Of a stretch of 64,000 nt of DNA, positions 1 through 64,000 are shown piece by piece (position 1 is the first letter of the stretch; each line of letters opens with the position of its first letter). The translations under genes and the position numbers were made by a program. The notes beneath the pieces were generated by a model, which was given only the letters and a program-made list of their open reading frames with translations, had not been told where the DNA came from and did no database searches. Origin of the DNA: Prolixibacteraceae bacterium. GTDB lineage: Bacteria > Bacteroidota > Bacteroidia > Bacteroidales > Prolixibacteraceae. The stretch covers positions 1 to 64,000 of the forward strand of contig WTWZ01000002.1 in NCBI GenBank assembly GCA_009773765.1, in the 5' to 3' direction.

Positions 1-630
1 AGAAGGGAAAGGTCGAAAGACGGGTTTAACAAAACAAATAGAAGAGGACTTAAAGGTTCAAGTTTTAAAAACTCCGTCAGAACTTGGCTATACACAAGCA
101 ACCTGGGATGGGAAATTGGTTTGCAAGTACATAAACGACACGTATTCTCTTACTATTGCTGTACGGACTGCCCAGGATTGGATGCACAAAATCGGATTTA
201 CAAGACAGCGGCCACGATATCGTTTTAACAAAGCAGATTAAGCACTGAATGAGCAGTTTAAGGCAGATGTTAAAAAAAAATCAATGAACAAAAGGACGAT
301 GAAGTAATTGTATTTTCGGATGAAGCAGGAATATCATTAAGACCAAAGTTGGGTTCTGTTTGGTCATTAAAGGGACAACAGCCGATTGTGCCAGCCAACA
401 GTAGTTGGACAAGGGTAACCCTTCCCTGATTTGCAGGCCCATTCATAGGGACAATAATGGTAAACACAATGCCAAAAGGTAATTCAGAAAATTTCGTAAA
501 ACAGTTAGAACTAATTTTGGATGCTAACAAAGAGAAGAGATTTGTATTGTTTGAAACCGCAGAAAAATGTTGGGATGCAATTAAAAACCATTTTGCAAAT
601 TTATCCTCAGAGCAAATAGTGAGATTATGC
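1..630 (+). pseudogene. IS630-family transposase relic
   Basis: The remains of an IS630/Tc1-like transposase enter from the left edge. Positions 2-238 encode a winged-helix segment ending in residues such as TAQDWMHKIGFT and RQRPRYRF, then an in-frame TAA at 239-241. Reading continues in the same frame to a run of nine A at about 272-280, after which the frame shifts. The next segment has the DDE-domain start VIVFSDEAGISLRP, a TGA at 427-429, and a further piece with FVKQLELIL. The part that should carry the second Asp and the PPYSPELNP block is deleted: the text jumps to AEKCWDAIKNHFAN. No terminal inverted repeat was found. Several stops plus an internal deletion make this a dead element. 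Confidence 0.85.
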
Positions 631-648
631 TGCTTGCCAACAGTTTAA

Positions 649-980
649 ACCTGGCAAACAACTGCAAAATTTCTCGGGTTTTCGGCAAAAAACCGTCATC
701 CTGAAAACAATTTAAAAACCGAAGCTGATAAAAACCTTTGGGCAATTTTTGAAGCCGGTGTTATAACGGATACACTGATTCAGGAAAACAAAAACCGGGT
801 TACTGCAACCCCATTAAAACAGCCATGCCAGCTTGTTTGAAATGCCACGGGGTTACGGGCAATGATATTGATCGGGCAACGTCCGAAAAACTGCAAAAAT
901 TCTATCCCAATGATTTGGCAACTGGTTACCAGTTAGACGATTTCAGGGGTTTATGGAAATTTGAGATTGAAACTAACTGA
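649..980 (+). pseudogene. 3' remnant of a DUF3365 (Tll0287-like) c-type haem protein
   Basis: The stretch after the transposase relic encodes, in frame 1, residues resembling the RNP.N motif of DUF3365 proteins (FSAKNRHPENN, then ADKNLWAIFEAG). After a frameshift near 805-820 the third frame gives PIKTAMPACLKCHG with a CXXCH haem-attachment motif, then YPNDLATGYQLDDFRGLW and a stop at 978-980. These proteins are periplasmic haem-binding sensors or redox proteins. The 5' half is gone and the IS630 relic abuts the break, so insertion followed by decay is the simple explanation. The family call rests on motif recall. Confidence 0.7.
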
Positions 981-1150
981 TGTTTTTTGCTGTTCAAAGC
1001 CCGTTTAGGCTGAAATATCTTATCCTTAAAAATTTTCCTTAAAAAATCAGCCTTATTGTATTTGTTTTACGGTAGTTCTTCGATTTTGACTTTATCAACC
1101 TTTTTCCACCTTTGCTGTTTTATTGCTGAAAACAACATTTTCAAGAAATC

Positions 1151-1579
1151 ATGGATTATACAATTTCAAAATATTTTCCCGGCATACGTCCGCAGGTTAC
1201 TCTTCCCTCTCCTCAAATATTTATTTTGCTGAAAGAGGAAGGAATCCGGAAAATGGTAAGCGACCATTACGATTTATTAAAAGAAAGTGCGATTCAGGAT
1301 TTGTTTCCGAAAAATCGAATCGCACTTGAAAAAGCCAAGGAACATTCAGCAGATTTTTTTATCCAGATATGCGGCGGCCCCGACTTTTTTAACCAAAATC
1401 GCGGCCAGCCCCGGTTGAACCAACGTCATCTGCCGTTCAAAATAACAGCCGAAGCCCGCGAAGTTTGGCTCAACTGCTATAAAACGGTTTTGCAAAAACT
1501 CGAATTGCCTGGAGAGGTTCTTCTTTCGTTCTGGAATTATCTCGACGTTTTTTCAAAATGGATGGTAAATTCCTACTAA
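1151..1579 (+). CDS. Truncated haemoglobin-like globin
   Basis: The 142-residue product has the layout of bacterial truncated haemoglobins: an N-terminal helix, a central CGGPDFFNQNRG segment, PRLNQRHLPFKI, and REVWLNCYKTVL. The His in the RH.PF block is the likely proximal haem ligand. Such proteins bind O2 or NO and act in detoxification or electron transfer in the cytoplasm. An overlapping 68-residue frame at 1123-1329 is a shadow. The gene is intact although both neighbours are relics, which suggests it is under selection. Which globin subgroup it belongs to cannot be settled by eye. Confidence 0.8.
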   Translation: MDYTISKYFPGIRPQVTLPSPQIFILLKEEGIRKMVSDHYDLLKESAIQDLFPKNRIALEKAKEHSADFFIQICGGPDFFNQNRGQPRLNQRHLPFKITAEAREVWLNCYKTVLQKLELPGEVLLSFWNYLDVFSKWMVNSY

Positions 1580-1624
1580 CCAACCTTTTTTTGTAGCAAT
1601 TCAAAATTTTCATAACAATCAACA

Positions 1625-2099
1625 TTGATACTTTTTAAAATAACAAGCAATCTGTTTACCTTTTTGGCGGTTGCCTTTTTTATGTCATGTTCAAGCGGTC
1701 AAAAAAAATGCAAATCAGGGTAAAACTGCTTCTGAAAAATCTGCGGTAAAACCACTTGAAATTAATTCCGAAGAAAAACTTTTATTAAACTATCTGAAAG
1801 AAAACGGAGATTTCGTGAAAAGCCGCTATTTTCCCTCTTTAATAAAGGCCGAATTGGTTTTTGAAGAGTTAAACGGGAACATTCATGTAATTGATTTGCC
1901 CGGACCAGATTAGTATGCAGAAGGACATATTAAAGGAGCAGTTAAAGTTGATTTTGAAGATTTTCCTGAATATTTCATGACCAAAATAAAGCCATTTGAA
2001 TTTGGCTAAATTGTGCTGGTATGTTAGTCCGGCCAGATTTCGGTTTATACTGCATCGCTCCCGGGGTTAATTGGCTATTGGAATAATTATGCCATGCGC
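1625..2099 (+). pseudogene. Broken rhodanese-domain lipoprotein
   Basis: A lipoprotein signal with the lipobox-like run FLAVAFFMSC is encoded from about 1625 (a TTG; no ATG is left). A run of eight A near 1702 shifts the frame. The next frame reads a rhodanese domain, NIHVIDLPGPD, hits TAG at 1912-1914, and continues as YAEGHIKGAVKVDF. Two further stops follow (a TAA, and a TAG where the catalytic VC.SGQ loop lies). The text ends as YWNNYAMR directly at the stop codon of the convergent ATPase gene, so the 3' end is also lost. Intact relatives are periplasmic sulfurtransferase-like lipoproteins. Confidence 0.75.
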
Positions 2100-3353
2100 T
2101 TATGCACCAAGAGAAGCAATCGAAATCACATTTATTCCGTCGGTACGCGTATAACTGATGCCTGTTCCTATAATGATATTCAGCGACTTAGGCTGTTTTA
2201 CCTTTTCAGTATTTAAAACCGAAACCAACTTTTTAAGGTTTGTTGCTGCTTCTTCAATTTGTCCGGTACCAAGTTTAATTTCGAAGGCAAGCCAGTCGCC
2301 ATTGTATTTTTGCACGATGGCATCAACTTCCAAACCTCCCGAATCGCGGTAATAATAAACTTTTGCGTCGTTTGCCTGGGCATAAACCCTGAGTTCATGA
2401 ACAACCAAAGACTCAAAAAGAAAGCCGGTGAAATTAAGGTCAGCAAGCAATGAATCCTTATCGGCGCCAATTGCTGCAACCGAAATAGAAACATCGTTAA
2501 AATGGCGTTTAGGCGCTTTTCGCAACGATGCGGTGGAGCGGATGTGTGTATTCCATGCCGGTTGCTCTTCCGTAATCATCAGTCTGTCAAGCGCATCAAG
2601 ATAGTCGTAGATTGTGGGTCGCGAAAGGATACTGTTTTCTTTTTCACCAACATCAGCCACTATTGTTGAAATTTCGACAATAGTGGCGGTATTTCTGGCA
2701 AGCGAACGCAAAAGGTTCCGCACTTTTACCGGGTCGCGTTTTATATCTGAAACCCGGCTCATATCAACTTCGGTAAGTAATTCAATGTATGCCCGGTTCA
2801 AATCCATTGCCTGAGTCATGTTTTTTCCAATCAAAGCAGGGAATCCGCCGATAATTATTTTCTCGATAATAAATTCCAAATCAGTGGGTTTGTCATCAAC
2901 ATCTGCTCCAGCTCCTTCAAACAAACTTTTCATGCTTATTTTTCCGGAAGAAAAACCAAGTTCCAGCCATGTCATTGTTCTCATATCGAGGATTGTAAAC
3001 CTGCCTGCCCCCGAGTGCATCTTTATGTTTTCTTCAGGATTTGCCGAACCGGTGAGTATGAATTGTGCCGTTTGCTGGCGGTCATCAATTTCGTGCCTGA
3101 TATAATCCCATAGTTTTGGTTGTACCTGCCATTCGTCAATCAGCCGGGGAGTTTCGCCAATCAAAAGCCTTTTCGGCGATGTTGCCATCAACGCCGGAAC
3201 TTGTTCGTCCCTGTCAACACGTAAAATGCTACAAGCAATCTGCTTTGCCGATTCTGTTTTTCCACAAGCTTTTGCCCCTCGGACAAGCACTGCCCCTGAA
3301 GAATTCAATTTACGGGTTAATTCGCTGTCTGTTATTCGCTTAATATAAGCCAT
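2100..3353 (-). CDS. AAA_14/DUF4143 family ATPase
   Basis: The 417-residue protein has a Walker A motif GAKACGKT near residue 26, a Walker B-like segment RLIDEWQ near 93 and sensor-like LTGSANP near 122. A C-terminal DUF4143 region follows (about 200-360), ending in a PD-(D/E)XK-like core with EVDAIVQ and FEIKLG. This is a very common but functionally obscure family of stand-alone ATPases in Bacteroidota. The gene stands alone between a rhodanese relic and ubiX. Four 23-bp direct repeats start 12 bp upstream of its ATG and probably serve as operator sites. The alternate frame 2213-2494 is a shadow. Confidence 0.85.
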   Translation of the reverse strand: MAYIKRITDSELTRKLNSSGAVLVRGAKACGKTESAKQIACSILRVDRDEQVPALMATSPKRLLIGETPRLIDEWQVQPKLWDYIRHEIDDRQQTAQFILTGSANPEENIKMHSGAGRFTILDMRTMTWLELGFSSGKISMKSLFEGAGADVDDKPTDLEFIIEKIIIGGFPALIGKNMTQAMDLNRAYIELLTEVDMSRVSDIKRDPVKVRNLLRSLARNTATIVEISTIVADVGEKENSILSRPTIYDYLDALDRLMITEEQPAWNTHIRSTASLRKAPKRHFNDVSISVAAIGADKDSLLADLNFTGFLFESLVVHELRVYAQANDAKVYYYRDSGGLEVDAIVQKYNGDWLAFEIKLGTGQIEEAATNLKKLVSVLNTEKVKQPKSLNIIIGTGISYTRTDGINVISIASLGA

Positions 3354-3364
3354 ATTCTTGTCGC

Positions 3365-3456
3365 TTTACATTTTTTGAGCAAAGCAATTTACATTATTTG
3401 AGCGAAATACTTTACATTTTTTGAGTAATATATTTTACATTTTTTGAATGTAACCA
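3365..3456. repeat. Four 23-bp direct repeats upstream of the ATPase gene
   Basis: Copies start at 3365, 3388, 3411 and 3434, exactly 23 bp apart. The first 15 bases of each copy are TTTACATTTTTTGAG with at most one change, and the last 8 bases vary. The spacing puts every core on the same DNA face about two helical turns apart. The array lies in the upstream region of the minus-strand ATPase gene and downstream of nothing else, so it is best read as an iterated protein-binding site or promoter element. Confidence 0.85.
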
Positions 3457-3473
3457 TAAACTCGATTAAAAAA

Positions 3474-4052
3474 TCAATCCTTTGTTTCGATTTCTTCACC
3501 CCATCGATATGAATCCAATTCAAATCCACCCAACGCCAAAATACGCTCAACAACTGTTTCAACGGCTTGTTCCAGGGTTTCGGGTTTGCTGTAAAACGAA
3601 GGAATTGCCGGACAAATAATTCCCCCTGCAAGTGTAATGGTTTTCATGTTTTCAATATGTATTAAACTGAACGGGGTTTCGCGCGGGACTACAATCAGTT
3701 TTCTTCTTTCCTTTAACATCACATCGGCTGCGCGGGTAATCAGGTCGTCAGAAATTCCGTTGGCAATCCGGCCAAGCGTTCCCATCGAACAAGGACATAT
3801 AATTAAAGTGTCGAAAGTGGACGAGCCTGAAGCAAAAGGGGCATAAAAATCATCCTTTTCATAAACCCTGAAGGGAAAAACCGGTTCGAAAGCATCTTTC
3901 AATTCGTACTTCCAGATATCTTTTGCATTGGTTGAAAAAACAATGGCAACCTCATTCAACTGGTTTTTTATTTTCCGTAATTTATTGAAAAGCATGGAGG
4001 CATAAATAGCCCCGCTGGCGCCGGTTACTGCTACTACAATATTTCTTTTCAT
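3474..4052 (-). CDS. ubiX: UbiX family flavin prenyltransferase
   Basis: This 192-residue flavoprotein begins MKRNIVVAVTGASGA, the UbiX Rossmann start with the FMN-binding GASG loop. It continues with IICPCSMGTLGRIANGISDD, LIVVPRETPFSLIH and a C-terminal PSFYSKPETLEQ, all diagnostic of UbiX/Pad1. The enzyme prenylates FMN to make the cofactor of UbiD-type decarboxylases. No UbiD is present in the window. The gene follows the outer-membrane barrel gene by 6 bases and the sirtuin gene before it, so the three probably form one transcript. Length is normal for the family. Confidence 0.92.
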   Translation of the reverse strand: MKRNIVVAVTGASGAIYASMLFNKLRKIKNQLNEVAIVFSTNAKDIWKYELKDAFEPVFPFRVYEKDDFYAPFASGSSTFDTLIICPCSMGTLGRIANGISDDLITRAADVMLKERRKLIVVPRETPFSLIHIENMKTITLAGGIICPAIPSFYSKPETLEQAVETVVERILALGGFELDSYRWGEEIETKD

Positions 4053-4058
4053 AAAATT

Positions 4059-4667
4059 TTATCTGCTAATCTGGTAGTACAAAGCCAGTGTTATTACATT
4101 GTTAAACTGGTTGTTTTGCCAGTAATAATTGGTATTTACAGGTTTCCCCCTGATTGGCAGTACCGATAATCCCATTCGTAAATCGGCTTTAAGATTATCC
4201 AAAAAGTCGAACTGAAAACCAACAAAGGGTTTCAAATCAATTGTGTTAAATGCATTTTGATCTTCAATTGCGAATTCTCCATAGTTGTCAAATTCTTTCG
4301 CACCTATTAAAAATCCTGTTGACAATCCTGCAAGTATTGAACCCCTGTCGTTGGTTCGAAATGCCATATAAACAGGGAGATCGATGTAGCTTAGCCGCAT
4401 GATGTATTTTTCAGGATCTTTAGTGGTCACTTTTTTTCTGGCACCTTTTTGGGAATATTTGATTTCGAAAGCAGCAAAAATTGCAGGTACAATATCTGTT
4501 TCAACATAAAAACCTGCCACTACCCCAGGCTTATGATAACCTTTATAAGTATCGCCTTCAACCTGCGATGCATTATACCCAACAATGGCGCCGCCATCAA
4601 AACGCTGCGCAAATGCCACATTTACAATCAACAAGAACATTGTTGAGGCAAATAATTTTTTAGTCAT
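4059..4667 (-). CDS. Outer-membrane beta-barrel protein (PorT-like)
   Basis: The 202-residue product starts with a signal peptide (KLFASTMFLLIVNVAFAQ). The rest alternates hydrophobic and polar residues as expected for an 8-stranded barrel. It opens with RFDGGAIVGYNASQVEGD and closes with VITLALYYQISR, typical of the OMP_b-brl_2/PorT-like family. The start codon directly abuts the stop of the sirtuin gene. Its role is unknown; the family includes porins and assembly factors. Nothing in the sequence suggests what it transports. Confidence 0.75.
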   Translation of the reverse strand: MTKKLFASTMFLLIVNVAFAQRFDGGAIVGYNASQVEGDTYKGYHKPGVVAGFYVETDIVPAIFAAFEIKYSQKGARKKVTTKDPEKYIMRLSYIDLPVYMAFRTNDRGSILAGLSTGFLIGAKEFDNYGEFAIEDQNAFNTIDLKPFVGFQFDFLDNLKADLRMGLSVLPIRGKPVNTNYYWQNNQFNNVITLALYYQISR

Positions 4668-5354
4668 TTATCGTAGTTTTTCGAGTTTCTGTTTTAATAT
4701 CTCAACTCCAACACTGGCTTTTACATCAATGTAAACTACATTTTTCAGCGCTGTTTCAGGCCGGATGGGATCTACAACAAAAACCGGCGCATGGTGTTTA
4801 GCGTAATGCACCAGCCCGGCAGCGGGGTAAACTGCCAGCGAGGTACCGATTACCACAATAATATCGGCGTTTTCAACCAGTGGGATGGCATCGTACATTG
4901 CTGGCACTGCTTCGCCAAACCACACAATATGCGGCCGCAACTGGCTTCCTTTCTCACACAGGCCGCCCATTTTCAGTTCCCATCCATCAAGGGTGTAAAT
5001 TAAATCAGGGTCGATGGTGCTCCGTACTTTTTTTAGCTCGCCGTGTAAATGGATTATTTTTGTGCTGCCTGCCCGTTCGTGCAAATCGTCAACATTTTGG
5101 GTAATTACCGACACATCAAACCATTTCTCCAAATCAGCAATTCCATAATGCCCGGCATTTGGTTTTGCATCAAGTAACTGTTTGCGGCGCTGGTTGTAAA
5201 AGTCCATAACCAGCTCCGGGTTCCGGTACCAGCCATCAATGCTGGCAACATCTTCAACGGCATAATTTTCCCAAAGCCCGTCCATGTCGCGAAAGGTTTT
5301 CAACCCGCTTTCCTGACTAATTCCGGCACCCGAAAGCACAACCAGTTTTTTCAT
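4668..5354 (-). CDS. cobB: Sir2-family NAD-dependent protein deacylase
   Basis: The protein (228 residues from the ATG at 5354; an upstream ATG at 5369 adds five) has the sirtuin NAD motifs GAGISQESGLKTFRD, TQNVDDLHERAG and the catalytic HLHGEL. The segment YNQRR supplies the Y-x-x-R pair that marks class III sirtuins, which remove acidic acyl groups such as succinyl. The two CxxC zinc-binding pairs are absent: only one Cys lies in that region (GGLCEKGSQLRPH). I chose the ATG at 5354 because family members start at KKLVVLSGAGIS. It is first of a probable three-gene unit with the barrel gene and ubiX. Confidence 0.88.
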   Translation of the reverse strand: MKKLVVLSGAGISQESGLKTFRDMDGLWENYAVEDVASIDGWYRNPELVMDFYNQRRKQLLDAKPNAGHYGIADLEKWFDVSVITQNVDDLHERAGSTKIIHLHGELKKVRSTIDPDLIYTLDGWELKMGGLCEKGSQLRPHIVWFGEAVPAMYDAIPLVENADIIVVIGTSLAVYPAAGLVHYAKHHAPVFVVDPIRPETALKNVVYIDVKASVGVEILKQKLEKLR

Positions 5355-5426
5355 TTGCTTTAAATTCATTCAGGCTTAAAGATAAATGAAAATATACTAT
5401 TTTTAGAACAATAAATAGTTTTAGCT

Positions 5427-5993
5427 ATGGCAAAAAAAGTATATCAACTTAAAATTACATTAAAAGGCATTAGCCCAGCGATTTGGAGGAGGATTTTAGT
5501 AAAACCTGATATATCGTTGGTTGATTTTCACCGGATAATCCAAACTACAATGGGATGGACAAATTCTCATTTGCACTTATTTAAAAATGGGCATGAGGAA
5601 TATTCGCCTGCCGAATTTGAGGTAGAGGACACTAAAAATTCAAGGGCTTTCAAACTGAACAAATTATTAAAACACGTAAATGATCGGATTTTATATGAAT
5701 ACGATTTTGGAGATGGATGGGAGCATAATATTTTACTGGAAAAAATTGTTGAAGTTGATGATAAAGAGCAAATTCCAAAATGTTTGAAGGGAAAAAGAAA
5801 TTGCCCTCCTGAAGATTGCGGCGGAATTTGGGGTTACGAAAATTTTCTTCAGATCATTTCAGATCCACAACATGAAGAGTATGAAGAAACGATGGAATGG
5901 GGCGGTGAAGAATTCGATCCGGAATATTTCAACATTGAAGAAATTAACAAATTACTGAGTGAAAAAGATTATGGCTGTATCTGGTTGGAATAA
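5427..5993 (+). CDS. pRiA4b ORF-3-like protein
   Basis: The 188-residue acidic protein begins VYQLKITLKGISPAIWRRIL and contains DFHRIIQTTMGWTNSHLHLF, YEYDFGDGWEH and CPPEDCGGIWGYENFL, the full set of motifs of the PRiA4_ORF3 family. The paired Cys residues with His and Asp may bind a metal. The function of the family is not established; members occur on plasmids and near mobile elements. Here the gene stands alone between the divergent sirtuin gene and dnaG. Confidence 0.88.
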   Translation: MAKKVYQLKITLKGISPAIWRRILVKPDISLVDFHRIIQTTMGWTNSHLHLFKNGHEEYSPAEFEVEDTKNSRAFKLNKLLKHVNDRILYEYDFGDGWEHNILLEKIVEVDDKEQIPKCLKGKRNCPPEDCGGIWGYENFLQIISDPQHEEYEETMEWGGEEFDPEYFNIEEINKLLSEKDYGCIWLE

Positions 5994-6094
5994 AGAAACC
6001 CCAACATTGAAACAAAGATATTTTAACGAATGATAAATGAACGTTAAACTGTTAGCGCCCTTGGTTTGCCCTACCATTCTACATCCAAAACAGT

Positions 6095-6102
6095 TACATT
6101 TG
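6095..6102 (+). promoter_or_regulatory. Bacteroidota -7 element TAcaTTTG before dnaG
   Basis: The octamer TACATTTG fits the Bacteroidota -7 consensus TAnnTTTG. It ends five bases before the preferred dnaG ATG at 6108, which would place the transcript start at or next to the start codon. No convincing -33 TTTG was found at the usual spacing. Confidence 0.5.
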
Positions 6103-6107
6103 CAGCA

Positions 6108-8054
6108 ATGATCGACCATGCTACCATAGAACGGATTATAGATTCAGCGGAGATTTCAGACGTTGTTTCCGATTTTGTTACGCTTCGCAAAAGAGGCGTT
6201 AACATGCTGGGAATGTGCCCTTTTCATAACGAAAAAACACCGTCGTTTACGGTTTCGCCGGCCAAAGGAATTTTTAAATGTTTTGGCTGTGGGAAAGGGG
6301 GCAATTCGGTGAATTTTATAATGGAACACGAAAACCTGACTTACCCCGAAGCTTTGAAATGGCTGGCAAAAAAATACCACATCGACGTGGTTGAGCATGA
6401 AGATACCGAAGAACAGAAACAACTGAATGACGAGCGTGAAAGCCTGATGATTGTTTCGGGGTTTGCACAGAAATATTTTATCCGGTATTTGTGGGAGGAA
6501 AACGAAGGCCGGACCATTGGGTTGAGCTATTTCAGGGAGCGGAGCTTCAGGGACGACACAATGAAAAAGTTCGAAGTTGGATATGCCCCCGACGGAAAAG
6601 CGCCGTTTACCGAAGCTGCTCAAAAAGAAGGATATAAAATTGAATTCCTCGAAAAAACCGGGCTTACCATAAAACGCGACGACTGGATTCGCGACCGTTT
6701 TGCAGGCCGAGTGATGTTCCCGATTCACAATCTTGCCGGCAGGGTTACTGCTTTTGGCGGGCGAATTCTGAAAGAGGATAAAACTGTGGCCAAATACCTC
6801 AACTCGCCTGAGTCGGAAATTTACCACAAAAGCAAGGTTGTTTACGGAATTTTTCAGGCAAAACGCGAGATTTCAAAATTAGATAAATGTTACCTTGTTG
6901 AAGGTTACACCGATGTACTTTCGATGCACCAGGCCGGAATCGAAAATGTGGTTGCCTCGTCGGGCACGGCTTTAACAGTTGATCAGATTCGGTTGATTAA
7001 AAGGTTTACGCCAAATATTACCATTATTTACGACGGCGATGAGGCAGGGATAAAAGCTTCGCTTCGCGGAATTGACCTGGTTTTGGAGGAAGGAATGAAT
7101 GTAAAAGTTCTGCTTCTTCCCGATAAGGAAGATCCCGATTCGTATGCGAAAAAAATGGGCGCTTCGGGTTTCACAAAATACATTCTCGATAACGAAACCG
7201 ATTTTATTCAGTTTAAAACCCGGCTTCTTTTAAAAAGTACTGAAAATGATCCGGTTGCAAAAGCGCGGCTGATTTCCGATGTTATCCGCTCGGTGGCTGT
7301 AATTCCGGATACCATTACACGCTCGGTTTATATTAAGGAATGTAGTAAACTGCTCGATGTAAACGAGGAGGTTTTATATACCGAAGTCCAAAAGCAAAAA
7401 AGAAAACAAAGCGACGACTTAAAAGCAAACGGAATCAGGGAACAAGCGCGAAAATCAGCCCGTCAACCCGAAATTCCGAAAGAAATAGAAATATCGCAAT
7501 TTCTCGAAGAGGAGCTGGTTTTTCTGAGGTTTCTGTTAAAATTCAGCCGTTTTCCGCTTTTTGAACTCGAAGGCGAAACCCCGGGAGAAACTGAATTGAT
7601 AAGCGTTGGCGAATTTATGATTGAAGAGTTGGAAAAAGATGATTTGATTTCGCAAAACGAGTTGTTCAGGATTATTTTTAACGATGTAAAACAGAATTTG
7701 GAGAACGCCGAATTCGACCCGTGGAAACACTTTGTTTATCATTCGAACAGCGAAATAAGTGCGCTGGCAACCGATTTACTTTCTGAAAAATTTATCGAAA
7801 GCAACATTTGGAAAAGGGGCGGCGGTTTCACTGAAAAGGAAGAAGATATTCTCGATTTGCTGGTTCCTAAAATTATTAACGAATACAAAGCCCGTAAAAT
7901 ACGGTTGATGCTGCCCGCCATTGAAGATGAAATTAACCGGGCTTACCTTGAAAACGATTTCGATCGAGTAATCGATGAACAGTCGAAGTACATGAACCTG
8001 AAACGTGTGGAGAAGGATTTGTCGGAAAAGCTGGGAAACCGGGCGATGAATTAA
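6108..8054 (+). CDS. dnaG: DNA primase DnaG
   Basis: The 648-residue primase makes RNA primers for replication. The N-terminal CHC2 zinc finger has C37, H40, C58 and C61 (CPFHNEKT and FKCFGCGKGG). The catalytic core follows, with the TOPRIM domain from about residue 262 (YLVEGYTDVLSMHQ) and the metal-binding YDGDEAG near 307. The C-terminal part is a helicase-interaction region. I start it at MIDHATIERI because family members begin there; the frame is open for 14 more codons upstream. Two short genes follow within 15 bases each, so dnaG may head a transcript. Confidence 0.95.
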   Translation: MIDHATIERIIDSAEISDVVSDFVTLRKRGVNMLGMCPFHNEKTPSFTVSPAKGIFKCFGCGKGGNSVNFIMEHENLTYPEALKWLAKKYHIDVVEHEDTEEQKQLNDERESLMIVSGFAQKYFIRYLWEENEGRTIGLSYFRERSFRDDTMKKFEVGYAPDGKAPFTEAAQKEGYKIEFLEKTGLTIKRDDWIRDRFAGRVMFPIHNLAGRVTAFGGRILKEDKTVAKYLNSPESEIYHKSKVVYGIFQAKREISKLDKCYLVEGYTDVLSMHQAGIENVVASSGTALTVDQIRLIKRFTPNITIIYDGDEAGIKASLRGIDLVLEEGMNVKVLLLPDKEDPDSYAKKMGASGFTKYILDNETDFIQFKTRLLLKSTENDPVAKARLISDVIRSVAVIPDTITRSVYIKECSKLLDVNEEVLYTEVQKQKRKQSDDLKANGIREQARKSARQPEIPKEIEISQFLEEELVFLRFLLKFSRFPLFELEGETPGETELISVGEFMIEELEKDDLISQNELFRIIFNDVKQNLENAEFDPWKHFVYHSNSEISALATDLLSEKFIESNIWKRGGGFTEKEEDILDLLVPKIINEYKARKIRLMLPAIEDEINRAYLENDFDRVIDEQSKYMNLKRVEKDLSEKLGNRAMN

Positions 8055-8060
8055 AAATTG

Positions 8061-8549
8061 ATGATCATGCGAACACTTTTTATTCAAAACAGGGAGGAAA
8101 TCAACGAAATAATCCGCGCATGCAAAACCTGTTATCTGGCCATGTCTGATAACGATTTTCCGTATGTTTTGCCCATGAATTTTGCGTTGGATGGCAATTC
8201 GATAATAATGCACTCGGCACAAAGCGGGAGAATGTGGGAAACTTTGAAGAAAAACCAAAATGTTTGTATCAACTGGATAATTGGCGAAGATTTGGCCTGG
8301 CAGGATGTGAAAGTTGGCTGTAGTTACCGTGTAAAGTCGAAATCGGTTTTGGTGGAAGGAAAGGTTGAATTTGTTGATGATTTTGATGAGAAAACCCGCT
8401 GCCTCCAATTGTTAATGAGTCAATACAGCGATCGCGAATTCAAATTCAGTAAACCTGCGATTGAAAATGTGGGTGTTATAAAAGTTGCTATCGAAAAAAT
8501 TTCGGCAAAGGAATTTGGTGCAAAACCGGTAATGCCGTGGAATAGTTAA
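8061..8549 (+). CDS. PNPOx-like flavin-binding split-barrel protein (NimA-like)
   Basis: The 162-residue product has the split-barrel pattern of the pyridoxamine-phosphate-oxidase-like group: CKTCYLAMSDNDFPYVLPM, then IIMHSAQSGRMWETLKKN and VCINWI near the middle. The C-terminal ISAKEFGAKP is typical of the NimA/putative flavoprotein branch. It probably binds FMN or haem, but the substrate is unknown and true PdxH residues are not evident. The frame can begin at a TTG at 8058 or ATGs at 8061 and 8067. It lies six bases after dnaG. Confidence 0.8.
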   Translation: MIMRTLFIQNREEINEIIRACKTCYLAMSDNDFPYVLPMNFALDGNSIIMHSAQSGRMWETLKKNQNVCINWIIGEDLAWQDVKVGCSYRVKSKSVLVEGKVEFVDDFDEKTRCLQLLMSQYSDREFKFSKPAIENVGVIKVAIEKISAKEFGAKPVMPWNS

Positions 8550-8562
8550 AATTTTAATTCAA

Positions 8563-9582
8563 ATGATTTTTGTAACAGGCGGGACAGGATTGGTAGGGGC
8601 GCATTTGCTGTTTGAACTCACTTCGGCCGGCAAACGGGTGAAAGCGCTGAAACGCGAAACCAGCAATTTACAACAGGTGCTAAAAACATTTTCGTATTAT
8701 TCCGAAACGCCACAGGAACTTTTTAACCTGATTGCATGGGTTGATGGCGATATTCTCGACTATTTTTCGCTTGAAAAATTACTTGAAGGGGTAACTGAAA
8801 TTTATCACTGTGCCGCAATCGTGTCATTTAACACAAACGAGCGGCAGAAAATGATTACAAACAACGTTGAGGGTACTTCGAACCTGGTAAACGCCGCCAT
8901 CGAAAACGGGGTGAAAAAGATTTGCCATGTAAGTTCAATCGCTGCACTTGGCCGACTCGGCGACCACCAATTAGTTACGGAACAAACCAACTGGGTTCCC
9001 ACAAAAAAAATATCAGGGTACTCAGAGAGCAAATTCTTTTCTGAAGTTGAAATATGGCGCGGAATTGAAGAAGGGTTGGATGCTGTGATTGTTAATCCGT
9101 CTATAATATTTGGCCCGGCCAATTGGGACACAGGCAGCGCAAAAATGTTTAAAACTATTTGGGATGGAATGAAGTTTTATACCAAAGGAGTCACCGGTTA
9201 TGTCGATGCAAAGGACGTGGCACGGGCAATGATTTTACTGATGGATGAAACAAACTTTGAAACCGCCAAAAACCAGCGCTATTTGTTAAATGCCGAAAAT
9301 GTAAGTTTTCAAAATGTTTTCTGTCAAGTTGCCGATGCTTTGGAAAAACCCCGACCCAAATATTTCGCATCCAATTTTATGTTGAAACTGCTTTGGAGAG
9401 TGGCCAAATTTGCCGGATGGATAACCGGAAAACCATCAGCATTAACCCGCGATGTGGTGGCAAACTCAAATACAGTTAATAATTTTGATGGAAGCAAAAT
9501 AGTTAAACAGTTTAATTTCAACTACCTGCCAATTTCCGAATCAATTAAACAAACAGCCGCATTTTTAAAAGTGGAAATGTAA
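8563..9582 (+). CDS. Extended SDR / NAD-dependent epimerase family protein
   Basis: The 339-residue protein starts MIFVTGGTGLVGAHL, a GxxGxxG Rossmann motif. It continues with YHCAAIVSF, HVSSIAALG and the catalytic YSESKFFSE (YxxxK), then VNPSIIFGP, all in the order of extended short-chain dehydrogenases. It most resembles dihydroflavonol-reductase-like members; the substrate cannot be read from sequence. It lies 13 bases after the PNPOx-like gene and is probably co-transcribed with dnaG. A UUCG-loop hairpin sits between its end and the convergent stress-protein gene. Confidence 0.85.
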   Translation: MIFVTGGTGLVGAHLLFELTSAGKRVKALKRETSNLQQVLKTFSYYSETPQELFNLIAWVDGDILDYFSLEKLLEGVTEIYHCAAIVSFNTNERQKMITNNVEGTSNLVNAAIENGVKKICHVSSIAALGRLGDHQLVTEQTNWVPTKKISGYSESKFFSEVEIWRGIEEGLDAVIVNPSIIFGPANWDTGSAKMFKTIWDGMKFYTKGVTGYVDAKDVARAMILLMDETNFETAKNQRYLLNAENVSFQNVFCQVADALEKPRPKYFASNFMLKLLWRVAKFAGWITGKPSALTRDVVANSNTVNNFDGSKIVKQFNFNYLPISESIKQTAAFLKVEM

Positions 9583-9612
9583 AATTCCAGATAAATTGTT
9601 TTGGTTCTTATC

Positions 9613-9628
9613 TCTCCCTTCGGGGAGA
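9613..9628. terminator. UUCG-loop hairpin between convergent genes
   Basis: TCTCCC-TTCG-GGGAGA forms a six-pair stem with a very stable UUCG tetraloop. It lies 30 bases after the SDR stop and 19 bases past the stop of the convergent stress-protein gene. No clear T-run follows on either strand, so termination is plausible but not shown. The same motif also occurs in dispersed intergenic repeats of many Bacteroidota. Confidence 0.4.
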
Positions 9629-9646
9629 CAAAGAGGGGCTTCTTCT

Positions 9647-10756
9647 TTACCCCTGAAAAACCAACAATGGAGTTTGTGTATGAAAAATCATCCGTTTTGC
9701 CAGGCTCGGGTTAAACAGTCGCGTTATCATATTCCGCTTGTGTGTGGTTAACGAAATTATATCCACTTGTTCTTCCTTCATGTATTTTTCGAGAGATTCA
9801 AGCGGATCCCTTCCAACAATTAAATGGCACCCGAATTCAAAACCTTTGTATTTTTCATGCAAAACATCTTTCATACCTTCCAAGCGTGCCATATCCCAGC
9901 CATCTCCGTGTGGCTGGCCAACATGTACACATTTAAGTTTAATATTGAAAGGTTTCAGCAACTGCATTAATTTGTCAAGCGATGCAAAATCCTTTTCATC
10001 GAAATTGGTGGCGTACAATACCTGAGAAAAATTGTTAAGGGTATTTTCTGATGTTTCTTCAGGAACTATTAAAACCGGCACGGTTGCATTGTACATAATA
10101 TCGGCGGCAATGCTTCCCAGGGTTCCGTAAGGCACATTGCTTCCCCCGCTGCCCATGATAATTAACTGGGAGTTGTATTTTTGGGCGAATGCCAGAATAT
10201 CATCATCAGGATAACCCGATTTGATAATGTATTCCGGGGAAACCGATTTCCATTTTTCGTTTCCTGCTTCTTTTGACATTTTTTTTACAAACTTCTGAAA
10301 CTCTTTGTTTGCATTTTCTTCAGAATATTCCATTTTAGTAAGTAACGAAGAATCATAAGCATAAATGTCGCTAAACGGAATTGAATGAATTACCGGATTA
10401 ATGTAGCAGTGCATCAGAATCAGTTTCGAATGCAGTTGGCCGGCAATGTTTATTGCCATTTTGCATGCTTTTTCGCTGTGTACCGAGAAATCGATTGGTA
10501 CTAAAATGTGTTTTTCTTTTTTTTCAGCCTGTGTTTCTTCTATAAAAGGCTTAACTCCCAGTATCTCTTCCAGTATCGGGATGGCTTTTTGAATATCTTT
10601 TTCCATAATTTTAACCCGAACGGTTGATGATGCAGCACCCTCAGTTAAATTGATGTTTTCAATATCGCACGAGATATTTTCTGCCTCCAACTGCATTTTA
10701 AAAACATACGCAGTTGAAAATGGCAAAGTAACAATGGTAATTAATTTTTCTTCCAT
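9647..10756 (-). CDS. Tandem universal stress protein with N-terminal DUF2007-like domain
   Basis: From the ATG at 10756 the protein has 369 residues. Residues 1-70 (TIVTLPFSTAYVFKMQLEAE) resemble the small DUF2007 signal-transduction domain. Two UspA domains follow. The first starts HILVPIDFSVHSEKA and ends with the nucleotide loop MGSGGSNVPYGTLGSIA; the second starts QVLYATNFDE. The second domain lacks the full GxxGxS loop (SLTTHKRNMI), so probably only the first binds ATP. Such tandem proteins are usually induced by stress and growth arrest. The gene stands alone, convergent with the SDR gene. Confidence 0.85.
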   Translation of the reverse strand: MEEKLITIVTLPFSTAYVFKMQLEAENISCDIENINLTEGAASSTVRVKIMEKDIQKAIPILEEILGVKPFIEETQAEKKEKHILVPIDFSVHSEKACKMAINIAGQLHSKLILMHCYINPVIHSIPFSDIYAYDSSLLTKMEYSEENANKEFQKFVKKMSKEAGNEKWKSVSPEYIIKSGYPDDDILAFAQKYNSQLIIMGSGGSNVPYGTLGSIAADIMYNATVPVLIVPEETSENTLNNFSQVLYATNFDEKDFASLDKLMQLLKPFNIKLKCVHVGQPHGDGWDMARLEGMKDVLHEKYKGFEFGCHLIVGRDPLESLEKYMKEEQVDIISLTTHKRNMITRLFNPSLAKRMIFHTQTPLLVFQG

Positions 10757-10882
10757 GGCTTTTAAATTTAAATTTAACAACCTTTCTTTCCCATTTATTC
10801 GGGTGAGACTTAAAATAAGTTACAAACATTTATGAATAATCGAATAGAGTAATATAGGATAAAATTAACGATTCTAAATTTA

Positions 10883-11190
10883 TCACCCTCTCAGAACCGT
10901 GCGTAAGGGCCTCGTTCGCTGCCCGTGCCAAACCTTATTCAGCACAAAATTATAATACTGGTGCAACGTATTGGTTTTAACGTAAACCCTGATTTTGGGC
11001 TTCGGCCCTTTTTGCAACCTTATCACGGCCGACTGCCAAAATCGGTTTGCTCCCTTTATGTTCACTGTACCTGCTAAACCTTCCTTCAAACCATGCCATT
11101 CACAGCAACGCAGTTGGCTTCGTATTGCCTTCCCTCCGGCAGTGCGGCGCAGACCTCTTTCAAACTGCCTGATTGGGCTGCATTCAGGGC
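10883..11190 (-). other. Orphan G+C-rich element, possibly a group II intron or mobile-element scrap
   Basis: The minus strand from about 11190 to 10883 is one open frame that has no start of its own kind and reads like translated structural DNA (QRTRPLRTVLRG at the end). The sequence ACGCACGGTTCTGAGAGGG at 10887-10905 (minus strand) resembles the conserved ACGGTTCTGAGGGG stretch found in bacterial group II introns. The block is richer in G+C than its flanks. I cannot identify a reverse transcriptase or intron ends. The opposite strand also has an 80-residue open frame at 10995-11237. I do not call a protein here. Confidence 0.35.
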
Positions 11191-11198
11191 AAACAAAA

Positions 11199-11224
11199 AA
11201 CCACCTGCCTTACAACAGATGGTT
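11199..11224 (-). terminator. Intrinsic terminator of rpsP
   Basis: On the minus strand AACCATCTG and CAGGTGGTT pair (nine pairs, one G-U) around an eight-base loop and are followed by six T. It starts 27 bases after the rpsP stop codon. Confidence 0.8.
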
Positions 11225-11250
11225 TCCTATTTTGTGATGATTTCTTTAAA

Positions 11251-11823
11251 TTAAGATTCAGCACTTTCGGCTTTCGGAGCTTCTTCAGCTGCGGCAGCAA
11301 CTTCAGGTTGAACTGCTCTTTCTGCTCTTTCTGCATCTCTTTTTGCTTTTGCTTCAGCAGCTAATTCAGCATTTTTTGCAGCAATTGCGGCAGCTTTTTG
11401 TTCCTTCACCTTAGCCTCTGCAGCCATTTGTTTATTAACTTCCGCATCAGCATCACCAGCCAAACGATCGATTTTTGCCTGGATTTTTGCATCTTTTTCG
11501 GTCATCCAATTGTCCAATCGCCTTTCGGCTTCAGCCATATCGAACGCGCCTTTTTTAACTCCACCCATGAGGTGTTTTTTGTAGAGTACACCTTTGTACG
11601 ACAAAATTGCCTTCACGGTGTCGGTAGGTTGTGCGCCATTTGTAAGCCAGTTGTAAGCTTTATCAAAATCGAGATTGATAGTAGCAGGATTTGAATTCGG
11701 ATTGTAAGTTCCAACCGTTTCAATGTACCTGCCATCCCGTGGCGACCTGCTATCGGCTACCACAATGTGGTAGTAAGCATAACGTTTGCGGCCATGCCGC
11801 GCTAGTCTCATTTTTACTGGCAT
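11251..11823 (-). CDS. rpsP: 30S ribosomal protein S16 with long Ala-rich tail
   Basis: The first 80 residues are canonical S16: MPVKMRLARHGRKRYAYYHI, VVADSRSPRDGRYIE, and AYNWLTNGAQPTDTVKAIL. The remaining residues, to 190, form a charged helical tail rich in Ala, Lys and Glu. Bacteroidota S16 proteins usually carry such an extension, and this one is long. S16 is an assembly protein of the small subunit body. The gene has its own -7 promoter element and its own terminator. rimM and trmD, which often follow it elsewhere, are not here. Confidence 0.95.
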   Translation of the reverse strand: MPVKMRLARHGRKRYAYYHIVVADSRSPRDGRYIETVGTYNPNSNPATINLDFDKAYNWLTNGAQPTDTVKAILSYKGVLYKKHLMGGVKKGAFDMAEAERRLDNWMTEKDAKIQAKIDRLAGDADAEVNKQMAAEAKVKEQKAAAIAAKNAELAAEAKAKRDAERAERAVQPEVAAAAEEAPKAESAES

Positions 11824-11856
11824 AATTCCTCTTTAATTTTTTTGAAAAATGTGGCG

Positions 11857-11864
11857 CAAAGATA
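11857..11864 (-). promoter_or_regulatory. -7 element TAtcTTTG of rpsP
   Basis: The minus-strand octamer TATCTTTG matches TAnnTTTG and lies 33 bases before the rpsP ATG. The leader contains AGAGGA close to the start codon. Confidence 0.6.
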
Positions 11865-11883
11865 GAATAAATATCTATTCCTC

Positions 11884-12936
11884 CTACCTTTTCACATACT
11901 GTTCTTCGTAGTATTTTTTATAATCGCCAGAAGTCACATTTTCAAGCCATTCGGTATTCTCCAAATACCAGTCGATGGTTTTTTCGATTCCTTCTTCGAA
12001 CTGAAGAGAGGGTTCCCAACCTAATTCACGCTTAATTTTGGAGGCATCGATTGCATAACGTAAATCATGCCCGGCACGGTCTTTCACGTAAGTAATCAGT
12101 TTTTCTGATTCTCCGTCCGGACGGCCTAATTTTTTATCCATTTCCCGGCACATTAGTTTTATCAGGTCGATATTGGCCCACTCGTTAAACCCGCCAATAT
12201 TATAGGTTTCGCCAATTTTGCCCCGATGAAAAATCACATCAATTGCACGGGCATGGTCAACCACCCACAGCCAGTCGCGCACGTTTTCGCCCTTGCCGTA
12301 AACCGGGAGCGGTTTGTTGTTTTTAATATTATGAATAAACAGGGGAATTAATTTTTCCGGAAATTGGAACGAACCGTAATTATTTGAGCAGTTGGAAATT
12401 ACGGCAGGCAAACCGAATGTGTCGAGGTAAGCGCGCACAAAATGGTCGGAACTGGCTTTTGATGCCGAATATGGACTGTGCGGATCGTAACTGGTTTCTT
12501 CGGTAAACATTCCTTCTTCGCCCAGCGAACCATAAACTTCGTCGGTTGAAATGTGGTAAAATCTCTTATCAGAAAAATTGTCCTTCCAAATATTTTTTGC
12601 ACCATTCAGCAGATTAACTGTGCCAATAACATTTGTAAAAACAAATTCTGTCGGGTTCGAAATTGATCGGTCAACATGCGATTCGGCAGCCAGGTGAATA
12701 ACCCCGTCAAACTGTTTTTCTTCAAATAATTTATGAATGAAATCACCATCAACAATATCGCCTTTTACAAACTCGTAGTTGGGTTTGTTTTCAATATCTT
12801 TTAAATTATTGAGGTTGCCGGCGTAAGTCAGTTTGTCGAGGTTAACAATTTTATAATCAGGATATTTATTTACAAAAAGCCGCACTACATGCGAACCAAT
12901 AAATCCGGCGCCGCCGGTGATGAGAATAGTTTTCAT
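11884..12936 (-). CDS. rfbB: dTDP-glucose 4,6-dehydratase
   Basis: The 350-residue extended SDR begins KTILITGGAGFIGSHVV and carries HLAAESHVDRSI, the catalytic HISTDEVYGSLG (Thr-Asp-Glu) and YSASKA, plus NCSNNYGSFQFPEKLIPL. These are diagnostic of RfbB/RmlB. It converts dTDP-glucose to the 4-keto-6-deoxy intermediate of dTDP-rhamnose and related sugars. rmlA, C and D are not in the window. ATG choices are 12945 and 12936; I take the inner one, where the family starts. A three-gene cassette lies between it and galE. Confidence 0.95.
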   Translation of the reverse strand: MKTILITGGAGFIGSHVVRLFVNKYPDYKIVNLDKLTYAGNLNNLKDIENKPNYEFVKGDIVDGDFIHKLFEEKQFDGVIHLAAESHVDRSISNPTEFVFTNVIGTVNLLNGAKNIWKDNFSDKRFYHISTDEVYGSLGEEGMFTEETSYDPHSPYSASKASSDHFVRAYLDTFGLPAVISNCSNNYGSFQFPEKLIPLFIHNIKNNKPLPVYGKGENVRDWLWVVDHARAIDVIFHRGKIGETYNIGGFNEWANIDLIKLMCREMDKKLGRPDGESEKLITYVKDRAGHDLRYAIDASKIKRELGWEPSLQFEEGIEKTIDWYLENTEWLENVTSGDYKKYYEEQYVKR

Positions 12937-12978
12937 AACTGACATTTTTACATAATGGGATATCCCTAACTAAATTAA

Positions 12979-13590
12979 TTAAATACTTTTTCTATCTACT
13001 TTGTCCGTAATTCGAGTAAAATGTATTGACAGTTTTAACAGGAATAAGTATGCCCCATAATTGCTTAGCGTGAATATTCGATTATTTTTCAAATTACTTC
13101 TTATTATATATTTGTTGGAGATATTTAATACCCTATCAAGGAAAACTAAAGATTCTTCTAACTTTCCTTCCAACTTTGGCAAATAAAATATTTGTGTTAT
13201 TTCTTGCTTCTTGATGGATTTTAAATGAGAATCAATTTGTTCACTTGACTTATTCCCTTTAGTTAATAACGCATTAGTGTATTTGTCTAAATTAAGTATT
13301 GGGGCATAGACTATTTGAGAAGGAAACATCCTTAGATTTTCAATATCAATATCGCAAGTATTTGATAATATAATACTTGGCACAGGTTTTATTAAGGGTT
13401 CAGGCAAATTTATAACAAGCATATCTCTAATTCCATCGCCTTGATAAATTAGGCATGTATTCTCGAGATAATTTGTATAGATTCTTGAATCAATATTGTC
13501 AGGAAATGATTTTATACCTTCAAATAATTCTTTATCTGATTCGGCTGATAAGAATTTAGGCAAATAGATTTTGAGTGATTCTTCATTCAT
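12979..13590 (-). CDS. Uncharacterised protein, third gene of the TIGR04255 cassette
   Basis: I do not recognise this 203-residue soluble protein. It contains PVPSIILSNTCDIDIENL, reminiscent of the S-x-T/S-CD segment of some cassette-encoded proteins of unknown function, and a conserved-looking PSQIVYAPILNLDKY. It has no signal peptide or membrane span; the final residues are hydrophobic and basic. The ATG at 13590 overlaps the upstream TGA in an ATGA arrangement, so translation is coupled to the 100-residue protein. The region is visibly A+T-rich against rfbB and galE, which suggests transfer as a unit. Confidence 0.7.
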   Translation of the reverse strand: MNEESLKIYLPKFLSAESDKELFEGIKSFPDNIDSRIYTNYLENTCLIYQGDGIRDMLVINLPEPLIKPVPSIILSNTCDIDIENLRMFPSQIVYAPILNLDKYTNALLTKGNKSSEQIDSHLKSIKKQEITQIFYLPKLEGKLEESLVFLDRVLNISNKYIIRSNLKNNRIFTLSNYGAYLFLLKLSIHFTRITDKVDRKSI

Positions 13591-13889
13591 ATCAAATCCC
13601 AAAAATTTTCATTAACTAAATCAACGATTTCAACTTCAATTTCTGTAGAGTTTTCAATCAGAGTCTTTGTAAAAACAAGTAAGGTTTTAAATTTTTCAAT
13701 GTTATAATTGGAGGCTACATAATTTAATGGATTTTGTAAAATACTGGCACTCCAATCAGCTATATCTTGACAATATATATATGACGCATTGTTTTGTAAG
13801 ATGTAATCTGATTCATATTGTAACGGCAAGACACTTGAGCTAATTGATGCTAAAACTAAAAGATTTGAAATTGAGGTATTCGTTTTCAT
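13587..13889 (-). CDS. Small uncharacterised protein, second gene of the TIGR04255 cassette
   Basis: This 100-residue protein starts at an ATG that shares one base with the stop of the TIGR04255 gene (TAATG) and ends in an ATGA overlap with the next gene. The N-terminal 22 residues (ISNLLVLASISSSVLPLQYE) are hydrophobic without a clear cleavage site. The rest is acidic with aromatic residues (YIYCQDIADWSASIL, NENFWDL). I know no family for it. Position and size would suit a small partner or antitoxin, but this is inference only. Confidence 0.65.
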   Translation of the reverse strand: MKTNTSISNLLVLASISSSVLPLQYESDYILQNNASYIYCQDIADWSASILQNPLNYVASNYNIEKFKTLLVFTKTLIENSTEIEVEIVDLVNENFWDLI

Positions 13890-14593
13890 TAGTATTCAGG
13901 ATTTAAGGAATTTAAGAAATCTTTTTGTAATAAACTAAAGAATATTTCTTTTTCAAATTGATGACCGGTGTTTAGAATATTGTTTTTTTCAATAAAAAAC
14001 TTATCAAGATTTGCGGTAGAAAAAGTATCAATATCAATAAATGACCCATTTCTACCCTCATGATTAATATTGTTTGCAACTTGTAACGTGTTAACAAATT
14101 CGGATTTTATAATTTCCGTTCTAAAAACAGTGCTTTTATAATCAATGGCCGAATTATTAATTGAAATATTAAGATTTATCTTATTGAAAATATCGTTTTC
14201 AAAGAAATTAATATACCTTATACCAACTCTTAAAATATTTTTTACAACTGAAGATTTTTCAATTTTATCCAATACATCAATAATTTTATTATTAAAGCTG
14301 GTCCAACCTGAATAATTAGGATAAGAAGATATTGAAATTACGTCTGAGCCAATTTGAACTACATATTCTTTATCTGAAATTTTATAATGAGGTTTGAATT
14401 TAAGATTTGGATCAATGTTACGCAAAGGTTCAGGTATCTGAAGTATTGGAAGATTTTCCACATCTTGAAAGCTATTTTGTAAGGCACTGTAAATTAATCC
14501 GAATACTGCATTAGGATGAGTATTAGGAATAAATCTTATTTCAACTAATGCGTCAATTATTGGACAAGGATTAATTTTCTTTGGTAAAATCAT
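13889..14593 (-). CDS. TIGR04255 family protein, first gene of the cassette
   Basis: The 234-residue product shows TIGR04255 hallmarks: an N-terminal NPCPIIDALVEIRF, a mid WTSFNNKIIDVLDKI, and RVGIRYINFFE. The family is described only as sporadically distributed and uncharacterised. No catalytic motif is evident. It heads a three-gene unit with 1-base and 4-base overlaps, inserted between galE upstream and rfbB downstream on the same strand. Sporadic spread and biased composition fit an accessory, perhaps defence-related, module. Confidence 0.75.
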   Translation of the reverse strand: MILPKKINPCPIIDALVEIRFIPNTHPNAVFGLIYSALQNSFQDVENLPILQIPEPLRNIDPNLKFKPHYKISDKEYVVQIGSDVISISSYPNYSGWTSFNNKIIDVLDKIEKSSVVKNILRVGIRYINFFENDIFNKINLNISINNSAIDYKSTVFRTEIIKSEFVNTLQVANNINHEGRNGSFIDIDTFSTANLDKFFIEKNNILNTGHQFEKEIFFSLLQKDFLNSLNPEY

Positions 14594-14677
14594 CTTTCTT
14601 TTTTTAACAAATATATAGAAATGTATAATTCTAATACTCTTAAAAGTTCTTAAAAGGCCTAATTGAAAAATGTTTAA

Positions 14678-15703
14678 CTAAATTCCCCTAGCCCGCTTTT
14701 CCCAGTTCCAGGCTGAAAGCAAAGTTTCTACCAAATTTTTTTCTGCTTTCCAACCCAATTCTTCATTGGCGTAAGTTGTATCGGCCCATATTTTTTCAAT
14801 ATCGCCTGCACGCCGTTCAACTATTTTATAATTGAGTTTTACTCCGGTTGCCTTTTCAAAGCCGTTTACCACTTCCAGAACCGACAAACCTGTTCCGGTC
14901 CCCAAATTAAACACTTCGTAATTCGATTTGTTTTTATTTTTAAGTAAACGTTCGATGGCAATTACATGCGCCTTTGCCAAATCGGCCACATTGATGTAAT
15001 CGCGAACAGCCGAACCGTCAGGGGTATTGTAATCGTTCCCAAAAACTTTTAGCCCTTCACGCAATCCGGCCGCCGTTTGAGTAATAAAAGGAACAAGGTT
15101 TTGTGGTACTCCTAAGGGGAGCTCGCCAATCAGGGCCGTTGGATGAGCGCCAATCGGATTAAAATAGCGAAGTGCAATTCCTTTTAGCATTGGGTTTACA
15201 GTTATCGTATCCCTTAAAATATCTTCACTTATACGTTTTGTATTTCCGTATGGAGATTCTGCATCTTTTCGCGGTGTTTGTTCGGTAACCGGCAGTTTTT
15301 CCGGCTGCCCGTAAACCGTGCACGACGATGAAAATACCATGTTTGGCACATTGTATTTAATCTGGCATTCAAGCAAATTCATTAGCGAAACCAGGTTGTT
15401 CCGGTAATAATCCAATGGCTTTTCAACCGATTCGCCAACAGCCTTATAAGCAGCAAAATGAATAATCGCGGCAATATCATTATTCCGCCTGAAAAAATCA
15501 TCGGTTTTAACGCGTTCCGAAATATCAAATTGTTCAAAGGCTGGCCTTGTCCCGGTTATTTTTTCAATGCTGTCCAAAACTTCGATACCTGAATTCGATA
15601 AATCGTCAACGATAATTACTTCATAACCTGAATTCTGTAATTCAACCGTGGTGTGGGATCCAATGTAACCAGTGCCGCCGGTGACCAAAATTTTTTTGCT
15701 CAT
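14678..15703 (-). CDS. galE: UDP-glucose 4-epimerase
   Basis: The 341-residue protein starts KKILVTGGTGYIGSHTTVEL and has AAYKAVGESVEKPLDYY, SSSCTVYGQPEKLPVTE, YGNTKRISEDIL (YxxxK) and RYFNPIGAHPTALIGE. These match GalE closely. It interconverts UDP-glucose and UDP-galactose for polysaccharide synthesis. It lies on the same strand as the cassette and rfbB. No terminator is evident between galE and the cassette, although 84 bases separate them. Confidence 0.95.
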   Translation of the reverse strand: MSKKILVTGGTGYIGSHTTVELQNSGYEVIIVDDLSNSGIEVLDSIEKITGTRPAFEQFDISERVKTDDFFRRNNDIAAIIHFAAYKAVGESVEKPLDYYRNNLVSLMNLLECQIKYNVPNMVFSSSCTVYGQPEKLPVTEQTPRKDAESPYGNTKRISEDILRDTITVNPMLKGIALRYFNPIGAHPTALIGELPLGVPQNLVPFITQTAAGLREGLKVFGNDYNTPDGSAVRDYINVADLAKAHVIAIERLLKNKNKSNYEVFNLGTGTGLSVLEVVNGFEKATGVKLNYKIVERRAGDIEKIWADTTYANEELGWKAEKNLVETLLSAWNWEKRARGI

Positions 15704-15856
15704 TTATAAATATTTAGAGGCGTAAAATTAAATAATTAGAGTACAACTCAGGTTATTCAGGCCGTAATTAATTTGGAAACTTAAAAACATAAAAATAAAT
15801 TTTGAACTTTGAGAAAAGATGTTTTCCTATTTTTACATTTTTAAAATCCAAAAACT

Positions 15857-16831
15857 GTGAAACTGGCAAAATACACCTATGATCTTTTATTGGAAAACGA
15901 AACGGTTATCATTCCCGGATTTGGGGCATTTGTATCAACATACAAACCTGCCGAAATCGGAGATAATGAAATTAAACCCCCGCTAAAAGAAATTTCATTT
16001 ACCCGTCAAATCAGGAATAACGATGGAATGTTGGTTGCTTCAATTGCCCGAAAAGCAAAAATTTCGCAAACCAACGCCTTAAAAAGAATTGAAAAAGAAT
16101 GTGAAAATATTCTATACCAGTTGGATAAGGGCGAAAAAGTTGTTGTGGAAGACTTGGGTGTTCTGTTTTACAATGAAAAAAACGAAATCAGGTTTACACC
16201 TTTTCAGGAGGACAATTTATTGTTGGATTCATTCGGGTTTCAGCCTGTTTCAATGGATGATATTATTGAAGAACCAGTTGTTGAGCAAAAAACAAAACCG
16301 ATTAAATTACCTGAATATAAGGGTGAACCGTTAATTGTTTATCATGAGGGAAGAAAAAAAGTCGGTTGGTACTGGTACTTTTTAATTTTGATTCCAATAT
16401 TTATTGGCGGGTATTCCATATTCACCAAATTTTCAAAATCAATAAACAAAGAAATACACAGTGTACCAATTCCACAAACTGAAAAACAGGAAATCATTGT
16501 TCAAACCATAACTCCTTCAGATTCTGTAGTAAACGGTTCTATTGCCAGGAATGAAGCCATTGAAACAGTGAAAACTGAAACCGCAGAAAACACGGTTTCA
16601 ACGGACACCAAATTTTACCTTGTCGGGGGTGGGTTTAAAAGCGAAGAAAATGCTGAAAAATTTATCGTCCGGCTGAAAGAAAGGGGAATTGATGGGATAA
16701 TGATTGGGCAAAAGGGAAGTTTGTTCCTGGTGGTAATTGGGTCATTTAATACCGAAAGCAAAGCCTATAATTCGTTAAATGAACATGTTAAAAAGTACCC
16801 CGACTGGAATCTCTGGGTTTTAGAAAAATAA
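15857..16831 (+). CDS. HU-CCDC81 and SPOR domain membrane protein
   Basis: The 324-residue protein starts at a GTG (MKLAKYTYDLLLENETVIIP). Residues 1-130 match the bacterial HU-CCDC81 fold (PGFGAFVSTYKPAEI, FTRQIRNNDGML). One membrane span lies near 172-190 (WYWYFLILIPIFIGGYSIF). A SPOR domain follows from about 252 (FYLVGGGFKSEENAEKFIVR to the end). SPOR domains bind denuded glycan strands at the septum, so the protein may link a DNA-binding-like cytoplasmic domain with cell-wall sites during division. This architecture is common in Bacteroidota. Confidence 0.85.
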   Translation: MKLAKYTYDLLLENETVIIPGFGAFVSTYKPAEIGDNEIKPPLKEISFTRQIRNNDGMLVASIARKAKISQTNALKRIEKECENILYQLDKGEKVVVEDLGVLFYNEKNEIRFTPFQEDNLLLDSFGFQPVSMDDIIEEPVVEQKTKPIKLPEYKGEPLIVYHEGRKKVGWYWYFLILIPIFIGGYSIFTKFSKSINKEIHSVPIPQTEKQEIIVQTITPSDSVVNGSIARNEAIETVKTETAENTVSTDTKFYLVGGGFKSEENAEKFIVRLKERGIDGIMIGQKGSLFLVVIGSFNTESKAYNSLNEHVKKYPDWNLWVLEK

Positions 16832-16860
16832 AAACCATTAACCATAAAATTACTGACTAA

Positions 16861-17199
16861 ACCACAATTATTGCCCTTTTAATAGCAACCATTATATTTT
16901 CGTGTAAACATGATAACCAGCGGGTTTTAACTGGCGGGCCAGAGATGGTTTCGTTCCGGGCTTTGCCTTTCGAAATCAAAGATATTCAACTGCTTGACGG
17001 GCAATTTAAACATGCCACAGAACTGAATATTAAATCGCTTTTAAATTATGAACCCGACCGTTTGCTGGCGAAATTCAGAAGTGAAGCCGGACTGAAACCC
17101 AAAGCAGAACATTACAAAGGATAGGAATCAATGACAATTGCAGGTCACAGTTTGGGGCACTATTTAAGTGCCTGCGCTTTAATCTACCAAACCTCCGGC
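16861..17199 (+). pseudogene. 5' fragment of a GH127 (DUF1680) arabinofuranosidase lipoprotein
   Basis: One frame, without a usable start codon, reads a lipoprotein signal (ALLIATIIFSC), then FEIKDIQLLDGQFKHA, EPDRLLAKFRSEAGLKPKA, and GHSLGHYLSACALIYQTSGD. This is the start of beta-L-arabinofuranosidase family GH127. A TAG at 17122-17124 replaces the Trp of the usual GWE motif. After SGD near 17199 the reading runs into the antisense of an SRPBCC fragment, so about four fifths of the gene is missing. It indicates past ability to degrade arabinose-containing polysaccharide. Confidence 0.8.
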
Positions 17200-17529
17200 G
17201 ATCAGCTTTTTTTCAAGATAATTTTTAAGCGGTGTTCCAAGAATATATTCCCAACCCTCGTCGAAATTTTTCAGATCCAAATCGGGATTGTCTGCCGGAA
17301 ATGTTTCAAAACCTGCGTGACTTAACTTCAGTTTCGAAAGATTGTCTCCTGCAGGAGTGATTTCGAAACAAAGTTCCGTAATCCCTGGGGTTTCTTCGTA
17401 ACTCCAGGTATGGCAAAGCCTTTGAACGGGAATCACTTCAGTAATTACACAAATATGCAGGTACTGCCTGTTTTCTGTCCCACCCCAAAAACGGAATTCA
17501 AAACCAACTTCAGGAAAATTTAATGACAT
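17179..17529 (-). pseudogene. Truncated SRPBCC/AHSA1-like protein
   Basis: The part from ATG 17529 encodes 116 residues: FPEVGFEFRFWGGTENRQYL, then VQRLCHTWSYEETPG, and SHAGFETFPADNP with DEGWEYILGTPLKNYLE. This is the second half of an AHSA1-type START-like domain. The first third of the domain is absent, and the last residues (AGGLVD) come from the antisense of the GH127 fragment. It may still be translated, but as an incomplete barrel. A longer frame to 17805 runs antisense to the next gene and is not real. Confidence 0.6.
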
Positions 17530-17605
17530 TCTTTTTTCAACACAAATTTTTTGATGTTGATTTTTGTAAATTGCAAACCAATTAAACCAACAGAAATTTA
17601 AAAAT

Positions 17606-18934
17606 ATGAATCCATCAAGAAGAAATTTTCTGAAAAAATCAGCAGTTGCAGCAACTGCAATCGGAGTTGCAACTGTTATCCCCGAAAAAGTATGGTCTTC
17701 GGAATTTGCACCAAGCGACAAAGTGAATGTAGCTTTAATCGGTTGCAGGAATATGGGCTTCGGAATTCTGAAACACCACCTCGACACAGGAATGGTTAAC
17801 TGCATTGCCCTTTGCGATGTGGACGAAAATGTGCTGAAAGAAAAATTGGAATCGGTAAAAAAAGATTACAACCAATCGCCCGAATTAATTAAAGATTACC
17901 GGAAGGTACTCGAAAGAAAAGATATCGACGCAGTGATTATTGGAACTCCCGACCACTGGCACTGCCTGATGACTGTGGATGCCTGCTCCGCGGGAAAGGA
18001 CGTTTATGTTGAAAAACCGATGGCCAATACCATTGGCGAATGCAACATTATGGTAAAAGCTGCCAAACGATACAGCCGTATTGTTCAGGTAGGGCAACAG
18101 CAGCGCAACGGAAAGGTTTTTATTGATTGCATGAACCTGATAAAAGGTGGCGAAATTGGTACATTGCGTAAAGTAAATATCTGGGCTAATTTTAACTACG
18201 GGCTTGGGGCAAAACTGGTTGACGACGGCCCTGTTCCTGCTGGTGTTGATTATAATTCCTGGCTGGGGCCAGCGCAGGAAAGACCATTTAACCAGGCGCG
18301 GTTTCACGGAAGCTGGCGCCATTTCTGGGATTATGGCGGCGGTTTGATGAGTGACTGGGGTGTTCACCTCATCGATATGGCGCTGTGGACAAAAGATTTG
18401 GTGGAAGCGCCAAAAAAAGTGATTACCTATGCCGGCAACCTTTCAAAACAAAAAATGGCCCGCGAAACTTTCGACACCATGAACGTAATTTACCCAAAAG
18501 ATGATTTTGTGATAAACTATGATCTTACTGCCGGAATTCAGCAGGGCCCTTACAATACCGCTTATGGATTGCAGTTTATTGGTGAAAAAGGGATGCTGGT
18601 GGCCGACCGCAGCAAATATCATTTATACCCCGAGTGGGACGGTGAAAAAAAAGGCCCAAAAACGGAAGAAGTTTCTTTTGAAAAAGGGCATGAATCGCAC
18701 CGTGAACATGTTGACAATTTTCTGGCATGTATAAAATCACGTGAAAAAACATCGTGCCCACCCGAAATTGGCAGGGCTGCCGCAGTGCATGTGCACATTG
18801 CCAATATTGCCGCCCGTGTTGGGCAGGATGTTCTGGAATGGGATGACGCCAATAACCGTTTCACCAATTGTGAAAAGGCAAACGAACTGATTACACCAGT
18901 TTACCGTGCCCCCTGGAAACTGCCGCAAGTATGA
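17606..18934 (+). CDS. Tat-exported Gfo/Idh/MocA oxidoreductase
   Basis: The 442-residue protein begins with a twin-arginine signal (SRRNFLKKSAVAATAIGVAT). A Rossmann domain follows (VALIGCRNMGFGILKHHL), then AVIIGTPDHWHCLMTVDA and the family EKPMAN motif (DVYVEKPMANTIGE). The C-terminal part has WLGPAQERPFNQARFHGSWR and DWGVHLIDM, typical of secreted Gfo/Idh members of Bacteroidota that act on sugars such as 3-keto-glycosides. It heads a cluster with two TIM-barrel isomerases and another, broken, oxidoreductase. Confidence 0.9.
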   Translation: MNPSRRNFLKKSAVAATAIGVATVIPEKVWSSEFAPSDKVNVALIGCRNMGFGILKHHLDTGMVNCIALCDVDENVLKEKLESVKKDYNQSPELIKDYRKVLERKDIDAVIIGTPDHWHCLMTVDACSAGKDVYVEKPMANTIGECNIMVKAAKRYSRIVQVGQQQRNGKVFIDCMNLIKGGEIGTLRKVNIWANFNYGLGAKLVDDGPVPAGVDYNSWLGPAQERPFNQARFHGSWRHFWDYGGGLMSDWGVHLIDMALWTKDLVEAPKKVITYAGNLSKQKMARETFDTMNVIYPKDDFVINYDLTAGIQQGPYNTAYGLQFIGEKGMLVADRSKYHLYPEWDGEKKGPKTEEVSFEKGHESHREHVDNFLACIKSREKTSCPPEIGRAAAVHVHIANIAARVGQDVLEWDDANNRFTNCEKANELITPVYRAPWKLPQV

Positions 18935-18974
18935 GGAATATATGAATCTTGAATTTTAGAATATCAGAATAAAA

Positions 18975-19826
18975 ATGAATACACGCAGAAATTTTATCAA
19001 AACAAGCGCTTTTGCAACGGCAGGCGCTTTAATGGCCAGCCCGTATTTAACAATGGCTGCCGCAGGAAAAAACAAGTTGAAAAACTTTGGCTTTATTTCG
19101 GGCATTGCCGGAGAAGCTATGAAAGCCGACTGGAAAGGGACACTGAAACAAGCAGTTGAATTTGGTTTTACCGAATATGAAGGAGGAAGCAATTACGCCA
19201 GTACTCCAAAAGAATTCCTGAACTATTGCAGGGAAATTGGGATTAAACCCATTGCCGGTGGAATTGAATTTAAGGCCAGCGAAGAAAACCTTAAAAAAGC
19301 ATTCGATAACCTGAACCAACTGGAAATGAAATACGCCGTTACTTACTGGCCTTGGCATACGGGAGGTCCCTTTATGCTCGAAGATTGTAAAAAATCGGTA
19401 GAAATGCTCAACGAATTGGGCGCTAAAACCAAGGCAAACGGGCTGCAACTTCTGTGGCACAATCATGATAAGGAATTTCATGAAATGGAGGATGGTTTGC
19501 CTTTCGACTACCTGATGAAAAACACCGATCCGAAACTGGTCCAGTGCCAACTGGATATTTACTGGGTAAAAAAAGGCGGTGCCGATCCATTGGTGTTTCT
19601 GAAAAAATACGCTGGGAGAATCCCTGTTTTACATGTGAAAGATATGGCGCCAGGCCCTGAACAGGACTTTATTTGCCCGGGAAGAGGAATAATTGACTTT
19701 GTGCCAATTTTTGCAGAAGCCCGTAAACAAAAAATAGAACACTATTTTGTTGAACGCGACAATGAACCCGATGGGATTGGCTGTTTGAAATCGAGCGCAG
19801 AGTTTCTGAAAAACATCAGGTTTTAA
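18975..19826 (+). CDS. Tat-exported sugar phosphate isomerase/epimerase-like TIM barrel
   Basis: The 283-residue product has a Tat signal (TRRNFIKTSAFATAGALM) and an AP-endonuclease-2/xylose-isomerase-like barrel. Metal-ligand candidates are LLWHNHDKEF, QLDIYWVKKGG, and PVLHVKDMAPG, with a final FVERDNEPD. It follows the Tat oxidoreductase by 40 bases. A plausible role is conversion or cleavage of an oxidised sugar made by that partner; the reaction is inferred only from pairing. Confidence 0.85.
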   Translation: MNTRRNFIKTSAFATAGALMASPYLTMAAAGKNKLKNFGFISGIAGEAMKADWKGTLKQAVEFGFTEYEGGSNYASTPKEFLNYCREIGIKPIAGGIEFKASEENLKKAFDNLNQLEMKYAVTYWPWHTGGPFMLEDCKKSVEMLNELGAKTKANGLQLLWHNHDKEFHEMEDGLPFDYLMKNTDPKLVQCQLDIYWVKKGGADPLVFLKKYAGRIPVLHVKDMAPGPEQDFICPGRGIIDFVPIFAEARKQKIEHYFVERDNEPDGIGCLKSSAEFLKNIRF

Positions 19827-19867
19827 AAATAGTATCAAGACATTTGGTACAGGGTATCAAGACAGGA

Positions 19868-20864
19868 ATGAAAACGATTAAAGTTGGTGTTGCCGGGCTG
19901 GGGTTTATCGGTCCTGCACACATTGAGGCGTTGCGACGGCTTCCATGTATTGAAGTAGTGGCCATTTCTGAAACATCTGAAGAATTGGCAAAATCGAAAG
20001 CTGAACAACTGGGAGTTCCTGAATTCTGCGATAATTTTAACGATCTGTTAAGGAAAGATATCGATTGCGTGCATATTTGTACTCCCAACTTTCTTCATTA
20101 CGAAATGGCAAAAAGCGCTCTGCTAGGGCGAGGAACTGTTAAAACTGGCTAAAGAAAAAGGGCTGATTCATGCTGTTCATTTTAATATCAGGTATTATCC
20201 ACTGGTGCGTCAAATGAAAGTGATGCGCGAAAAAGGCGAACTAGGGGAAATCTATTCTATTATCGGTTCGCATTTGATGGATTTGCTTGAATACATTTCG
20301 GGATTAAAAATTACCGAAGTGATGGCCGATTTTAAAACCATTCACCCTGTGCGCAAAAAACCGTTAAAACCGGTTGAAACATTTACCGGGAAAATGCTGC
20401 TACCCGAAGATTATGCCGAAGTACCAATCAATACTGAAGATTATGCCACGGTAATGCTGCGTTTCGACAACGGGAACAAAGGAGTGATTACTGTGAGCCA
20501 GGTGGCTGCCGACCGCAAAAACCGGCTGAGCCTCGAAATTGCAGGTTCAAAACAAACTTTCGCATGGAACTCTGAATCGCCCAACGAAATGTGGATTGGC
20601 CGCCGCGAAGCAGCCAACCAGGTTTTCATGCGCGATCCTGCACTTTTTGATAAGGAAAGCGCCGCGCTGATTTCATTTCCGGGTGGCCACAACGAAGGTT
20701 TCCCCGACACGTCGAAACAAATGTTTAAGGAAGTGTACGACAATATTAGAAAAGGAACAATGGAAGGGGCAAAATTCCCGACTTTTGCAGATGGATTGCG
20801 CGAATTGGTTCTTTGTGAAAGAATTCTTGAAAGCAACGAAAAAGAATGTTGGGTGAAAGTGTAA
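19868..20864 (+). pseudogene. Gfo/Idh/MocA oxidoreductase with two internal deletions
   Basis: The first 94 residues from ATG 19868 form a Rossmann start (VGVAGLGFIGPAHIEALRRL) up to IDCVHICTPNFLHYEMAKSAL. Then about 20 residues including the EKP catalytic motif are missing and the frame changes near 20125. The new frame resumes at EELLKLAKEKGLIHAVHFNI and runs to the stop at 20864. A second, in-frame gap lies at GEIYSIIGS/HLMDLLEYI, where the usual block between two I-G-S triplets is lost. It is flanked by intact relatives and was probably part of the same pathway. Confidence 0.85.
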
Positions 20865-20885
20865 AAATTAAAAACCATAAAAACC

Positions 20886-21803
20886 ATGTTAGACTTAGGA
20901 TTTGTTAGCGCCATTCTGGCCGAAAAAAGTTTTGAAGAAGTAATTGAATTTGCTTCCGAGAACCGTTTTAAATGTGTTGAAATGATGTGCTGGCCGGTAG
21001 GCAAGGCCGAACGCCGTTACGCAGGTGTCACCCACATTAACGTAGATGAAATCAGCGATAAAAAAGTACCCGAAATTAAAGAGGTACTTAAAAGAAACAA
21101 CATCTACATTTCAGGGTTGGGTTACTATCCCAATCCGCTCGATGCAGATGAAAAGCAGGCTGAATTTTACATTGAACACATTAAGAAAGTGATAAAAGCC
21201 GCTGCAAAACTGGGAATTCCGGTGGTAAATACATTCGTTGGCCGCGATCCGGTGAAAAGCGTGGAAGAAAACCTGAAAAAATTTGCTGAAGTTTGGCCTG
21301 GAATCGTGAGAGTAGCCGAAGAAAACAACGTGAAAATAGGGATCGAAAACTGCCCGATGCTGTTTACCCGCGATGAATGGCCCGGCGGAAAGAACCTGGC
21401 AACCACACCGGCCATCTGGCGGAAAATGTTCGAAATTATTCCAAGTAATAATTTCGGGTTGAACTACGATCCTTCCCACCTGGTTTGGCAACAAATGGAC
21501 GAGGTAAAACCCATTTTTGACTTCAGCGATAAACTTTTTCATATTCATTTAAAAGATGTAAAAGTGTATCGCGACAAGCTGAATGAAGTTGGAATTATGG
21601 CATATCCGCTTGAATATCATTCGCCAAAAATCCCCGGATTGGGAGATGTTGACTGGCGTGGATTTTTCTCTGCGCTCACTTCGGTAAAATACCGTGGCCC
21701 GGTTTGTATCGAAGTGGAAGACAAAGCTTTTGAAGGTTCGGGAAAAGATATTAAAACAGCTATTCTGACCAGCCGCAACTATCTGAACCAGTTTCTTTTA
21801 TAA
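20886..21803 (+). CDS. Sugar phosphate isomerase/epimerase
   Basis: This 305-residue cytoplasmic TIM barrel has no signal peptide ([20 protein letters not shown]). Metal-site candidates include [42 protein letters not shown] and [11 protein letters not shown], in the order E-D-H-E of the xylose-isomerase-like family. It follows the broken oxidoreductase by 21 bases and ends at a strong terminator. Members close to this sequence are often annotated in inositol or keto-sugar metabolism. Confidence 0.88.
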
Positions 21804-21808
21804 ACATT

Positions 21809-22357
21809 TTAATACGAATTAAATCCGCAAATTTCGGCCAGAGGTTTGCGGATTTTTTTTCTCATTTTGTAATCTTCAGGTGGGTATCCCAGCGTTATAA
21901 CCAATCCTATTTTTCTTTTTTCAGGAATATTTAACAGCAGTTTTAATTTTTTCTCATCAAACCAGCCAATCATGCAGGTCCCCAACCCCAATTCGGTTGC
22001 CTGCAAACAAAAATGTACCGCTGCAATCCCAATATCAATTTGCGGGTATTCCAGGTTTTTGATGCTGCCTCCAATTTGGGCAATCAGTTTTGCCTTTTCA
22101 ATGACCAAAACAGCAATTACAGGTGCTTCAGCAGCAAATTTATTAAACGATATCGTTTTACTGAAAGTAGCTTTGGCAACTTCAATTTTTAATTCCGGTT
22201 CATTAACAATAATTACTTTCCACGGTTGCGAATTACACGCAGAAGGGGCAATATGGACCGCTTTAATAATCTTTTCAATTTTCTCGTGTTCAACTGGTTT
22301 TTCCGAGTATTTACGCACACTCTGCCGAAGGTTTGTCAATTCCTGAAATGTCATCAT
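21809..22357 (-). CDS. Nitroreductase family protein
   Basis: The 182-residue flavoprotein has the FMN phosphate-binding start LRQSVRKYSEKPVE, the APSACNSQPWKVIIV segment and the C-terminal ELGLGTCMIGWFDEKKL with ITLGYPPED. These define the nitroreductase fold, probably an NAD(P)H-dependent FMN enzyme. The substrate is not predictable. Its 3' end contains the terminator hairpin of the convergent sugar cluster. Confidence 0.88.
   Translation of the reverse strand: MMTFQELTNLRQSVRKYSEKPVEHEKIEKIIKAVHIAPSACNSQPWKVIIVNEPELKIEVAKATFSKTISFNKFAAEAPVIAVLVIEKAKLIAQIGGSIKNLEYPQIDIGIAAVHFCLQATELGLGTCMIGWFDEKKLKLLLNIPEKRKIGLVITLGYPPEDYKMRKKIRKPLAEICGFNSY
21821..21860 (+). terminator. Terminator of the sugar cluster, lying inside the nitroreductase 3' end
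   Basis: AAATCCGCAAA (21821-21831) pairs with TTTGCGGATTT (21845-21855), and a further T-run follows. It lies 18 bases after the isomerase stop. The same bases encode the last codons of the convergent nitroreductase. Confidence 0.75.
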
Positions 22358-22494
22358 ATTTTGATTCTTAAATTGCTAAAATACATTTTTCCTTTTTGAA
22401 AACCATTCAGAAAAATGCACGTAAAAAGGGTCAAAAACAGGTTCAAAACATAACAATTAAATCAATAATTTCTATTCAGCTAAAAAGTAAAATT

Positions 22495-22704
22495 ATGCCT
22501 GACAGCGTTTACAAAATTATTGAATTGGTAGGGAGCAGCAACGAATCGTGGGAAAAAGCTGCCCAAAATGCCATTGAACGCGCTTCGAAATCGTTGCGCG
22601 AACTTAGAGTTGCGGAAGTTGTCCAGATGGACATGCACTTAAAAGACGGTAAAGTTGAGTTGTACCGTACTAAGTTGAAATTATCCTTCAAATATGATGG
22701 ATAA
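22495..22704 (+). CDS. Dodecin family flavin-binding protein
   Basis: The 69-residue product reads VYKIIELVGSSNESWEKAAQ, then ERASKSLRELRVAEV and GKVELYRTKLKLSFKYD, the complete dodecin pattern. Dodecins form hollow dodecamers that store or buffer flavins. A longer frame from 22396 adds 33 basic residues not found in the family; I start at ATG 22495. A terminator follows at once. It is divergent from the nitroreductase, another flavoprotein. Confidence 0.92.
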   Translation: MPDSVYKIIELVGSSNESWEKAAQNAIERASKSLRELRVAEVVQMDMHLKDGKVELYRTKLKLSFKYDG

Positions 22705-22727
22705 TTTTTATGTATTAACGAATAAAG

Positions 22728-22757
22728 GGGGCGTTGTATTAAACGCCCCTATTTTTT
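22728..22757 (+). terminator. Terminator after dodecin
   Basis: GGGGCGTT (22728-22735) pairs with AACGCCCC (22742-22749) around a six-base loop and is followed by TATTTTTT. Confidence 0.8.
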
Positions 22758-22829
22758 CCCGGAGAATAGCTATATTTCAACAGGCAAAAAAAAAAATGGA
22801 TTTGACAGTAACCAACTAAAATAATTGAT

Positions 22830-23780
22830 ATGAAACGAAGAATTTTTATAAGAAACAGCGCATTGGGAACTTTGGCGCTAACAATTCCCGCAATCCGGAG
22901 TTTTGGAACTAACTTTTCGCCTGATTACAGTTTACCAAAACGGGCTTTGGGGAAAACCGGGGAAAAGCTCTCTGTGATTGGTTTTGGGGCAATAATGCTT
23001 AACGATAATCCACAGGATTTTGCCAACGAACTGGTTGCCAGAGCGTACGATTTAGGAGTGAATTATTATGATGTGGCGCCCAATTACGGGAACGCACAGG
23101 AAAAACTGGGGCCTGCCCTGAAACCATATCGCAAAAATTGCTTTCTTGCATGCAAAACCCACGAAAGAGGGGCTGAAGGGGCACAAAAAAATCTGGACGA
23201 TTCATTAAAAAAACTGGAAACTGATTATTTTGATTTGTACCAGTTACATGCCTTAAGTTCTGTTGAGCAGGTTAACCAGGCATTTGGCCAGGGCGGGGCA
23301 ATGGAAACCGTTGTAAAAGCAAAAAAAGAGGGAAAGATAAAACATATCGGATTTTCGGCTCATTCGGTGGAAGCTTCGCTGCTGGCGATGAAAAATTATG
23401 ATTTCGATTCGATTTTATTTCCAGTAAACTTTGCATGCTGGCATACGGGCGATTTTGGCCCGCAGGTTTATGCCGAGGCCGAAAAACGCGGAATGGGAAT
23501 TCTGGCTTTAAAAGCAATGGCTTTGACGCCGCTTGAACAAGGCGAGGCAAAATTCGATAAAAACGTTTGGTACCGTCCCATTCAGGATGAAGAAATAATG
23601 AAAATGGCGTTGAAATTTACATTGTCAAAGAATATAACTTCTGCAGTTCCTCCGGGAAAAAACACGCTGTTTTTAAAAGCGCTCGAATTTATGAATGAAT
23701 TTGAGCCTATTTCGGGCGAAGAAACCAATAAACTGCTGGCGCTGGCCAAAACCACAAAGCCTATTTTCATGCATGCCTGA
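22830..23780 (+). CDS. Secreted aldo/keto reductase family protein
   Basis: The 316-residue protein has a Tat-like leader (KRRIFIRNSALGTLALTIPA). The barrel follows: ALGKTGEKLSVIGFGAIML, the catalytic YDVAPNYGNAQEKLG (Asp and Tyr), CKTHERG (Lys) and DLYQLHAL (His). The C-terminus has the NADP-site-like NITSAVPPGKN. Many Bacteroidota encode such exported members; the substrate is unknown. It stands alone between dodecin and a small lysine-rich gene. Confidence 0.88.
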   Translation: MKRRIFIRNSALGTLALTIPAIRSFGTNFSPDYSLPKRALGKTGEKLSVIGFGAIMLNDNPQDFANELVARAYDLGVNYYDVAPNYGNAQEKLGPALKPYRKNCFLACKTHERGAEGAQKNLDDSLKKLETDYFDLYQLHALSSVEQVNQAFGQGGAMETVVKAKKEGKIKHIGFSAHSVEASLLAMKNYDFDSILFPVNFACWHTGDFGPQVYAEAEKRGMGILALKAMALTPLEQGEAKFDKNVWYRPIQDEEIMKMALKFTLSKNITSAVPPGKNTLFLKALEFMNEFEPISGEETNKLLALAKTTKPIFMHA

Positions 23781-23864
23781 AAAAATTGTTTTGTCTTTTT
23801 AATTGTTTTAAAAACTTGGGCTGAAAATTTATTTACCACTTTCAACCCAATTTTTTAACAGATT

Positions 23865-23966
23865 CTAATACTTATGCTTCTTTTCCTTTTTCTCAAGCCT
23901 TTTTTCCTTGATCGATTTTACAGGCTCCTTTTTTGTTTCCTTTTTTGTATCCATTGCCTTTGACAT
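23865..23966 (-). CDS. Small lysine-rich protein of 33 residues
   Basis: An ATG at 23966 opens 33 codons ending at TAG 23865. The product begins MSKAMDTKKETKKEPVK and ends KRLEKKEKKHKY; almost half the residues are Lys or Glu. Very similar short Lys/Glu-rich peptides occur in many Bacteroidota genomes as isolated genes (from memory, not checked). It could bind nucleic acid or ribosomes. It lies in an otherwise gene-free stretch. Confidence 0.55.
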   Translation of the reverse strand: MSKAMDTKKETKKEPVKSIKEKRLEKKEKKHKY

Positions 23967-24258
23967 AACTTTATATTTTAATGGTTAAACAATATTGATA
24001 ATTTCACTTATTACAAATCTAAAGTCTAATTTGATATTTTGTACAAAAACTTACAGAAAAATGTTGTTTTCGGTTGCAATACCTCTAATATGTTTTGTAG
24101 CTAAATCGTACTATTCAGCAGAGTTGAGATGTTCAAGCATTAACAGAATATTTTTCAATGACAACAACTCTGGCTGCAGCAAATGTGGTTTTCGAAAAAC
24201 TCCTGCGGTTCATATTCTTACTTTTTTAGAATGAAAATTTCAAAATTACATACAAAAA

Positions 24259-24314
24259 GCGGCATTTGCTGAGAAATGCCGCCGGGAATAACTCACCGGT
24301 TAAAACCGGCTGAG
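24259..24314 (-). terminator. Two adjacent hairpins, the second a terminator or small-RNA end
   Basis: Read on the minus strand, CTCA-(bulge)-CCGGTT/AACCGG-TGAG (24292-24314) forms one stem. GCGGCATTT/AAATGCCGC (24259-24282) forms a second perfect nine-pair stem followed by five T. It lies about 115 bases after the mtnP stop, so it could end that operon. It could also be the 3' half of a small RNA. The rest of 23967-24429 shows only an unsupported 79-residue frame at 23995-24234. Confidence 0.5.
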
Positions 24315-24429
24315 ATATGTAGATCTAATAACCAAATAATTCAGTTTCATGGCTTTGAAACAGTAAATTAATTTTTACAAAAGTTATGCCAGAAAAAATA
24401 TTGTTATCAATGTTTGAAAGCATAATTTT

Positions 24430-25173
24430 TTAGAACCCTGAAATGGTTTCAACAATTAATCGGATTACATTCCCCACATTATGATTAAACACTTTCAGCA
24501 CTTCTTCCCATGTAACGGGTTCCTCATCGGTTTTCCAGCAATCGTAGTCGGTGCTTAGCGCAATTGCAACATAAGGAATTTTCATTTCGTTTGCCAGAAT
24601 ACATTCAGGCGCAACCGACATATTTATGACATCGGCGCCCCAAATGCGAAACATTTTGGATTCTGCACGGGTTGAAAAACGCGGGCCTTCGATTGTGATT
24701 ACTGTTCCGTCCGGGCGGTAATTCAATTTTAATTCAGAAGCCTTTTCTATCAGTTTCATCCGTAACTCGTTGTTAAACGGTTGGGCCATTGGCGTATGAT
24801 TCAGCACTCCGTTTTTAAATTCATCATGAAAAGTAACTTCGCGATGCCGGGTAAAATCAATAAACTGATCTAAAATTACCAAATCGCCCCGGCAAATATC
24901 TTCGCGTAAACTTCCACAGGCCGTGGTTGCAAGAATATGTGTACAGCCTGATTCTTTAATCGCCCAAATATTAGCACGGTTATTCACCCGGGAAGGAGGA
25001 ATGGAATGATCCCTGCCATGACGGGATAAAATAACCACCTCAACACCTTCAATATTTCCGGTTTTAAAAGTTGATGATGGTTTTCCATAAGGCGTCTCAA
25101 TTTCAGTTTCTCCGGGATTTTTCAGAATTTCGGGGTTTTCAAAACCAGAACCTCCGATGATTGCTATTTTCAT
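24430..25173 (-). CDS. mtnP: 5'-methylthioadenosine phosphorylase
   Basis: The 247-residue enzyme begins MKIAIIGGSGFENPEIL and has LSRHGRDHSIPPSRVNNRAN, ATTACGSLRE, and ALSTDYDCWKTDEEPV, matching MTAP. The TDYDCW segment is that of adenosine-preferring members. It splits methylthioadenosine into adenine and methylthioribose-1-phosphate. mtnA lies 8 bases upstream, so the two successive steps are encoded together. Later methionine-salvage genes are absent from the window. Confidence 0.92.
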   Translation of the reverse strand: MKIAIIGGSGFENPEILKNPGETEIETPYGKPSSTFKTGNIEGVEVVILSRHGRDHSIPPSRVNNRANIWAIKESGCTHILATTACGSLREDICRGDLVILDQFIDFTRHREVTFHDEFKNGVLNHTPMAQPFNNELRMKLIEKASELKLNYRPDGTVITIEGPRFSTRAESKMFRIWGADVINMSVAPECILANEMKIPYVAIALSTDYDCWKTDEEPVTWEEVLKVFNHNVGNVIRLIVETISGF

Positions 25174-25181
25174 TTTAAGGT

Positions 25182-26312
25182 TTATTTGATATTTGATTCT
25201 TGTTTTTTGGTATTTCCCTTCTCAGGGAAGAGTTCCAAAATACTCTCCCTTTTTGCTTTACAAATTCCCCGTTCAGTAAGTAAACCAGTTATTAGGCGGG
25301 CAGGAGTTACATCGAATCCATAATTGGCGGCCACACTTTTTTCGGGAATTAGCCGAACGGTTTGGATTCCATTTTCTGTCCATCCTTCAATCTCTGAAAC
25401 TTCAGTTGCATCGCGCTGTTCAATTGGGATTCCGGTTAACCCATCTTCCAAAGTAAAATCGAATGTTGACGAAGGCAACGCCACATAAAACGGGATATTA
25501 TTGTCTTTTGCTGCCAGCGCTTTTAAATAAGTACCAATTTTATTGGCCACATCTCCGGTTGCTGTTGTGCGGTCGCTGCCAACAATTACCAAATCAACCA
25601 ACCCATGTTGCATTAAATGTCCGCCGGTATTGTCCGGAATTACGGTGTGCGGAACACCTTCTTCGCTCAGTTCAAAAGCAGTCAACCGGGCGCCCTGGTT
25701 TCGCGGGCGGGTTTCATCGACCCAAACATGCACAGGGATTCCTTTCAGGTGCGCTTTGTAGATTGGCGCAGTTGCCGTTCCCCAGTCGATGCAGGCCAGC
25801 CAGCCAGCGTTGCAGTGGGTTAAAATATTTACCGCTTGCTTGTTTTTCTGATAAATTTCCTCAATGATTTCCAGCCCAAATTCCCCTATTTTATTGCTGT
25901 ATTCAATTTCCTTTTCCTTCAAACTGGTTGCTTTTTGAAGTACTTTCTGAACAAGTTCTGAATCTGGTTTATTACTTAAAATAAACTCCACCATTTCATC
26001 CACTGCAAAAGCGAGGTTTACCGCAGTTGGCCGGGATGATTTCAGATAATCAGCCTTTTCGTTGATATATTTTTCAAAGTCGCCTTCATCAAAATTTAAA
26101 ATAGCCTGATACATTCCGCAGGCAGCAGTTACGCCAATTAACGGAGCTCCGCGAACCACCATTTCTTTGATGGCAAAAAAAGCATCTTCAACCGTTTTTA
26201 ATTCAAAAATCTCAAACTGAAACGGAAGTTTTCGCTGGTCAATTACCTGAACAATTTCAGGATTTCCTTCCTTTAACCATATAGTTTGATATTGTTTACC
26301 CTGAATTTTCAT
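25182..26312 (-). CDS. mtnA: S-methyl-5-thioribose-1-phosphate isomerase
   Basis: The 376-residue product has MtnA motifs: MVVRGAPLIGVTAACGMYQA, LTHCNAGWLAC with the catalytic Cys in HCNAG, WVDETRPRNQGARLTAFEL and VGSDRTTATGDVANKIGTY with the catalytic Asp. It isomerises the aldose product of MtnP to the ketose. The last residues (KKQESNIK) form a short polar tail. The upstream 200 bases hold a REP-like repeat cluster. Confidence 0.95.
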   Translation of the reverse strand: MKIQGKQYQTIWLKEGNPEIVQVIDQRKLPFQFEIFELKTVEDAFFAIKEMVVRGAPLIGVTAACGMYQAILNFDEGDFEKYINEKADYLKSSRPTAVNLAFAVDEMVEFILSNKPDSELVQKVLQKATSLKEKEIEYSNKIGEFGLEIIEEIYQKNKQAVNILTHCNAGWLACIDWGTATAPIYKAHLKGIPVHVWVDETRPRNQGARLTAFELSEEGVPHTVIPDNTGGHLMQHGLVDLVIVGSDRTTATGDVANKIGTYLKALAAKDNNIPFYVALPSSTFDFTLEDGLTGIPIEQRDATEVSEIEGWTENGIQTVRLIPEKSVAANYGFDVTPARLITGLLTERGICKAKRESILELFPEKGNTKKQESNIK

Positions 26313-26350
26313 TGAAACTACATTTTATATTTATATTCGCCCCCTCACAT

Positions 26351-26473
26351 TTCGACTACGCTCAATGTGACAGCCAGGCTTTGATACGCTTAATGTGACA
26401 GTCAGGCTTTGGTACTCTCAATGTGACAGTCAGGCTTTGCAGGCCAGTTGCGGTCAGACTGAGCGTAGTCGAA
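26351..26473. repeat. REP-like inverted repeat enclosing three 28-bp direct repeats
   Basis: TTCGACTACGCTCA (26351-26364) and its exact complement TGAGCGTAGTCGAA (26460-26473) enclose a tandem array. Copies of a 28-bp unit (CTCAATGTGACAGYCAGGCT, then TTTG and four variable bases) start at 26361, 26389 and 26417. The terminal motif is the same as in the palindrome at 33162-33220, so this is a dispersed family. It lies between mtnA and a HAD gene. Confidence 0.85.
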
Positions 26474-26516
26474 GTCAGAATCTTTGTAAAAATAAATTGT
26501 GTATAAAAATAACAAA

Positions 26517-27164
26517 ATGCAAATAGACCTCACCAATATAAAAAATATCATTTTCGATTTGGGAAAAGTTTTGCTGAATCTCGATTTTAACGCTTCAATT
26601 GTGGCATTTCAGGAACTGGGCCTAAAAAACGATGTGCTTGACAGCAAGCAGGCATACTCAGACCCTGTTTTTTATGAACTTGAAGTGGGCAAAGTAACAC
26701 CGGCAGAATTTTGCAACCGGGTCCGTAAAGTTCTGAACAATCCGTCTGCCACTGATTCACAGATTGAAGACGCGTGGTATTCTATGATTCTCGATATTCC
26801 GGCCAACCGGGTCAAAGTTGTTCAGGAATTAAGTAAAAAATATAAGGTTTATCTTTTCAGCAATACAAACAAAATTCATATCGACCGCCTGCACCGGGCA
26901 TTTAAATCTGAATATGGCATCGATTTTCCATCACTTTTTGTAAAAGATTTTTATTCGCACGAAATACAAGGGCGCAAACCCGATTTAAGTTCATATCAAA
27001 AAGTGATTGAACTTTCGGGAATCAATCCTGAAGAATCGGTTTTTATTGATGATTTGGAGAAGAATATCATTGGCGCCCGGCAATCGGGATTAAAAACTTT
27101 CTGGTTAAAAGAAGGAATGGAATTGGCGGATGTTTTTGATTGTGCAACTATTTCAAAATTGTAA
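26517..27164 (+). CDS. HAD-superfamily hydrolase (YihX-like)
   Basis: The 215-residue protein begins IDLTNIKNIIFDLGKVLLNL. The nucleophile Asp is in FDLGKV, with Gly replacing the second Asp as in YihX-type phosphatases. KVYLFSNTNKIH supplies motif II, HEIQGRKPD the Lys, and VFIDDLEKNIIGARQ the metal Asp pair. It is probably a small-molecule phosphatase. Its 3' end overlaps the convergent protease-cyclophilin gene by 17 bases. I start at ATG 26517 rather than 26499. Confidence 0.85.
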   Translation: MQIDLTNIKNIIFDLGKVLLNLDFNASIVAFQELGLKNDVLDSKQAYSDPVFYELEVGKVTPAEFCNRVRKVLNNPSATDSQIEDAWYSMILDIPANRVKVVQELSKKYKVYLFSNTNKIHIDRLHRAFKSEYGIDFPSLFVKDFYSHEIQGRKPDLSSYQKVIELSGINPEESVFIDDLEKNIIGARQSGLKTFWLKEGMELADVFDCATISKL

Positions 27165-28479
27165 TTTTCTTCAACCGAATATCTTTCACTGGCCGCCAGT
27201 CGTTATCGGTTTCCACTCTCACAATCTGGTCAACCACATCCATTCCTGAAATTACTTCGCCAAAAATGGTGTAGGAACCATCCAAATGCGGCGCCCCGCC
27301 AACCGTTTTATAAGCTTCGCGCTGGGCGGCGCCGAATTTGTAACTGTTTTCCTTTTCCAGTTCATCCAATTCCGTGTCAGAATATTTACGGCCTGAAACT
27401 ATATAAAACTGGGAACCATCGGAACGAAGCCGTTCGTTTTTTGTATCGGGTTTCCGGGGAGAACCAATCATTCCGCGTTTGTGAAACAACCCCGGGACTA
27501 TGTGTGCCGGAATGGTGTAGCCCGGCCCTTTAAAACCAACGATATCCCCTTTTTCAGCATAACGCGTATCGGCTGCCCCGCTCTGAATACCAAAATCCTT
27601 TATTACCCGGTGAATTAACAAACTATCGAAGTAACCTTCTTTCGCCAGCTTAATGAAATTATCGCGGTACTCTTTGGTTTCATTAAGCAGGCGGACAGTG
27701 ATGTTACCGGCATCGGTTTCAAGCAACAGTCCTTTGATATTACGGTTCTGGGCAGCAATTTTTTCATTAGCCCCGGAACGCAGCGACGCGAGCGTTCCGG
27801 GCCTTTTATCCTTCTTTTCGAGTAACTGCGAAATAAAAACAGATGGAATTGCAAAACTTTGCATCTCGTAACTTTCGATGGCCGAAAATGCAACTCCGAT
27901 TGCCTGTTTGTTCGAAACAAAAATGGGCATCCCAAAATTCGATTTTTGAACACAGTTTGTAATCCGGTACAATTTTGTTCCTTTCGCGGTTGCCAGGTTC
28001 AACAGTTTACCTGAAAAAAGCTGGATTGTTTTTTCTGAAGCTGCCGAAATGTACATGGTTTTTGCCGAGTTGGGCGCCGTTCCCCTAAAAAGCTCAACCG
28101 GCCGGCGTTTTATGCTGTCGCAGTAGAGAATAACAAGATCGTTAATCCTGTCAACTGCAACATATTTATCGGAAGTATATTTGACATTCTCATTTAGCGG
28201 AGTAAAAACAATTTTTGTTGCCCGGCTAACCAATGAATAGGTGGTGACAATTAAGTTTTCAGCAATAAAAAAACCCTGTCCGGTTTCCAAAATCCTGTCG
28301 CCGTCGTATGAATTGAATTTAACAACCGAAGGCATAATTTCTTCCCATCCGGCTATTGCATTTTGATCATCCGTTTTTTCAGCAGCGGTTGAATTTGCCG
28401 GATCGCCCGCAACTTTCTCTTTTCTCCCGCACGAAAAAAAGAACAAACCCATAATCAGGAAAAGCATCAGATTTCTCAT
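27148..28479 (-). CDS. Lipoprotein fusing a degenerate trypsin-like domain to a cyclophilin
   Basis: The 443-residue protein has a lipobox (GLFFFSCGRKE). Residues 40-230 resemble an HtrA/trypsin domain (WEEIMPSVVKFNS, GQGFFIAENLIVTTYSLV, INDLVILYCDS, SNFGMPIFVSN). The expected catalytic His lies in VTTYSLV and is missing, and the Ser of GNSGGP is replaced (SNFGMP); only Asp remains. Residues 250-443 are a cyclophilin peptidyl-prolyl isomerase (LIHRVIKDFGIQSGAAD, GSQFYIVSG, YTIFGEVISGMDVVD). A REP-like palindrome is built into the linker. It is last of three tandem cyclophilin genes with gaps of 1 base. Confidence 0.85.
   Translation of the reverse strand: MRNLMLFLIMGLFFFSCGRKEKVAGDPANSTAAEKTDDQNAIAGWEEIMPSVVKFNSYDGDRILETGQGFFIAENLIVTTYSLVSRATKIVFTPLNENVKYTSDKYVAVDRINDLVILYCDSIKRRPVELFRGTAPNSAKTMYISAASEKTIQLFSGKLLNLATAKGTKLYRITNCVQKSNFGMPIFVSNKQAIGVAFSAIESYEMQSFAIPSVFISQLLEKKDKRPGTLASLRSGANEKIAAQNRNIKGLLLETDAGNITVRLLNETKEYRDNFIKLAKEGYFDSLLIHRVIKDFGIQSGAADTRYAEKGDIVGFKGPGYTIPAHIVPGLFHKRGMIGSPRKPDTKNERLRSDGSQFYIVSGRKYSDTELDELEKENSYKFGAAQREAYKTVGGAPHLDGSYTIFGEVISGMDVVDQIVRVETDNDWRPVKDIRLKKITILK
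27772..27801. repeat. Palindrome inside the protease-cyclophilin coding region
   Basis: CCCGGAACGC (27772-27781) and GCGTTCCGGG (27792-27801) are perfect 10-base arms around a G+C-rich loop. They encode the linker RPGTLASLRSG in frame. The complementary frame spells GPERSRR, the signature seen when Bacteroidota REP-like repeats are translated. Confidence 0.7.
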
Positions 28480-28480
28480 T

Positions 28481-29293
28481 TCACTCAGTTAAAATCTTTA
28501 CCGTAATTTTTACATCGTTAAAAGGCCTGTTGTTACTGTCGGTTTTGAGGGCGGCTATTTTATCGATAACCTCAAACCCGGAAACACATTCGCCAAAAAT
28601 GGTGTATTTCCCGTCCAAATCGGGATAACCGCCAACGGTTGTATAAGCTTCACGCTGTGCGGCTGAAAATTCAAGCACCCCGGGCGATAAACTATACTCT
28701 GTTTCAATTTTGGCCCTTATCTGTTCTGCCAACATTCGAAACTCATCCACCTTATTATCATCCCTGAGCTGTTTTAATTCCTCCCTTACTTCAGGAGTCA
28801 TTGTGCTGTTAACGATTTTGTTTCGTATCGGCCTGTTTACGGCAAGTTCCATTGTATCCAGTCCGCCGATGGTATGCACCCTCCCTTTAACAATGAAAAA
28901 CTGTGAAATATCCGATTGTTTGAATGGATTAATTTCGTCGGGTTGGCGTGGGGCACACAAAGCGCCTTTTTTATGAAAATATTTCGAAAGGATTTCATCG
29001 TCAACGGTTTTGTCAGGGTCGCCATAACCAATCCGTTTGCCTGGAGCAGCGCCTCTCGAACTTTTTGAGCCTCCCTGAATTAAAAAATCCTGAATAACCC
29101 GGTAAAAAAGAGTACCGTTGTAATAACCTTCCTTAGCCAATTCAATAAATGCATCGCGATGTTTTGGAGTGTCGTCGTACAGCATGAATTTCATTGTACC
29201 GAGATTGGTTGAAATTTCAACCACTTTTGTTTGAGAGAAACCTCCCAACGAAAGAATTGCACTTAACCCAAATATTACAAAGCAACGCACCAT
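28481..29293 (-). CDS. Secreted cyclophilin-type peptidyl-prolyl isomerase
   Basis: The 270-residue protein has a signal peptide (CFVIFGLSAILSLGGFSQ). The cyclophilin core follows: FYRVIQDFLIQGGSKSSRG, GALCAPRQPDEINPF, SQFFIVKGRVH and GKYTIFGECVSGFEVIDKI. Between the core halves is a long insertion (about 150-205) rich in charged residues, shared with the upstream paralogue. Such enzymes assist folding of periplasmic proteins. It is the middle gene of the tandem trio. Confidence 0.9.
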   Translation of the reverse strand: MVRCFVIFGLSAILSLGGFSQTKVVEISTNLGTMKFMLYDDTPKHRDAFIELAKEGYYNGTLFYRVIQDFLIQGGSKSSRGAAPGKRIGYGDPDKTVDDEILSKYFHKKGALCAPRQPDEINPFKQSDISQFFIVKGRVHTIGGLDTMELAVNRPIRNKIVNSTMTPEVREELKQLRDDNKVDEFRMLAEQIRAKIETEYSLSPGVLEFSAAQREAYTTVGGYPDLDGKYTIFGECVSGFEVIDKIAALKTDSNNRPFNDVKITVKILTE

Positions 29294-29294
29294 T

Positions 29295-30116
29295 TTATTT
29301 TACCAGTTCAACCTTCATTTTTACATCCTGCAGTGGCCGGTTTGCTGAATTAGTTTGCACAGTTGCAATTTTATCAATAACATCAAGGCCCTCAACCACT
29401 TCGCCAAAAACTGTATATTCACCATCAAGCGAAGGATAACCACCAATTGTTGTATAAACCTGGCGCTGTTCCCGGCTCAATTCAAATTCAGGACTGGCAT
29501 CATAAATACTATCGACTTTCATGTTAATTTCAGCCACCAGATTATCAAATCCTTCCTTATTATTTTTTTGCTGAAAATCGGTCAACTGGTTGTTTACTGC
29601 CTGAAAATTTTCCCTCATCATCAAATCTTTGCGCTGTTTGTTGATGTTGATTTCCATAGTATCCAACTGCCCTGGCCGATACACCACTCCATGAACAATG
29701 TAAAACTGCGAACCGCTCGATTCTTTTTTTGGATTTCGCGGACCACCCAGCCGTGCTGCCGCCAAAGCTCCTTTTTTATGAAAATATTTCGGATTGATTT
29801 CAGCCGGAATTGTGTAACCCGGACTTCCGCTGCCAAGTTGTATGTCAGGTTGTGCATTCCGGGAATTGGGATCGCCGCCCTGTATCATGAAATGGTTGAT
29901 TACCCTGTGAAAAAGCAGGCCATCGTAAAAACCTTCAGAAACCAGTTTAATAATATTGTCACGATGTTTTGGCGTATCATCAAACAATTTCACTTTAATT
30001 TCGCCAAATTCTGTTTTTATCAATATCATTTTTTCACCAGTACTTTTCCCGTTTGTTCCGCACGAAACTCCGGAAACAAGCAATGCAGCAACAATAAAAG
30101 TTAGAAACTTCTTCAT
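29295..30116 (-). CDS. Lipoprotein cyclophilin-type peptidyl-prolyl isomerase
   Basis: From ATG 30116 the 273-residue product has a lipoprotein signal (KKFLTFIVAALLVSGVSCG). The core has FHRVINHFMIQGGDPNSRNA, KKGALAAARLGGPRNPK, GSQFYIVHGVVY and GEYTVFGEVVEGLDVIDKI. An insertion rich in Asn, Lys and Gln sits between the core halves. It is the first gene of the trio, with a TAnnTTTG promoter 46 bases upstream. A large open frame on the other strand (29355-30104) is a shadow. Confidence 0.9.
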   Translation of the reverse strand: MKKFLTFIVAALLVSGVSCGTNGKSTGEKMILIKTEFGEIKVKLFDDTPKHRDNIIKLVSEGFYDGLLFHRVINHFMIQGGDPNSRNAQPDIQLGSGSPGYTIPAEINPKYFHKKGALAAARLGGPRNPKKESSGSQFYIVHGVVYRPGQLDTMEININKQRKDLMMRENFQAVNNQLTDFQQKNNKEGFDNLVAEINMKVDSIYDASPEFELSREQRQVYTTIGGYPSLDGEYTVFGEVVEGLDVIDKIATVQTNSANRPLQDVKMKVELVK

Positions 30117-30161
30117 TTTTTGAAAATTTGTATAAATCACAATTCTTATTTAAACTGCCTG

Positions 30162-30169
30162 CAAAGATA
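30162..30169 (-). promoter_or_regulatory. -7 element TAtcTTTG of the cyclophilin operon
   Basis: TATCTTTG on the minus strand fits the consensus and leaves a leader of about 40 bases before ATG 30116. The remainder of the gap to 30494 is A+T-rich; I see no gene or structured element in it. Confidence 0.55.
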
Positions 30170-30494
30170 AAAAGATGAATAATATTCTGTTTGTGCCAGT
30201 CAGTTAGATGGTTTCTATTTCATGTACCAATCAGTACAAAACCTTAAAGTAAATCAGGCAGGTTTTCAATTTTAAGGTTTTCAAATAATCATTTTTATAT
30301 GAAGATACCTTAACAGAACAACTATATTGAATTAGCTTAATCTCTGTTATTCAACATATTAATTAAAGTACGCCCGTTAAATTGTGTTAAAGCATAAGCT
30401 CCGAACCAATTTTTATTCATATATTAGACCAATAAAATCTTTTGTTCGATTTTTAAACCGATGATTTGGGGAAAAATAATTGAAAGCAAAAATA

Positions 30495-30734
30495 ATGGAA
30501 GACAAAAAAATAAGAAGAAACCTTTACCGCGTACTTCGAAAAACAGGGGTTCAAAAACAAAACATCAAACTTACTTCATCTTTTAACGATGATTTGCAAT
30601 TCGACCCGGTTGACTGGTCTATTTTTGCCTATTATCTTGAAGGAGTGTTTGATATATCGATAAACGACGAGGAGTTGGTTAAATTGGAAAATGTAACAAA
30701 AACCATTCAGTTTTTGGAACGTTCGGCTAATTAG
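30495..30734 (+). CDS. Acyl-carrier-protein-like protein lacking the attachment serine
   Basis: The 79-residue product has the helix pattern of acyl carrier proteins: LKLTSSFNDDLQFDPVDWS-like text in place of the DLGxDSLD loop, then FAYYLEGVFDISINDEEL and VTKTIQFLERS. The position of the Ser that carries phosphopantetheine is Pro (FDPVD). It therefore probably cannot be charged and may be a structural or regulatory relative. It overlaps the convergent S4 gene by 8 bases. No fatty-acid or polyketide genes are near. Confidence 0.6.
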   Translation: MEDKKIRRNLYRVLRKTGVQKQNIKLTSSFNDDLQFDPVDWSIFAYYLEGVFDISINDEELVKLENVTKTIQFLERSAN

Positions 30735-30936
30735 TAATTTTGATTGTCTCGCTCAATACCTCAATTTCATCTCCAGGCCTTAGTTTTGCACGCTTTCTGA
30801 ATTCCTGTATCCCATTCAGAAAAACCCCGCCATCTTCAACTATTATTTTTGCATGACCGCCGGTTTCGGCTATCCGCAGCAGTTTTATCAGTTTTATCAG
30901 TTCTATGTATTCTGAAGTGAGTTTAAATTTGCGCAT
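30727..30936 (-). CDS. RNA-binding S4 domain protein (YbcJ/YaaA-like)
   Basis: The 69-residue product is a single S4 domain: YIELIKLIKLLRIAETGGHA, then IIVEDGGVFLNGIQEFRKRA and LRPGDEIEVLSETIKI. This is the RlbA/YbcJ pattern of a small RNA-binding protein that may act on the ribosome. The ATG shares its first base with the stop of the truncated C1 peptidase relic, and the 3' end overlaps the ACP-like gene. Confidence 0.88.
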   Translation of the reverse strand: MRKFKLTSEYIELIKLIKLLRIAETGGHAKIIVEDGGVFLNGIQEFRKRAKLRPGDEIEVLSETIKITN

Positions 30937-31163
30937 TACAAGTTGAGTTTTTGCTTTATATTTTCAGAAAACCACATTCTGATGATTTCCGATTCGGGAA
31001 AACTGGTAGTAGCGAAACTCCAGCAGGTCCCGGTGTTTCCCTGACTGATTACCGGAAGATGTTTAATCTCTTTTTCGATGGTGAATAATTCTTTTTCTTC
31101 CTGCGCTGCAACATGAATTGAAAAAAAAGGCGATACGATAAGAAGGATTAATAATTTGTTCAT
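30936..31163 (-). pseudogene. N-terminal fragment of a C1 cysteine peptidase (PepC-like)
   Basis: A signal peptide (KLLILLIVSPFFSIHVAAQ) is followed by the active-site region LPVISQGNTGTCWSFATTSF with the catalytic Cys. The frame stops after 75 residues, whereas secreted bleomycin-hydrolase-like C1 peptidases have about 400. The His and Asn of the catalytic triad are missing, so this is inactive. The 3' end fuses to the S4 gene start, which points to a deletion. Confidence 0.75.
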
Positions 31164-31174
31164 TCCCATCAAAA

Positions 31175-31528
31175 TCAATAGCTTTTTAATTTCTGCTGTT
31201 CCTGCTTTTTTAGTTTCATCACAACCAAATCATACGATTCGTCGATTAAATTTTTTACAAAATCATCGGGAATTGAGCCATCAATTTCAACCGTATTCCA
31301 GTGGGTTTTACTCATGTGGTAACCGGGTTTTATGGCCTGAAATTCCTCCCTGAGTTCAATATTTTTCTCGGGGCCATTTTTTACATTAATTGACAGGGGC
31401 CCATTCAAACCGGTCAAACAAAACATTTTGCCAACCACCTTAAAAACAAGTGTATTTTCATCGAATGGGAAGTCTTCGGTTACACCTTTCAGGGAAAGAC
31501 AATACATGCGGAGCTCTTCTATATTCAT
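31175..31528 (-). CDS. MmcQ/YjbR family protein
   Basis: The 117-residue protein reads EELRMYCLSLKGVTEDFPFD, then VFKVVGKMFCLTG and GYHMSKTHWNTVEIDGSIPD, with a final SYDLVVMKL. These are the standard blocks of the MmcQ/YjbR (CyaY-like fold) family, which has a possible DNA-binding role that is not well established. It is intact and 12 bases upstream of the C1 peptidase relic. Confidence 0.9.
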   Translation of the reverse strand: MNIEELRMYCLSLKGVTEDFPFDENTLVFKVVGKMFCLTGLNGPLSINVKNGPEKNIELREEFQAIKPGYHMSKTHWNTVEIDGSIPDDFVKNLIDESYDLVVMKLKKQEQQKLKSY

Positions 31529-31639
31529 AAATATAAGTTTAACAGGGGTAAAAATAATTTTTTCGTGATATAATCCTGAATAAATAACAGAAAAATTACC
31601 CTAATTCAATTTATACACTGTTTATCAGATATTTAATTT

Positions 31640-32002
31640 TTACAGGGTTGGATAAAATGCATCTTTGAAATGTTCCAGCTCAAAATTCTGATCAAAAAAT
31701 ATAACCGTAACCACATCGAAACGGGTTTCTCCTTTCCAGTTTTTATCCTGAATATAACCATCCGCAGCCTCAACTATTCTTTTGATTTTGGCATTCGTAA
31801 CCGCTTCCGAAGGATGTTCGTAACGCAACCCGCTTCTGGCTTTTACTTCCACAATCACCAGCTCAACACCATCCTTTGCAACAATATCAAGCTCAAGATG
31901 CCCGTATTGGTAATTGGTATCGACAATCTGATAACCAATCTTCATCAAATGCGCCTGTGCCAATTGTTCTGCCTTTTCGCCTATTTCCTGCTGAGTTGCC
32001 AC
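31640..32002 (-). CDS. YraN family (UPF0102) nuclease-like protein
   Basis: The 120-residue protein has the PD-(D/E)XK-like core of YraN: GEKAEQLAQAHLMKIGYQIV, LELDIVAKDGVELVIVEVKA and EAVTNAKIKRIVEAAD. Asp and the E-x-K pair form a potential metal site. The family is linked to recombination or DNA repair only by fold. The gene has a 14-bp tandem repeat directly upstream of its start. Confidence 0.9.
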   Translation of the reverse strand: MATQQEIGEKAEQLAQAHLMKIGYQIVDTNYQYGHLELDIVAKDGVELVIVEVKARSGLRYEHPSEAVTNAKIKRIVEAADGYIQDKNWKGETRFDVVTVIFFDQNFELEHFKDAFYPTL

Positions 32003-32006
32003 GTTA

Positions 32007-32048
32007 GTTCAAAGTTTAAAGTTCAAAGTTTAAAGTTCAAAATTGAAG
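32007..32048. repeat. 14-bp tandem repeat before yraN
   Basis: Two exact copies of GTTCAAAGTTTAAA (32007-32020, 32021-32034) and a third degenerate copy (32035-32048) lie just 5' of the minus-strand yraN start. Nothing further is seen up to the LD-carboxypeptidase stop at 32195 apart from A+T-rich text. Confidence 0.85.
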
Positions 32049-32194
32049 AAAGTTGATTGTTCAAAGTATTTTGACTGTTTAATTCCTGATTACTTATTCG
32101 TTATTTTGTTATTTGTTATTTTTTCAAAATCTCAAATCGTTATTCATCATTCGCAAATCAATTTATCCCACTCTTTCTCTTTCATTTTTAATTT

Positions 32195-33103
32195 CTAATT
32201 TATAATTCCAAGGGTTGCGTTCTGCCCTAAAACTTCCAGTTCCCAGTTTAAGCCAAAAGCCAGTGCCAGGTTTTTCTTGTCGTGGCCAGCGGGAAAACCA
32301 AAACAAACCGGGTAGTTAAATTCCTGGACTGCATCCATTATAATTTCGTGTATGGTTTTGCCAAACGGCGATTCGTTGTCTTTCATTTCGGTAAAATCGC
32401 CCAAAACCAAACCGGCAATATTGTCTAATTTCCCTGAATGTTTCAACTGGTGGATCATCCGGTCTGTGTGGTACAAAAACTCGTCAATATCTTCGAGGAA
32501 CAAAATTTTTCCATCGGTTTTGAGTTCGCACGGCGTTCCCTGCATACTCGAAATGATGGAAAGATTACCGCCAACCAGTTCGCCGCTTACTTTTCCAGGC
32601 CGGTTTGTTTCGCCATTTTTAAACGAATACGACACTTTTTGGCCGGTTAACAGTTTCATCAGCGATTTCAGGTTTTCGGAAGGAGCGCCATCGTTATCAA
32701 AAAAATACTGTGGCATTGCCCCGTGGATGGTGGCAACTCCTCTGCTGTTTAAACACGAATGTAAAATGGTGATATCGCTGAACCCAACCAGCCATTTTGG
32801 ATTTTCAACAAATTTTGTAAAATCGGTTTGATTGATTATACGAACCGTGCCGTAACCTCCGCGCGAACAAATAATTGCCGCAGTTTTGGGGTCGTCGAGG
32901 GCGGTTTGCAAATCATCGAGGCGCTGGTTGTCGGTTCCTGCAAATTGAAAGTGACTGGCAAAAACATGCTTCCCCAGTTCCACTTTGTAACCTTGTTCTT
33001 GCAACCATTCAACCGCAGGGAAAATATGCTTTTCGCTGACTTTTCCTGCCGGGGAAACTATTCTAATTATATCGCCTGGTTTTATGGAAGATGGTATTTT
33101 CAA
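32195..33103 (-). CDS. LD-carboxypeptidase (peptidase family S66)
   Basis: The 302-residue enzyme has IKPGDIIRIVSPAGKVSEKH, CSRGGYGTVRI, LVGFSDITILHS with the nucleophile Ser, LFLEDIDEFLYHTDRM with the Glu and FPAGHDKKNLAL with the His. This is the complete S66 Ser-Glu-His triad. It trims the terminal D-Ala from murein tetrapeptides during cell-wall recycling. It has no signal peptide, as expected for the cytoplasmic LdcA type. Confidence 0.93.
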   Translation of the reverse strand: MKIPSSIKPGDIIRIVSPAGKVSEKHIFPAVEWLQEQGYKVELGKHVFASHFQFAGTDNQRLDDLQTALDDPKTAAIICSRGGYGTVRIINQTDFTKFVENPKWLVGFSDITILHSCLNSRGVATIHGAMPQYFFDNDGAPSENLKSLMKLLTGQKVSYSFKNGETNRPGKVSGELVGGNLSIISSMQGTPCELKTDGKILFLEDIDEFLYHTDRMIHQLKHSGKLDNIAGLVLGDFTEMKDNESPFGKTIHEIIMDAVQEFNYPVCFGFPAGHDKKNLALAFGLNWELEVLGQNATLGIIN

Positions 33104-33161
33104 ATTATCAATTTTTAAAAGTGAACACTATCATAAATTTTTATTTATATTTAGTTTGTAT

Positions 33162-33220
33162 AACCACCCTTCGACTACGCTCAGGGGGACGGTCACCCTG
33201 AGCGTAGTCGAAGGGTGGTT
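33162..33220. repeat. REP-like perfect palindrome with 25-bp arms
   Basis: Positions 33162-33186 and 33196-33220 are exact reverse complements around a nine-base loop. The arms contain CTTCGACTACGCTCAGGG, the same core as the repeat at 26351. It lies between two convergently unrelated minus-strand genes and has no T-run, so it is a dispersed repeat rather than a classic terminator. Confidence 0.9.
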
Positions 33221-33294
33221 GAAATGCAATCACTTTTGTTTATATTACTATCTAATAGTCACTCAATCAAAATCTGTGAATCTGTGGCTTACAA

Positions 33295-33948
33295 TCAGGA
33301 AAGTAAAATCCGCGAAAGCTCCTCAACACTTTCAACATAATAATCGGGTCCCGCCGCCAGCAATTCTTCTTTTATACCAAAACCATATCCTACTGCAATG
33401 GTAGAAATTCTGTTGTATTTTCCCCCGTCAATATCGAACACTGTATCGCCAACTATTACAACTTCTTTTAAATGATCGATTTGCCTTATTGCCATCAAAT
33501 CATAAATCAGTTCCTGTTTCGATGCGTTCAACCCGCTGTAATCAGCCCCTTTCACCATGGTGATGTATTTTTCGAACTCAAAATGTTCCAGTATCCGGTG
33601 TACATATTTTTCGAGTTTAGAAGAGGCGATGTACATTTTTTTACCTGACGATTGAAGGCTTTCCATTAGTTCGTAAATGCCCGGGTAGGGTTCATTTTCA
33701 TACAATCCCTTTTCGCCAAAATATTCGCGGAAATATTTTACTGCCAAATCGGTGTCTTTTTCGTTCATCCCGAAAATATTACTAAACCCCCATTGCAGCG
33801 AGGGGCCTATAAAACGTTCGAGTAAATCTTCGGAAAACGCATCTTTTTTCATTTTTCCGAGGGCATATTTTATAGAGTTGCGGATTCCCTCGCGTGGGTC
33901 GGCCAGCGTGCCGTCGAGGTCGAAAATTACGTGTGTAAACTGAGCCAT
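33295..33948 (-). CDS. HAD hydrolase, phosphoglycolate-phosphatase-like
   Basis: The 217-residue protein starts at ATG 33948 (THVIFDLDGTLADPREGI, motif I with both Asp residues). KMYIASSKLEKYV supplies motif II, the Lys lies near ASKQELI, and VVIVGDTVFDIDGGK is motif IV. The helical cap at 20-90 fits the Gph/PpaX type. The frame continues 45 codons upstream but that part is not family-like. Substrate unknown. Confidence 0.88.
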   Translation of the reverse strand: MAQFTHVIFDLDGTLADPREGIRNSIKYALGKMKKDAFSEDLLERFIGPSLQWGFSNIFGMNEKDTDLAVKYFREYFGEKGLYENEPYPGIYELMESLQSSGKKMYIASSKLEKYVHRILEHFEFEKYITMVKGADYSGLNASKQELIYDLMAIRQIDHLKEVVIVGDTVFDIDGGKYNRISTIAVGYGFGIKEELLAAGPDYYVESVEELSRILLS

Positions 33949-34058
33949 ATTTTTTTCTGTAAAGATATTCAAAAAGAGAGAATGAAAAGACAGTGAAAGA
34001 ATAAGAAATAACGAACAAAAAATATCCGGCTTTCGGGATTTGCAGATTGGCAACTTTT

Positions 34059-34066
34059 TATCTTTG
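34059..34066 (+). promoter_or_regulatory. -7 element TAtcTTTG before the methyltransferase
   Basis: TATCTTTG lies 19 bases before ATG 34086 and fits TAnnTTTG. Confidence 0.5.
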
Positions 34067-34085
34067 CACGAAAAACTTATCATTC

Positions 34086-34964
34086 ATGAATACACTGCCC
34101 ACCTTCTTCAAATCCTTCTTTTTAATTTTTGTTACTGAAATATGTATTAAGGGAAAATCGGTTTCAGGGGCAACTATTGCCATTGTTTTTCTTCTGTTTG
34201 TCCATTCGGCTGCAGATGCCCAGAAACTGGATGTTGCTTATGTGCCCACACCTGATTTTGTGGTTGAAAAGATGCTTGATTTGGCCGATGTTGGTCCGGG
34301 CGATTATGTAATTGACCCTGGCTGTGGCGATGGCCGGATAGTGATTGCTGCGGCTAAACGGGGGGCATTTGGCCACGGTGTGGATTTAGACCCGCAACGC
34401 ATTGAGGAAGCCCGTGAAAATGCTGAAAAGGCAGGTGTGGCCGATAAAGTGGTTTTCGTGGTTGAGAATATTTTCGACACCGATTTCAGCCGGGCAAATG
34501 TTATTGCAATGTATCTTTTCCCCGATATCAATATCAGGCTGCGGCCCACCCTGCTCAACAACCTTGAGCCGGGTTCGCGGATTGTATCGCACGATTTCAA
34601 TATGGATGAATGGAAACCCGACCAACAACACGGCAAAATGGAAGATCATGCGGTTTATTTATGGATTGTTCCGGCAAAAGTGCAAGGCAACTGGAGCTGG
34701 CAATCTGCCGGGGAGGAATTTAAAATGTCGGCAAACCAGGAATTTCAAAAATTAGAACTCGGCATTTCGTCTGAAGGAAGGATTTTAGAAGTTGATAACA
34801 GTTTGCTATCAGGCAATAGAATCAGCTTTACGGCAACCAATCCTTTGAACAGTAAAAAATATGTTTACAACGGCCGGGCAGAAAATGGCGCAATAACCGG
34901 AATTGTCCAGGTTCATGACGGCGACTATAAAACTGTGGAAAACTGGACGGCAGTAACGGACTGA
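34086..34964 (+). CDS. Putative exported class I SAM-dependent methyltransferase
   Basis: The 292-residue product has a signal-like hydrophobic segment at about 30-52 (SGATIAIVFLLFVHSAADAQ). A class I methyltransferase core follows: YVIDPGCGDGRIVIAAAKRG, HGVDLDPQRIEEAR, and VIAMYLFPDINIRLRP. The C-terminal third (about 210-292) is a beta-rich region of unknown role. The motif I text resembles small protein-lysine methyltransferases of the ATPSCKMT type. The signal is placed unusually far from the ATG, so the true start may lie further in. Confidence 0.75.
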   Translation: MNTLPTFFKSFFLIFVTEICIKGKSVSGATIAIVFLLFVHSAADAQKLDVAYVPTPDFVVEKMLDLADVGPGDYVIDPGCGDGRIVIAAAKRGAFGHGVDLDPQRIEEARENAEKAGVADKVVFVVENIFDTDFSRANVIAMYLFPDINIRLRPTLLNNLEPGSRIVSHDFNMDEWKPDQQHGKMEDHAVYLWIVPAKVQGNWSWQSAGEEFKMSANQEFQKLELGISSEGRILEVDNSLLSGNRISFTATNPLNSKKYVYNGRAENGAITGIVQVHDGDYKTVENWTAVTD

Positions 34965-34973
34965 AACATAAAT

Positions 34974-35693
34974 CTACACAAACTTCTCCCGTTTCTGTAA
35001 ATTGAAAAGCCCGTAAAGAATAAACACAATCATTCCAACCCCAAGGAAAATGCGGTTTTTGAACACAATTCCCTGCCAGATAACCTGGTTCATGTTGTTG
35101 GGTATTTCAAACGGGTTCAAAAAAACATTCCATTGCGAGCGCTCCAGTTGTTCGGACAAGATGATTAAGGCCACGCCAATTAAAACCATAACCACCGCGG
35201 TTCCGTTTCCGTTTTTAATCAGGGTTGAAAACATAAATGCCATAGAGCCCATGAAAACAATGGGATACATTAACTGGTACGACATTTCGGGCAAATTAAC
35301 CGGAAACAACAGCACCGATGCAACAGCGGCAAACAGGTTGATGATGATATAAATGAGCACATAAATCATGATAAGCCGCACCAGCCAAACTTTGTAACGG
35401 TAGTTGGGAATTCCGAAAAGGATTTCGAGCATTCGTGCATCGTCGTCGTTTTGAATTCCAAAGGCCGATGGATAAAAAATTAACAGAATTCCCGGGAAAA
35501 TAAGCAGGTTATAAATGGTCCCGTCCACAATACTTCCACCTTCCAAAACTCTCTGAACGGTGAAAAATGCGAAAAATGCAAACGCCGAAAGTAAAAACCA
35601 GATAAACTTATTTGCAAAAATTATTTTCAGGTTATACCTGATCATCCTCGTTATAATAATAAACTGGTTTTTTAGATTATCTCTTCTACTCAT
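34974..35693 (-). CDS. ABC-2 type permease, last gene of the RND/ABC cluster
   Basis: The 239-residue protein has six predicted membrane spans, among them FIWFLLSAFAFFAFFTVQRV, LLIFPGILLIFYPSAFGIQN, VWLVRLIMIYVLIYIIINLF and the last, FLGVGMIVFILYGLFNL. The loop NDDDARMLEILFGIPNYRYK after span two is typical of ABC-2 permeases. It begins 4 bases after the RND-ABC fusion gene, so it is probably the membrane partner of that protein's ATPase domain. No ATPase of its own. Confidence 0.75.
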   Translation of the reverse strand: MSRRDNLKNQFIIITRMIRYNLKIIFANKFIWFLLSAFAFFAFFTVQRVLEGGSIVDGTIYNLLIFPGILLIFYPSAFGIQNDDDARMLEILFGIPNYRYKVWLVRLIMIYVLIYIIINLFAAVASVLLFPVNLPEMSYQLMYPIVFMGSMAFMFSTLIKNGNGTAVVMVLIGVALIILSEQLERSQWNVFLNPFEIPNNMNQVIWQGIVFKNRIFLGVGMIVFILYGLFNLQKREKFV

Positions 35694-35697
35694 TTGT

Positions 35698-38600
35698 TTA
35701 CTGTTTTTTGAAATCCTTCAATAAGCATAAATAAGCGTCTTCGAGGTGAGGGGAAACATTAACTGCATTCTCGTTTGGTTTATCCATCGAAAGACAGCGC
35801 ACCCTGATATTTTCGCCATCGCGCATGTGGTGCACAATCAGTTTTTTGTCGGCAATGTTGTCAAATTCCTTTGCGGGAATGGTAAACTGCCACACAAAAC
35901 CTTCGCCCATATATACCATGTCGCCCGGGGTTCCGAAGTATTTCAAATCGCCGCGGTTGATAACGGCCACCTGGTTGCACGAGCTCGAAATATCTTCGAT
36001 AATATGTGTCGAGAAAATCACAATCCTTTCCCGGCTTAATTCAACAAGCAAGTTACGGAAACGGATTCGTTCGCGCGGGTCAAGGCCCGCAGTTGGCTCG
36101 TCAACCACCAATATGCGGGGCAGGTTGAGCAGGATTTGTGCAATACCGATACGCTGTTTCATACCGCCTGAAAATGAACCAATTTTATCGTTCCGGCGTT
36201 CGTACATGTGAACGCTTTTCAATACATAATCAATTCTTTCGTCGCGGGTTTTGGCGTCTTTTATCCCTTTCAGAATGCCCTGGTAATCGAGAAATTCCAC
36301 TGCCGACATATTTTCATATGTTCCGAATGCTTGTGGCAAATAACCAATTAACCCCTGTAATTCCTCGCGGTATTTCTGCGTGTCGAGCCCGTTAATCCAA
36401 ATTTTGCCATAACTCTGTTCAAGTATTCCGCAAATAATCCGCATCATGGTCGATTTACCGGCGCCATTTGGGCCAAGTAAACCAAACATCCCCGTGTTAA
36501 TTTCGAGAGAAACCCCGTTCAATGCACGGAATGGTTTTTTTCGTTTGCCGAAAACCGGTATCTGCCGGACCATGTTGAAATAACCACGGCGCAATCCAGC
36601 CAAACGGCCTTCAATGCGGGCAATGTTGAGGTTCTTTTTTTGTATGTAATCGCCTGATCTGTAAATAACAAGCAGTAAATACCAAATTACGCCCACAAAA
36701 ATCAACATTCCGATGTTGTCCCACTTTTTGAAAAACATACCTAAAAACACCAATGGGACTATCCAGTAAATAATATTGCTGACAAAACGGTTTATTTTCA
36801 GGAATTTTTGTTTTCCGGTAGCCGCGTGTTTATTGATAAGCACCTGGTTAACAGGCTCGTTCAAAATAAAAAGGAAGAAAAATACGAAGTGTGACAAAAC
36901 CCACATCCAGAAATTACTTTCGAGATAAAAGAAAGTGAAATAAACCAGGAAAAAAAACATTGGGATTTGCCAGACGAGATCGTTAAAATCGCGTGCTTTT
37001 TTGTAGTCTTTCAATAATCCGGCGCTCTCCCTGATTTTGATGCCCGATTTCCATTCGCGGACAAAACGGCTGTCGCGGTCATAAATTTTAACCAGTTTCC
37101 TGACCTCAATTTTAATAGTTTCATTTTCACCAATCACCTTAACACTGGCGCTTCGCAAACTGGTTATTACAAAAGCCACAATTCCCGGCACCAAAATAAT
37201 CAGCAACATAAAATTGAGCAACTGCCAAATAAAAGTATCTACCCTGAAATAAATGAAAACCGCACCGGTGATAAAGGTGATTGACATTCCTGTTTTCAGC
37301 ATCCAGTTGAGCGATTTAATCCAGTTGAGGGCATTTTCCAAACCGGCATACAGCGTGGGTATGAAAACCAGCGTGAGTAAAGTGCTTACGGTTAAACCGC
37401 CAATTACGGTGATGGCAAACGGTGCGCCAATAGCCCCTACATATTCGGCTTTGCCCATGGCCAGCGGAAACAACGCTACAATGGTTGTTCCGGCAGTAAT
37501 TAAAATAGGCCGGACCCTTGAAAGGCCTGCAGTTATTAAGGCCCGCGATTTGCGATGGCCCTGCTTGCGTAAAATATTGGTATAATCAATTAAAATAATC
37601 CCGTTGTTTACCACCACGCCCAGCAGTATGATAAAACCCATGAGCGTATTTGCATTAAACAAGGTGTTGCCAGTTATAATCAGTGCCACAAACGAACCAA
37701 TAGCCGCCAGCGGCACCGAAAACATAAGGACAAACGGGGTTACCACAGACTCAAAAACCGCAGCAAGAATCATTAAAATGAGAATAAATGCCGCCCCGAT
37801 TAAAAAGTAGAACTCGGAATACTGATCTTCCTCGTGAATTACTTCAACCGCAACACCGGGGGGCAATTTATACGAACTCACAATTTCGTCTATTTCAAGC
37901 CGGTATGCTTCCAAAAGGTCTTTTGATTGTTCTGCCTCTTCGATAAAACGGTAAGTAAGCTCGATTTGTTTTTCCTGGTCAATCCGGGTAATACTCGACG
38001 TGCCGCTTGCATAAACCAAATCGGCGATATCCTGCAAATCGTAATTTGCCCCCTGGCTGTTGCTAATTTGCAGCCGCCGTAAATCGTCAATTCCCTTTTC
38101 GGTTTGTTCTTCTTCCTCCTCTTGGGTAAGTTTTTGTTTTACAATAATTTCGTACTCTTCACTTCCCTGCTTGAAATTTACGCCCGAAGTAAATTCGCGG
38201 GTAAACGACCCCAGTTCAGAAGCAACATTGTTCAGGTTAATGCCATACTCGGTAAGAAGCAACTGGTTAAAATACAGATGCACTTCGGGGCGGTTGCTGG
38301 CAACACTGATGTTTGCATTTCTTATCGATTCCAGATCTTCAATATAATATTCGAGGTCTTCGGCAACTCCTCTCATTACCTCGAAGTTTTCGCCTTTTAT
38401 AACAACCCGTTCCTGGTTGGCCCCAATTCCCATAAAATTGCTGAACCCCTGCGTTCCGGAGCGCCCGCCGCCTCCGCCGCCCCGAAAACTTGCACTCGAT
38501 GTGGGCGCTGTTAAACTGATTTCGGCCTGTGCAATATTTCTAATCCGGTTTTCAACATCCGTTTTTACTTCGGCAATGCTCCTGTTGTCAATGTCTTTAT

Positions 38601-40425
38601 AATCTTCTTTGAAAATGAAAGTCAGGATAGCTTCCTCCGCCTGAATTTTAGATATTAAATCTTTCTTTTCAGGAATTTCTGCAAGCCGCGATTCTGCTTC
38701 GGCAACAACCAAATCGGTACTTTCGAGGGTTGAACCGGTTGGCATGGTAACATAAATTGAAAACTGTGTTTCCTCCACTTCCGTAAGATTGTTGATGCTT
38801 AGGGCCAGAACTATAAAAATGGTAACAAAAAACAAAACGATTGCGCCGATAATTGTTGTTGCAGGCCCACGCATACTCGATTTCAGCAGTAAAACATAAA
38901 TCTGAACAATGCGGTTGTCAGTGGTAACTTTTTCGTAAAAAATATTTTCCGGCTTTTTCCCTTTCAGAAGTAAATGAGCTGCAATTGGAATAAGCATTAA
39001 AGCTACAAACAGCGAAATAACCATGGTTGAAATAATGGAAATCCCAATGTGGTTGCCCAGCAATTTCACCATATAATCTGTTGAAAATATGAAAGGCAAA
39101 AAAACGGTAATTGTGGTAAGTGTGGAGGCAAAAATCGATCGCCATACTTCGGTTGTACCTTGTACAACAGCAAGGTCGGCATCATATCTTTTCCCTGCAA
39201 GCCGGTAAATATTTTCGAGTACCACAATACTGTTGTCGAGCAGCATACCAATGGCCAGCACCAATCCCACCAGCGTTAAACTGTTAAGGGAAATATTGAA
39301 TGCATAAAAAAGGTTGAATGCCGTAAATACCGAAACCGGAATGGCAAGCGCAATAAATGAGACTATCCGCAGGTTTTTGAGGAATATCCACAACACGAAA
39401 ATAGCAAGCAGCCCGCCAACCAGGGCCAAATCGATAATCTGATCGATATTTTTTTCCATGGTTTCGGCCAGGTTGGTTTGAACAACAATTTCCACATCTT
39501 TTGGCGCCAGTTTTTTATTCAGTTCAACAATTTCTTCCTGAACCCGGTTAGAAAGATCGATTAGATTGGCCTGCGAATCGCTTACCAATAAAATGGAAAC
39601 CGCATCGAGCCCGTTAACGCGGCTTATGGTTTCCTCTTCCTTTACGCCAAAATACACGTCGGCAACATCTTTTAGATAAACAGGCCCTTCAGCAACAATG
39701 ATGTTTTCAATATCCGAAACATTTTCATACTCGGCGGTTACATGCACAAAATACTGCTTTTTTGAGTCGTGCAGGTATCCGGTGAAAACCCTGTTTCTTG
39801 AATTCTGACTGACAGCATTCCGGAGCTGTGAAGGTGTAATTCCATAAGCTTCGCAAGCGGCCAGGTTGTATGTTACTTCTATTGAGCGTTCTTTGCCCCC
39901 GAACACAGTAGCCGATGCTATTCCGTCGGTATTTTCAATATCGGCCAGTATTTCCTTGTCAACAATATTTCTTAACCTGTCGGTGCCGCCTGTCCCGCGT
40001 ACCTGCAATTCCATGAACTGGTTTGTAAGCTGCTGAATATCGACCCTGTTCACCCTGACGATAAAGTTTTCATCAAGATTATCGGTAACCTGGTCAATTT
40101 TTTCCTGTAGTTTTAGAAAGGTGTATTTAAAATCAGTATTCTGCTGAAAGTTTACCTGAATAGTAGCTGTGCGGTTGTTTAAAAACGACTCCATGCTTTC
40201 TATTCCTTCCATAGTGCCAATTGCGCCTTCAATCGGGATAACGGCCTGGTTTTCCATGTATTTTGGATCAACCTCAATGCGCGACTGTACCTGCACAAAA
40301 AGCATGGGCAGTTCGGCATTTGGCATTAACTCAACCGGCAACCTTTTGTATGAGACGTACCCTAACATGGTAAGCCCCAGGAACAACATGCTGATGAATA
40401 TTTTTCTGTTTATGATGAATTTCAT
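35698..40425 (-). CDS. RND efflux permease fused to six membrane spans and an ABC ATPase
   Basis: One uninterrupted frame encodes 1575 residues. Residues 1-1030 are a complete RND (AcrB-like) permease with 12 spans; TM4 carries GMLLDNSIVVLEN near 397 and TM10 GVVVNNGIILIDY. A Gly-rich loop (FRGGGGGGRSG) sits near 648. Residues 1035-1285 add six spans and basic linkers. Residues 1300-1575 are an ABC ATPase: Walker A GPNGAGKST near 1318, FSGGMKQR near 1416, VVDEPTAGLD near 1440 and STHI near 1470. The ATPase resembles the free ATPase at 49525. Start at ATG 40425, four bases after the previous stop. Confidence 0.9.
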   Translation of the reverse strand: MKFIINRKIFISMLFLGLTMLGYVSYKRLPVELMPNAELPMLFVQVQSRIEVDPKYMENQAVIPIEGAIGTMEGIESMESFLNNRTATIQVNFQQNTDFKYTFLKLQEKIDQVTDNLDENFIVRVNRVDIQQLTNQFMELQVRGTGGTDRLRNIVDKEILADIENTDGIASATVFGGKERSIEVTYNLAACEAYGITPSQLRNAVSQNSRNRVFTGYLHDSKKQYFVHVTAEYENVSDIENIIVAEGPVYLKDVADVYFGVKEEETISRVNGLDAVSILLVSDSQANLIDLSNRVQEEIVELNKKLAPKDVEIVVQTNLAETMEKNIDQIIDLALVGGLLAIFVLWIFLKNLRIVSFIALAIPVSVFTAFNLFYAFNISLNSLTLVGLVLAIGMLLDNSIVVLENIYRLAGKRYDADLAVVQGTTEVWRSIFASTLTTITVFLPFIFSTDYMVKLLGNHIGISIISTMVISLFVALMLIPIAAHLLLKGKKPENIFYEKVTTDNRIVQIYVLLLKSSMRGPATTIIGAIVLFFVTIFIVLALSINNLTEVEETQFSIYVTMPTGSTLESTDLVVAEAESRLAEIPEKKDLISKIQAEEAILTFIFKEDYKDIDNRSIAEVKTDVENRIRNIAQAEISLTAPTSSASFRGGGGGGRSGTQGFSNFMGIGANQERVVIKGENFEVMRGVAEDLEYYIEDLESIRNANISVASNRPEVHLYFNQLLLTEYGINLNNVASELGSFTREFTSGVNFKQGSEEYEIIVKQKLTQEEEEEQTEKGIDDLRRLQISNSQGANYDLQDIADLVYASGTSSITRIDQEKQIELTYRFIEEAEQSKDLLEAYRLEIDEIVSSYKLPPGVAVEVIHEEDQYSEFYFLIGAAFILILMILAAVFESVVTPFVLMFSVPLAAIGSFVALIITGNTLFNANTLMGFIILLGVVVNNGIILIDYTNILRKQGHRKSRALITAGLSRVRPILITAGTTIVALFPLAMGKAEYVGAIGAPFAITVIGGLTVSTLLTLVFIPTLYAGLENALNWIKSLNWMLKTGMSITFITGAVFIYFRVDTFIWQLLNFMLLIILVPGIVAFVITSLRSASVKVIGENETIKIEVRKLVKIYDRDSRFVREWKSGIKIRESAGLLKDYKKARDFNDLVWQIPMFFFLVYFTFFYLESNFWMWVLSHFVFFFLFILNEPVNQVLINKHAATGKQKFLKINRFVSNIIYWIVPLVFLGMFFKKWDNIGMLIFVGVIWYLLLVIYRSGDYIQKKNLNIARIEGRLAGLRRGYFNMVRQIPVFGKRKKPFRALNGVSLEINTGMFGLLGPNGAGKSTMMRIICGILEQSYGKIWINGLDTQKYREELQGLIGYLPQAFGTYENMSAVEFLDYQGILKGIKDAKTRDERIDYVLKSVHMYERRNDKIGSFSGGMKQRIGIAQILLNLPRILVVDEPTAGLDPRERIRFRNLLVELSRERIVIFSTHIIEDISSSCNQVAVINRGDLKYFGTPGDMVYMGEGFVWQFTIPAKEFDNIADKKLIVHHMRDGENIRVRCLSMDKPNENAVNVSPHLEDAYLCLLKDFKKQ

Positions 40426-40429
40426 ATTC

Positions 40430-43400
40430 TTATTTTCTGACAAATACCCCCCTGAACCTGTCGAGCACATCGAAAACACATGGAATTACCACCAGGGTCA
40501 GCAATGTTGATGTTACCAACCCTCCAATAACTGCAAGCGCCATGGGTGATCGTAATGATGCACTTTCACCAAAACCGATTGTTAATGGCAATAAAGCCAG
40601 AATAGTAGTTAAGCTTGTCATGATAATCGGGCGGATTCGCTGCTGGCCGGCCTGTATTATGGCCATTTTACGTTCCTGCCCGTCGCGCATTAACTGGTTA
40701 ATCCGATCGACCAGAATAATTGAGTTGTTAACCGCAATGCCCACAAGCATAATGATTCCGATAATTGCCATAATGTTGATGGTTTTACCCAATACAAAAA
40801 ATGTTACAACTGTACCAACCAACGCAAGCGGAATGGTTAAAAGAATGGTAAAAGGGTGAACAAGCGACTCGAACTGAGATGCCAAAACCATATAAACCAG
40901 CACGATGGAGAGCAGCAAAGCAAATGAAAGATTATTCATTGATTCCTGTCTTTTTTCCTCTTCCCCGGTTACCTGGATACGATAGTTATTTTGTAAATCG
41001 ATTGTGGAAACTGCCCCGCGTATTTCGGCAGCAACTTTGTCGAGTGCAACACCTTTGGCTAGTTGTGCCGTAACTTTTCCGATACGGGCCTGGTTGCGCC
41101 TGAAAATTTCTTTTGGCGACGAACCTATTGTAATATCAGCTATTTCACTTAACCTGAAAACCTGGCCGCCCGAAGTAATCATTATCTGATTTACCTCATT
41201 CAGCCCCATTTCGGGGACCTTTATGGTGATGTCGCGCATTTCGCCATCTCTTTCAAGCTGTCCGGCAGTTTTACCTTCCAACTGATCCTGTATCTGGGTC
41301 ACAACTGTGTTGATATTAATGTTGTACATACCGGCGCGCAACCGGTCAACCTTCACTTCCACTTCCGGGGCGCCATCTTCAACTGAGGTTTGAACGTTAA
41401 ACAACTTGTCCATACCAAGCAATTTCTCCTTTACCTGTTCAACCACATTTTCAATTTCGTCCATTTCTTCACCGCGAACTTCAACTACCAAAGGGGCTTC
41501 ATTAGTTCCAAGAATTGTATTCAGCGAACTTTGTTCCTGTTTGAAACTGACTTCAACACCGGCAATATCCGAGGTTAAATTATCAACTGAGGCAATAACC
41601 GATTCAGTTGAAACGGACGATTCACCGCTAAGAATTATGGTCATTTCGGCTGTATTTTCTCCTTCAAATACAGAGGTTTCATCTCCTGATATTCCCGAAG
41701 AAGGCCCGATATGCGAATAAATGGTTTTCAGGTTTTCTCCCAGATAATCAGTTAAAATAACTTCCAGGTTTTGCACCATCGACTCAGTGCGTTCCAGTTT
41801 TGTGCCTTCCTGCAATTTTAAACTAACTGTGAATTCACGCGATTGTGTTTTTGGCATAAATTCGGTGCCAAGTTGCGGAACCAATAAGAGCGATGCTGCT
41901 ATTAAAACAATGGATAAGATGATTACCAGCCATTTAACATTTAAAATCTTTTCGAGAAAACGGCCATACCTGCGTACCTGAACTGATTTTATCGTTTGTG
42001 TTGATTTTTTGTTTCGGTAGAACCTGTAAAACATGGTGGGAATCAGGAAAATGGCCACAAACAGCGATGAAACTAACGAAAATGCCACAGTCCATGCCTG
42101 ATCTTTAAATAATTCGCCTGAAGCGCCGTGCAGATAAACTATCGGCAGAAATACTACAATAGTGGTTAAGGTGGAAGCCGTAATTGCCCCGCCAACTTCG
42201 GCCGTGCCATTAATTGCCGAATCGCGCACGCTCATGCCGCTTTCGTTATTCCTGAAAATATTTTCCATTACCACAATAGCATTATCCACAAGCATACCTG
42301 CCCCGAGCGCAAGCCCTCCCAATGTCATTATGTTAATGGTAAGATCGTTGAAATACATTAAATTGAAGGTGGCAATAATTGAAATGGGAATTGCCACGCT
42401 AACAATTAGGGTGGAGCCAATTCTGCGAAGAAATACAAACAAAATAACTACTGCCAGCAAAATCCCAATCAGGGCGGTTTGTTGCACCTCGCCAATAGCA
42501 TCGCTGATAAATTTACCCTGGTTGGTTACCTGGGTGAGTTTGTACCCCGGCAAAGCTTTTTCTATCTGAACCAACGCTTCTTTGATTTGCTCCACCGATT
42601 TTACAGTGTTGTACTTTGTTTCCTTATAAACAGAGAGGCCCACGCAACGCTCGCCGTTAATATGCACAATATTAAACGGTTCTTTATTACCATACGAAAC
42701 AGTAGCGACATCTTTCAGAAAAATGGGAGCCCGCTGAATGGTGGTTTGCCCCTCGGCAGAAACCCGGGTTGCCTTGTAGCCGACAATCAGGTTTTCAAAA
42801 TCTTCCTTGTCGCGCAACATGCTGACGCCTTTAACAATGTATTGCATCCCAAGTTCGCTGATGCGGCCCCCTGAAACATTTCGGTTAAAGTTTTGTATGC
42901 GAGTGCTCACCTCGTCGAGCGACAGATTTTGAGCTTCGAGGCGGTATAAATCGGTTTCAATAATCACTTCGCTTTCTTCCTGTCCCGAAAGCTCAACTTC
43001 GGCAACTCCTTCCAGCCGGACCAGTTCGTTGCGGATATAACTTTCTGCAACTTTACGGATTTCGTTCATATCGGTAATTTCGGAATGAGTTAAACCGATA
43101 ATCATAACAGGCGAAGTATTCGGATCGTGCTGTGTTATTTTGAGATCGTCGATGTCGGAGTTCTGGGTAAGATCATTCAACGATTTCTGCAAATCCAGAA
43201 AAGCCTCATCCATGTCTTTATTCCAGGCATATTCAACCGTAATTTGGGCAGTGCCCACTTTCGATACCGAAGTAACCTGGGTAACACCCGATTGGCGCAT
43301 GGCCAGCGCTTCGATATTTTCGACAAATTGCTTCTCCATCTCTTCTGGCGGCCGCTCTCCCGATTGAACTTCCACGAATATCCGGGGCGAATTTAAATCG

Positions 43401-43516
43401 GGGAAAAGGTCAACGCCCAGTTTTCGGAAAGAAATGGCGCCCAGAAGAATAACCCCAAGGACCACCATTAAAATCGTTACCGGGTAATCGACAGAAAATT
43501 GCGTTAATTTCTTCAT
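40430..43516 (-). CDS. RND efflux permease (AcrB/MdtB-like)
   Basis: The 1028-residue permease begins KKLTQFSVDYPVTILMVVLG and has two repeats of one span, a large periplasmic loop and five spans. TM4 reads GMLVDNAIVVMENIFRN with a single Asp, TM10 VGIAVNNSIILVDRINQ. LASQFESLVHPFTILLTIPL is the typical HAE1 segment. It exports amphiphilic compounds using the proton gradient together with the upstream fusion protein and TolC homologue. It is followed four bases later by the RND-ABC fusion, so two RND subunits may form a hetero-oligomer, as in MdtBC. Confidence 0.92.
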   Translation of the reverse strand: MKKLTQFSVDYPVTILMVVLGVILLGAISFRKLGVDLFPDLNSPRIFVEVQSGERPPEEMEKQFVENIEALAMRQSGVTQVTSVSKVGTAQITVEYAWNKDMDEAFLDLQKSLNDLTQNSDIDDLKITQHDPNTSPVMIIGLTHSEITDMNEIRKVAESYIRNELVRLEGVAEVELSGQEESEVIIETDLYRLEAQNLSLDEVSTRIQNFNRNVSGGRISELGMQYIVKGVSMLRDKEDFENLIVGYKATRVSAEGQTTIQRAPIFLKDVATVSYGNKEPFNIVHINGERCVGLSVYKETKYNTVKSVEQIKEALVQIEKALPGYKLTQVTNQGKFISDAIGEVQQTALIGILLAVVILFVFLRRIGSTLIVSVAIPISIIATFNLMYFNDLTINIMTLGGLALGAGMLVDNAIVVMENIFRNNESGMSVRDSAINGTAEVGGAITASTLTTIVVFLPIVYLHGASGELFKDQAWTVAFSLVSSLFVAIFLIPTMFYRFYRNKKSTQTIKSVQVRRYGRFLEKILNVKWLVIILSIVLIAASLLLVPQLGTEFMPKTQSREFTVSLKLQEGTKLERTESMVQNLEVILTDYLGENLKTIYSHIGPSSGISGDETSVFEGENTAEMTIILSGESSVSTESVIASVDNLTSDIAGVEVSFKQEQSSLNTILGTNEAPLVVEVRGEEMDEIENVVEQVKEKLLGMDKLFNVQTSVEDGAPEVEVKVDRLRAGMYNININTVVTQIQDQLEGKTAGQLERDGEMRDITIKVPEMGLNEVNQIMITSGGQVFRLSEIADITIGSSPKEIFRRNQARIGKVTAQLAKGVALDKVAAEIRGAVSTIDLQNNYRIQVTGEEEKRQESMNNLSFALLLSIVLVYMVLASQFESLVHPFTILLTIPLALVGTVVTFFVLGKTINIMAIIGIIMLVGIAVNNSIILVDRINQLMRDGQERKMAIIQAGQQRIRPIIMTSLTTILALLPLTIGFGESASLRSPMALAVIGGLVTSTLLTLVVIPCVFDVLDRFRGVFVRK

Positions 43517-43550
43517 CTTACTTTCTGATTTTCTATAAACAGGGCAATTC

Positions 43551-44612
43551 CTACAGAATTATTTTCACTTTAGAGTTATCGCGAAGTGTTTCAAATCCTT
43601 TGATAATTAAGCGTTCGTTTTCTTTCAGGCCTTCGGTAACTTCCACAAAATCCTTGTTTTCAATTCCGGTTTGAATCATACGGTCGTCGGCAGCGTTGTT
43701 GCGTTCAACCACAAAAACATATTTTCCGCGGTTACCAGTCAGGATAATATTTTTAGGAATAACAAGCACACTGTCCTTTTTTGCGGTAATAATGTCGGCC
43801 TTTACAAACATTCCGGGCCGGAGCTTCAGCTCGGGATTATTTATCAGGAGTTTTCCGCTGAAAGTCCTGGTTTCAGAGCTGATCATTGGCGAAAGTGCGC
43901 TTACCAAACCAATCAACGTATCCTGCTCAATGGTATAATTGGTAACAATTGCCTCTTGTCCCAGTTGAACTTCGGAAATGCTTTTTTCGGGCAGGTTAAT
44001 CTCAACATACATTTTATCGTAGCTCATCAGGCTAACCATTTGCTGACCGGAATTAACCCTCGTACCCTTTGTATAGTAGGGCAAATCAACAATAACGCCC
44101 GAAAAAGGCGCTACAACGTTCATTTTTGCAAGTCGTATCTGGGCGCTTTCATAGTCGTATTGCGCATTTGTCCGCGAAACTTCTGAATTGCGCAATTCGC
44201 GCAGGGTTACGCCACCTTTTTCATACAACGATTTTTGTTTTTCGTACTCGTTTTCCGATATTTCGAGGTTCAGCTTTTTCGATTCAATTGCCAGTGCATT
44301 AATATATTCCGGATCTTCAAAACGGACAATTATCTGCCCTTCCTTTACCTTGTCGCCCAGTTTAAAAGGTTTTCCGGTGGATGGATTGGCAAGCAAATGA
44401 TACTGTCCCGACACTTCGGAATTTAAAGTAGTTTCATAAATGGCTTTCGCTGTACCTGTTGTATTAATGAACTGGCTGATACTTTGTTTTCTCACATTTT
44501 CAACCGAAACCGGAACAGCCAACTCGGTAGTTTCGCCCTGGGGCTGATTGTTGCACGATATTGCAGCCAATGCAACCGCTCCCATGATTAAAAGTAATTT
44601 TATATTCTTCAT
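43551..44612 (-). CDS. RND periplasmic adaptor (membrane fusion protein)
   Basis: The 353-residue lipoprotein has LLIMGAVALAAISCNNQPQG as lipobox. The lipoyl half (residues 60-85, 150-185) and hairpin (EISENEYEKQKSLYEKGGVT) are followed by the barrel (VEINLPEKSISEVQLGQEAI) and PGMFVKADIITAKKDSVLVI. It bridges the RND permease and the outer-membrane channel. It is 9 bases after the TolC-like gene and 34 bases before the RND gene. Confidence 0.92.
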   Translation of the reverse strand: MKNIKLLLIMGAVALAAISCNNQPQGETTELAVPVSVENVRKQSISQFINTTGTAKAIYETTLNSEVSGQYHLLANPSTGKPFKLGDKVKEGQIIVRFEDPEYINALAIESKKLNLEISENEYEKQKSLYEKGGVTLRELRNSEVSRTNAQYDYESAQIRLAKMNVVAPFSGVIVDLPYYTKGTRVNSGQQMVSLMSYDKMYVEINLPEKSISEVQLGQEAIVTNYTIEQDTLIGLVSALSPMISSETRTFSGKLLINNPELKLRPGMFVKADIITAKKDSVLVIPKNIILTGNRGKYVFVVERNNAADDRMIQTGIENKDFVEVTEGLKENERLIIKGFETLRDNSKVKIIL

Positions 44613-44620
44613 CTTTTAAA

Positions 44621-46111
44621 TTATTTTTCAGTTCCATTATTTACATTCAAATATAATTCGGCAGGTAAAATGGGCCCGCCTTTTTCAAAATCGTAAAGCG
44701 ATTGTATTTTCAGGTTAAGCAGTTCAATTTTATAATTAATAAGCGCCTGTGCCAGTGAAAGTTTCCGTTCGGAAAGCTGCGCCTGATAAAGGTTTAAATC
44801 CATACCGGTAAGGTCGCCGTTTTGGTATCTTTCGAGATTGATTTCGTAAGTTAATTGTGCATTGGTTTCACTTTGTTTTGCAATTTCAATCTGGTTCAAC
44901 TGGTTCTGCAAATTGCGGAATACCTGGCGGATTCCGATAATAATCTGCTTTTTCTCTTCCGAAAGGTTTAGTTCCTGTGTTTTTATGGTAGCTTCCTGGG
45001 CAGCAATGCGGGCTTTCTTTTCGCCCCAGTCGAAAATAGGGATACTGAAACTCAGGTTAACAGAAGGGCTGCGGGTTGGGGAATTAAAAATTTTTGTAAT
45101 GTCCGGATCGTCGCCTGAAATACCAAGGCGCAAATTCAAATCGGCACGAAATTCGTTTAATGATTTGGTTTGAATCATATCAAACTGGCTTGTTTCGATG
45201 TCAATTTCACGCTGGCGGAGTTCCATGCGCGATTTAAGCCCATTTTCAATTGCAATGTCCATATCAACTTTTACCGGATTGGCTGCAACATCGGCCAACA
45301 CAATAATATCCTGAAACAAATCCATTCCCAGGTAAAGTTTTAACTGATCTTTTGAGTTTTCGTATGCAACTTCTGCGTTCTGCAGCGATGATTTGGAGGT
45401 TGACAAGTTCAATTCTGCCTGATAAAACTCCTCTTTTGCTGCCAGTCCTGCATCAACTTTGTTTTTAATGATTTCATAGCTATTCTGCGTGTTTACCAGT
45501 TCTTCCTGTGCAATGGCCAGATTTTTCTGGGCCATAAAAACATTGTAAAAAAACTGGGTTACGTTTTTTTCGAGGTTTAACCGTTGAATTGCGTAACTTA
45601 TATTTGCATTTTCATAGTTCAGTTCAAGTTCCTTCAATTGCAGTTTCAGCCTGTTATAAGTAAAAAGCGGCTGATTGACATTTAAAAACAGGTTGTTGTA
45701 AAACCTTTCACTAATAGTTGTTGTGTTATTGGCGTCAGAACTACTGCTCTGCCATCCAAAATCGTTCGATAATGTAATAGTCCCATCGGTAGGCAAAATG
45801 GGTTGCGAAATCAGGAACCGGGCGTTTGATGTAAAATTTTCGTTGGTGTACCATTCCGAAACCCTGGTGTCGAACCGCCGCTGGTTGCTGAAATTTACGG
45901 GCGTAACATCCAACGAAAGACGCGATTTTAACGCAGCACGCTGTGCCTCAAGGTTCTTCTGGAACCGTTCGAGATTTAATAATGACATTTGCAGGTCGGG
46001 GCTGCCTGTCTCCGAAATTTGCAGGGCTTTTTCGAGGGTCATCGCTTCCTGCGCCTGTAACCCTGTAAAACCAAGAAATATGAAAATCCCCAGAATTACG
46101 ATTTTTTGCAT
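44621..46111 (-). CDS. TolC family outer-membrane channel protein
   Basis: The 496-residue protein has a signal peptide (IVILGIFIFLGFTGLQAQ) and two repeats of long coiled-coil helices: the first around YFN-rich QRLNLEKNVTQFFYNVFMAQ, the second around TKSLNEFRADLNLRLGISGD and IPIFDWGEKKARIAAQEAT. This is the OEP/TolC pattern with the IPIFDWG marker. It supplies the exit duct of the tripartite pump encoded downstream. Confidence 0.92.
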   Translation of the reverse strand: MQKIVILGIFIFLGFTGLQAQEAMTLEKALQISETGSPDLQMSLLNLERFQKNLEAQRAALKSRLSLDVTPVNFSNQRRFDTRVSEWYTNENFTSNARFLISQPILPTDGTITLSNDFGWQSSSSDANNTTTISERFYNNLFLNVNQPLFTYNRLKLQLKELELNYENANISYAIQRLNLEKNVTQFFYNVFMAQKNLAIAQEELVNTQNSYEIIKNKVDAGLAAKEEFYQAELNLSTSKSSLQNAEVAYENSKDQLKLYLGMDLFQDIIVLADVAANPVKVDMDIAIENGLKSRMELRQREIDIETSQFDMIQTKSLNEFRADLNLRLGISGDDPDITKIFNSPTRSPSVNLSFSIPIFDWGEKKARIAAQEATIKTQELNLSEEKKQIIIGIRQVFRNLQNQLNQIEIAKQSETNAQLTYEINLERYQNGDLTGMDLNLYQAQLSERKLSLAQALINYKIELLNLKIQSLYDFEKGGPILPAELYLNVNNGTEK

Positions 46112-46149
46112 TTTATTCTATTTTATAAGTTGATTTATTTTTCAAAAAA

Positions 46150-49100
46150 CTATTGTTCTACCAGTTTAACGGCATCTGCAAAAATCATTTTAAGTTTCGA
46201 TTTATTGGAAAGCTCTACAAGTGCAGTGTCGGAAGTAAAATAATAGGTGCCCAGGTGGTTCCAACCATTTTCGGCATTTTTGTTGTCGATAACTGCTTCC
46301 TGGGCGCCTTCGTCACCGTGTATGGTAAAATTGTATTCCCCGCTGTCATCGCCGCCGCCACCGCCGCCACCGCCCCGGCTAAACATACGGGCTTTGTACA
46401 TGTGCACATACACATCAAAGTATCCGGGTATTTTTACCGGAATATGCCATTGTGCTTTTAAATCGCCTGTTCCTCCTTTAATATAGTATGCCGAACGCAC
46501 GTAATCGCCGTAAAAATCGGAATTGGTAATGGCAGTCCAGTTGGTTGGCGGCCGCCACATATTTATTCCGGAATATTTACTCTGGCTTTTTTTCTCTTTT
46601 ACAATCCATTTTTCGAGTAAACTGATTTTTTCATTTTTAGTAATTGCGAACCGGGGATCTTCGTTATCCACAATTGTTTCGTTTGGTAACGCCATTTGAA
46701 CCGGCGTGTCTGAAACTCTTTCGAATTCAGCCGGAATTGCCTTGGTATCCTCTTCAATTTCCCTGAAAAACGACATCATGGTTTGCGGGATATTTTTCGA
46801 AGTCATGGTGTTGAGAATGACCATGCGGGGATCGACACTTAACAGGTAACTTAAATCTTTGGTTTGTTTTGGTTTAAGATATACCAACTTGTTAATCACA
46901 TCGCTGCCGCCCATTCCGCCGCCGCGGCCACGGCCCCCACCAGGTCCGCCGCCAAGCCTGAACGAAACTTTCACCAGTCCGTCGGTGTCTGAAAAGTTGG
47001 TTACTTTAAAGGTAACCATGGTTTGAATCTTATCTTCTGATTTTACTTTTACAGCCTTTATGGGCGAAAACAGGTACCCCGGCAAGGTTTTGGCCTTAAA
47101 CCATTCGTCCATTAACGGAATTAACTCAAGATTGAAATTGTCGTGAATTTTCTGTGAAAAAATTTCAAACGAAATATTTTTGAATGAATATTCATTCAGC
47201 AATTCCCTTAAAAATGCCTGGAATTCTTCCTGCCCGGCTTTCCATTCAATCATCGAAAACAGAACATCCCCCTTCAGTTTAATCACATTTTCGATTATCC
47301 CTGTTTGTTTTGGATCGGCCAGAATTTCCTGGAAAGTACTGTCCTGAAGAGCGATGTTTGCCCTTTCGTCAGCGCTTTGCCCCTGCGTATTGCTCATAAA
47401 TACCGAACGCATGTCGGTAACCTGATTTTTAAGATATGCTTCAAAAATGCGGTTGGTAATTGGCCATTTTTCCGACTGTATGTTGTTTTGAAAATTATAC
47501 AACAACGGGAAAATAAAATACGGGTTTAAATTAACCACTTGTGTCCCGCCTCCCGGGCCACCCTGCCAGTTACGTTCCTGTTCCGATGTAAATGTGCCGA
47601 TAAATTCCCCTAAAACACGCAATTCAATATCCATTGGGGTCATATTATTATCGCCACGCCCCCAGCGGGTTACATTTTTCTTTTGGGCCTCAAAATCGAA
47701 AGCCCTGATCATAAAACCTTTTTCTGGGATTAATACCTGTTCGGGCTGTACATATTCCTGCATTGAAGCCCATGCCCTTTTATAGGTTTTGAATTGTGCC
47801 GGTACTTCAACCAGCGTAAGCCTTTCGCTTAAATAGTTGAGCTTATAGGTACGTTTAAAATCTTCGAAGCGTTCGTTTATCACATTCGAAAGGGTGTCGT
47901 TTATTTCTTTAAAAGTATTGGTAAAATAGTCGTGCCCATCAATGTACCAAACACTAAATTCAACATTTTTCCCCTGAAGTGTTTTTTGTTTGTAATTTCC
48001 AACAGCCAACGAAAGTTGCGTAAGCGCATTTTTGTTTTCGAAAGTAAAATGCCCTGCCGTCATTTCCTTTATTTCACCCTGCGATATGGCTTTTAATCCT
48101 TCGCGGGTCTTTACTTCGAGATTAAAATCGATGAATTGTGGCTGGTGCCATGCTATATTTGCCGAACTGTAAGTAACGCCAGTTTTGGGGTACCAGTTGG
48201 CTTCGGGTGTAAGCAACAAATAATCGGGGGTTATAAATGCATATCTTTTATCGACATTGATAACAAACTTGCCATATTTTTTCTGTATAACTTCCTCTTC
48301 GATATCGAGATAGCACAGCGCTTCGTTAATTTTACCTGCATACGAAAACTGAACTTTAATCTCTTTCCCGGGATTAACACTTACTTTATCATTTACCATA
48401 ACAAGGTGTTTTTCGCGCAAAAAGGGAGTTTCGTTTCCGTTAATTTTAAAACTGTTTATTTGCAGTCCGTCATTCAGGCTAAAAATCAGATTATCCAATG
48501 GTTGTCCGGTTTCATTTAATAATGTCATTTCTGAAGTAACCTCAATAGTTTCGGGATTGTGTTGCACTGAAATGGTTTGTGCAAGTGTTGAAGGATTTTT
48601 TACTTCCACATATTTGTTATTTAACCCTACCGCCCCGGCCCTGAATTTTTCGGTAATTTTAAAATTGTTGATGTGATTGTATGCAAGATACCCCCCCCCT
48701 GAAATAAAAACGATGCTTAACACTAATGAAATCCAGGTGGTTGCCTCCGATTGCGGTAATCGTTTTAAAAGGAAAATGGTCATGAAAATAAAACCCAGGC
48801 CGAGCGAAAGATAAATTCCACGGTGAATTATTATGGTTTCGAGATTACCAAAACCAACAATTTCAGAATTCAGCATGGGTATATTGAAGGCCATGTAATC
48901 GAAAATATAATAGAATTTGGCCTGCAACAAAAACAGGGTAATACCGATGTAACCCAGAATAAGCACAAATGTGATTGCCTGGTTGCGAATAACGCTCATG
49001 AGCAGGAATGAAAGCCCCATAATAAAAACCAGTGTAGGTACGCTGATGGCAACCAGGTAAATAGCATAAGAAATCCAGCTTATTCCAATTCCTTTTGCCA

Positions 49101-49506
49101 ACAGGTTAAAAATGAGCGCCATGATTACCACCAGGACATTCAGCACAAGAAAAACCTGCAGGTTGCCCCAGGTTTTACCAACTACATATTCGCCGTTGGT
49201 CATCGAACGCATGTAAATAACTTCGGTGGTATCGAGTTTTTTATCTCGCTTTAAAAAGTCGGACGCAAGAAAAACTGCAATAATTGCCTGGGCAACGTTC
49301 AGTATAAGCAGGTTAAAATACGGAATTGCACCCGGAATACTTCTGATAGCCCAGCCTTCGCCACCACCGCCTTCAATTATCATCCCGAAATTCATCCCGA
49401 AAAGAACCACAAGCGACAGTATTCCGAAGATTCTGAAAAACCAGCTTCTTAACAGAGTTTTACGCTCATATTTTGCTATCGATAGTATGTTGTGAAATGA
49501 TATCAT
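46150..49506 (-). CDS. ABC-2 permease fused to M1-peptidase-like and golvesin-like domains
   Basis: The 1118-residue protein has about six spans in residues 1-275 (WFFRIFGILSLVVLFGMNFG, ILNVAQAIIAVFLASDFLKR and others), typical of an ABC-2 exporter. Residues 290-800 resemble an M1 aminopeptidase (LTPEANWYPKTGV, LTLVEVPAQFKTYKRAW), but no HExxH zinc motif is present, so hydrolysis is unlikely. A Gly-rich loop lies near 849-865. Residues 980-1118 match a golvesin/xanthan-lyase-like C-terminal domain (GWNHLGTYYFTSDTALVELS, IFADAVKLV), interrupted by eight Gly near 1045. A run of nine G codes residues near 269. It follows its ATPase by 18 bases. Confidence 0.8.
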   Translation of the reverse strand: MISFHNILSIAKYERKTLLRSWFFRIFGILSLVVLFGMNFGMIIEGGGGEGWAIRSIPGAIPYFNLLILNVAQAIIAVFLASDFLKRDKKLDTTEVIYMRSMTNGEYVVGKTWGNLQVFLVLNVLVVIMALIFNLLAKGIGISWISYAIYLVAISVPTLVFIMGLSFLLMSVIRNQAITFVLILGYIGITLFLLQAKFYYIFDYMAFNIPMLNSEIVGFGNLETIIIHRGIYLSLGLGFIFMTIFLLKRLPQSEATTWISLVLSIVFISGGGYLAYNHINNFKITEKFRAGAVGLNNKYVEVKNPSTLAQTISVQHNPETIEVTSEMTLLNETGQPLDNLIFSLNDGLQINSFKINGNETPFLREKHLVMVNDKVSVNPGKEIKVQFSYAGKINEALCYLDIEEEVIQKKYGKFVINVDKRYAFITPDYLLLTPEANWYPKTGVTYSSANIAWHQPQFIDFNLEVKTREGLKAISQGEIKEMTAGHFTFENKNALTQLSLAVGNYKQKTLQGKNVEFSVWYIDGHDYFTNTFKEINDTLSNVINERFEDFKRTYKLNYLSERLTLVEVPAQFKTYKRAWASMQEYVQPEQVLIPEKGFMIRAFDFEAQKKNVTRWGRGDNNMTPMDIELRVLGEFIGTFTSEQERNWQGGPGGGTQVVNLNPYFIFPLLYNFQNNIQSEKWPITNRIFEAYLKNQVTDMRSVFMSNTQGQSADERANIALQDSTFQEILADPKQTGIIENVIKLKGDVLFSMIEWKAGQEEFQAFLRELLNEYSFKNISFEIFSQKIHDNFNLELIPLMDEWFKAKTLPGYLFSPIKAVKVKSEDKIQTMVTFKVTNFSDTDGLVKVSFRLGGGPGGGRGRGGGMGGSDVINKLVYLKPKQTKDLSYLLSVDPRMVILNTMTSKNIPQTMMSFFREIEEDTKAIPAEFERVSDTPVQMALPNETIVDNEDPRFAITKNEKISLLEKWIVKEKKSQSKYSGINMWRPPTNWTAITNSDFYGDYVRSAYYIKGGTGDLKAQWHIPVKIPGYFDVYVHMYKARMFSRGGGGGGGGDDSGEYNFTIHGDEGAQEAVIDNKNAENGWNHLGTYYFTSDTALVELSNKSKLKMIFADAVKLVEQ

Positions 49507-49524
49507 ATTCAGAATTTGTTTTTA

Positions 49525-50418
49525 TTAAACATTGCTCCATTGATTTAGCCTGTTCTCCATAAAATGAACATAAGCATGTTCAAGGTTCGGCCTGATTTGC
49601 TCTCCGTAGTAACCGTTAATGTCGCCGGCCACTACCTGAACCTCCCAGCCCCCATCAACCGGAATAGTTGAAATAACAGGGTATTTCTCATTAATCTCGA
49701 GATATTCCTTTTCTGTGGCTTTAATGAGCCAAACATTACCTTCGGCTTCTTTCACCAATTCCCCTGGCGAACCGGCAAAAGCAAGTTTACCTTTGTTTAA
49801 CAAAGCCATGTTGTCGCAGGTACTCGAAATATCGCCAACAATATGGGTTGAAAGTATGATAATTACATCGCGCGTACTGATGGTTGAAAGCAGGTTACGG
49901 AACCTTATGCGTTCTTCGGGGTCGAGGCCTGTGGTAGGTTCGTCAACAATAATTATTTTGGGGTCGTTTATCAGGGCCTGGGCAATTCCAAGCCGTCGTT
50001 TCATGCCGCCTGAAAGTTTGTTGGCATTACGGTCGCGGGCTTCGAACAAACCCACTTCCTCGAGCATTTGTTCAACTGCAGTGCGGCGTTTAGCCGAATT
50101 TTTCATTCCTGCCAGGCGGGCTGCATAATCTAAAAATTCATACGTTTTTAATTTCGAAAAGAAACTGAAATCCTGTGGCAAATAACCAAGCATAGATCGA
50201 ATTTCGCGCCTGTGTTTGGCCAAGTCCATGCCGTTAACCAAAACCCTGCCACTGCTTGGTTTCATCAGGGTTACCAAAATACGCATCAAAGTTGATTTGC
50301 CCGCTCCGTTAGGCCCCAGCAGGCCAAACATTCCGTTTGGTATTTCAAGGTTTAGATTGTTCAATGCGTAGCTTCCGCCCTTGTAAATTTTGTTAAGATT
50401 TTCGATTTTTATTCGCAC
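49525..50418 (-). CDS. ABC transporter ATP-binding protein
   Basis: The 297-residue ATPase has Walker A GPNGAGKST near 36, the signature LSGGMKRRLGIAQ, Walker B IIIVDEPTTGLDPEER and LSTHIVGDIS. It belongs to the exporter type that pairs with ABC-2 permeases. Its sequence is close to the ATPase half of the 1575-residue fusion (shared PNGAGKST, GLDP.ERIRFRNLL and a final PHLEDAY/PNLEHAY block), suggesting duplication. It is the first gene of the cluster; no consensus promoter was found in the 190 bases upstream. Confidence 0.92.
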   Translation of the reverse strand: MRIKIENLNKIYKGGSYALNNLNLEIPNGMFGLLGPNGAGKSTLMRILVTLMKPSSGRVLVNGMDLAKHRREIRSMLGYLPQDFSFFSKLKTYEFLDYAARLAGMKNSAKRRTAVEQMLEEVGLFEARDRNANKLSGGMKRRLGIAQALINDPKIIIVDEPTTGLDPEERIRFRNLLSTISTRDVIIILSTHIVGDISSTCDNMALLNKGKLAFAGSPGELVKEAEGNVWLIKATEKEYLEINEKYPVISTIPVDGGWEVQVVAGDINGYYGEQIRPNLEHAYVHFMENRLNQWSNV

Positions 50419-50561
50419 AATTGAATTTGTTGTATTATTTAAACGGTGACTTTGACTTTAATCGAATTAAATAGTTTAAACCAATCCCCGAATTAAATCT
50501 CCTAAAATATACCTCTTTTAACAAATTACTTAATATTTGTTTTTTGCATAACGGGAATTAT

Positions 50562-50592
50562 AAAAAAAGGCCTCAGAAACTGAAGCCCTTTA
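50562..50592 (-). terminator. Terminator after the 50613 gene
   Basis: On the minus strand GGGCTTCAG pairs with CTGAGGCCT (nine pairs, two G-U) around TTT, and seven T follow. It lies about 22 bases after the stop at 50613. Confidence 0.7.
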
Positions 50593-50612
50593 AAATTATA
50601 ACCCGTTTATAT

Positions 50613-51056
50613 TTATTTATTTACGACATAATGGTGTTCTTTAAAATAATCGGTAAGCACAACTTCATAATTGCCTTTTTTTGCTGTTGAAAAATCGAAA
50701 CATTTCTGAATAACCATGTTTTTTCCGAGTGTAAACCCTGCATAATGTTCGCCTTCTTTATAAACATTGAGGTAAACATTTTTTTGTGCAACATTCAGAA
50801 ACGAAACATTTAAGCGGTCGTTTTTGTAATTGAAAAATGGTTCGTTCAACTGAACTGCCGGGCCAACAGTACAATTTTTGCCTTTTATGCATACTTCCCT
50901 GTAAATACTCTTTCCGCCGTAGTTAATACAAATGTTGAAAGTTCCGTTTTCCAGTTCGGAGAGGTTGTACACCTTACTGATTTTAGCTTCAGGCATTTCA
51001 GATTTCCAATTGTATAAAATCACTCCATCCCTGTCGGAAATGGTTAATTCAATTTG
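50613..51056 (-). pseudogene. 5'-truncated gene for a periplasmic protein of unknown function
   Basis: The open frame runs from a stop near 51057 and reads IELTISDRDGVILYNW, then AKISKVYNLSELENGTFNI and VYLNVYKEGEHYAGF, ending FKEHHYVVNK. It has no ATG; the only start-like codon is a GTG at 51023 inside a conserved strand. The pattern is that of secreted Bacteroidota beta-sandwich proteins of about 180 residues, and the signal peptide is missing. An ATG AAA ACT ACA in another frame just upstream may be the remnant of the original start. Confidence 0.5.
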
Positions 51057-51239
51057 TAGTTTTCATATCTGTTTTCTTTAATTGTTCCATAGTATGACAC
51101 AAATTCAAAGAACAGGTTACAGCTTTTCCAACGAATTCCGTTGAACGCCAAGAATGCGATTACCAACGTGTAAAATTTGTCTGTGAACGTGTTTGGGATA
51201 AACAAGGAAACCGGATGTTGGATGGGAAAAGGTTAGATT

Positions 51240-51518
51240 TTATTCCACTTCTTCAAAATCAACATAATCGCCTTTTATCTGGCTGTTGTTTTTGTCAGTG
51301 TTTTTGTTGTATTCAACGGTAACTTCGCCTGGCGAACGTGTTGTAGGTTGATTCTGTCGCTGCTGGTTTTGTATTTTCTGCTGCATGTTTTTCATTCCTT
51401 TGTCAATCAGAATTGGTAGTAAATAACGGGTTATTAAACGTATTCCGTAATAAATAAGCAAAATAATGAAAAGGGTCTTTAAAAAATTGACGAGAAATAA
51501 AATCACTAAAAAATTCAT
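51240..51518 (-). CDS. DUF4834 family membrane protein
   Basis: The 92-residue product has one or two overlapping spans at the N-terminus (FLKTLFIILLIYYGIRLITR), a basic RYLLPILIDKGMKNMQQKI and a polar tail ending EVTVEYNKNTDKNN and KGDYVDFEEVE. The tail motif V..DYVDFEEV is the mark of DUF4834, a small Bacteroidota membrane protein of unknown role. I start at ATG 51518; the frame is open to 51539. Confidence 0.85.
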   Translation of the reverse strand: MNFLVILFLVNFLKTLFIILLIYYGIRLITRYLLPILIDKGMKNMQQKIQNQQRQNQPTTRSPGEVTVEYNKNTDKNNSQIKGDYVDFEEVE

Positions 51519-51642
51519 TTTCAAAACAATTAAAATCAACGTGCAAATTTATATTATTTGAATAAGTTGAATTCGGAATTGCTTTTTTTTTAATGTCTGT
51601 TAACTAAAAAAGACGGGAATACCCATCTTTTTATCTATTCCA

Positions 51643-52362
51643 TTATTTTTGACTTACATCGCCTCCGCTCGATTCGTTTATATCTTTCACCTGCGGATTT
51701 CCGTAATATCCGATATCGCCGCCACTGCTTGCATTTGCGTAAAGTTCGTCCGCAACATTTACTGTTGCGTCAGATCCGCTGCTAACACTCACCTTGCAAA
51801 TTTTGCTTTCCAGGTTCTTTGCCACAATGTCGCTTCCGCTGCTGGCCTCTGCGTTAAGTGTTTTTACTTTCCCGCTCAGTTTGGCGTCAGAACCGCTGCT
51901 TGTATCAACCCAAACATTTTTGTAATAGATATCAATTGCCACATCGCTTCCGCTGCTGGCGTTAACTTTCAGGTCTTCCCCCGTTAATGTGTTTTCCGAA
52001 CTTACATCCGAGCCTGAAGAAGCATCAATTGATTCCAGTTCTTTGACAGTAACATAAGCTTTCCGGGTTTGGCTGCCGCTGTTCCAGTTAAACCAGTTAT
52101 TCGCCTGCTTCATGTAAATCCGGAGTGTGCCATCTTTAACCTCAGTAATTAAATCGTCAATAATATCATCATCGGCAACAATTTTTACCTCTTCGGTAGT
52201 TCCCATTGTGATATACAAATCGATTCCGGTTGAAACTTTAATACCGTTAAAATTACTTACCTGCCTGTTTTGTGTTTTGTCGGAATTACCTTTGGCTGCC
52301 ATTAAATTAAGGCTGATTAAAGCAATAAATGCGAAAATAAACAGCGTTTTAATTGTTCTCAT
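51643..52362 (-). CDS. GIN-domain (DUF2807) protein with SSGSD ladder
   Basis: The 239-residue protein has a signal peptide (TLFIFAFIALISLNLMAAKG). The DUF2807 domain begins VSNFNGIKVSTGIDLYITMG. It then carries six rungs with the core ASSGSDV or SSGGD spaced about 19-20 residues, as in a right-handed beta-helix. The last rung is Gly-rich (ASSGGDIGYYGNP). The family is secreted and thought to bind or scaffold at the surface; function unknown. A paralogue lies 67 bases upstream. Confidence 0.88.
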   Translation of the reverse strand: MRTIKTLFIFAFIALISLNLMAAKGNSDKTQNRQVSNFNGIKVSTGIDLYITMGTTEEVKIVADDDIIDDLITEVKDGTLRIYMKQANNWFNWNSGSQTRKAYVTVKELESIDASSGSDVSSENTLTGEDLKVNASSGSDVAIDIYYKNVWVDTSSGSDAKLSGKVKTLNAEASSGSDIVAKNLESKICKVSVSSGSDATVNVADELYANASSGGDIGYYGNPQVKDINESSGGDVSQK

Positions 52363-52429
52363 TGTTTCTCATTTTTAATTTTTGTTTGCTTCAATTGACG
52401 CCTGAATTACTTGAAAGTTACAGGCGCAA

Positions 52430-53143
52430 TTAATTTTTTATCACATTACCGCCCGATGATTTTTCGATATTTGTAGTTTCAGGACTTCCGTAATAAAATA
52501 CGTTTGCACCACTGCTTACCTTAGCGCTCAATTCCTTTTGGGCATGAATCCAAACATTTGCTCCGCTGCTTGCCTTTAAATCGCAGGTTGCTGTGAGCAA
52601 ATCGCCTGCTTTAACATTTGAGCCGGAGTTGGCTTTTGCGTTAAACGATTCTGTTGTTCCGTTCAGAAAAATATTTGATCCCGCCATTGCTGAAACAGTC
52701 AACTCTTCAGATTTAAGAATTAATTTGACATTACTTCCGGCAGTGCTTTTTATTTCAAGCGCTTTTAAATTCAGTGTATCTTCAGCAAAAACATTACTCC
52801 CGGCCGTGGTTTTCAGCAAATCAAGGTTGGGGACTGTAACCAGCACTTTGTTTGATTCTGCTTTTCTGATTCCCCGGTTGCATGAGACTTTTAAAGTTCT
52901 GTCGGAGACTGTGGTTTCAATTACATCAAGGAGGTTTTCGTCTGCTTTAATAACAACCTTTTGAGTGGCCCCCTGCGATATGTGCACATTCATTCCACGC
53001 GTAACGCTTATTTTATCGAAATCGCCCAAATCACGGGTTTCTTCAACAACTTTACCGTTTCCTTCAACCGAACCGGTAAAAAAACATGAAACAAAAATGG
53101 TTGAAATAATAATGGCGGTTAACAGGATTGCTGCTTTTTTCAT
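52430..53143 (-). CDS. GIN-domain (DUF2807) lipoprotein
   Basis: The 237-residue protein has a lipobox (IIISTIFVSCFFTGSV). The domain begins TRDLGDFDKISVTRGMNVHI and repeats TAGSNV, AMAGSNI, NSGSNV, ASSGANV and SSGANV at regular spacing, ending YYGSPETTNIEKSSGG. The layout matches the downstream paralogue, with Asn in place of Asp in the rungs. The two genes look like an old tandem duplication. Confidence 0.88.
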   Translation of the reverse strand: MKKAAILLTAIIISTIFVSCFFTGSVEGNGKVVEETRDLGDFDKISVTRGMNVHISQGATQKVVIKADENLLDVIETTVSDRTLKVSCNRGIRKAESNKVLVTVPNLDLLKTTAGSNVFAEDTLNLKALEIKSTAGSNVKLILKSEELTVSAMAGSNIFLNGTTESFNAKANSGSNVKAGDLLTATCDLKASSGANVWIHAQKELSAKVSSGANVFYYGSPETTNIEKSSGGNVIKN

Positions 53144-53331
53144 CGTCGAAATTTTAAAAGTTGATTTGTTTTTACATATAAAATTATATCATCCAAGCAT
53201 TAGTTTTATCTTTTTTTCGTTGAATGGTTGTTTTTAGCCGGTGAAAAATAACATTTACCCCTTTCGGCTGTTTAATAAATATTAACGTAACAGTTTGGTA
53301 ATTACCATTACTGATAATAGGGAAGATTTTA

Positions 53332-53339
53332 TACTTTTG
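53332..53339 (+). promoter_or_regulatory. -7 element TActTTTG before the S41 protease
   Basis: TACTTTTG fits TAnnTTTG and lies 54 bases before ATG 53394. Confidence 0.5.
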
Positions 53340-53393
53340 GCGATTATTTTTTTAAAATTGAATTGTGAATTTCTGGTTCACGTAAAAAAGCAG

Positions 53394-55067
53394 ATGATGA
53401 AAATGAAGAGATTTTGGATTGGGTTAGTAATTGTAATGATTGTGGGGGCAGGATTTTACAGTTTTACCCGCGACGAAAGAAATTTTGAAGTAGCAAAAAG
53501 CCTCGATATTTATCACACGTTGTTCCGGGAACTTAATATGTTTTATGTTGACGAGGTAAATCCGAATAAACTGGTAAAAACCAGTATCGACGAAATGCTG
53601 GAATCGCTTGATCCGTACACTACTTTTATTTCTGAAGACGAAATGGAAGACTTCAGGTTTATGACCACCGGCGAATATGCAGGCATTGGCGCATTAATAA
53701 GCAAACAAAAAGATAAAATCATAATTGCCGAACCTTACGAAGGTTTTCCGGCACAAAAATTTGGTTTAAAGGCCGGCGATGTTTTGATTGAAGTTGAAGG
53801 CAAACCAACAAAAGACATGAATACCGAAGACGTGAGCAACCTGTTAAAAGGCCCTGCCAACAAACCGGTGAAAATTAAATATGAGCGATATGGCCAGAAA
53901 AAACCCATTGAGGTTGACGTTGTGCGCGAGAAAATCCATATTGACGCAGTACCATATTATGGGATGATTGACAATACAACTGCTTATATCCGATTGTCGA
54001 ATTTTACAGTCAATTGCAGCAACGAGGTAAAAAAAGCTTTTCTTGAGCTGAAGAAAAATAATCCGCATTCTTTAATACTCGATTTGCGCGGAAATCCGGG
54101 CGGTTTATTGATGGAAGCAGTGGAAATTGTAAACTTTTTTGTTCCGAAAGGTTCTGAAATTGTAAGCACCCGCGGCAAAGTTACCCAGTGGGACAAAGTT
54201 TATAAAGCAGCTTCGAACCCAATTGACACAACAATTAAAATAGCAGTTTTAACCAACAGCGGTTCAGCTTCAGCTTCGGAAATTGTTGCCGGCGCAATTC
54301 AGGACCACGACCGCGGAATTATTGTAGGAACCCGCACTTTTGGAAAAGGCCTGGTGCAAACCACACGCGATTTAAGTTACAACACCAAATTAAAAGTAAC
54401 AACTGCCAAATATTACATTCCAAGCGGCCGTTGCATTCAGGCCCTCGACTATGCTCACCGCAACGAAGACGGCAGTGTTGGAAATATCCCCGACTCACTG
54501 ATTTCGGAGTTTACTACAAAAAAGGGCCGTAAAGTTTATGACGGCGGTGGTGTGGCCCCCGATGTTAAATTTGAAAGCGATGCGCTGAGCAGCTTAAGCA
54601 TTAATCTGATAACCAAGTATTTAATATTCGATTTTGCCACTAAGTTTTCATCTGAAAATGAGAGTATTGCACCGCCTGAAGATTTTTTCATTACTGACGA
54701 TATATACAACCAGTTTATCGTTTATGTTAATGGGAACAATTTTAAATACGAATCGCAATCACAGGCAGAATTAGACGAACTGATAAAATCGGCAAAAAAA
54801 GATAAATATTATGACATGGCCGAAAGCGAGTTTGAAGCGTTAAGAGCCAAACTTGAACCTAACTTCAATAAGGATGCGGAACATTTCAGCGAAGAAATCA
54901 AAGAACTTCTTCAGGATGAAATTGTATCACGCTACTATTATCAGAAAGGTGCAATTCGCGCGGCAATAAACGACGATAAGGGAATTAAAAAAGCGATTGA
55001 AGAATTAAATTCAGAAACTGCTTATTCTGGATATTTTAAAACCGGAAAAATCATTTCCATGAATTAA
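53394..55067 (+). CDS. S41 family carboxy-terminal processing peptidase
   Basis: The 557-residue protein has a membrane anchor or signal (FWIGLVIVMIVGAGFYSF). A PDZ domain lies at about 90-165 (GIGALISKQKDKIIIAEPYE, AGDVLIEVEGKPTKD). The protease core reads SLILDLRGNPGGLL, TNSGSASASEIVAGA with the nucleophile Ser, and GTRTFGKGLVQT with the Lys. A C-terminal extension of about 180 residues is helical. Such Prc-type enzymes trim periplasmic proteins. ATG candidates are 53394, 53397 and 53403; a longer frame to 53295 is not family-like. Confidence 0.9.
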   Translation: MMKMKRFWIGLVIVMIVGAGFYSFTRDERNFEVAKSLDIYHTLFRELNMFYVDEVNPNKLVKTSIDEMLESLDPYTTFISEDEMEDFRFMTTGEYAGIGALISKQKDKIIIAEPYEGFPAQKFGLKAGDVLIEVEGKPTKDMNTEDVSNLLKGPANKPVKIKYERYGQKKPIEVDVVREKIHIDAVPYYGMIDNTTAYIRLSNFTVNCSNEVKKAFLELKKNNPHSLILDLRGNPGGLLMEAVEIVNFFVPKGSEIVSTRGKVTQWDKVYKAASNPIDTTIKIAVLTNSGSASASEIVAGAIQDHDRGIIVGTRTFGKGLVQTTRDLSYNTKLKVTTAKYYIPSGRCIQALDYAHRNEDGSVGNIPDSLISEFTTKKGRKVYDGGGVAPDVKFESDALSSLSINLITKYLIFDFATKFSSENESIAPPEDFFITDDIYNQFIVYVNGNNFKYESQSQAELDELIKSAKKDKYYDMAESEFEALRAKLEPNFNKDAEHFSEEIKELLQDEIVSRYYYQKGAIRAAINDDKGIKKAIEELNSETAYSGYFKTGKIISMN

Positions 55068-55157
55068 TTGGATTTTAAAACGCAATATAAAAAAGGAGAT
55101 TTTTAAAGCCTCATTTTTTTATTTCAAAATTGTACCTTCCCCACAAAAAGAAAAATT

Positions 55158-55574
55158 ATGAGAATATATTTTGCCGGCTCTATACGCGGTGGGCGCCAGG
55201 ATGCAGCGCTTTACCATCAAATTATCGAATATCTGAAAACCTTTGGCGATGTGCTGACCGAACATATTGGAGATGCTAAACTTACGCAGTTTGGCGATGA
55301 TGGCCCCGCCGACCGTTTTATTCATGACCGCGATTTAGACTGGTTGCAATCTGCCGATGTGGTGGTTGCTGAAGTTACCACCGTTTCAATGGGTGTGGGT
55401 TACGAAATTGGCCGGGCGGTTGAATCCGGGAAAAAAGTACTCTGCTTGTTTCGGCCTGGTTCGGGCAAAAATCTTTCGGCAATGGTTGCCGGTTGCCCGG
55501 GCCTGGAATTGCTGAATTATAAAAATATACAAGAAGCCCGTGAAATTTTAGGCTCGTATTTTCAAAAAAATTAA
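55158..55574 (+). CDS. DNPH1-like nucleoside 2-deoxyribosyltransferase family protein
   Basis: The 138-residue protein starts MRIYFAGSIRGGRQD and continues FGDVLTEHIGD, RDLDWLQSADVVVAEVTTVS and GVGYEIGRAVESGKKVLCLF. These match the RCL/DNPH1 branch, which hydrolyses 2'-deoxynucleoside 5'-monophosphates. The catalytic Glu is in VVAEVT and Asp in RDLDWL. It may sanitise modified nucleotides. It stands alone between the protease and the PIMT. Confidence 0.85.
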   Translation: MRIYFAGSIRGGRQDAALYHQIIEYLKTFGDVLTEHIGDAKLTQFGDDGPADRFIHDRDLDWLQSADVVVAEVTTVSMGVGYEIGRAVESGKKVLCLFRPGSGKNLSAMVAGCPGLELLNYKNIQEAREILGSYFQKN

Positions 55575-55664
55575 CTATTCAACCCATCTATGTTTTAAAC
55601 TTAAAAGGACTTTCATGGAAACCTTTCTTTAAAACAAGCGTTCAATTTTAAAAAATGCTGATAT

Positions 55665-56402
55665 ATGAAATGGTTTACTTTAAAAATATTCGATTTGCGT
55701 TTTTGGCTTTTCGCGCCGCTGGTTTTTGCATTTGTGATGGGGTGCAGTGCCCAGGATAATGAAAAGTTCAATGGCCGGCGTGCTCAAATGGTTGAACGGC
55801 AGATTAAAGCACGGGGAGTTACAGACAAGGCAACCCTTGAAGCTTGTTTGAAGGTGCCACGGCACAGGTTTGTATTGCCGCAATACATCAATTCAGCATA
55901 TTCCGATTCACCGCTGCCGATAGAAGAAGGACAAACCATTTCTCAGCCCTACATTGTGGCTTTTATGACCGAAGCGCTAAACCTAAAACGCACTGACAAA
56001 GTTCTGGAAATTGGCACAGGTTCGGGTTATCAGGCAGCTATTTTAGCCGAAATCTGCGACTCGGTTTTTACCATCGAAATTTTTCCGAAACTGGGGAACA
56101 AGGCAATCGAACTTTTTGCTGAACTCGGTTACAAAAATATTTTCGTCAAAATCGGCGATGGTTACCAGGGTTGGCCTGAACATGCCCCGTTTGATGCAAT
56201 TATTGTAACCTGCGCCCCATCGAAAATACCTGAACCTTTAAAAGCCCAACTTGCCGAAGGGGGCCGGATGATAATTCCGGTGGATGAACTTTATGGCCAG
56301 TCGCTGGTTTTGCTCGAAAAGAGAAAGGGAGAACTAAGGCAGAAAAAAGTTTTGCCGGTGAGGTTTGTGCCGATGATAGATGAGAAGGGAAAGGAATACT
56401 GA
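55665..56402 (+). CDS. pcm: Protein-L-isoaspartate O-methyltransferase, lipoprotein form
   Basis: The 245-residue protein has a lipobox-like leader (PLVFAFVMGCSAQ). The PIMT core follows: MVERQIKARGVTDKATLEAC, PLPIEEGQTISQPYIVAFMT, VLEIGTGSGYQAAIL and FDAIIVTCAPSKIPEPL. It methylates isoaspartyl residues to start protein repair. Export is odd because SAM is cytoplasmic, yet such secreted forms are seen in Bacteroidota and other Gram-negatives. Length after the leader is normal. Confidence 0.88.
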   Translation: MKWFTLKIFDLRFWLFAPLVFAFVMGCSAQDNEKFNGRRAQMVERQIKARGVTDKATLEACLKVPRHRFVLPQYINSAYSDSPLPIEEGQTISQPYIVAFMTEALNLKRTDKVLEIGTGSGYQAAILAEICDSVFTIEIFPKLGNKAIELFAELGYKNIFVKIGDGYQGWPEHAPFDAIIVTCAPSKIPEPLKAQLAEGGRMIIPVDELYGQSLVLLEKRKGELRQKKVLPVRFVPMIDEKGKEY

Positions 56403-56715
56403 CTAAATATTATTTTGTTCACCCGATTGTATTTGTGTTATATCTTGCTTGGTTTTAGGGCAGAAAATCAAATAATATAGAAACTATCCATCAAATTAAG
56501 CTGAAATCATAACTGTACAATTGATATAAAGAAGAGGGGCTGGATTTAATCAACTTCGATATAAAAAACCGTATGGGGAGAGAGCTTGAGAAGGAAGTTT
56601 GAACTGTGATTAACCCCTAACCCAGCCAATATTACGTAATACTTTTCAAAAAAAAGCAAGCCAATATTAGTCGAAAGAAAGTTAACTAAAATGGTTTTTT
56701 TTGTTGCAGTGTGGG

Positions 56716-56920
56716 TTAGGAAACTCAAAGCCCCCACCCCCAGGACATGGACTTTCCTAAGTCCATGTCCTTGACCGAATGCAAACCAAAAGGAACTATT
56801 GTACTGAAAAAAAGCTGGAAGTTATTTTTTCAGAACCCTTCCTTGTTCAGGAACAGATCGGTTCCCTAATTTACCTTGTTGAAAACTTTGAATTAGGAAA
56901 CTCAAAGTCCCAATCCCCTG
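56716..56920. repeat. Degenerate repeats and a 13-bp hairpin in a gene-free stretch
   Basis: Between 56403 and 57128 there is no supported gene. TTAGGAAACTCAAAG followed by a C-rich tail occurs at 56716 and again at 56893. AGGACATGGACTT (56742-56754) and AAGTCCATGTCCT (56759-56771) form a perfect 13-pair hairpin with a four-base loop and no T-run. AGCCAATATTA is also repeated near 56622 and 56661. The stretch looks like decayed or repetitive DNA. Confidence 0.6.
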
Positions 56921-57128
56921 TAAAACATTTTTATATGTGGCAGACAGTTCCAGTCATGTTAATTTTTTCCAAACTTGCATAAAAATTTATTTTGATCGTG
57001 GTATGGTTCCCAGTGAGAAACCCAAACTTTGCAACCTTCCAAAAAACCTTATTTTCTTTTCTCCCGAACCTTAGTAGCCAAAATGCAATGCCAGCATCCG
57101 ATAAACCTTATTAACCTATTTTTCGGTG

Positions 57129-57161
57129 ATCTTTTCCAAAGTTTTAAACTTTGGAAAAGAT
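57129..57161. repeat. 33-bp near-perfect palindrome
   Basis: ATCTTTTCCAAAGTTT (57129-57144) and AAACTTTGGAAAAGAT (57146-57161) are exact complements around a single base. The right arm contains the first base of the ATG of the following gene relic. Similar CCAAAGTTTTAAACTTTGG palindromes are dispersed in Bacteroidota genomes (recalled, not checked). Confidence 0.8.
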
Positions 57162-57560
57162 GAAAAACATTTTAGTAGTTTTATTTGCAATTTCATGCAC
57201 AGTAAAAAATCCATACAATTTCGATTTAAAAAATATCCAGGGGAAAAATCCTGAAATCAGTTCAATCCAAAATGAAGTTTTAAAAATTAAGCCAAACTCA
57301 GAAAATCAAACTCTAACGGTTTGGGAAGGAAACGGCCCCGAACTATGGAAAAATGCAAATTACCTGGTTTGCGAAATTTGGCACGTAAATGGTTTCAGCG
57401 CGAAAACTACAACATCGGGGTTAAGGATATTTGCAACCGGCCTTACCAGGAACTTGTTGATGCCGCACTATAAACCCACCTGAAAATGTACGAAGTAGCT
57501 GCCGGAAAAGAAAAACCGTTTGATGAGGTGATTGAAAAAATCCCATCGGTTCATTTTTAA
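57160..57560 (+). pseudogene. Composite relic of a secreted carbohydrate-related protein
   Basis: From ATG 57160 a lipoprotein-like leader (KNILVVLFAISCTVKNPYN) leads into LTVWEGNGPELWKNANYLVC and EIWHVNGFS. Near 57395 the frame breaks; another frame then reads ENYNIGVKDICNRPYQELVD, a TAA, and HLKMYEVAAGKEKPFDEVIE to a stop at 57558-57560. The two parts look like the first and last portions of one larger glycoside-hydrolase-like protein joined by a deletion. The family is not certain. Confidence 0.6.
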
Positions 57561-57645
57561 AGTGACTCATTATCAATTTGATTAACAATTTTATCATATA
57601 CATAACCCGTATGAAGTTTGGGTTTTGTTTTCTGTGATTTGAATG

Positions 57646-57653
57646 TAACTTTG
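57646..57653 (+). promoter_or_regulatory. -7 element TAacTTTG before the lycopene-cyclase-like gene
   Basis: TAACTTTG fits TAnnTTTG and lies 16 bases before ATG 57670, giving a very short leader. Confidence 0.55.
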
Positions 57654-57669
57654 CAAAAATTCAGAAAAA

Positions 57670-58359
57670 ATGGAATTTCAAAATTATTGGTACGCGCTGG
57701 TATTGATTGTTATGGCAGTAATAACCATGTTTTTGTTTGTTAAAAAGACGATTGTTTTTTTCACAGAACTCAAATACATGTTACCGGCAATTATTTTTTC
57801 GGGTGCAATTTTTATCCTTTTCAATCACCGGCTCCTTGAAACCGGAATCCTCAGTTTTAATTCCAATTTTCTTACGGGAAAATATTTGTTTAGCCTCCCG
57901 GTTGAAGAGTGGCTCTTTTTGCTCATTATTTCCCTTTTCTCGTTTTCAGTTTATATTTTAATTACTGTACTGTTTCCCAATTTTGAAAGGCCCAATCTGT
58001 TTTTGGTTATCAGTGTGGTATTGTTGCTGGGATTTGGCCTTGTAGCCTGGCATTTCCGCCAGAAATTAATCCCGTTTTTTATTTTTTTCCTGTTAACCAT
58101 TTATTTCGGGTACACCATTTTTCGGAACCGTTTTAAAATGCACCTCACAAAATTTTATATTTCGTATGCAATTGCTGTTATCCCTTATTTTCTGATTAAG
58201 GGATTGTTGTACAGCCTGCCTGTAATTTCGTATAACACCGGTTACACCCTCGGAATTCGGTTGCTCGGCACCCCTGTTGAAGAATTCGGGTATTTCTTTT
58301 TATTGATGTTAATTAATGTTACCATTTTCGAGTACCTGAAAGGCCATCGTTTGTATTAA
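57670..58359 (+). CDS. Lycopene cyclase domain-containing membrane protein
   Basis: The 229-residue protein has about seven spans. Two repeats carry the conserved acidic motif of the CrtYc/CrtYd type: SLPVEEWLFLLIISLFSFSV and LLGTPVEEFGYFFLLMLINV, each PVEE followed by aromatic residues. These motifs hold the catalytic Glu residues of heterodimeric lycopene cyclases. No crtB, crtI or other carotenoid gene is in the window, so the substrate is open. It probably shares a transcript with waaA, 22 bases downstream. Confidence 0.85.
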   Translation: MEFQNYWYALVLIVMAVITMFLFVKKTIVFFTELKYMLPAIIFSGAIFILFNHRLLETGILSFNSNFLTGKYLFSLPVEEWLFLLIISLFSFSVYILITVLFPNFERPNLFLVISVVLLLGFGLVAWHFRQKLIPFFIFFLLTIYFGYTIFRNRFKMHLTKFYISYAIAVIPYFLIKGLLYSLPVISYNTGYTLGIRLLGTPVEEFGYFFLLMLINVTIFEYLKGHRLY

Positions 58360-58381
58360 AACCTGTAAATAAAAGCCCGGT

Positions 58382-59614
58382 ATGACATTTTTGTATCAAG
58401 TTGGAATATTCCTTTATTCTGTATTAGTTCAGTTTATTTCGGTTTTTAATGATAAGGCGCGGCTTTTTGTGAGAGGCCGGAAAAACTGGCGGGCAAACCT
58501 TGCTGAAAAAATTGATGCCGATGCAAAATACATTTGGTTTCACTGCGCTTCCCTGGGCGAATTTGAACAGGGAAGGCCGGTAATTGAGGTATTGAAACAA
58601 CAGTTTCCCGATTATAAAATTGTACTTACCTTTTTTTCACCTTCCGGCTACGAGATTCGTAAAAATTACCCGCATGCAGATATTGTAACATATTTGCCCT
58701 TAGATACAAAACGCAATGCAGCCATCTTTTTAAATATTGTAAAACCCGAAAAGGTATTCTTTGTAAAATACGAATTCTGGTATTTCTATATTTCAGAATT
58801 AAAAAAGAGAAATATTCCATTGTTTATTATTTCGGCCATTTTTCGCGAAACCCAGCATTTTTTTAAAGAAAGGCCGGCTGGAAGATGGTACCGCAAAATG
58901 CTTTTCAAAGTCGAACATTTTTTTATACAGAATGAAAAATCGGGAGAATTGTTAAAATCTATAGGGATTTCGAAATATACCGTGTCGGGCGATACGCGGT
59001 TCGACAGGGTTGCCACAATTGCAAAAAGTGCAAAAGAAATCCCAATTGTTGAAAAGTTCAAAGGCGATTCGTTGTTAATAATTGCCGGAAGCACATGGAA
59101 CCCTGATGAGGAGCTGCTTGCAGAGTTTATTAACCAAAGCAGTTTGAAATTTATTATTGCCCCTCATGAGGTTTCGGACGGAAATATTAACAGAATTCAT
59201 CAATTGTTGAAAAAACCGGCTGTTTCGTTCAGTAAAGCCGCCGAATCAGAAATCCACCGCTTTCAGGTGTTGATAATTGATTCCGTGGGTTTGCTTTCAT
59301 CGCTTTACCGTTACGGAAATATTGCATACATCGGAGGCGGCTTCGGAGTAGGCATTCACAATATTTTGGAAGCGGCTGCTTTTGGTTCGCCGGTAATTTT
59401 TGGCCCGAACTATAAAAAGTTTAAGGAAGCTGTTGATTTAACTTTTGAAGGCGGCGCCTTTTCAATTTCAGAATATGCCGAACTCCGGAAGGTGTTGGAT
59501 AATCTGATTGGCAATAAAACGGAAAGAATAAAAGCTTCAGAAATTTGCAGGAATTATGTAACAAAAAATGTGGGTTCAACTAAGATTGTCATAAAAAAAG
59601 TTTTCAACATTTAG
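58382..59614 (+). CDS. waaA: 3-deoxy-D-manno-octulosonic acid transferase
   Basis: The 410-residue GT30 enzyme has an N-terminal membrane anchor and WRANLAEKIDADAKYIWFHC, then ASLGEFEQGRPVIE with the catalytic Glu, LTFFSPSGYEIRKNYP, SGDTRFDR, IIAGSTWNPDEELL and IAPHEVSDGNI. The late GVGIHNILEAAAFGSPVIFG is the nucleotide-sugar part. It adds Kdo to lipid A precursors at the inner membrane, confirming a lipopolysaccharide-bearing cell. Confidence 0.95.
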   Translation: MTFLYQVGIFLYSVLVQFISVFNDKARLFVRGRKNWRANLAEKIDADAKYIWFHCASLGEFEQGRPVIEVLKQQFPDYKIVLTFFSPSGYEIRKNYPHADIVTYLPLDTKRNAAIFLNIVKPEKVFFVKYEFWYFYISELKKRNIPLFIISAIFRETQHFFKERPAGRWYRKMLFKVEHFFIQNEKSGELLKSIGISKYTVSGDTRFDRVATIAKSAKEIPIVEKFKGDSLLIIAGSTWNPDEELLAEFINQSSLKFIIAPHEVSDGNINRIHQLLKKPAVSFSKAAESEIHRFQVLIIDSVGLLSSLYRYGNIAYIGGGFGVGIHNILEAAAFGSPVIFGPNYKKFKEAVDLTFEGGAFSISEYAELRKVLDNLIGNKTERIKASEICRNYVTKNVGSTKIVIKKVFNI

Positions 59615-59931
59615 CCTTTTTTGGAGTCAAATTTGTCACCCGGCACGGCATCAAAAAAATGGTCAAACAAACTGAAACCCTGTGTTAATAAATAGTTCTA
59701 TCTTCAATCCAAATATTTTGTTTTTGTCAACAATTTCGAGTTATTATAAGGTTAATATACATATTATCAAATCATTCACAGATATAAGTTGATAACTTTT
59801 GATTTTTATTTTAAAAAAAATGTTCCGTTTTTTTGGATTCTGCTTTATCTTGCGCTACACAAAATCAGAGTGAAAGCGGATGTAATTCCCTATGAGTTTA
59901 TTCTTTAATTTTTAAACTATAACTTAACAAA
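59615..59931. other. Gene-free A+T-rich leader of the ribonucleotide reductase gene
   Basis: These 317 bases hold no supported gene. I looked for a cobalamin riboswitch, which might be expected before a B12-dependent enzyme, and saw none of its conserved core, and no NrdR boxes. A short 17-codon frame at 59820 is not credible. Confidence 0.5.
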
Positions 59932-62487
59932 ATGGCACTAGGCGAGGTATCTGAAAAAATAGCAATTGGCAAAAAAATTTACAGTCAGGAAGAAGCAGTT
60001 AAAGCTTCATTAAAGTATTTTAAGGGAGATGATTTGGCAGCACGCGTTTGGGTAAACAAATATGCACTGAAAGACTCTTTCGGGAATATTTTTGAATTAA
60101 CCCCCGATGATATGCACCGGAGGCTGTCAAAAGAAATTGCCCGAATTGAAAAACGATATCCAAATCCGCTTACCGAGGAAGAAATTTACAATGTGTTAAA
60201 AGATTTCAGGTATATTGTACCGCAGGGCGGGCCAATGACCGGGATTGGGAACGATTACCAGGTTGCATCACTTTCGAACTGTTTCGTGGTTGGCAACGAC
60301 GGAAATTCCGACTCGTATGGCGGAATCATGAAAATCGACCAGGAACAGGTACAGTTAATGAAACGCCGTGGCGGAGTTGGCCACGATTTATCGCACATCC
60401 GCCCGAAAGGTTCGCCGGTAAAAAATTCGGCGCTCACTTCAACCGGAATTGTGCCTTTTATGGAACGCTATTCCAACTCAACCCGCGAGGTAGCCCAGGA
60501 TGGCAGACGCGGGGCGCTGATGTTATCGGTTTCAATAAAACACCCCGACTCGGAAAATTTTATCGACGCAAAACTCGAACAGGGAAAAGTAACCGGCGCC
60601 AACGTTTCGGTTAAATTGCAGGACGATTTTATGCAGGCGGTTGAATCGGGCACTCCTTACATTCAGCAATACCCGATTGACTCTAAAAACCCTGTTTATA
60701 CAAAAGAAATTAATGCCGGGGATTTATGGGATAAAATCGTTAAAAATGCATGGAAATCGGCAGAACCCGGAATTTTATTCTGGGAGAATATCATCAAAGA
60801 ATCAATCCCGGATTGTTACGCCGATTTAGGTTTCCGCACCGTATCCACAAATCCTTGTGGCGAAATCCCGCTTTGTCCTTACGATAGCTGTCGTTTATTG
60901 GCAATCAATCTGTATTCGTATGTTGACAATCCGTTTACAAAAAAGGCAAAATTCAATTTCGACCTGTTTAAGGAACATGTTCATTATGCACAGAGAATAA
61001 TGGACGATATTATCGATCTGGAACTGGAAAAGATTGACGCTATTCTTGAAAAAGTAAATGCCGACCCGGAAGACGAGCATATTAAGTTTACTGAAAAAAA
61101 CCTGTGGGAAAACATTAAACGCAAGGCAAACGAAGGACGCCGCACCGGTATTGGCATTACCGCAGAAGGCGACATGCTGGCTGCGCTGGGGTTGCGTTAC
61201 GGAAGCGAAATTGCCATCGATTTTTCGGAAGAAATACACAAAACCACAGCGCTCGAAGCATACCGCTCATCGGTTTTTCTGGCAAAAGACCGCGGCCCGT
61301 TTACCATTTACAGCGCCGAAAGGGAAAAAAACAACCCTATGGTCAACCGCATAAAAAATGCCGATCCTGAGCTTTATGAAAAAATGGTAAAATACGGCCG
61401 CCGCAACATTGCATTGCTTACCATCGCACCAACCGGAACAACCAGTTTGATGACTCAAACAACGTCGGGAATTGAACCTGTATTTTTACCGGTTTACAAA
61501 CGGCGCAGAAAAGTAAACCCTGGCGATAAAGATGTTAGGGTTGATTTTACGGATGAAAGTGGCGACACCTGGGAAGAATACGTTGTGTTCCATCATAAAT
61601 TTAAAACCTGGATGGAAGCCAACGGCCATGAAACCAACCGCGAATACAGCCAGGAAGAATTAAATGAACTGGTAAAAGTATCGCCTTATTACAAAGCCAC
61701 CTCAAACGATGTTGACTGGCTGGCTAAAGTAAGGATGCAGGGACGCATCCAGAAATGGGTTGACCATTCAATCAGCGTAACCATCAACCTCCCGGCTGAT
61801 GTAAAAGAGGATTTGGTTGGAGAACTTTTCTTTGAAGCATGGAAATCGGGATGCAAGGGAGTTACCGTTTACCGCGATGGCTCGCGTTCGGGCGTGCTGA
61901 TTTCGAACAACGATAAGGAGAAGAAAAAAGGAGGCGGGTTCCCCACAAAACGCCCCGAAAAACTGGAAGCAGAAGTGGTCCGTTTTCAGAATAATAAAGA
62001 TAAATGGATTGCCTTTGTAGGTTTGCTCGATAACAGGCCTTACGAAATATTTACCGGTTTTTCTGACGACGAAGACGGGATTTTGCTGCCTCGTTCCATT
62101 ACAAAAGGTTACATCATTAAAAGCCGCGAAGACGAGGAAACTTCAAGGTACGATTTCCAATACATCAATTCGCGGGGCTACAAAACCACCATCGAAGGGC
62201 TTTCGCACAAATTTAACCCGGTGTACTGGAACTACGCAAAACTGATTTCGGGGACTTTACGCCACGGAATGCCAATTCATAAAGTGGTAGATTTGGTTAC
62301 CAGCCTGCAATTGGACAACGAAACCATCAACTCGTGGAAAGCAGGTGTTGCACGCGCCCTGAAAAAATACATTCCTGACGGCACTTTAGCCGAAGATGCC
62401 AAATGCGAAGAATGCGGATCGGACGAAGTGATTTATCAGGAAGGATGTCTCACTTGCATTTCGTGCGGATCGTCGAAATGTGGATAA
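59932..62487 (+). CDS. nrdJ: Class II (adenosylcobalamin-dependent) ribonucleotide reductase
   Basis: The 851-residue enzyme reduces ribonucleoside diphosphates with a radical generated from coenzyme B12. SLSNCFVVGN holds the first redox Cys, VSTNPCGEIPLCPYDSCRLL the thiyl-radical Cys and Glu, and IAPTGTTSLMTQTTSGIEPV the phosphate loop. The C-terminal zinc ribbon has CEECGSDE and GCLTCISCGSSKCG, the swinging-arm Cys pairs. No NrdB or activase gene is near, consistent with class II. A terminator follows at 62514. Confidence 0.95.
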   Translation: MALGEVSEKIAIGKKIYSQEEAVKASLKYFKGDDLAARVWVNKYALKDSFGNIFELTPDDMHRRLSKEIARIEKRYPNPLTEEEIYNVLKDFRYIVPQGGPMTGIGNDYQVASLSNCFVVGNDGNSDSYGGIMKIDQEQVQLMKRRGGVGHDLSHIRPKGSPVKNSALTSTGIVPFMERYSNSTREVAQDGRRGALMLSVSIKHPDSENFIDAKLEQGKVTGANVSVKLQDDFMQAVESGTPYIQQYPIDSKNPVYTKEINAGDLWDKIVKNAWKSAEPGILFWENIIKESIPDCYADLGFRTVSTNPCGEIPLCPYDSCRLLAINLYSYVDNPFTKKAKFNFDLFKEHVHYAQRIMDDIIDLELEKIDAILEKVNADPEDEHIKFTEKNLWENIKRKANEGRRTGIGITAEGDMLAALGLRYGSEIAIDFSEEIHKTTALEAYRSSVFLAKDRGPFTIYSAEREKNNPMVNRIKNADPELYEKMVKYGRRNIALLTIAPTGTTSLMTQTTSGIEPVFLPVYKRRRKVNPGDKDVRVDFTDESGDTWEEYVVFHHKFKTWMEANGHETNREYSQEELNELVKVSPYYKATSNDVDWLAKVRMQGRIQKWVDHSISVTINLPADVKEDLVGELFFEAWKSGCKGVTVYRDGSRSGVLISNNDKEKKKGGGFPTKRPEKLEAEVVRFQNNKDKWIAFVGLLDNRPYEIFTGFSDDEDGILLPRSITKGYIIKSREDEETSRYDFQYINSRGYKTTIEGLSHKFNPVYWNYAKLISGTLRHGMPIHKVVDLVTSLQLDNETINSWKAGVARALKKYIPDGTLAEDAKCEECGSDEVIYQEGCLTCISCGSSKCG

Positions 62488-62513
62488 AATACCAGCCATT
62501 AAAAAATGTCAAA

Positions 62514-62541
62514 CCAGGATCGGAAACGGTCCTGGTTTTTT
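62514..62541 (+). terminator. Terminator of nrdJ
   Basis: CCAGGA (62514-62519) pairs with TCCTGG (62530-62535), extended by inner C-G pairs, and six T follow. Confidence 0.8.
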
Positions 62542-62553
62542 ATTGTACAAAAA

Positions 62554-62576
62554 AAGCGCTGCAAAATGCAACGCTT
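62554..62576 (-). terminator. Terminator of gcvH
   Basis: On the minus strand AAGCGTTGCA pairs with TGCAGCGCTT (ten pairs, one G-U) around three T, followed by a T-run. It lies 25 bases after the gcvH stop, back to back with the nrdJ terminator. Confidence 0.75.
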
Positions 62577-62600
62577 TACACGTATTTTTTAATCTGAAAA

Positions 62601-62981
62601 TTATGCTTCAATCATTTTCCGGTAATCGTCGGCCGAAAGCAATTCGCCAAGTTCCAACGGATCGGCCAGGGTTATTTTAATCATCCATCCGGCATTGTAA
62701 GGGTCTTTGTTTACAAGTTCGGGTTCGTCGGCAAGGGCAGGGTTTACCTCAACAACCTGGCCACCAACCGGCATAAACAAATCTGAAACGGTTTTTACAG
62801 CTTCCACAGTGCCAAAAGTATCGCCTTTCCCAAGGTGTTCGCCTTCAGTTTCAATTTCCACAAAAACCACATCGCCTAACTCGCCCTGCGCAAAATCGGT
62901 AACTCCGATTATGGCTGTATCGCCTTCCACGCGAACCCACTCGTGATCTTGCGTATATTTTAATTCTGCCGGAATTTTCAT
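62601..62981 (-). CDS. gcvH: Glycine cleavage system H protein
   Basis: The 126-residue protein reads KYTQDHEWVRVEGDTAIIGV, QGELGDVVFVEIETEGEHLG and GTVEAVKTVSDLFMPVGGQV, where the Lys in EAVKTVSD is the lipoylation site. NKDPYNAGWMIKITL closes the domain. It shuttles the aminomethyl group between the P and T proteins. gcvP and gcvT are not in the window. Single-gene unit with its own terminator. Confidence 0.95.
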   Translation of the reverse strand: MKIPAELKYTQDHEWVRVEGDTAIIGVTDFAQGELGDVVFVEIETEGEHLGKGDTFGTVEAVKTVSDLFMPVGGQVVEVNPALADEPELVNKDPYNAGWMIKITLADPLELGELLSADDYRKMIEA

Positions 62982-63136
62982 AACTTTTGTTTTTTTAATT
63001 TTCTCAAAAATAATACTTTTAAGTGAAAGAAACAGTCATAAAAATCAGCCATTTTATAATTTATTGATATTATTTGTACCGTTTACAAAAAAAAAAATGA
63101 CTGTCGTTTCGTAATATTGCAATTAAATAAAATCCA

Positions 63137-63559
63137 ATGTTTTCTGAAAAAGCAGAACATATTAAAAGCCTGAACCTTATTGCCAAACGGCTGATTGGCG
63201 AATTTCGCGGTGAACGGATATTTGCATTTTACGGTAAAATGGGCGCCGGAAAAACCACATTCATCCAATCGGTTTGTAAAGCTCTGGGGTCAAAAGATAT
63301 AGTGACCAGCCCCACTTTTGCCCTGATAAACGAATATAAAACCGGCGACAGTCAATCTGTTTTTCACTTCGACTTTTACCGGATAAAAAATATGGAAGAG
63401 GCTTTTGACCTGGGTTACGAAGATTACCTGTACAGCGGAAGTTACTGCCTGATTGAGTGGCCGGAACTGATAGAACCACTTTTGCCCAAAAATATTGTAA
63501 AGGTAAAAATTGAAGTTGCTGAAAATGGTACGCGAAACATTTCGGCGCTGAAAGTTTAA
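63137..63559 (+). CDS. tsaE: tRNA threonylcarbamoyladenosine biosynthesis ATPase TsaE
   Basis: The 140-residue protein has Walker A GKMGAGKTTFIQ near 36, then VTSPTFALINEY, VFHFDFYRIKNMEEAFDLGY and SYCLIEWPELIEPLLP, the complete TsaE pattern. It supports the TsaB-TsaD enzyme that makes t6A37 in tRNAs. It lies upstream of the alanine dehydrogenase gene with a gap of 106 bases. Confidence 0.95.
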   Translation: MFSEKAEHIKSLNLIAKRLIGEFRGERIFAFYGKMGAGKTTFIQSVCKALGSKDIVTSPTFALINEYKTGDSQSVFHFDFYRIKNMEEAFDLGYEDYLYSGSYCLIEWPELIEPLLPKNIVKVKIEVAENGTRNISALKV

Positions 63560-63665
63560 ATGTAAAAAATCAACCCATCTTGTTCATTTTGAAAATTCCA
63601 CTTTTGAATGTAACTTGTTCACCGTTTAAAACGATATAAAACCTAACTTAAACCGCTCAGGAAAA

Positions 63666-64000
63666 ATGACAATACAGGAAAAATCAAATGAAAACAGCCT
63701 GATTTCGAAGGCTATGCTTTTACCGCAGGAAGAGATGCTTGAAGTAAAAAAGCGGGGGCTGAAAATAAAAATCGGTATCCCTTCCGATTTTTCCAAGGTG
63801 GAATACCGTGTTCCGCTCACCCCGCAAGCCGTTGATTTGCTGGTTTCGTACGGCCACGAGATTCTGATTGAAACCAACGCGGGCAAATCGGCCAGCTATT
63901 CCGACAAGGCTTATCGCGATGTAGGGGCACAAATTACCGATACCAAAGAGGAAATCTTCCAGTGCGATATTGTTTTGCGGATTTCGCCTTTCAGCAACGA
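63666..64000 (+). CDS. Alanine dehydrogenase family protein, partial at the right edge
   Basis: The frame opens at ATG 63666 and is uninterrupted to the window end (111 residues). After a 34-residue leader it reads KIKIGIPSDFSKVEYRVPLT, PQAVDLLVSYGHEILIETNA and SYSDKAYRDVGAQI, the N-terminal domain of alanine dehydrogenase/transhydrogenase proteins. The RVPLTP and GK/AS segments fit Ald. Members of Bacteroidota with this long N-terminus are usually annotated as alanine dehydrogenase. The NAD-binding half lies outside the window. Confidence 0.85.
   Translation, partial: MTIQEKSNENSLISKAMLLPQEEMLEVKKRGLKIKIGIPSDFSKVEYRVPLTPQAVDLLVSYGHEILIETNAGKSASYSDKAYRDVGAQITDTKEEIFQCDIVLRISPFSN

Follow-up and report, generated by a model that had tools for sequence, protein, structure and literature searches.

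The locus at positions 35698-40425 of the window (the whole 64,000-nucleotide stretch of DNA that was analysed) raises the question of whether an RND permease and an ABC ATPase are truly joined in one protein and, if so, what kind of machine such a protein would serve. According to a review (PMC8277102), the energized component that a tripartite exporter has in the inner membrane is a member of the ABC, RND or MFS family. The sequence-only reading of this locus had proposed one unbroken frame holding a complete RND permease, six further spans and a full ABC ATPase, and had suggested either an RND complex assisted by ATP or an RND pump physically coupled to an ABC exporter, the two passing on one substrate.

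The fusion gene and its relatives

The fusion protein (FUS) and its parts are located as follows.

35698..40425 (minus strand): RND-ABC fusion protein, 1575 aa; from the open frame, Pfam and relatives
37339..40425 (minus strand): RND permease domain, residues 1-1029; ACR_tran match, conserved Asp397 in TM4
37144..37305 (minus strand): two extra spans, TM13-TM14, approximately residues 1041-1094; hydropathy profile and AlphaFold2
37078..37116 (minus strand): predicted first strand of the ATPase and A-loop Tyr1115, residues 1104-1116, with the motif KLVKIY; AlphaFold2, fold alignment, profile test and family alignment
36532..37077 (minus strand): predicted 182-aa membrane insert, residues 1117-1298, an amphipathic helix and four spans (two in some relatives); hydropathy, AlphaFold2 and alignment
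35701..36531 (minus strand): remaining ATPase, residues 1299-1575, including a C-terminal extension; Pfam, alignment and profile test

The frame of FUS runs without interruption from ATG to TAA (40425-35698, minus strand) and comprises the 1575 codons claimed for it. A GTG at 40479 is an alternative start that would yield a protein of 1593 aa and overlap the upstream RND gene. The ATG of FUS lies 4 bp downstream of the stop codon of that gene (RND1), and the gene for a 239-aa permease (PERM) starts 4 bp after FUS. The Pfam family ACR_tran (PF00873) matches residues 2-1027 over profile positions 3-1018 of 1021 with an E value of 2.3e-163. The score of 545.8 bits against a cut-off of 28 is that of a full-length 12-span permease, in agreement with the original proposal. 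ABC_tran matches residues 1302-1446 (E = 1.1e-27, Pfam), and the ATPase motifs are found at residues 1318-1326 (Walker A), 1419-1425 (signature), Glu1443 (Walker B) and His1474.

Six hydrophobic segments are located C-terminal to the RND domain in a profile averaged over 69 sequences, and the same six segments are helices in the AlphaFold2 model. The six-span linker of 272 aa matches no Pfam family, including ABC-2, at E values up to 10. Among the 60 best of 600 matches in the PDB, no best stretch spans both the RND and the ABC halves of FUS, and the fold-search lists for the C-terminal model were filled by ATPase matches. The window contains no tRNA according to ARAGORN and no Rfam family at gathering scores.

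The C-terminal 431 residues of FUS were used to scan 84,980 species from all phyla, each represented by a single genome. The scan returned 176 encoded relatives, and the best 80 of the 176 were analysed as loci; the taxa named in their titles are Bacteroidota. Homologues covering both halves were found, the RND sequence being in frame with the linker and the ATPase in 78 of the 80 loci. In the remaining two (L021 and L071) the contig begins past the RND/ABC border, and neither a fusion nor a split is visible. Alignment starts at or before residue 10 in 68 of the 78 in-frame loci and at residue 51 in L078, and in the other 9 the contig truncates the gene at a later point. L078 has an additional short frame ahead of residue 51, which indicates a possible frameshift in the RND N-terminus, away from the border.

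The linker was also searched in 393 genomes of the same order, where 52 true matches were obtained with the source genome included (53 raw matches). Frames of 1515-1640 codons are present in 44 of these 52, and the other 8 reach contig ends: three short frames (G650, G529 and G668) run to the end of the contig, and in five genomes (G416, G481, G405, G652 and G672) the match lies at most 2.4 kb from the contig start, where about 3.1 kb is needed for the full frame. Of the 44 genomes, 26 are also among 30 operon regions that were fetched. In a phylum sample of 395 genomes there were 6 true matches, again with the source genome included (7 raw matches). Two linker matches were discarded, one in G440 (order sample) as a UppP-like protein by reading of the sequence and one in G095 (phylum sample) since the operon genes are absent around it. 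A second, weak linker match (E = 4.5e-4) is located on another contig of G750. The linker has no match in plasmid or phage collections.

Homologues that split at the RND/ABC border would speak against a single protein; none was seen in the 80 loci, two of which are contig-cut, or in the 52 true matches of the order sample. The 80-locus set and the 30-region set overlap (e.g., L144 and L028), so their counts are not independent. FUS is also encoded in a complete genome record (NZ_CP007451.1, L033). Since the same fusion recurs in many genomes, including this one, it is neither a chance frame nor an assembly error, and both explanations were rejected. The idea that assembly or annotation joined two genes has a vanishingly small probability in view of the in-frame loci, the complete record and the frame lengths of the order sample. 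On the sequences collected here, the fusion is spread across several lineages of one phylum, yet patchy, and is an old, stable family.

Membrane spans within the ATPase

The alignments and the model place membrane helices inside the ATPase of FUS, such that its first strand and the A-loop tyrosine precede the last four spans. The six spans proposed between the RND and ABC halves are thus present, but they do not form one block: strand 1 of the ATPase follows the second span, leaving two spans N-terminal and four C-terminal to it.

Residues 1104-1116 resemble the start of an ABC ATPase and end close to the A-loop Tyr1115. Leu1111, Val1112, Lys1113 and Tyr1115 are among the residues conserved in at least 98.5% of 69 FUS sequences, and the likeness to an ATPase start is clearer in divergent members, for example IEIRIENLVKVYE in L164. 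An AlphaFold2 model of residues 1020-1575, constructed from 46 sequences, has a mean pLDDT of 76.8 and a pTM of 0.52, and it contains a strand at residues 1106-1115 with a local pLDDT of approximately 63-72. When this model was compared with known ATPases using VIA-align, the aligned ranges, of which the ends are considered here, start at model residues 79-86 in all 50 rows listed, and in all 50 these starts lie opposite the N-termini of the known ATPases.

For the profile test, 52 stretches of the linker, each 18 residues long, were placed before residue 1296 and scored against the profile of the free-standing ATPase encoded nearby. The five stretches that start at residues 1100-1105 score 809-812, and the other 47 score at most 802.2. 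The median of all stretches is 799, and the score with no stretch added is 790.8. Plain hhalign with the insert left in aligned FUS at residues 1290-1572 only, short of strand 1.

The insert is 182 residues long in 57 of 69 and in 10 of 31 FUS proteins, and 166-185 residues long in most others. In the divergent fusions L164 and L165 it has 110 residues and two spans by hydropathy, apparently a natural length variant that would preserve the topology. The longest inserts have 209 (L167) and 226 residues (L166), and both contain additional low-complexity Gly/Ser/Asp or polar stretches ahead of the first span. The mean numbers of Lys and Arg are high (13.7 and 10.9) in two predicted cytoplasmic loops and low (0.4 and 0.2) in two predicted periplasmic loops; the short loops 12-13, 16-17 and 17-18, with means of 1.1, 1.9 and 1.5, are little informative. 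The even number of spans and most of the loop charges are compatible with an ATPase located entirely in the cytoplasm.

The seven-gene unit and its two engines

FUS is the sixth of seven genes. The other six are listed in the direction of transcription, with the predicted coupling helix of the last.

49525..50418 (minus strand): free-standing ABC ATPase, 297 aa; closest to the FUS ATPase among those compared
46150..49506 (minus strand): ABC-2-like permease, 1118 aa, with a periplasmic M1-peptidase-like domain that has no HExxH, and Golvesin_C; Pfam
44621..46111 (minus strand): TolC-like outer-membrane channel, 496 aa; Pfam and NCBIfam
43551..44612 (minus strand): periplasmic adaptor (HlyD/RND_mfp), 353 aa; Pfam and NCBIfam
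40430..43516 (minus strand): second RND permease (RND1), 1028 aa; frame, Pfam and conserved residues
34974..35693 (minus strand): PERM, 239 aa, predicted ABC-2/type V transmembrane domain with no Pfam family; AlphaFold2 and fold matches
35415..35438 (minus strand): predicted coupling helix of PERM, residues 86-93; sequence and AlphaFold2 model

The order of ABC ATPase, 1118-aa permease, TolC, adaptor, RND1, FUS and PERM is identical, with all genes on one strand, in 29 of the 30 fetched regions, and the thirtieth is cut by the contig within the 1118-aa gene. Many Bacteroidota, to judge by these regions, carry a conserved seven-gene export machine that contains the RND-ABC fusion. The adaptor, RND1 and FUS genes are in order in all 30 regions, an arrangement of two RND proteins with one adaptor that resembles MdtBC.

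Widely conserved genes beyond the unit were not found within 4 kb downstream or 3.5 kb upstream, and no neighbouring gene in these ranges indicates a substrate. The largest cluster of outside genes is found in 16 of 103 loci downstream and in 4 of 28 upstream, the locus sets being partly overlapping. In L161 (1-2754, plus strand) another protein related to the 1118-aa permease, though more distantly (26% identity), is encoded directly upstream of the operon. Elsewhere in the window, two adjacent genes that precede the operon on its own strand (51643-53143, minus strand) encode secreted proteins, 239 and 237 aa long, which have similar repeats and resemble head-GIN/DUF2807 proteins. Three consecutive genes at 27148-30140 (minus strand) encode peptidyl-prolyl isomerase-like proteins of 443, 270 and 281 aa, named from sequence reading only, the first with a trypsin-like N-terminal part. 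An 80-aa frame at 30936-31178 (minus strand) resembles the start of a papain-like peptidase (GNTGTCWSFATTSF) before it reaches a stop and is perhaps a decayed gene.

The matches of the 1118-aa permease to ABC-2 and M1 are below the Pfam cut-offs (21.1 bits against 27.7 for M1), and the match to Golvesin_C is above. The zinc site HExxH is absent from this protein and from 30 relatives, one of which is a 231-residue fragment that does not extend to the site. Because the M1-like domain has no HExxH and the protein ends in Golvesin_C, a binding domain is more likely than a cleaving one. The protein also contains glycine-rich runs, and it gave a single match in a protein search of its own genome. 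In the open-access literature on golvesin, no transporter paper was found by title. These two domains could belong to a sensor, with the ABC part detecting a periplasmic ligand through them and gating the RND pump by ATP-driven movement. The missing HExxH in the family and the C-terminal Golvesin_C suit such a role, but PERM and both ATPases look like ABC-2 systems of the transport type and PERM has no large periplasmic domain, and we regard a sensor as very unlikely.

PERM was modeled using AlphaFold2 with a pLDDT of 84.7 and a pTM of 0.82. The model has six spans, a short helix at residues 86-93 and no large periplasmic domain. The helix sits at the position of the ABC-2 coupling helix after TM2, as would be expected for a six-span transmembrane domain (TMD). 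The Foldseek matches are weak, with a best E value of 0.012 and none under 0.001, and PmtCD, NosY and ABCG2 occupy the top ranks. In VIA-align the highest Z score, 16.2, was obtained for NosY (rmsd 3.7, 214 residues aligned), and the TMD of ABCA1 is also among the type V fold matches. The best 50 VIA-align matches are all ABC transporters. Sub-threshold Pfam matches to ABC-2 were obtained in some members of the PERM family only, and the comparison of PERM with the TMD of the 1118-aa permease is weak (probability 0.3 out of 100 in hhalign, E = 0.21), with 206 columns in register. On the model, PERM looks like the missing ABC transmembrane domain of the system.

PERM is encoded downstream of FUS on the same strand in 77 of the 80 loci, with a median gap of 12 bp (largest 668 bp, at most 50 bp in 55 of the 77), and in all 30 fetched regions, with a median gap of 7 bp (largest 848 bp). 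No PERM was found within the 0.68 kb between FUS and the contig end in L034 and L089, and the contig of L051 stops with FUS. PERM is present in 52 of 393 genomes in the order sample and in 6 of 395 in the phylum sample, and these are the same 52 and the same 6 that hold FUS (source genome counted in both). At most seven first-look candidates were scored per genome in these searches, which may miss distant relatives. A partial PERM match in G108 (E = 4.3e-4) was judged by score to be due to chance. G768 has a second, partial match on another contig (E = 1.1e-13), the match in G718 is fragmentary and lies at the end of a contig, and FUS and PERM are on different contigs in G491. The co-occurrence bears on whether the fusion serves merely as a tether, fixing the ratio and the place of two systems, an RND pump and an ABC exporter, with separate jobs and no handover. 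Each system does look complete alone, one with RND, adaptor and TolC and the other with two ATPases and two TMDs. PERM without FUS was found in none of the 393 genomes, however, at the sensitivity of the search, nor was any split version encountered; it would seem that separation has not been tolerated over a long evolution. A tether alone is accordingly rated as distinctly unlikely.

The catalytic residues of both ATPases were compared across the family. Lys1324 of Walker A, the SGG of the signature, Asp1442 and Glu1443 of Walker B and the switch residue His1474 are identical in 31 of 31 FUS proteins, which bears out the description of a full ABC ATPase with all four motifs. In the free ATPase, the Walker A Lys, the signature, the Walker B Glu and the switch His are invariant in 31 of 31 rows, 30 of them countable: the row for L173 is a stand-in (the best BLAST match), not the free ATPase gene itself. 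Asp397 in TM4 of FUS is conserved in 69 of 69 and in 31 of 31 sequences, and Asp411 of RND1 in 31 of 31. In AcrB this aspartate is the proton-relay residue; its invariance in the RND half of FUS suggests that the proton drive is intact. Both engines, the two ATPases and the two RND proteins, look alive by these residues.

The RND half of FUS is not of the AcrB type (HAE1). Its TM10 motif reads V-N-N (Asn940/Asn941, 31 of 31) in place of the lysine that is Lys940 in AcrB. The scores for the two AcrB-type NCBIfam subfamilies are 426.9 bits against a cut-off of 1250 and 297.1 against 940, and FUS is below the cut-off of every RND family among the 25 best of 189 NCBIfam rows.

The ATPases of FUS and of the free-standing gene are 42-44% identical and mutually closest among those compared. 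In a tree of 69 ATPase sequences, eight of which are further ATPases from the same genome, one clade holds the 31 FUS ATPases and another the 30 free ones, and the two share a joint clade with a support of 0.79. A duplication of the ATPase within the system is therefore likely. In a small RND tree that includes seven other RND proteins, the FUS halves form one clade and RND1 another, and the two are not sister groups; the two RND proteins may differ in origin. Four ATPase rows and one RND row were left out of the trees as duplicates or as the L173 row. The best PDB sequence matches of the FUS ATPase profile are ABCA lipid transporters, and NosF is among its top fold matches, behind TM_1403.

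Four ABC parts, two ATPases and two TMDs, are encoded in each of the 29 full operons. If the ATPase of FUS were to assist the RND protein, it would speed or gate the RND cycle through TM13-14 and the hairpins, and the other ABC proteins would serve mainly as a scaffold for the ATPase dimer. Wherever the contig is long enough to tell, the ATPase shares a chain with the RND domain, and it has membrane hairpins of its own, as such an assistant might. Two distinct ABC-2-like TMDs, the normal partners of ATPases, are nevertheless encoded beside it, and the invariant TM4 aspartate leaves the proton drive apparently intact; we consider ATP assistance unlikely.

A working model and its relation to known systems

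The reading toward which we lean, if only just, is that a heteromeric RND pump is tied to a heterodimeric type V ABC exporter and that the substrate is handed to one adaptor-TolC conduit. That an RND pump and an ABC exporter are linked, as originally suggested, is well supported by the second ABC ATPase, the ABC-2-like permease and the co-occurring PERM; the handover of a shared substrate, its class and the pairing and stoichiometry of the subunits are what we infer.

In this model the locus would encode a single machine for trans-envelope export, driven by two engines. RND1 could form a mixed pump with the RND part of FUS, and this pump would use one adaptor and one TolC channel, although the two RND proteins need not form one trimer, since they are not sister groups. 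TM13-14, together with the hairpins that lie between strands 1 and 2, would anchor the ATPase of FUS in the membrane. This ATPase would pair with the free ATPase, the two being mutually closest among those compared, as expected for a heterodimer. The two paralogous ATPases and the two unlike type V TMDs would then constitute one heterodimeric ABC exporter, which may take up a substrate that is amphiphilic and perhaps lipid-like, either in the cytoplasm or in the inner leaflet, and move it to the periplasmic side. The nearness in sequence to ABCA lipid transporters and the type V fold make such a substrate plausible, and no more. Once the substrate is on the periplasmic side, the dead-peptidase/golvesin domain may hold it; the RND pump, which the fusion keeps next to the ABC exporter, would pass the substrate on through the adaptor and TolC. 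A stronger version is offered as a tentative conjecture: an obligate dual drive, and a new class of exporter, in which ATP would load and protons would eject the substrate, with one FUS per pump and one ABC heterodimer clamped to each mixed RND trimer by the membrane-threaded ATPase.

The unit shares ACR_tran permeases, an adaptor, TolC and two RND genes per operon with MdtABC-type pumps. RND heterotrimers such as MdtBC are described as rare in a passage of the review (PMC8277102). Unlike MdtABC, one RND protein here carries an ABC ATPase and six further spans, and TolC is encoded within the operon. Like the type V (ABC-2) systems NosFY, PmtCD, ABCG2 and ABCA, the unit has the fold of PERM with its predicted coupling helix and an ATPase nearest to ABCA; it differs in that hairpins interrupt one of the ATPases, which is joined to an RND protein, and in having two different permeases, one with an M1-like/golvesin part.

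MacAB-TolC likewise consists of an ABC engine, an adaptor and TolC, and to our knowledge no RND protein participates in it. MacB is described as a protein with four spans that has its ATPase at the N-terminus and possesses a large periplasmic domain (PMC5595328). The unit studied here differs in the added RND pump and in its ABC-2-like permeases. No Pfam match to MacB/FtsX was obtained at an E value of 0.001 in the six proteins scanned, and the ATPase of FUS is C-terminal.

The insertion in the ATPase has a parallel in CFTR, where Trp401 is the A-loop residue and the regulatory insertion (RI) is located between strands 1 and 2. The RI of NBD1 corresponds to residues 405-436 (PMC3776845). Both insertions occur just past the A-loop; the RI amounts to about 32 disordered residues, in contrast to the 110-226 residues with two or four spans of the FUS insert.

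Every module of the unit is of a known kind. No description of an RND-ABC fusion, of this seven-gene unit or of spans within an ATPase core was found in the open-access literature searched, and we know of no ABC ATPase described with membrane hairpins inserted between its first two strands. There is a fair chance that the system merits a class of its own. ABC and RND, two of the three classes named in the review (PMC8277102), are here welded together, and have stayed so, in several lineages of one phylum. Energized classes that are usually seen as alternatives seem to have been combined into a single machine. Through the fusion, one gene product becomes a place to test whether inner-membrane and trans-envelope pumps hand over substrates. 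An ATPase threaded through the membrane suggests, in addition, that the ABC catalytic domain tolerates spans within its core fold, which is of interest for the evolution of ABC proteins.
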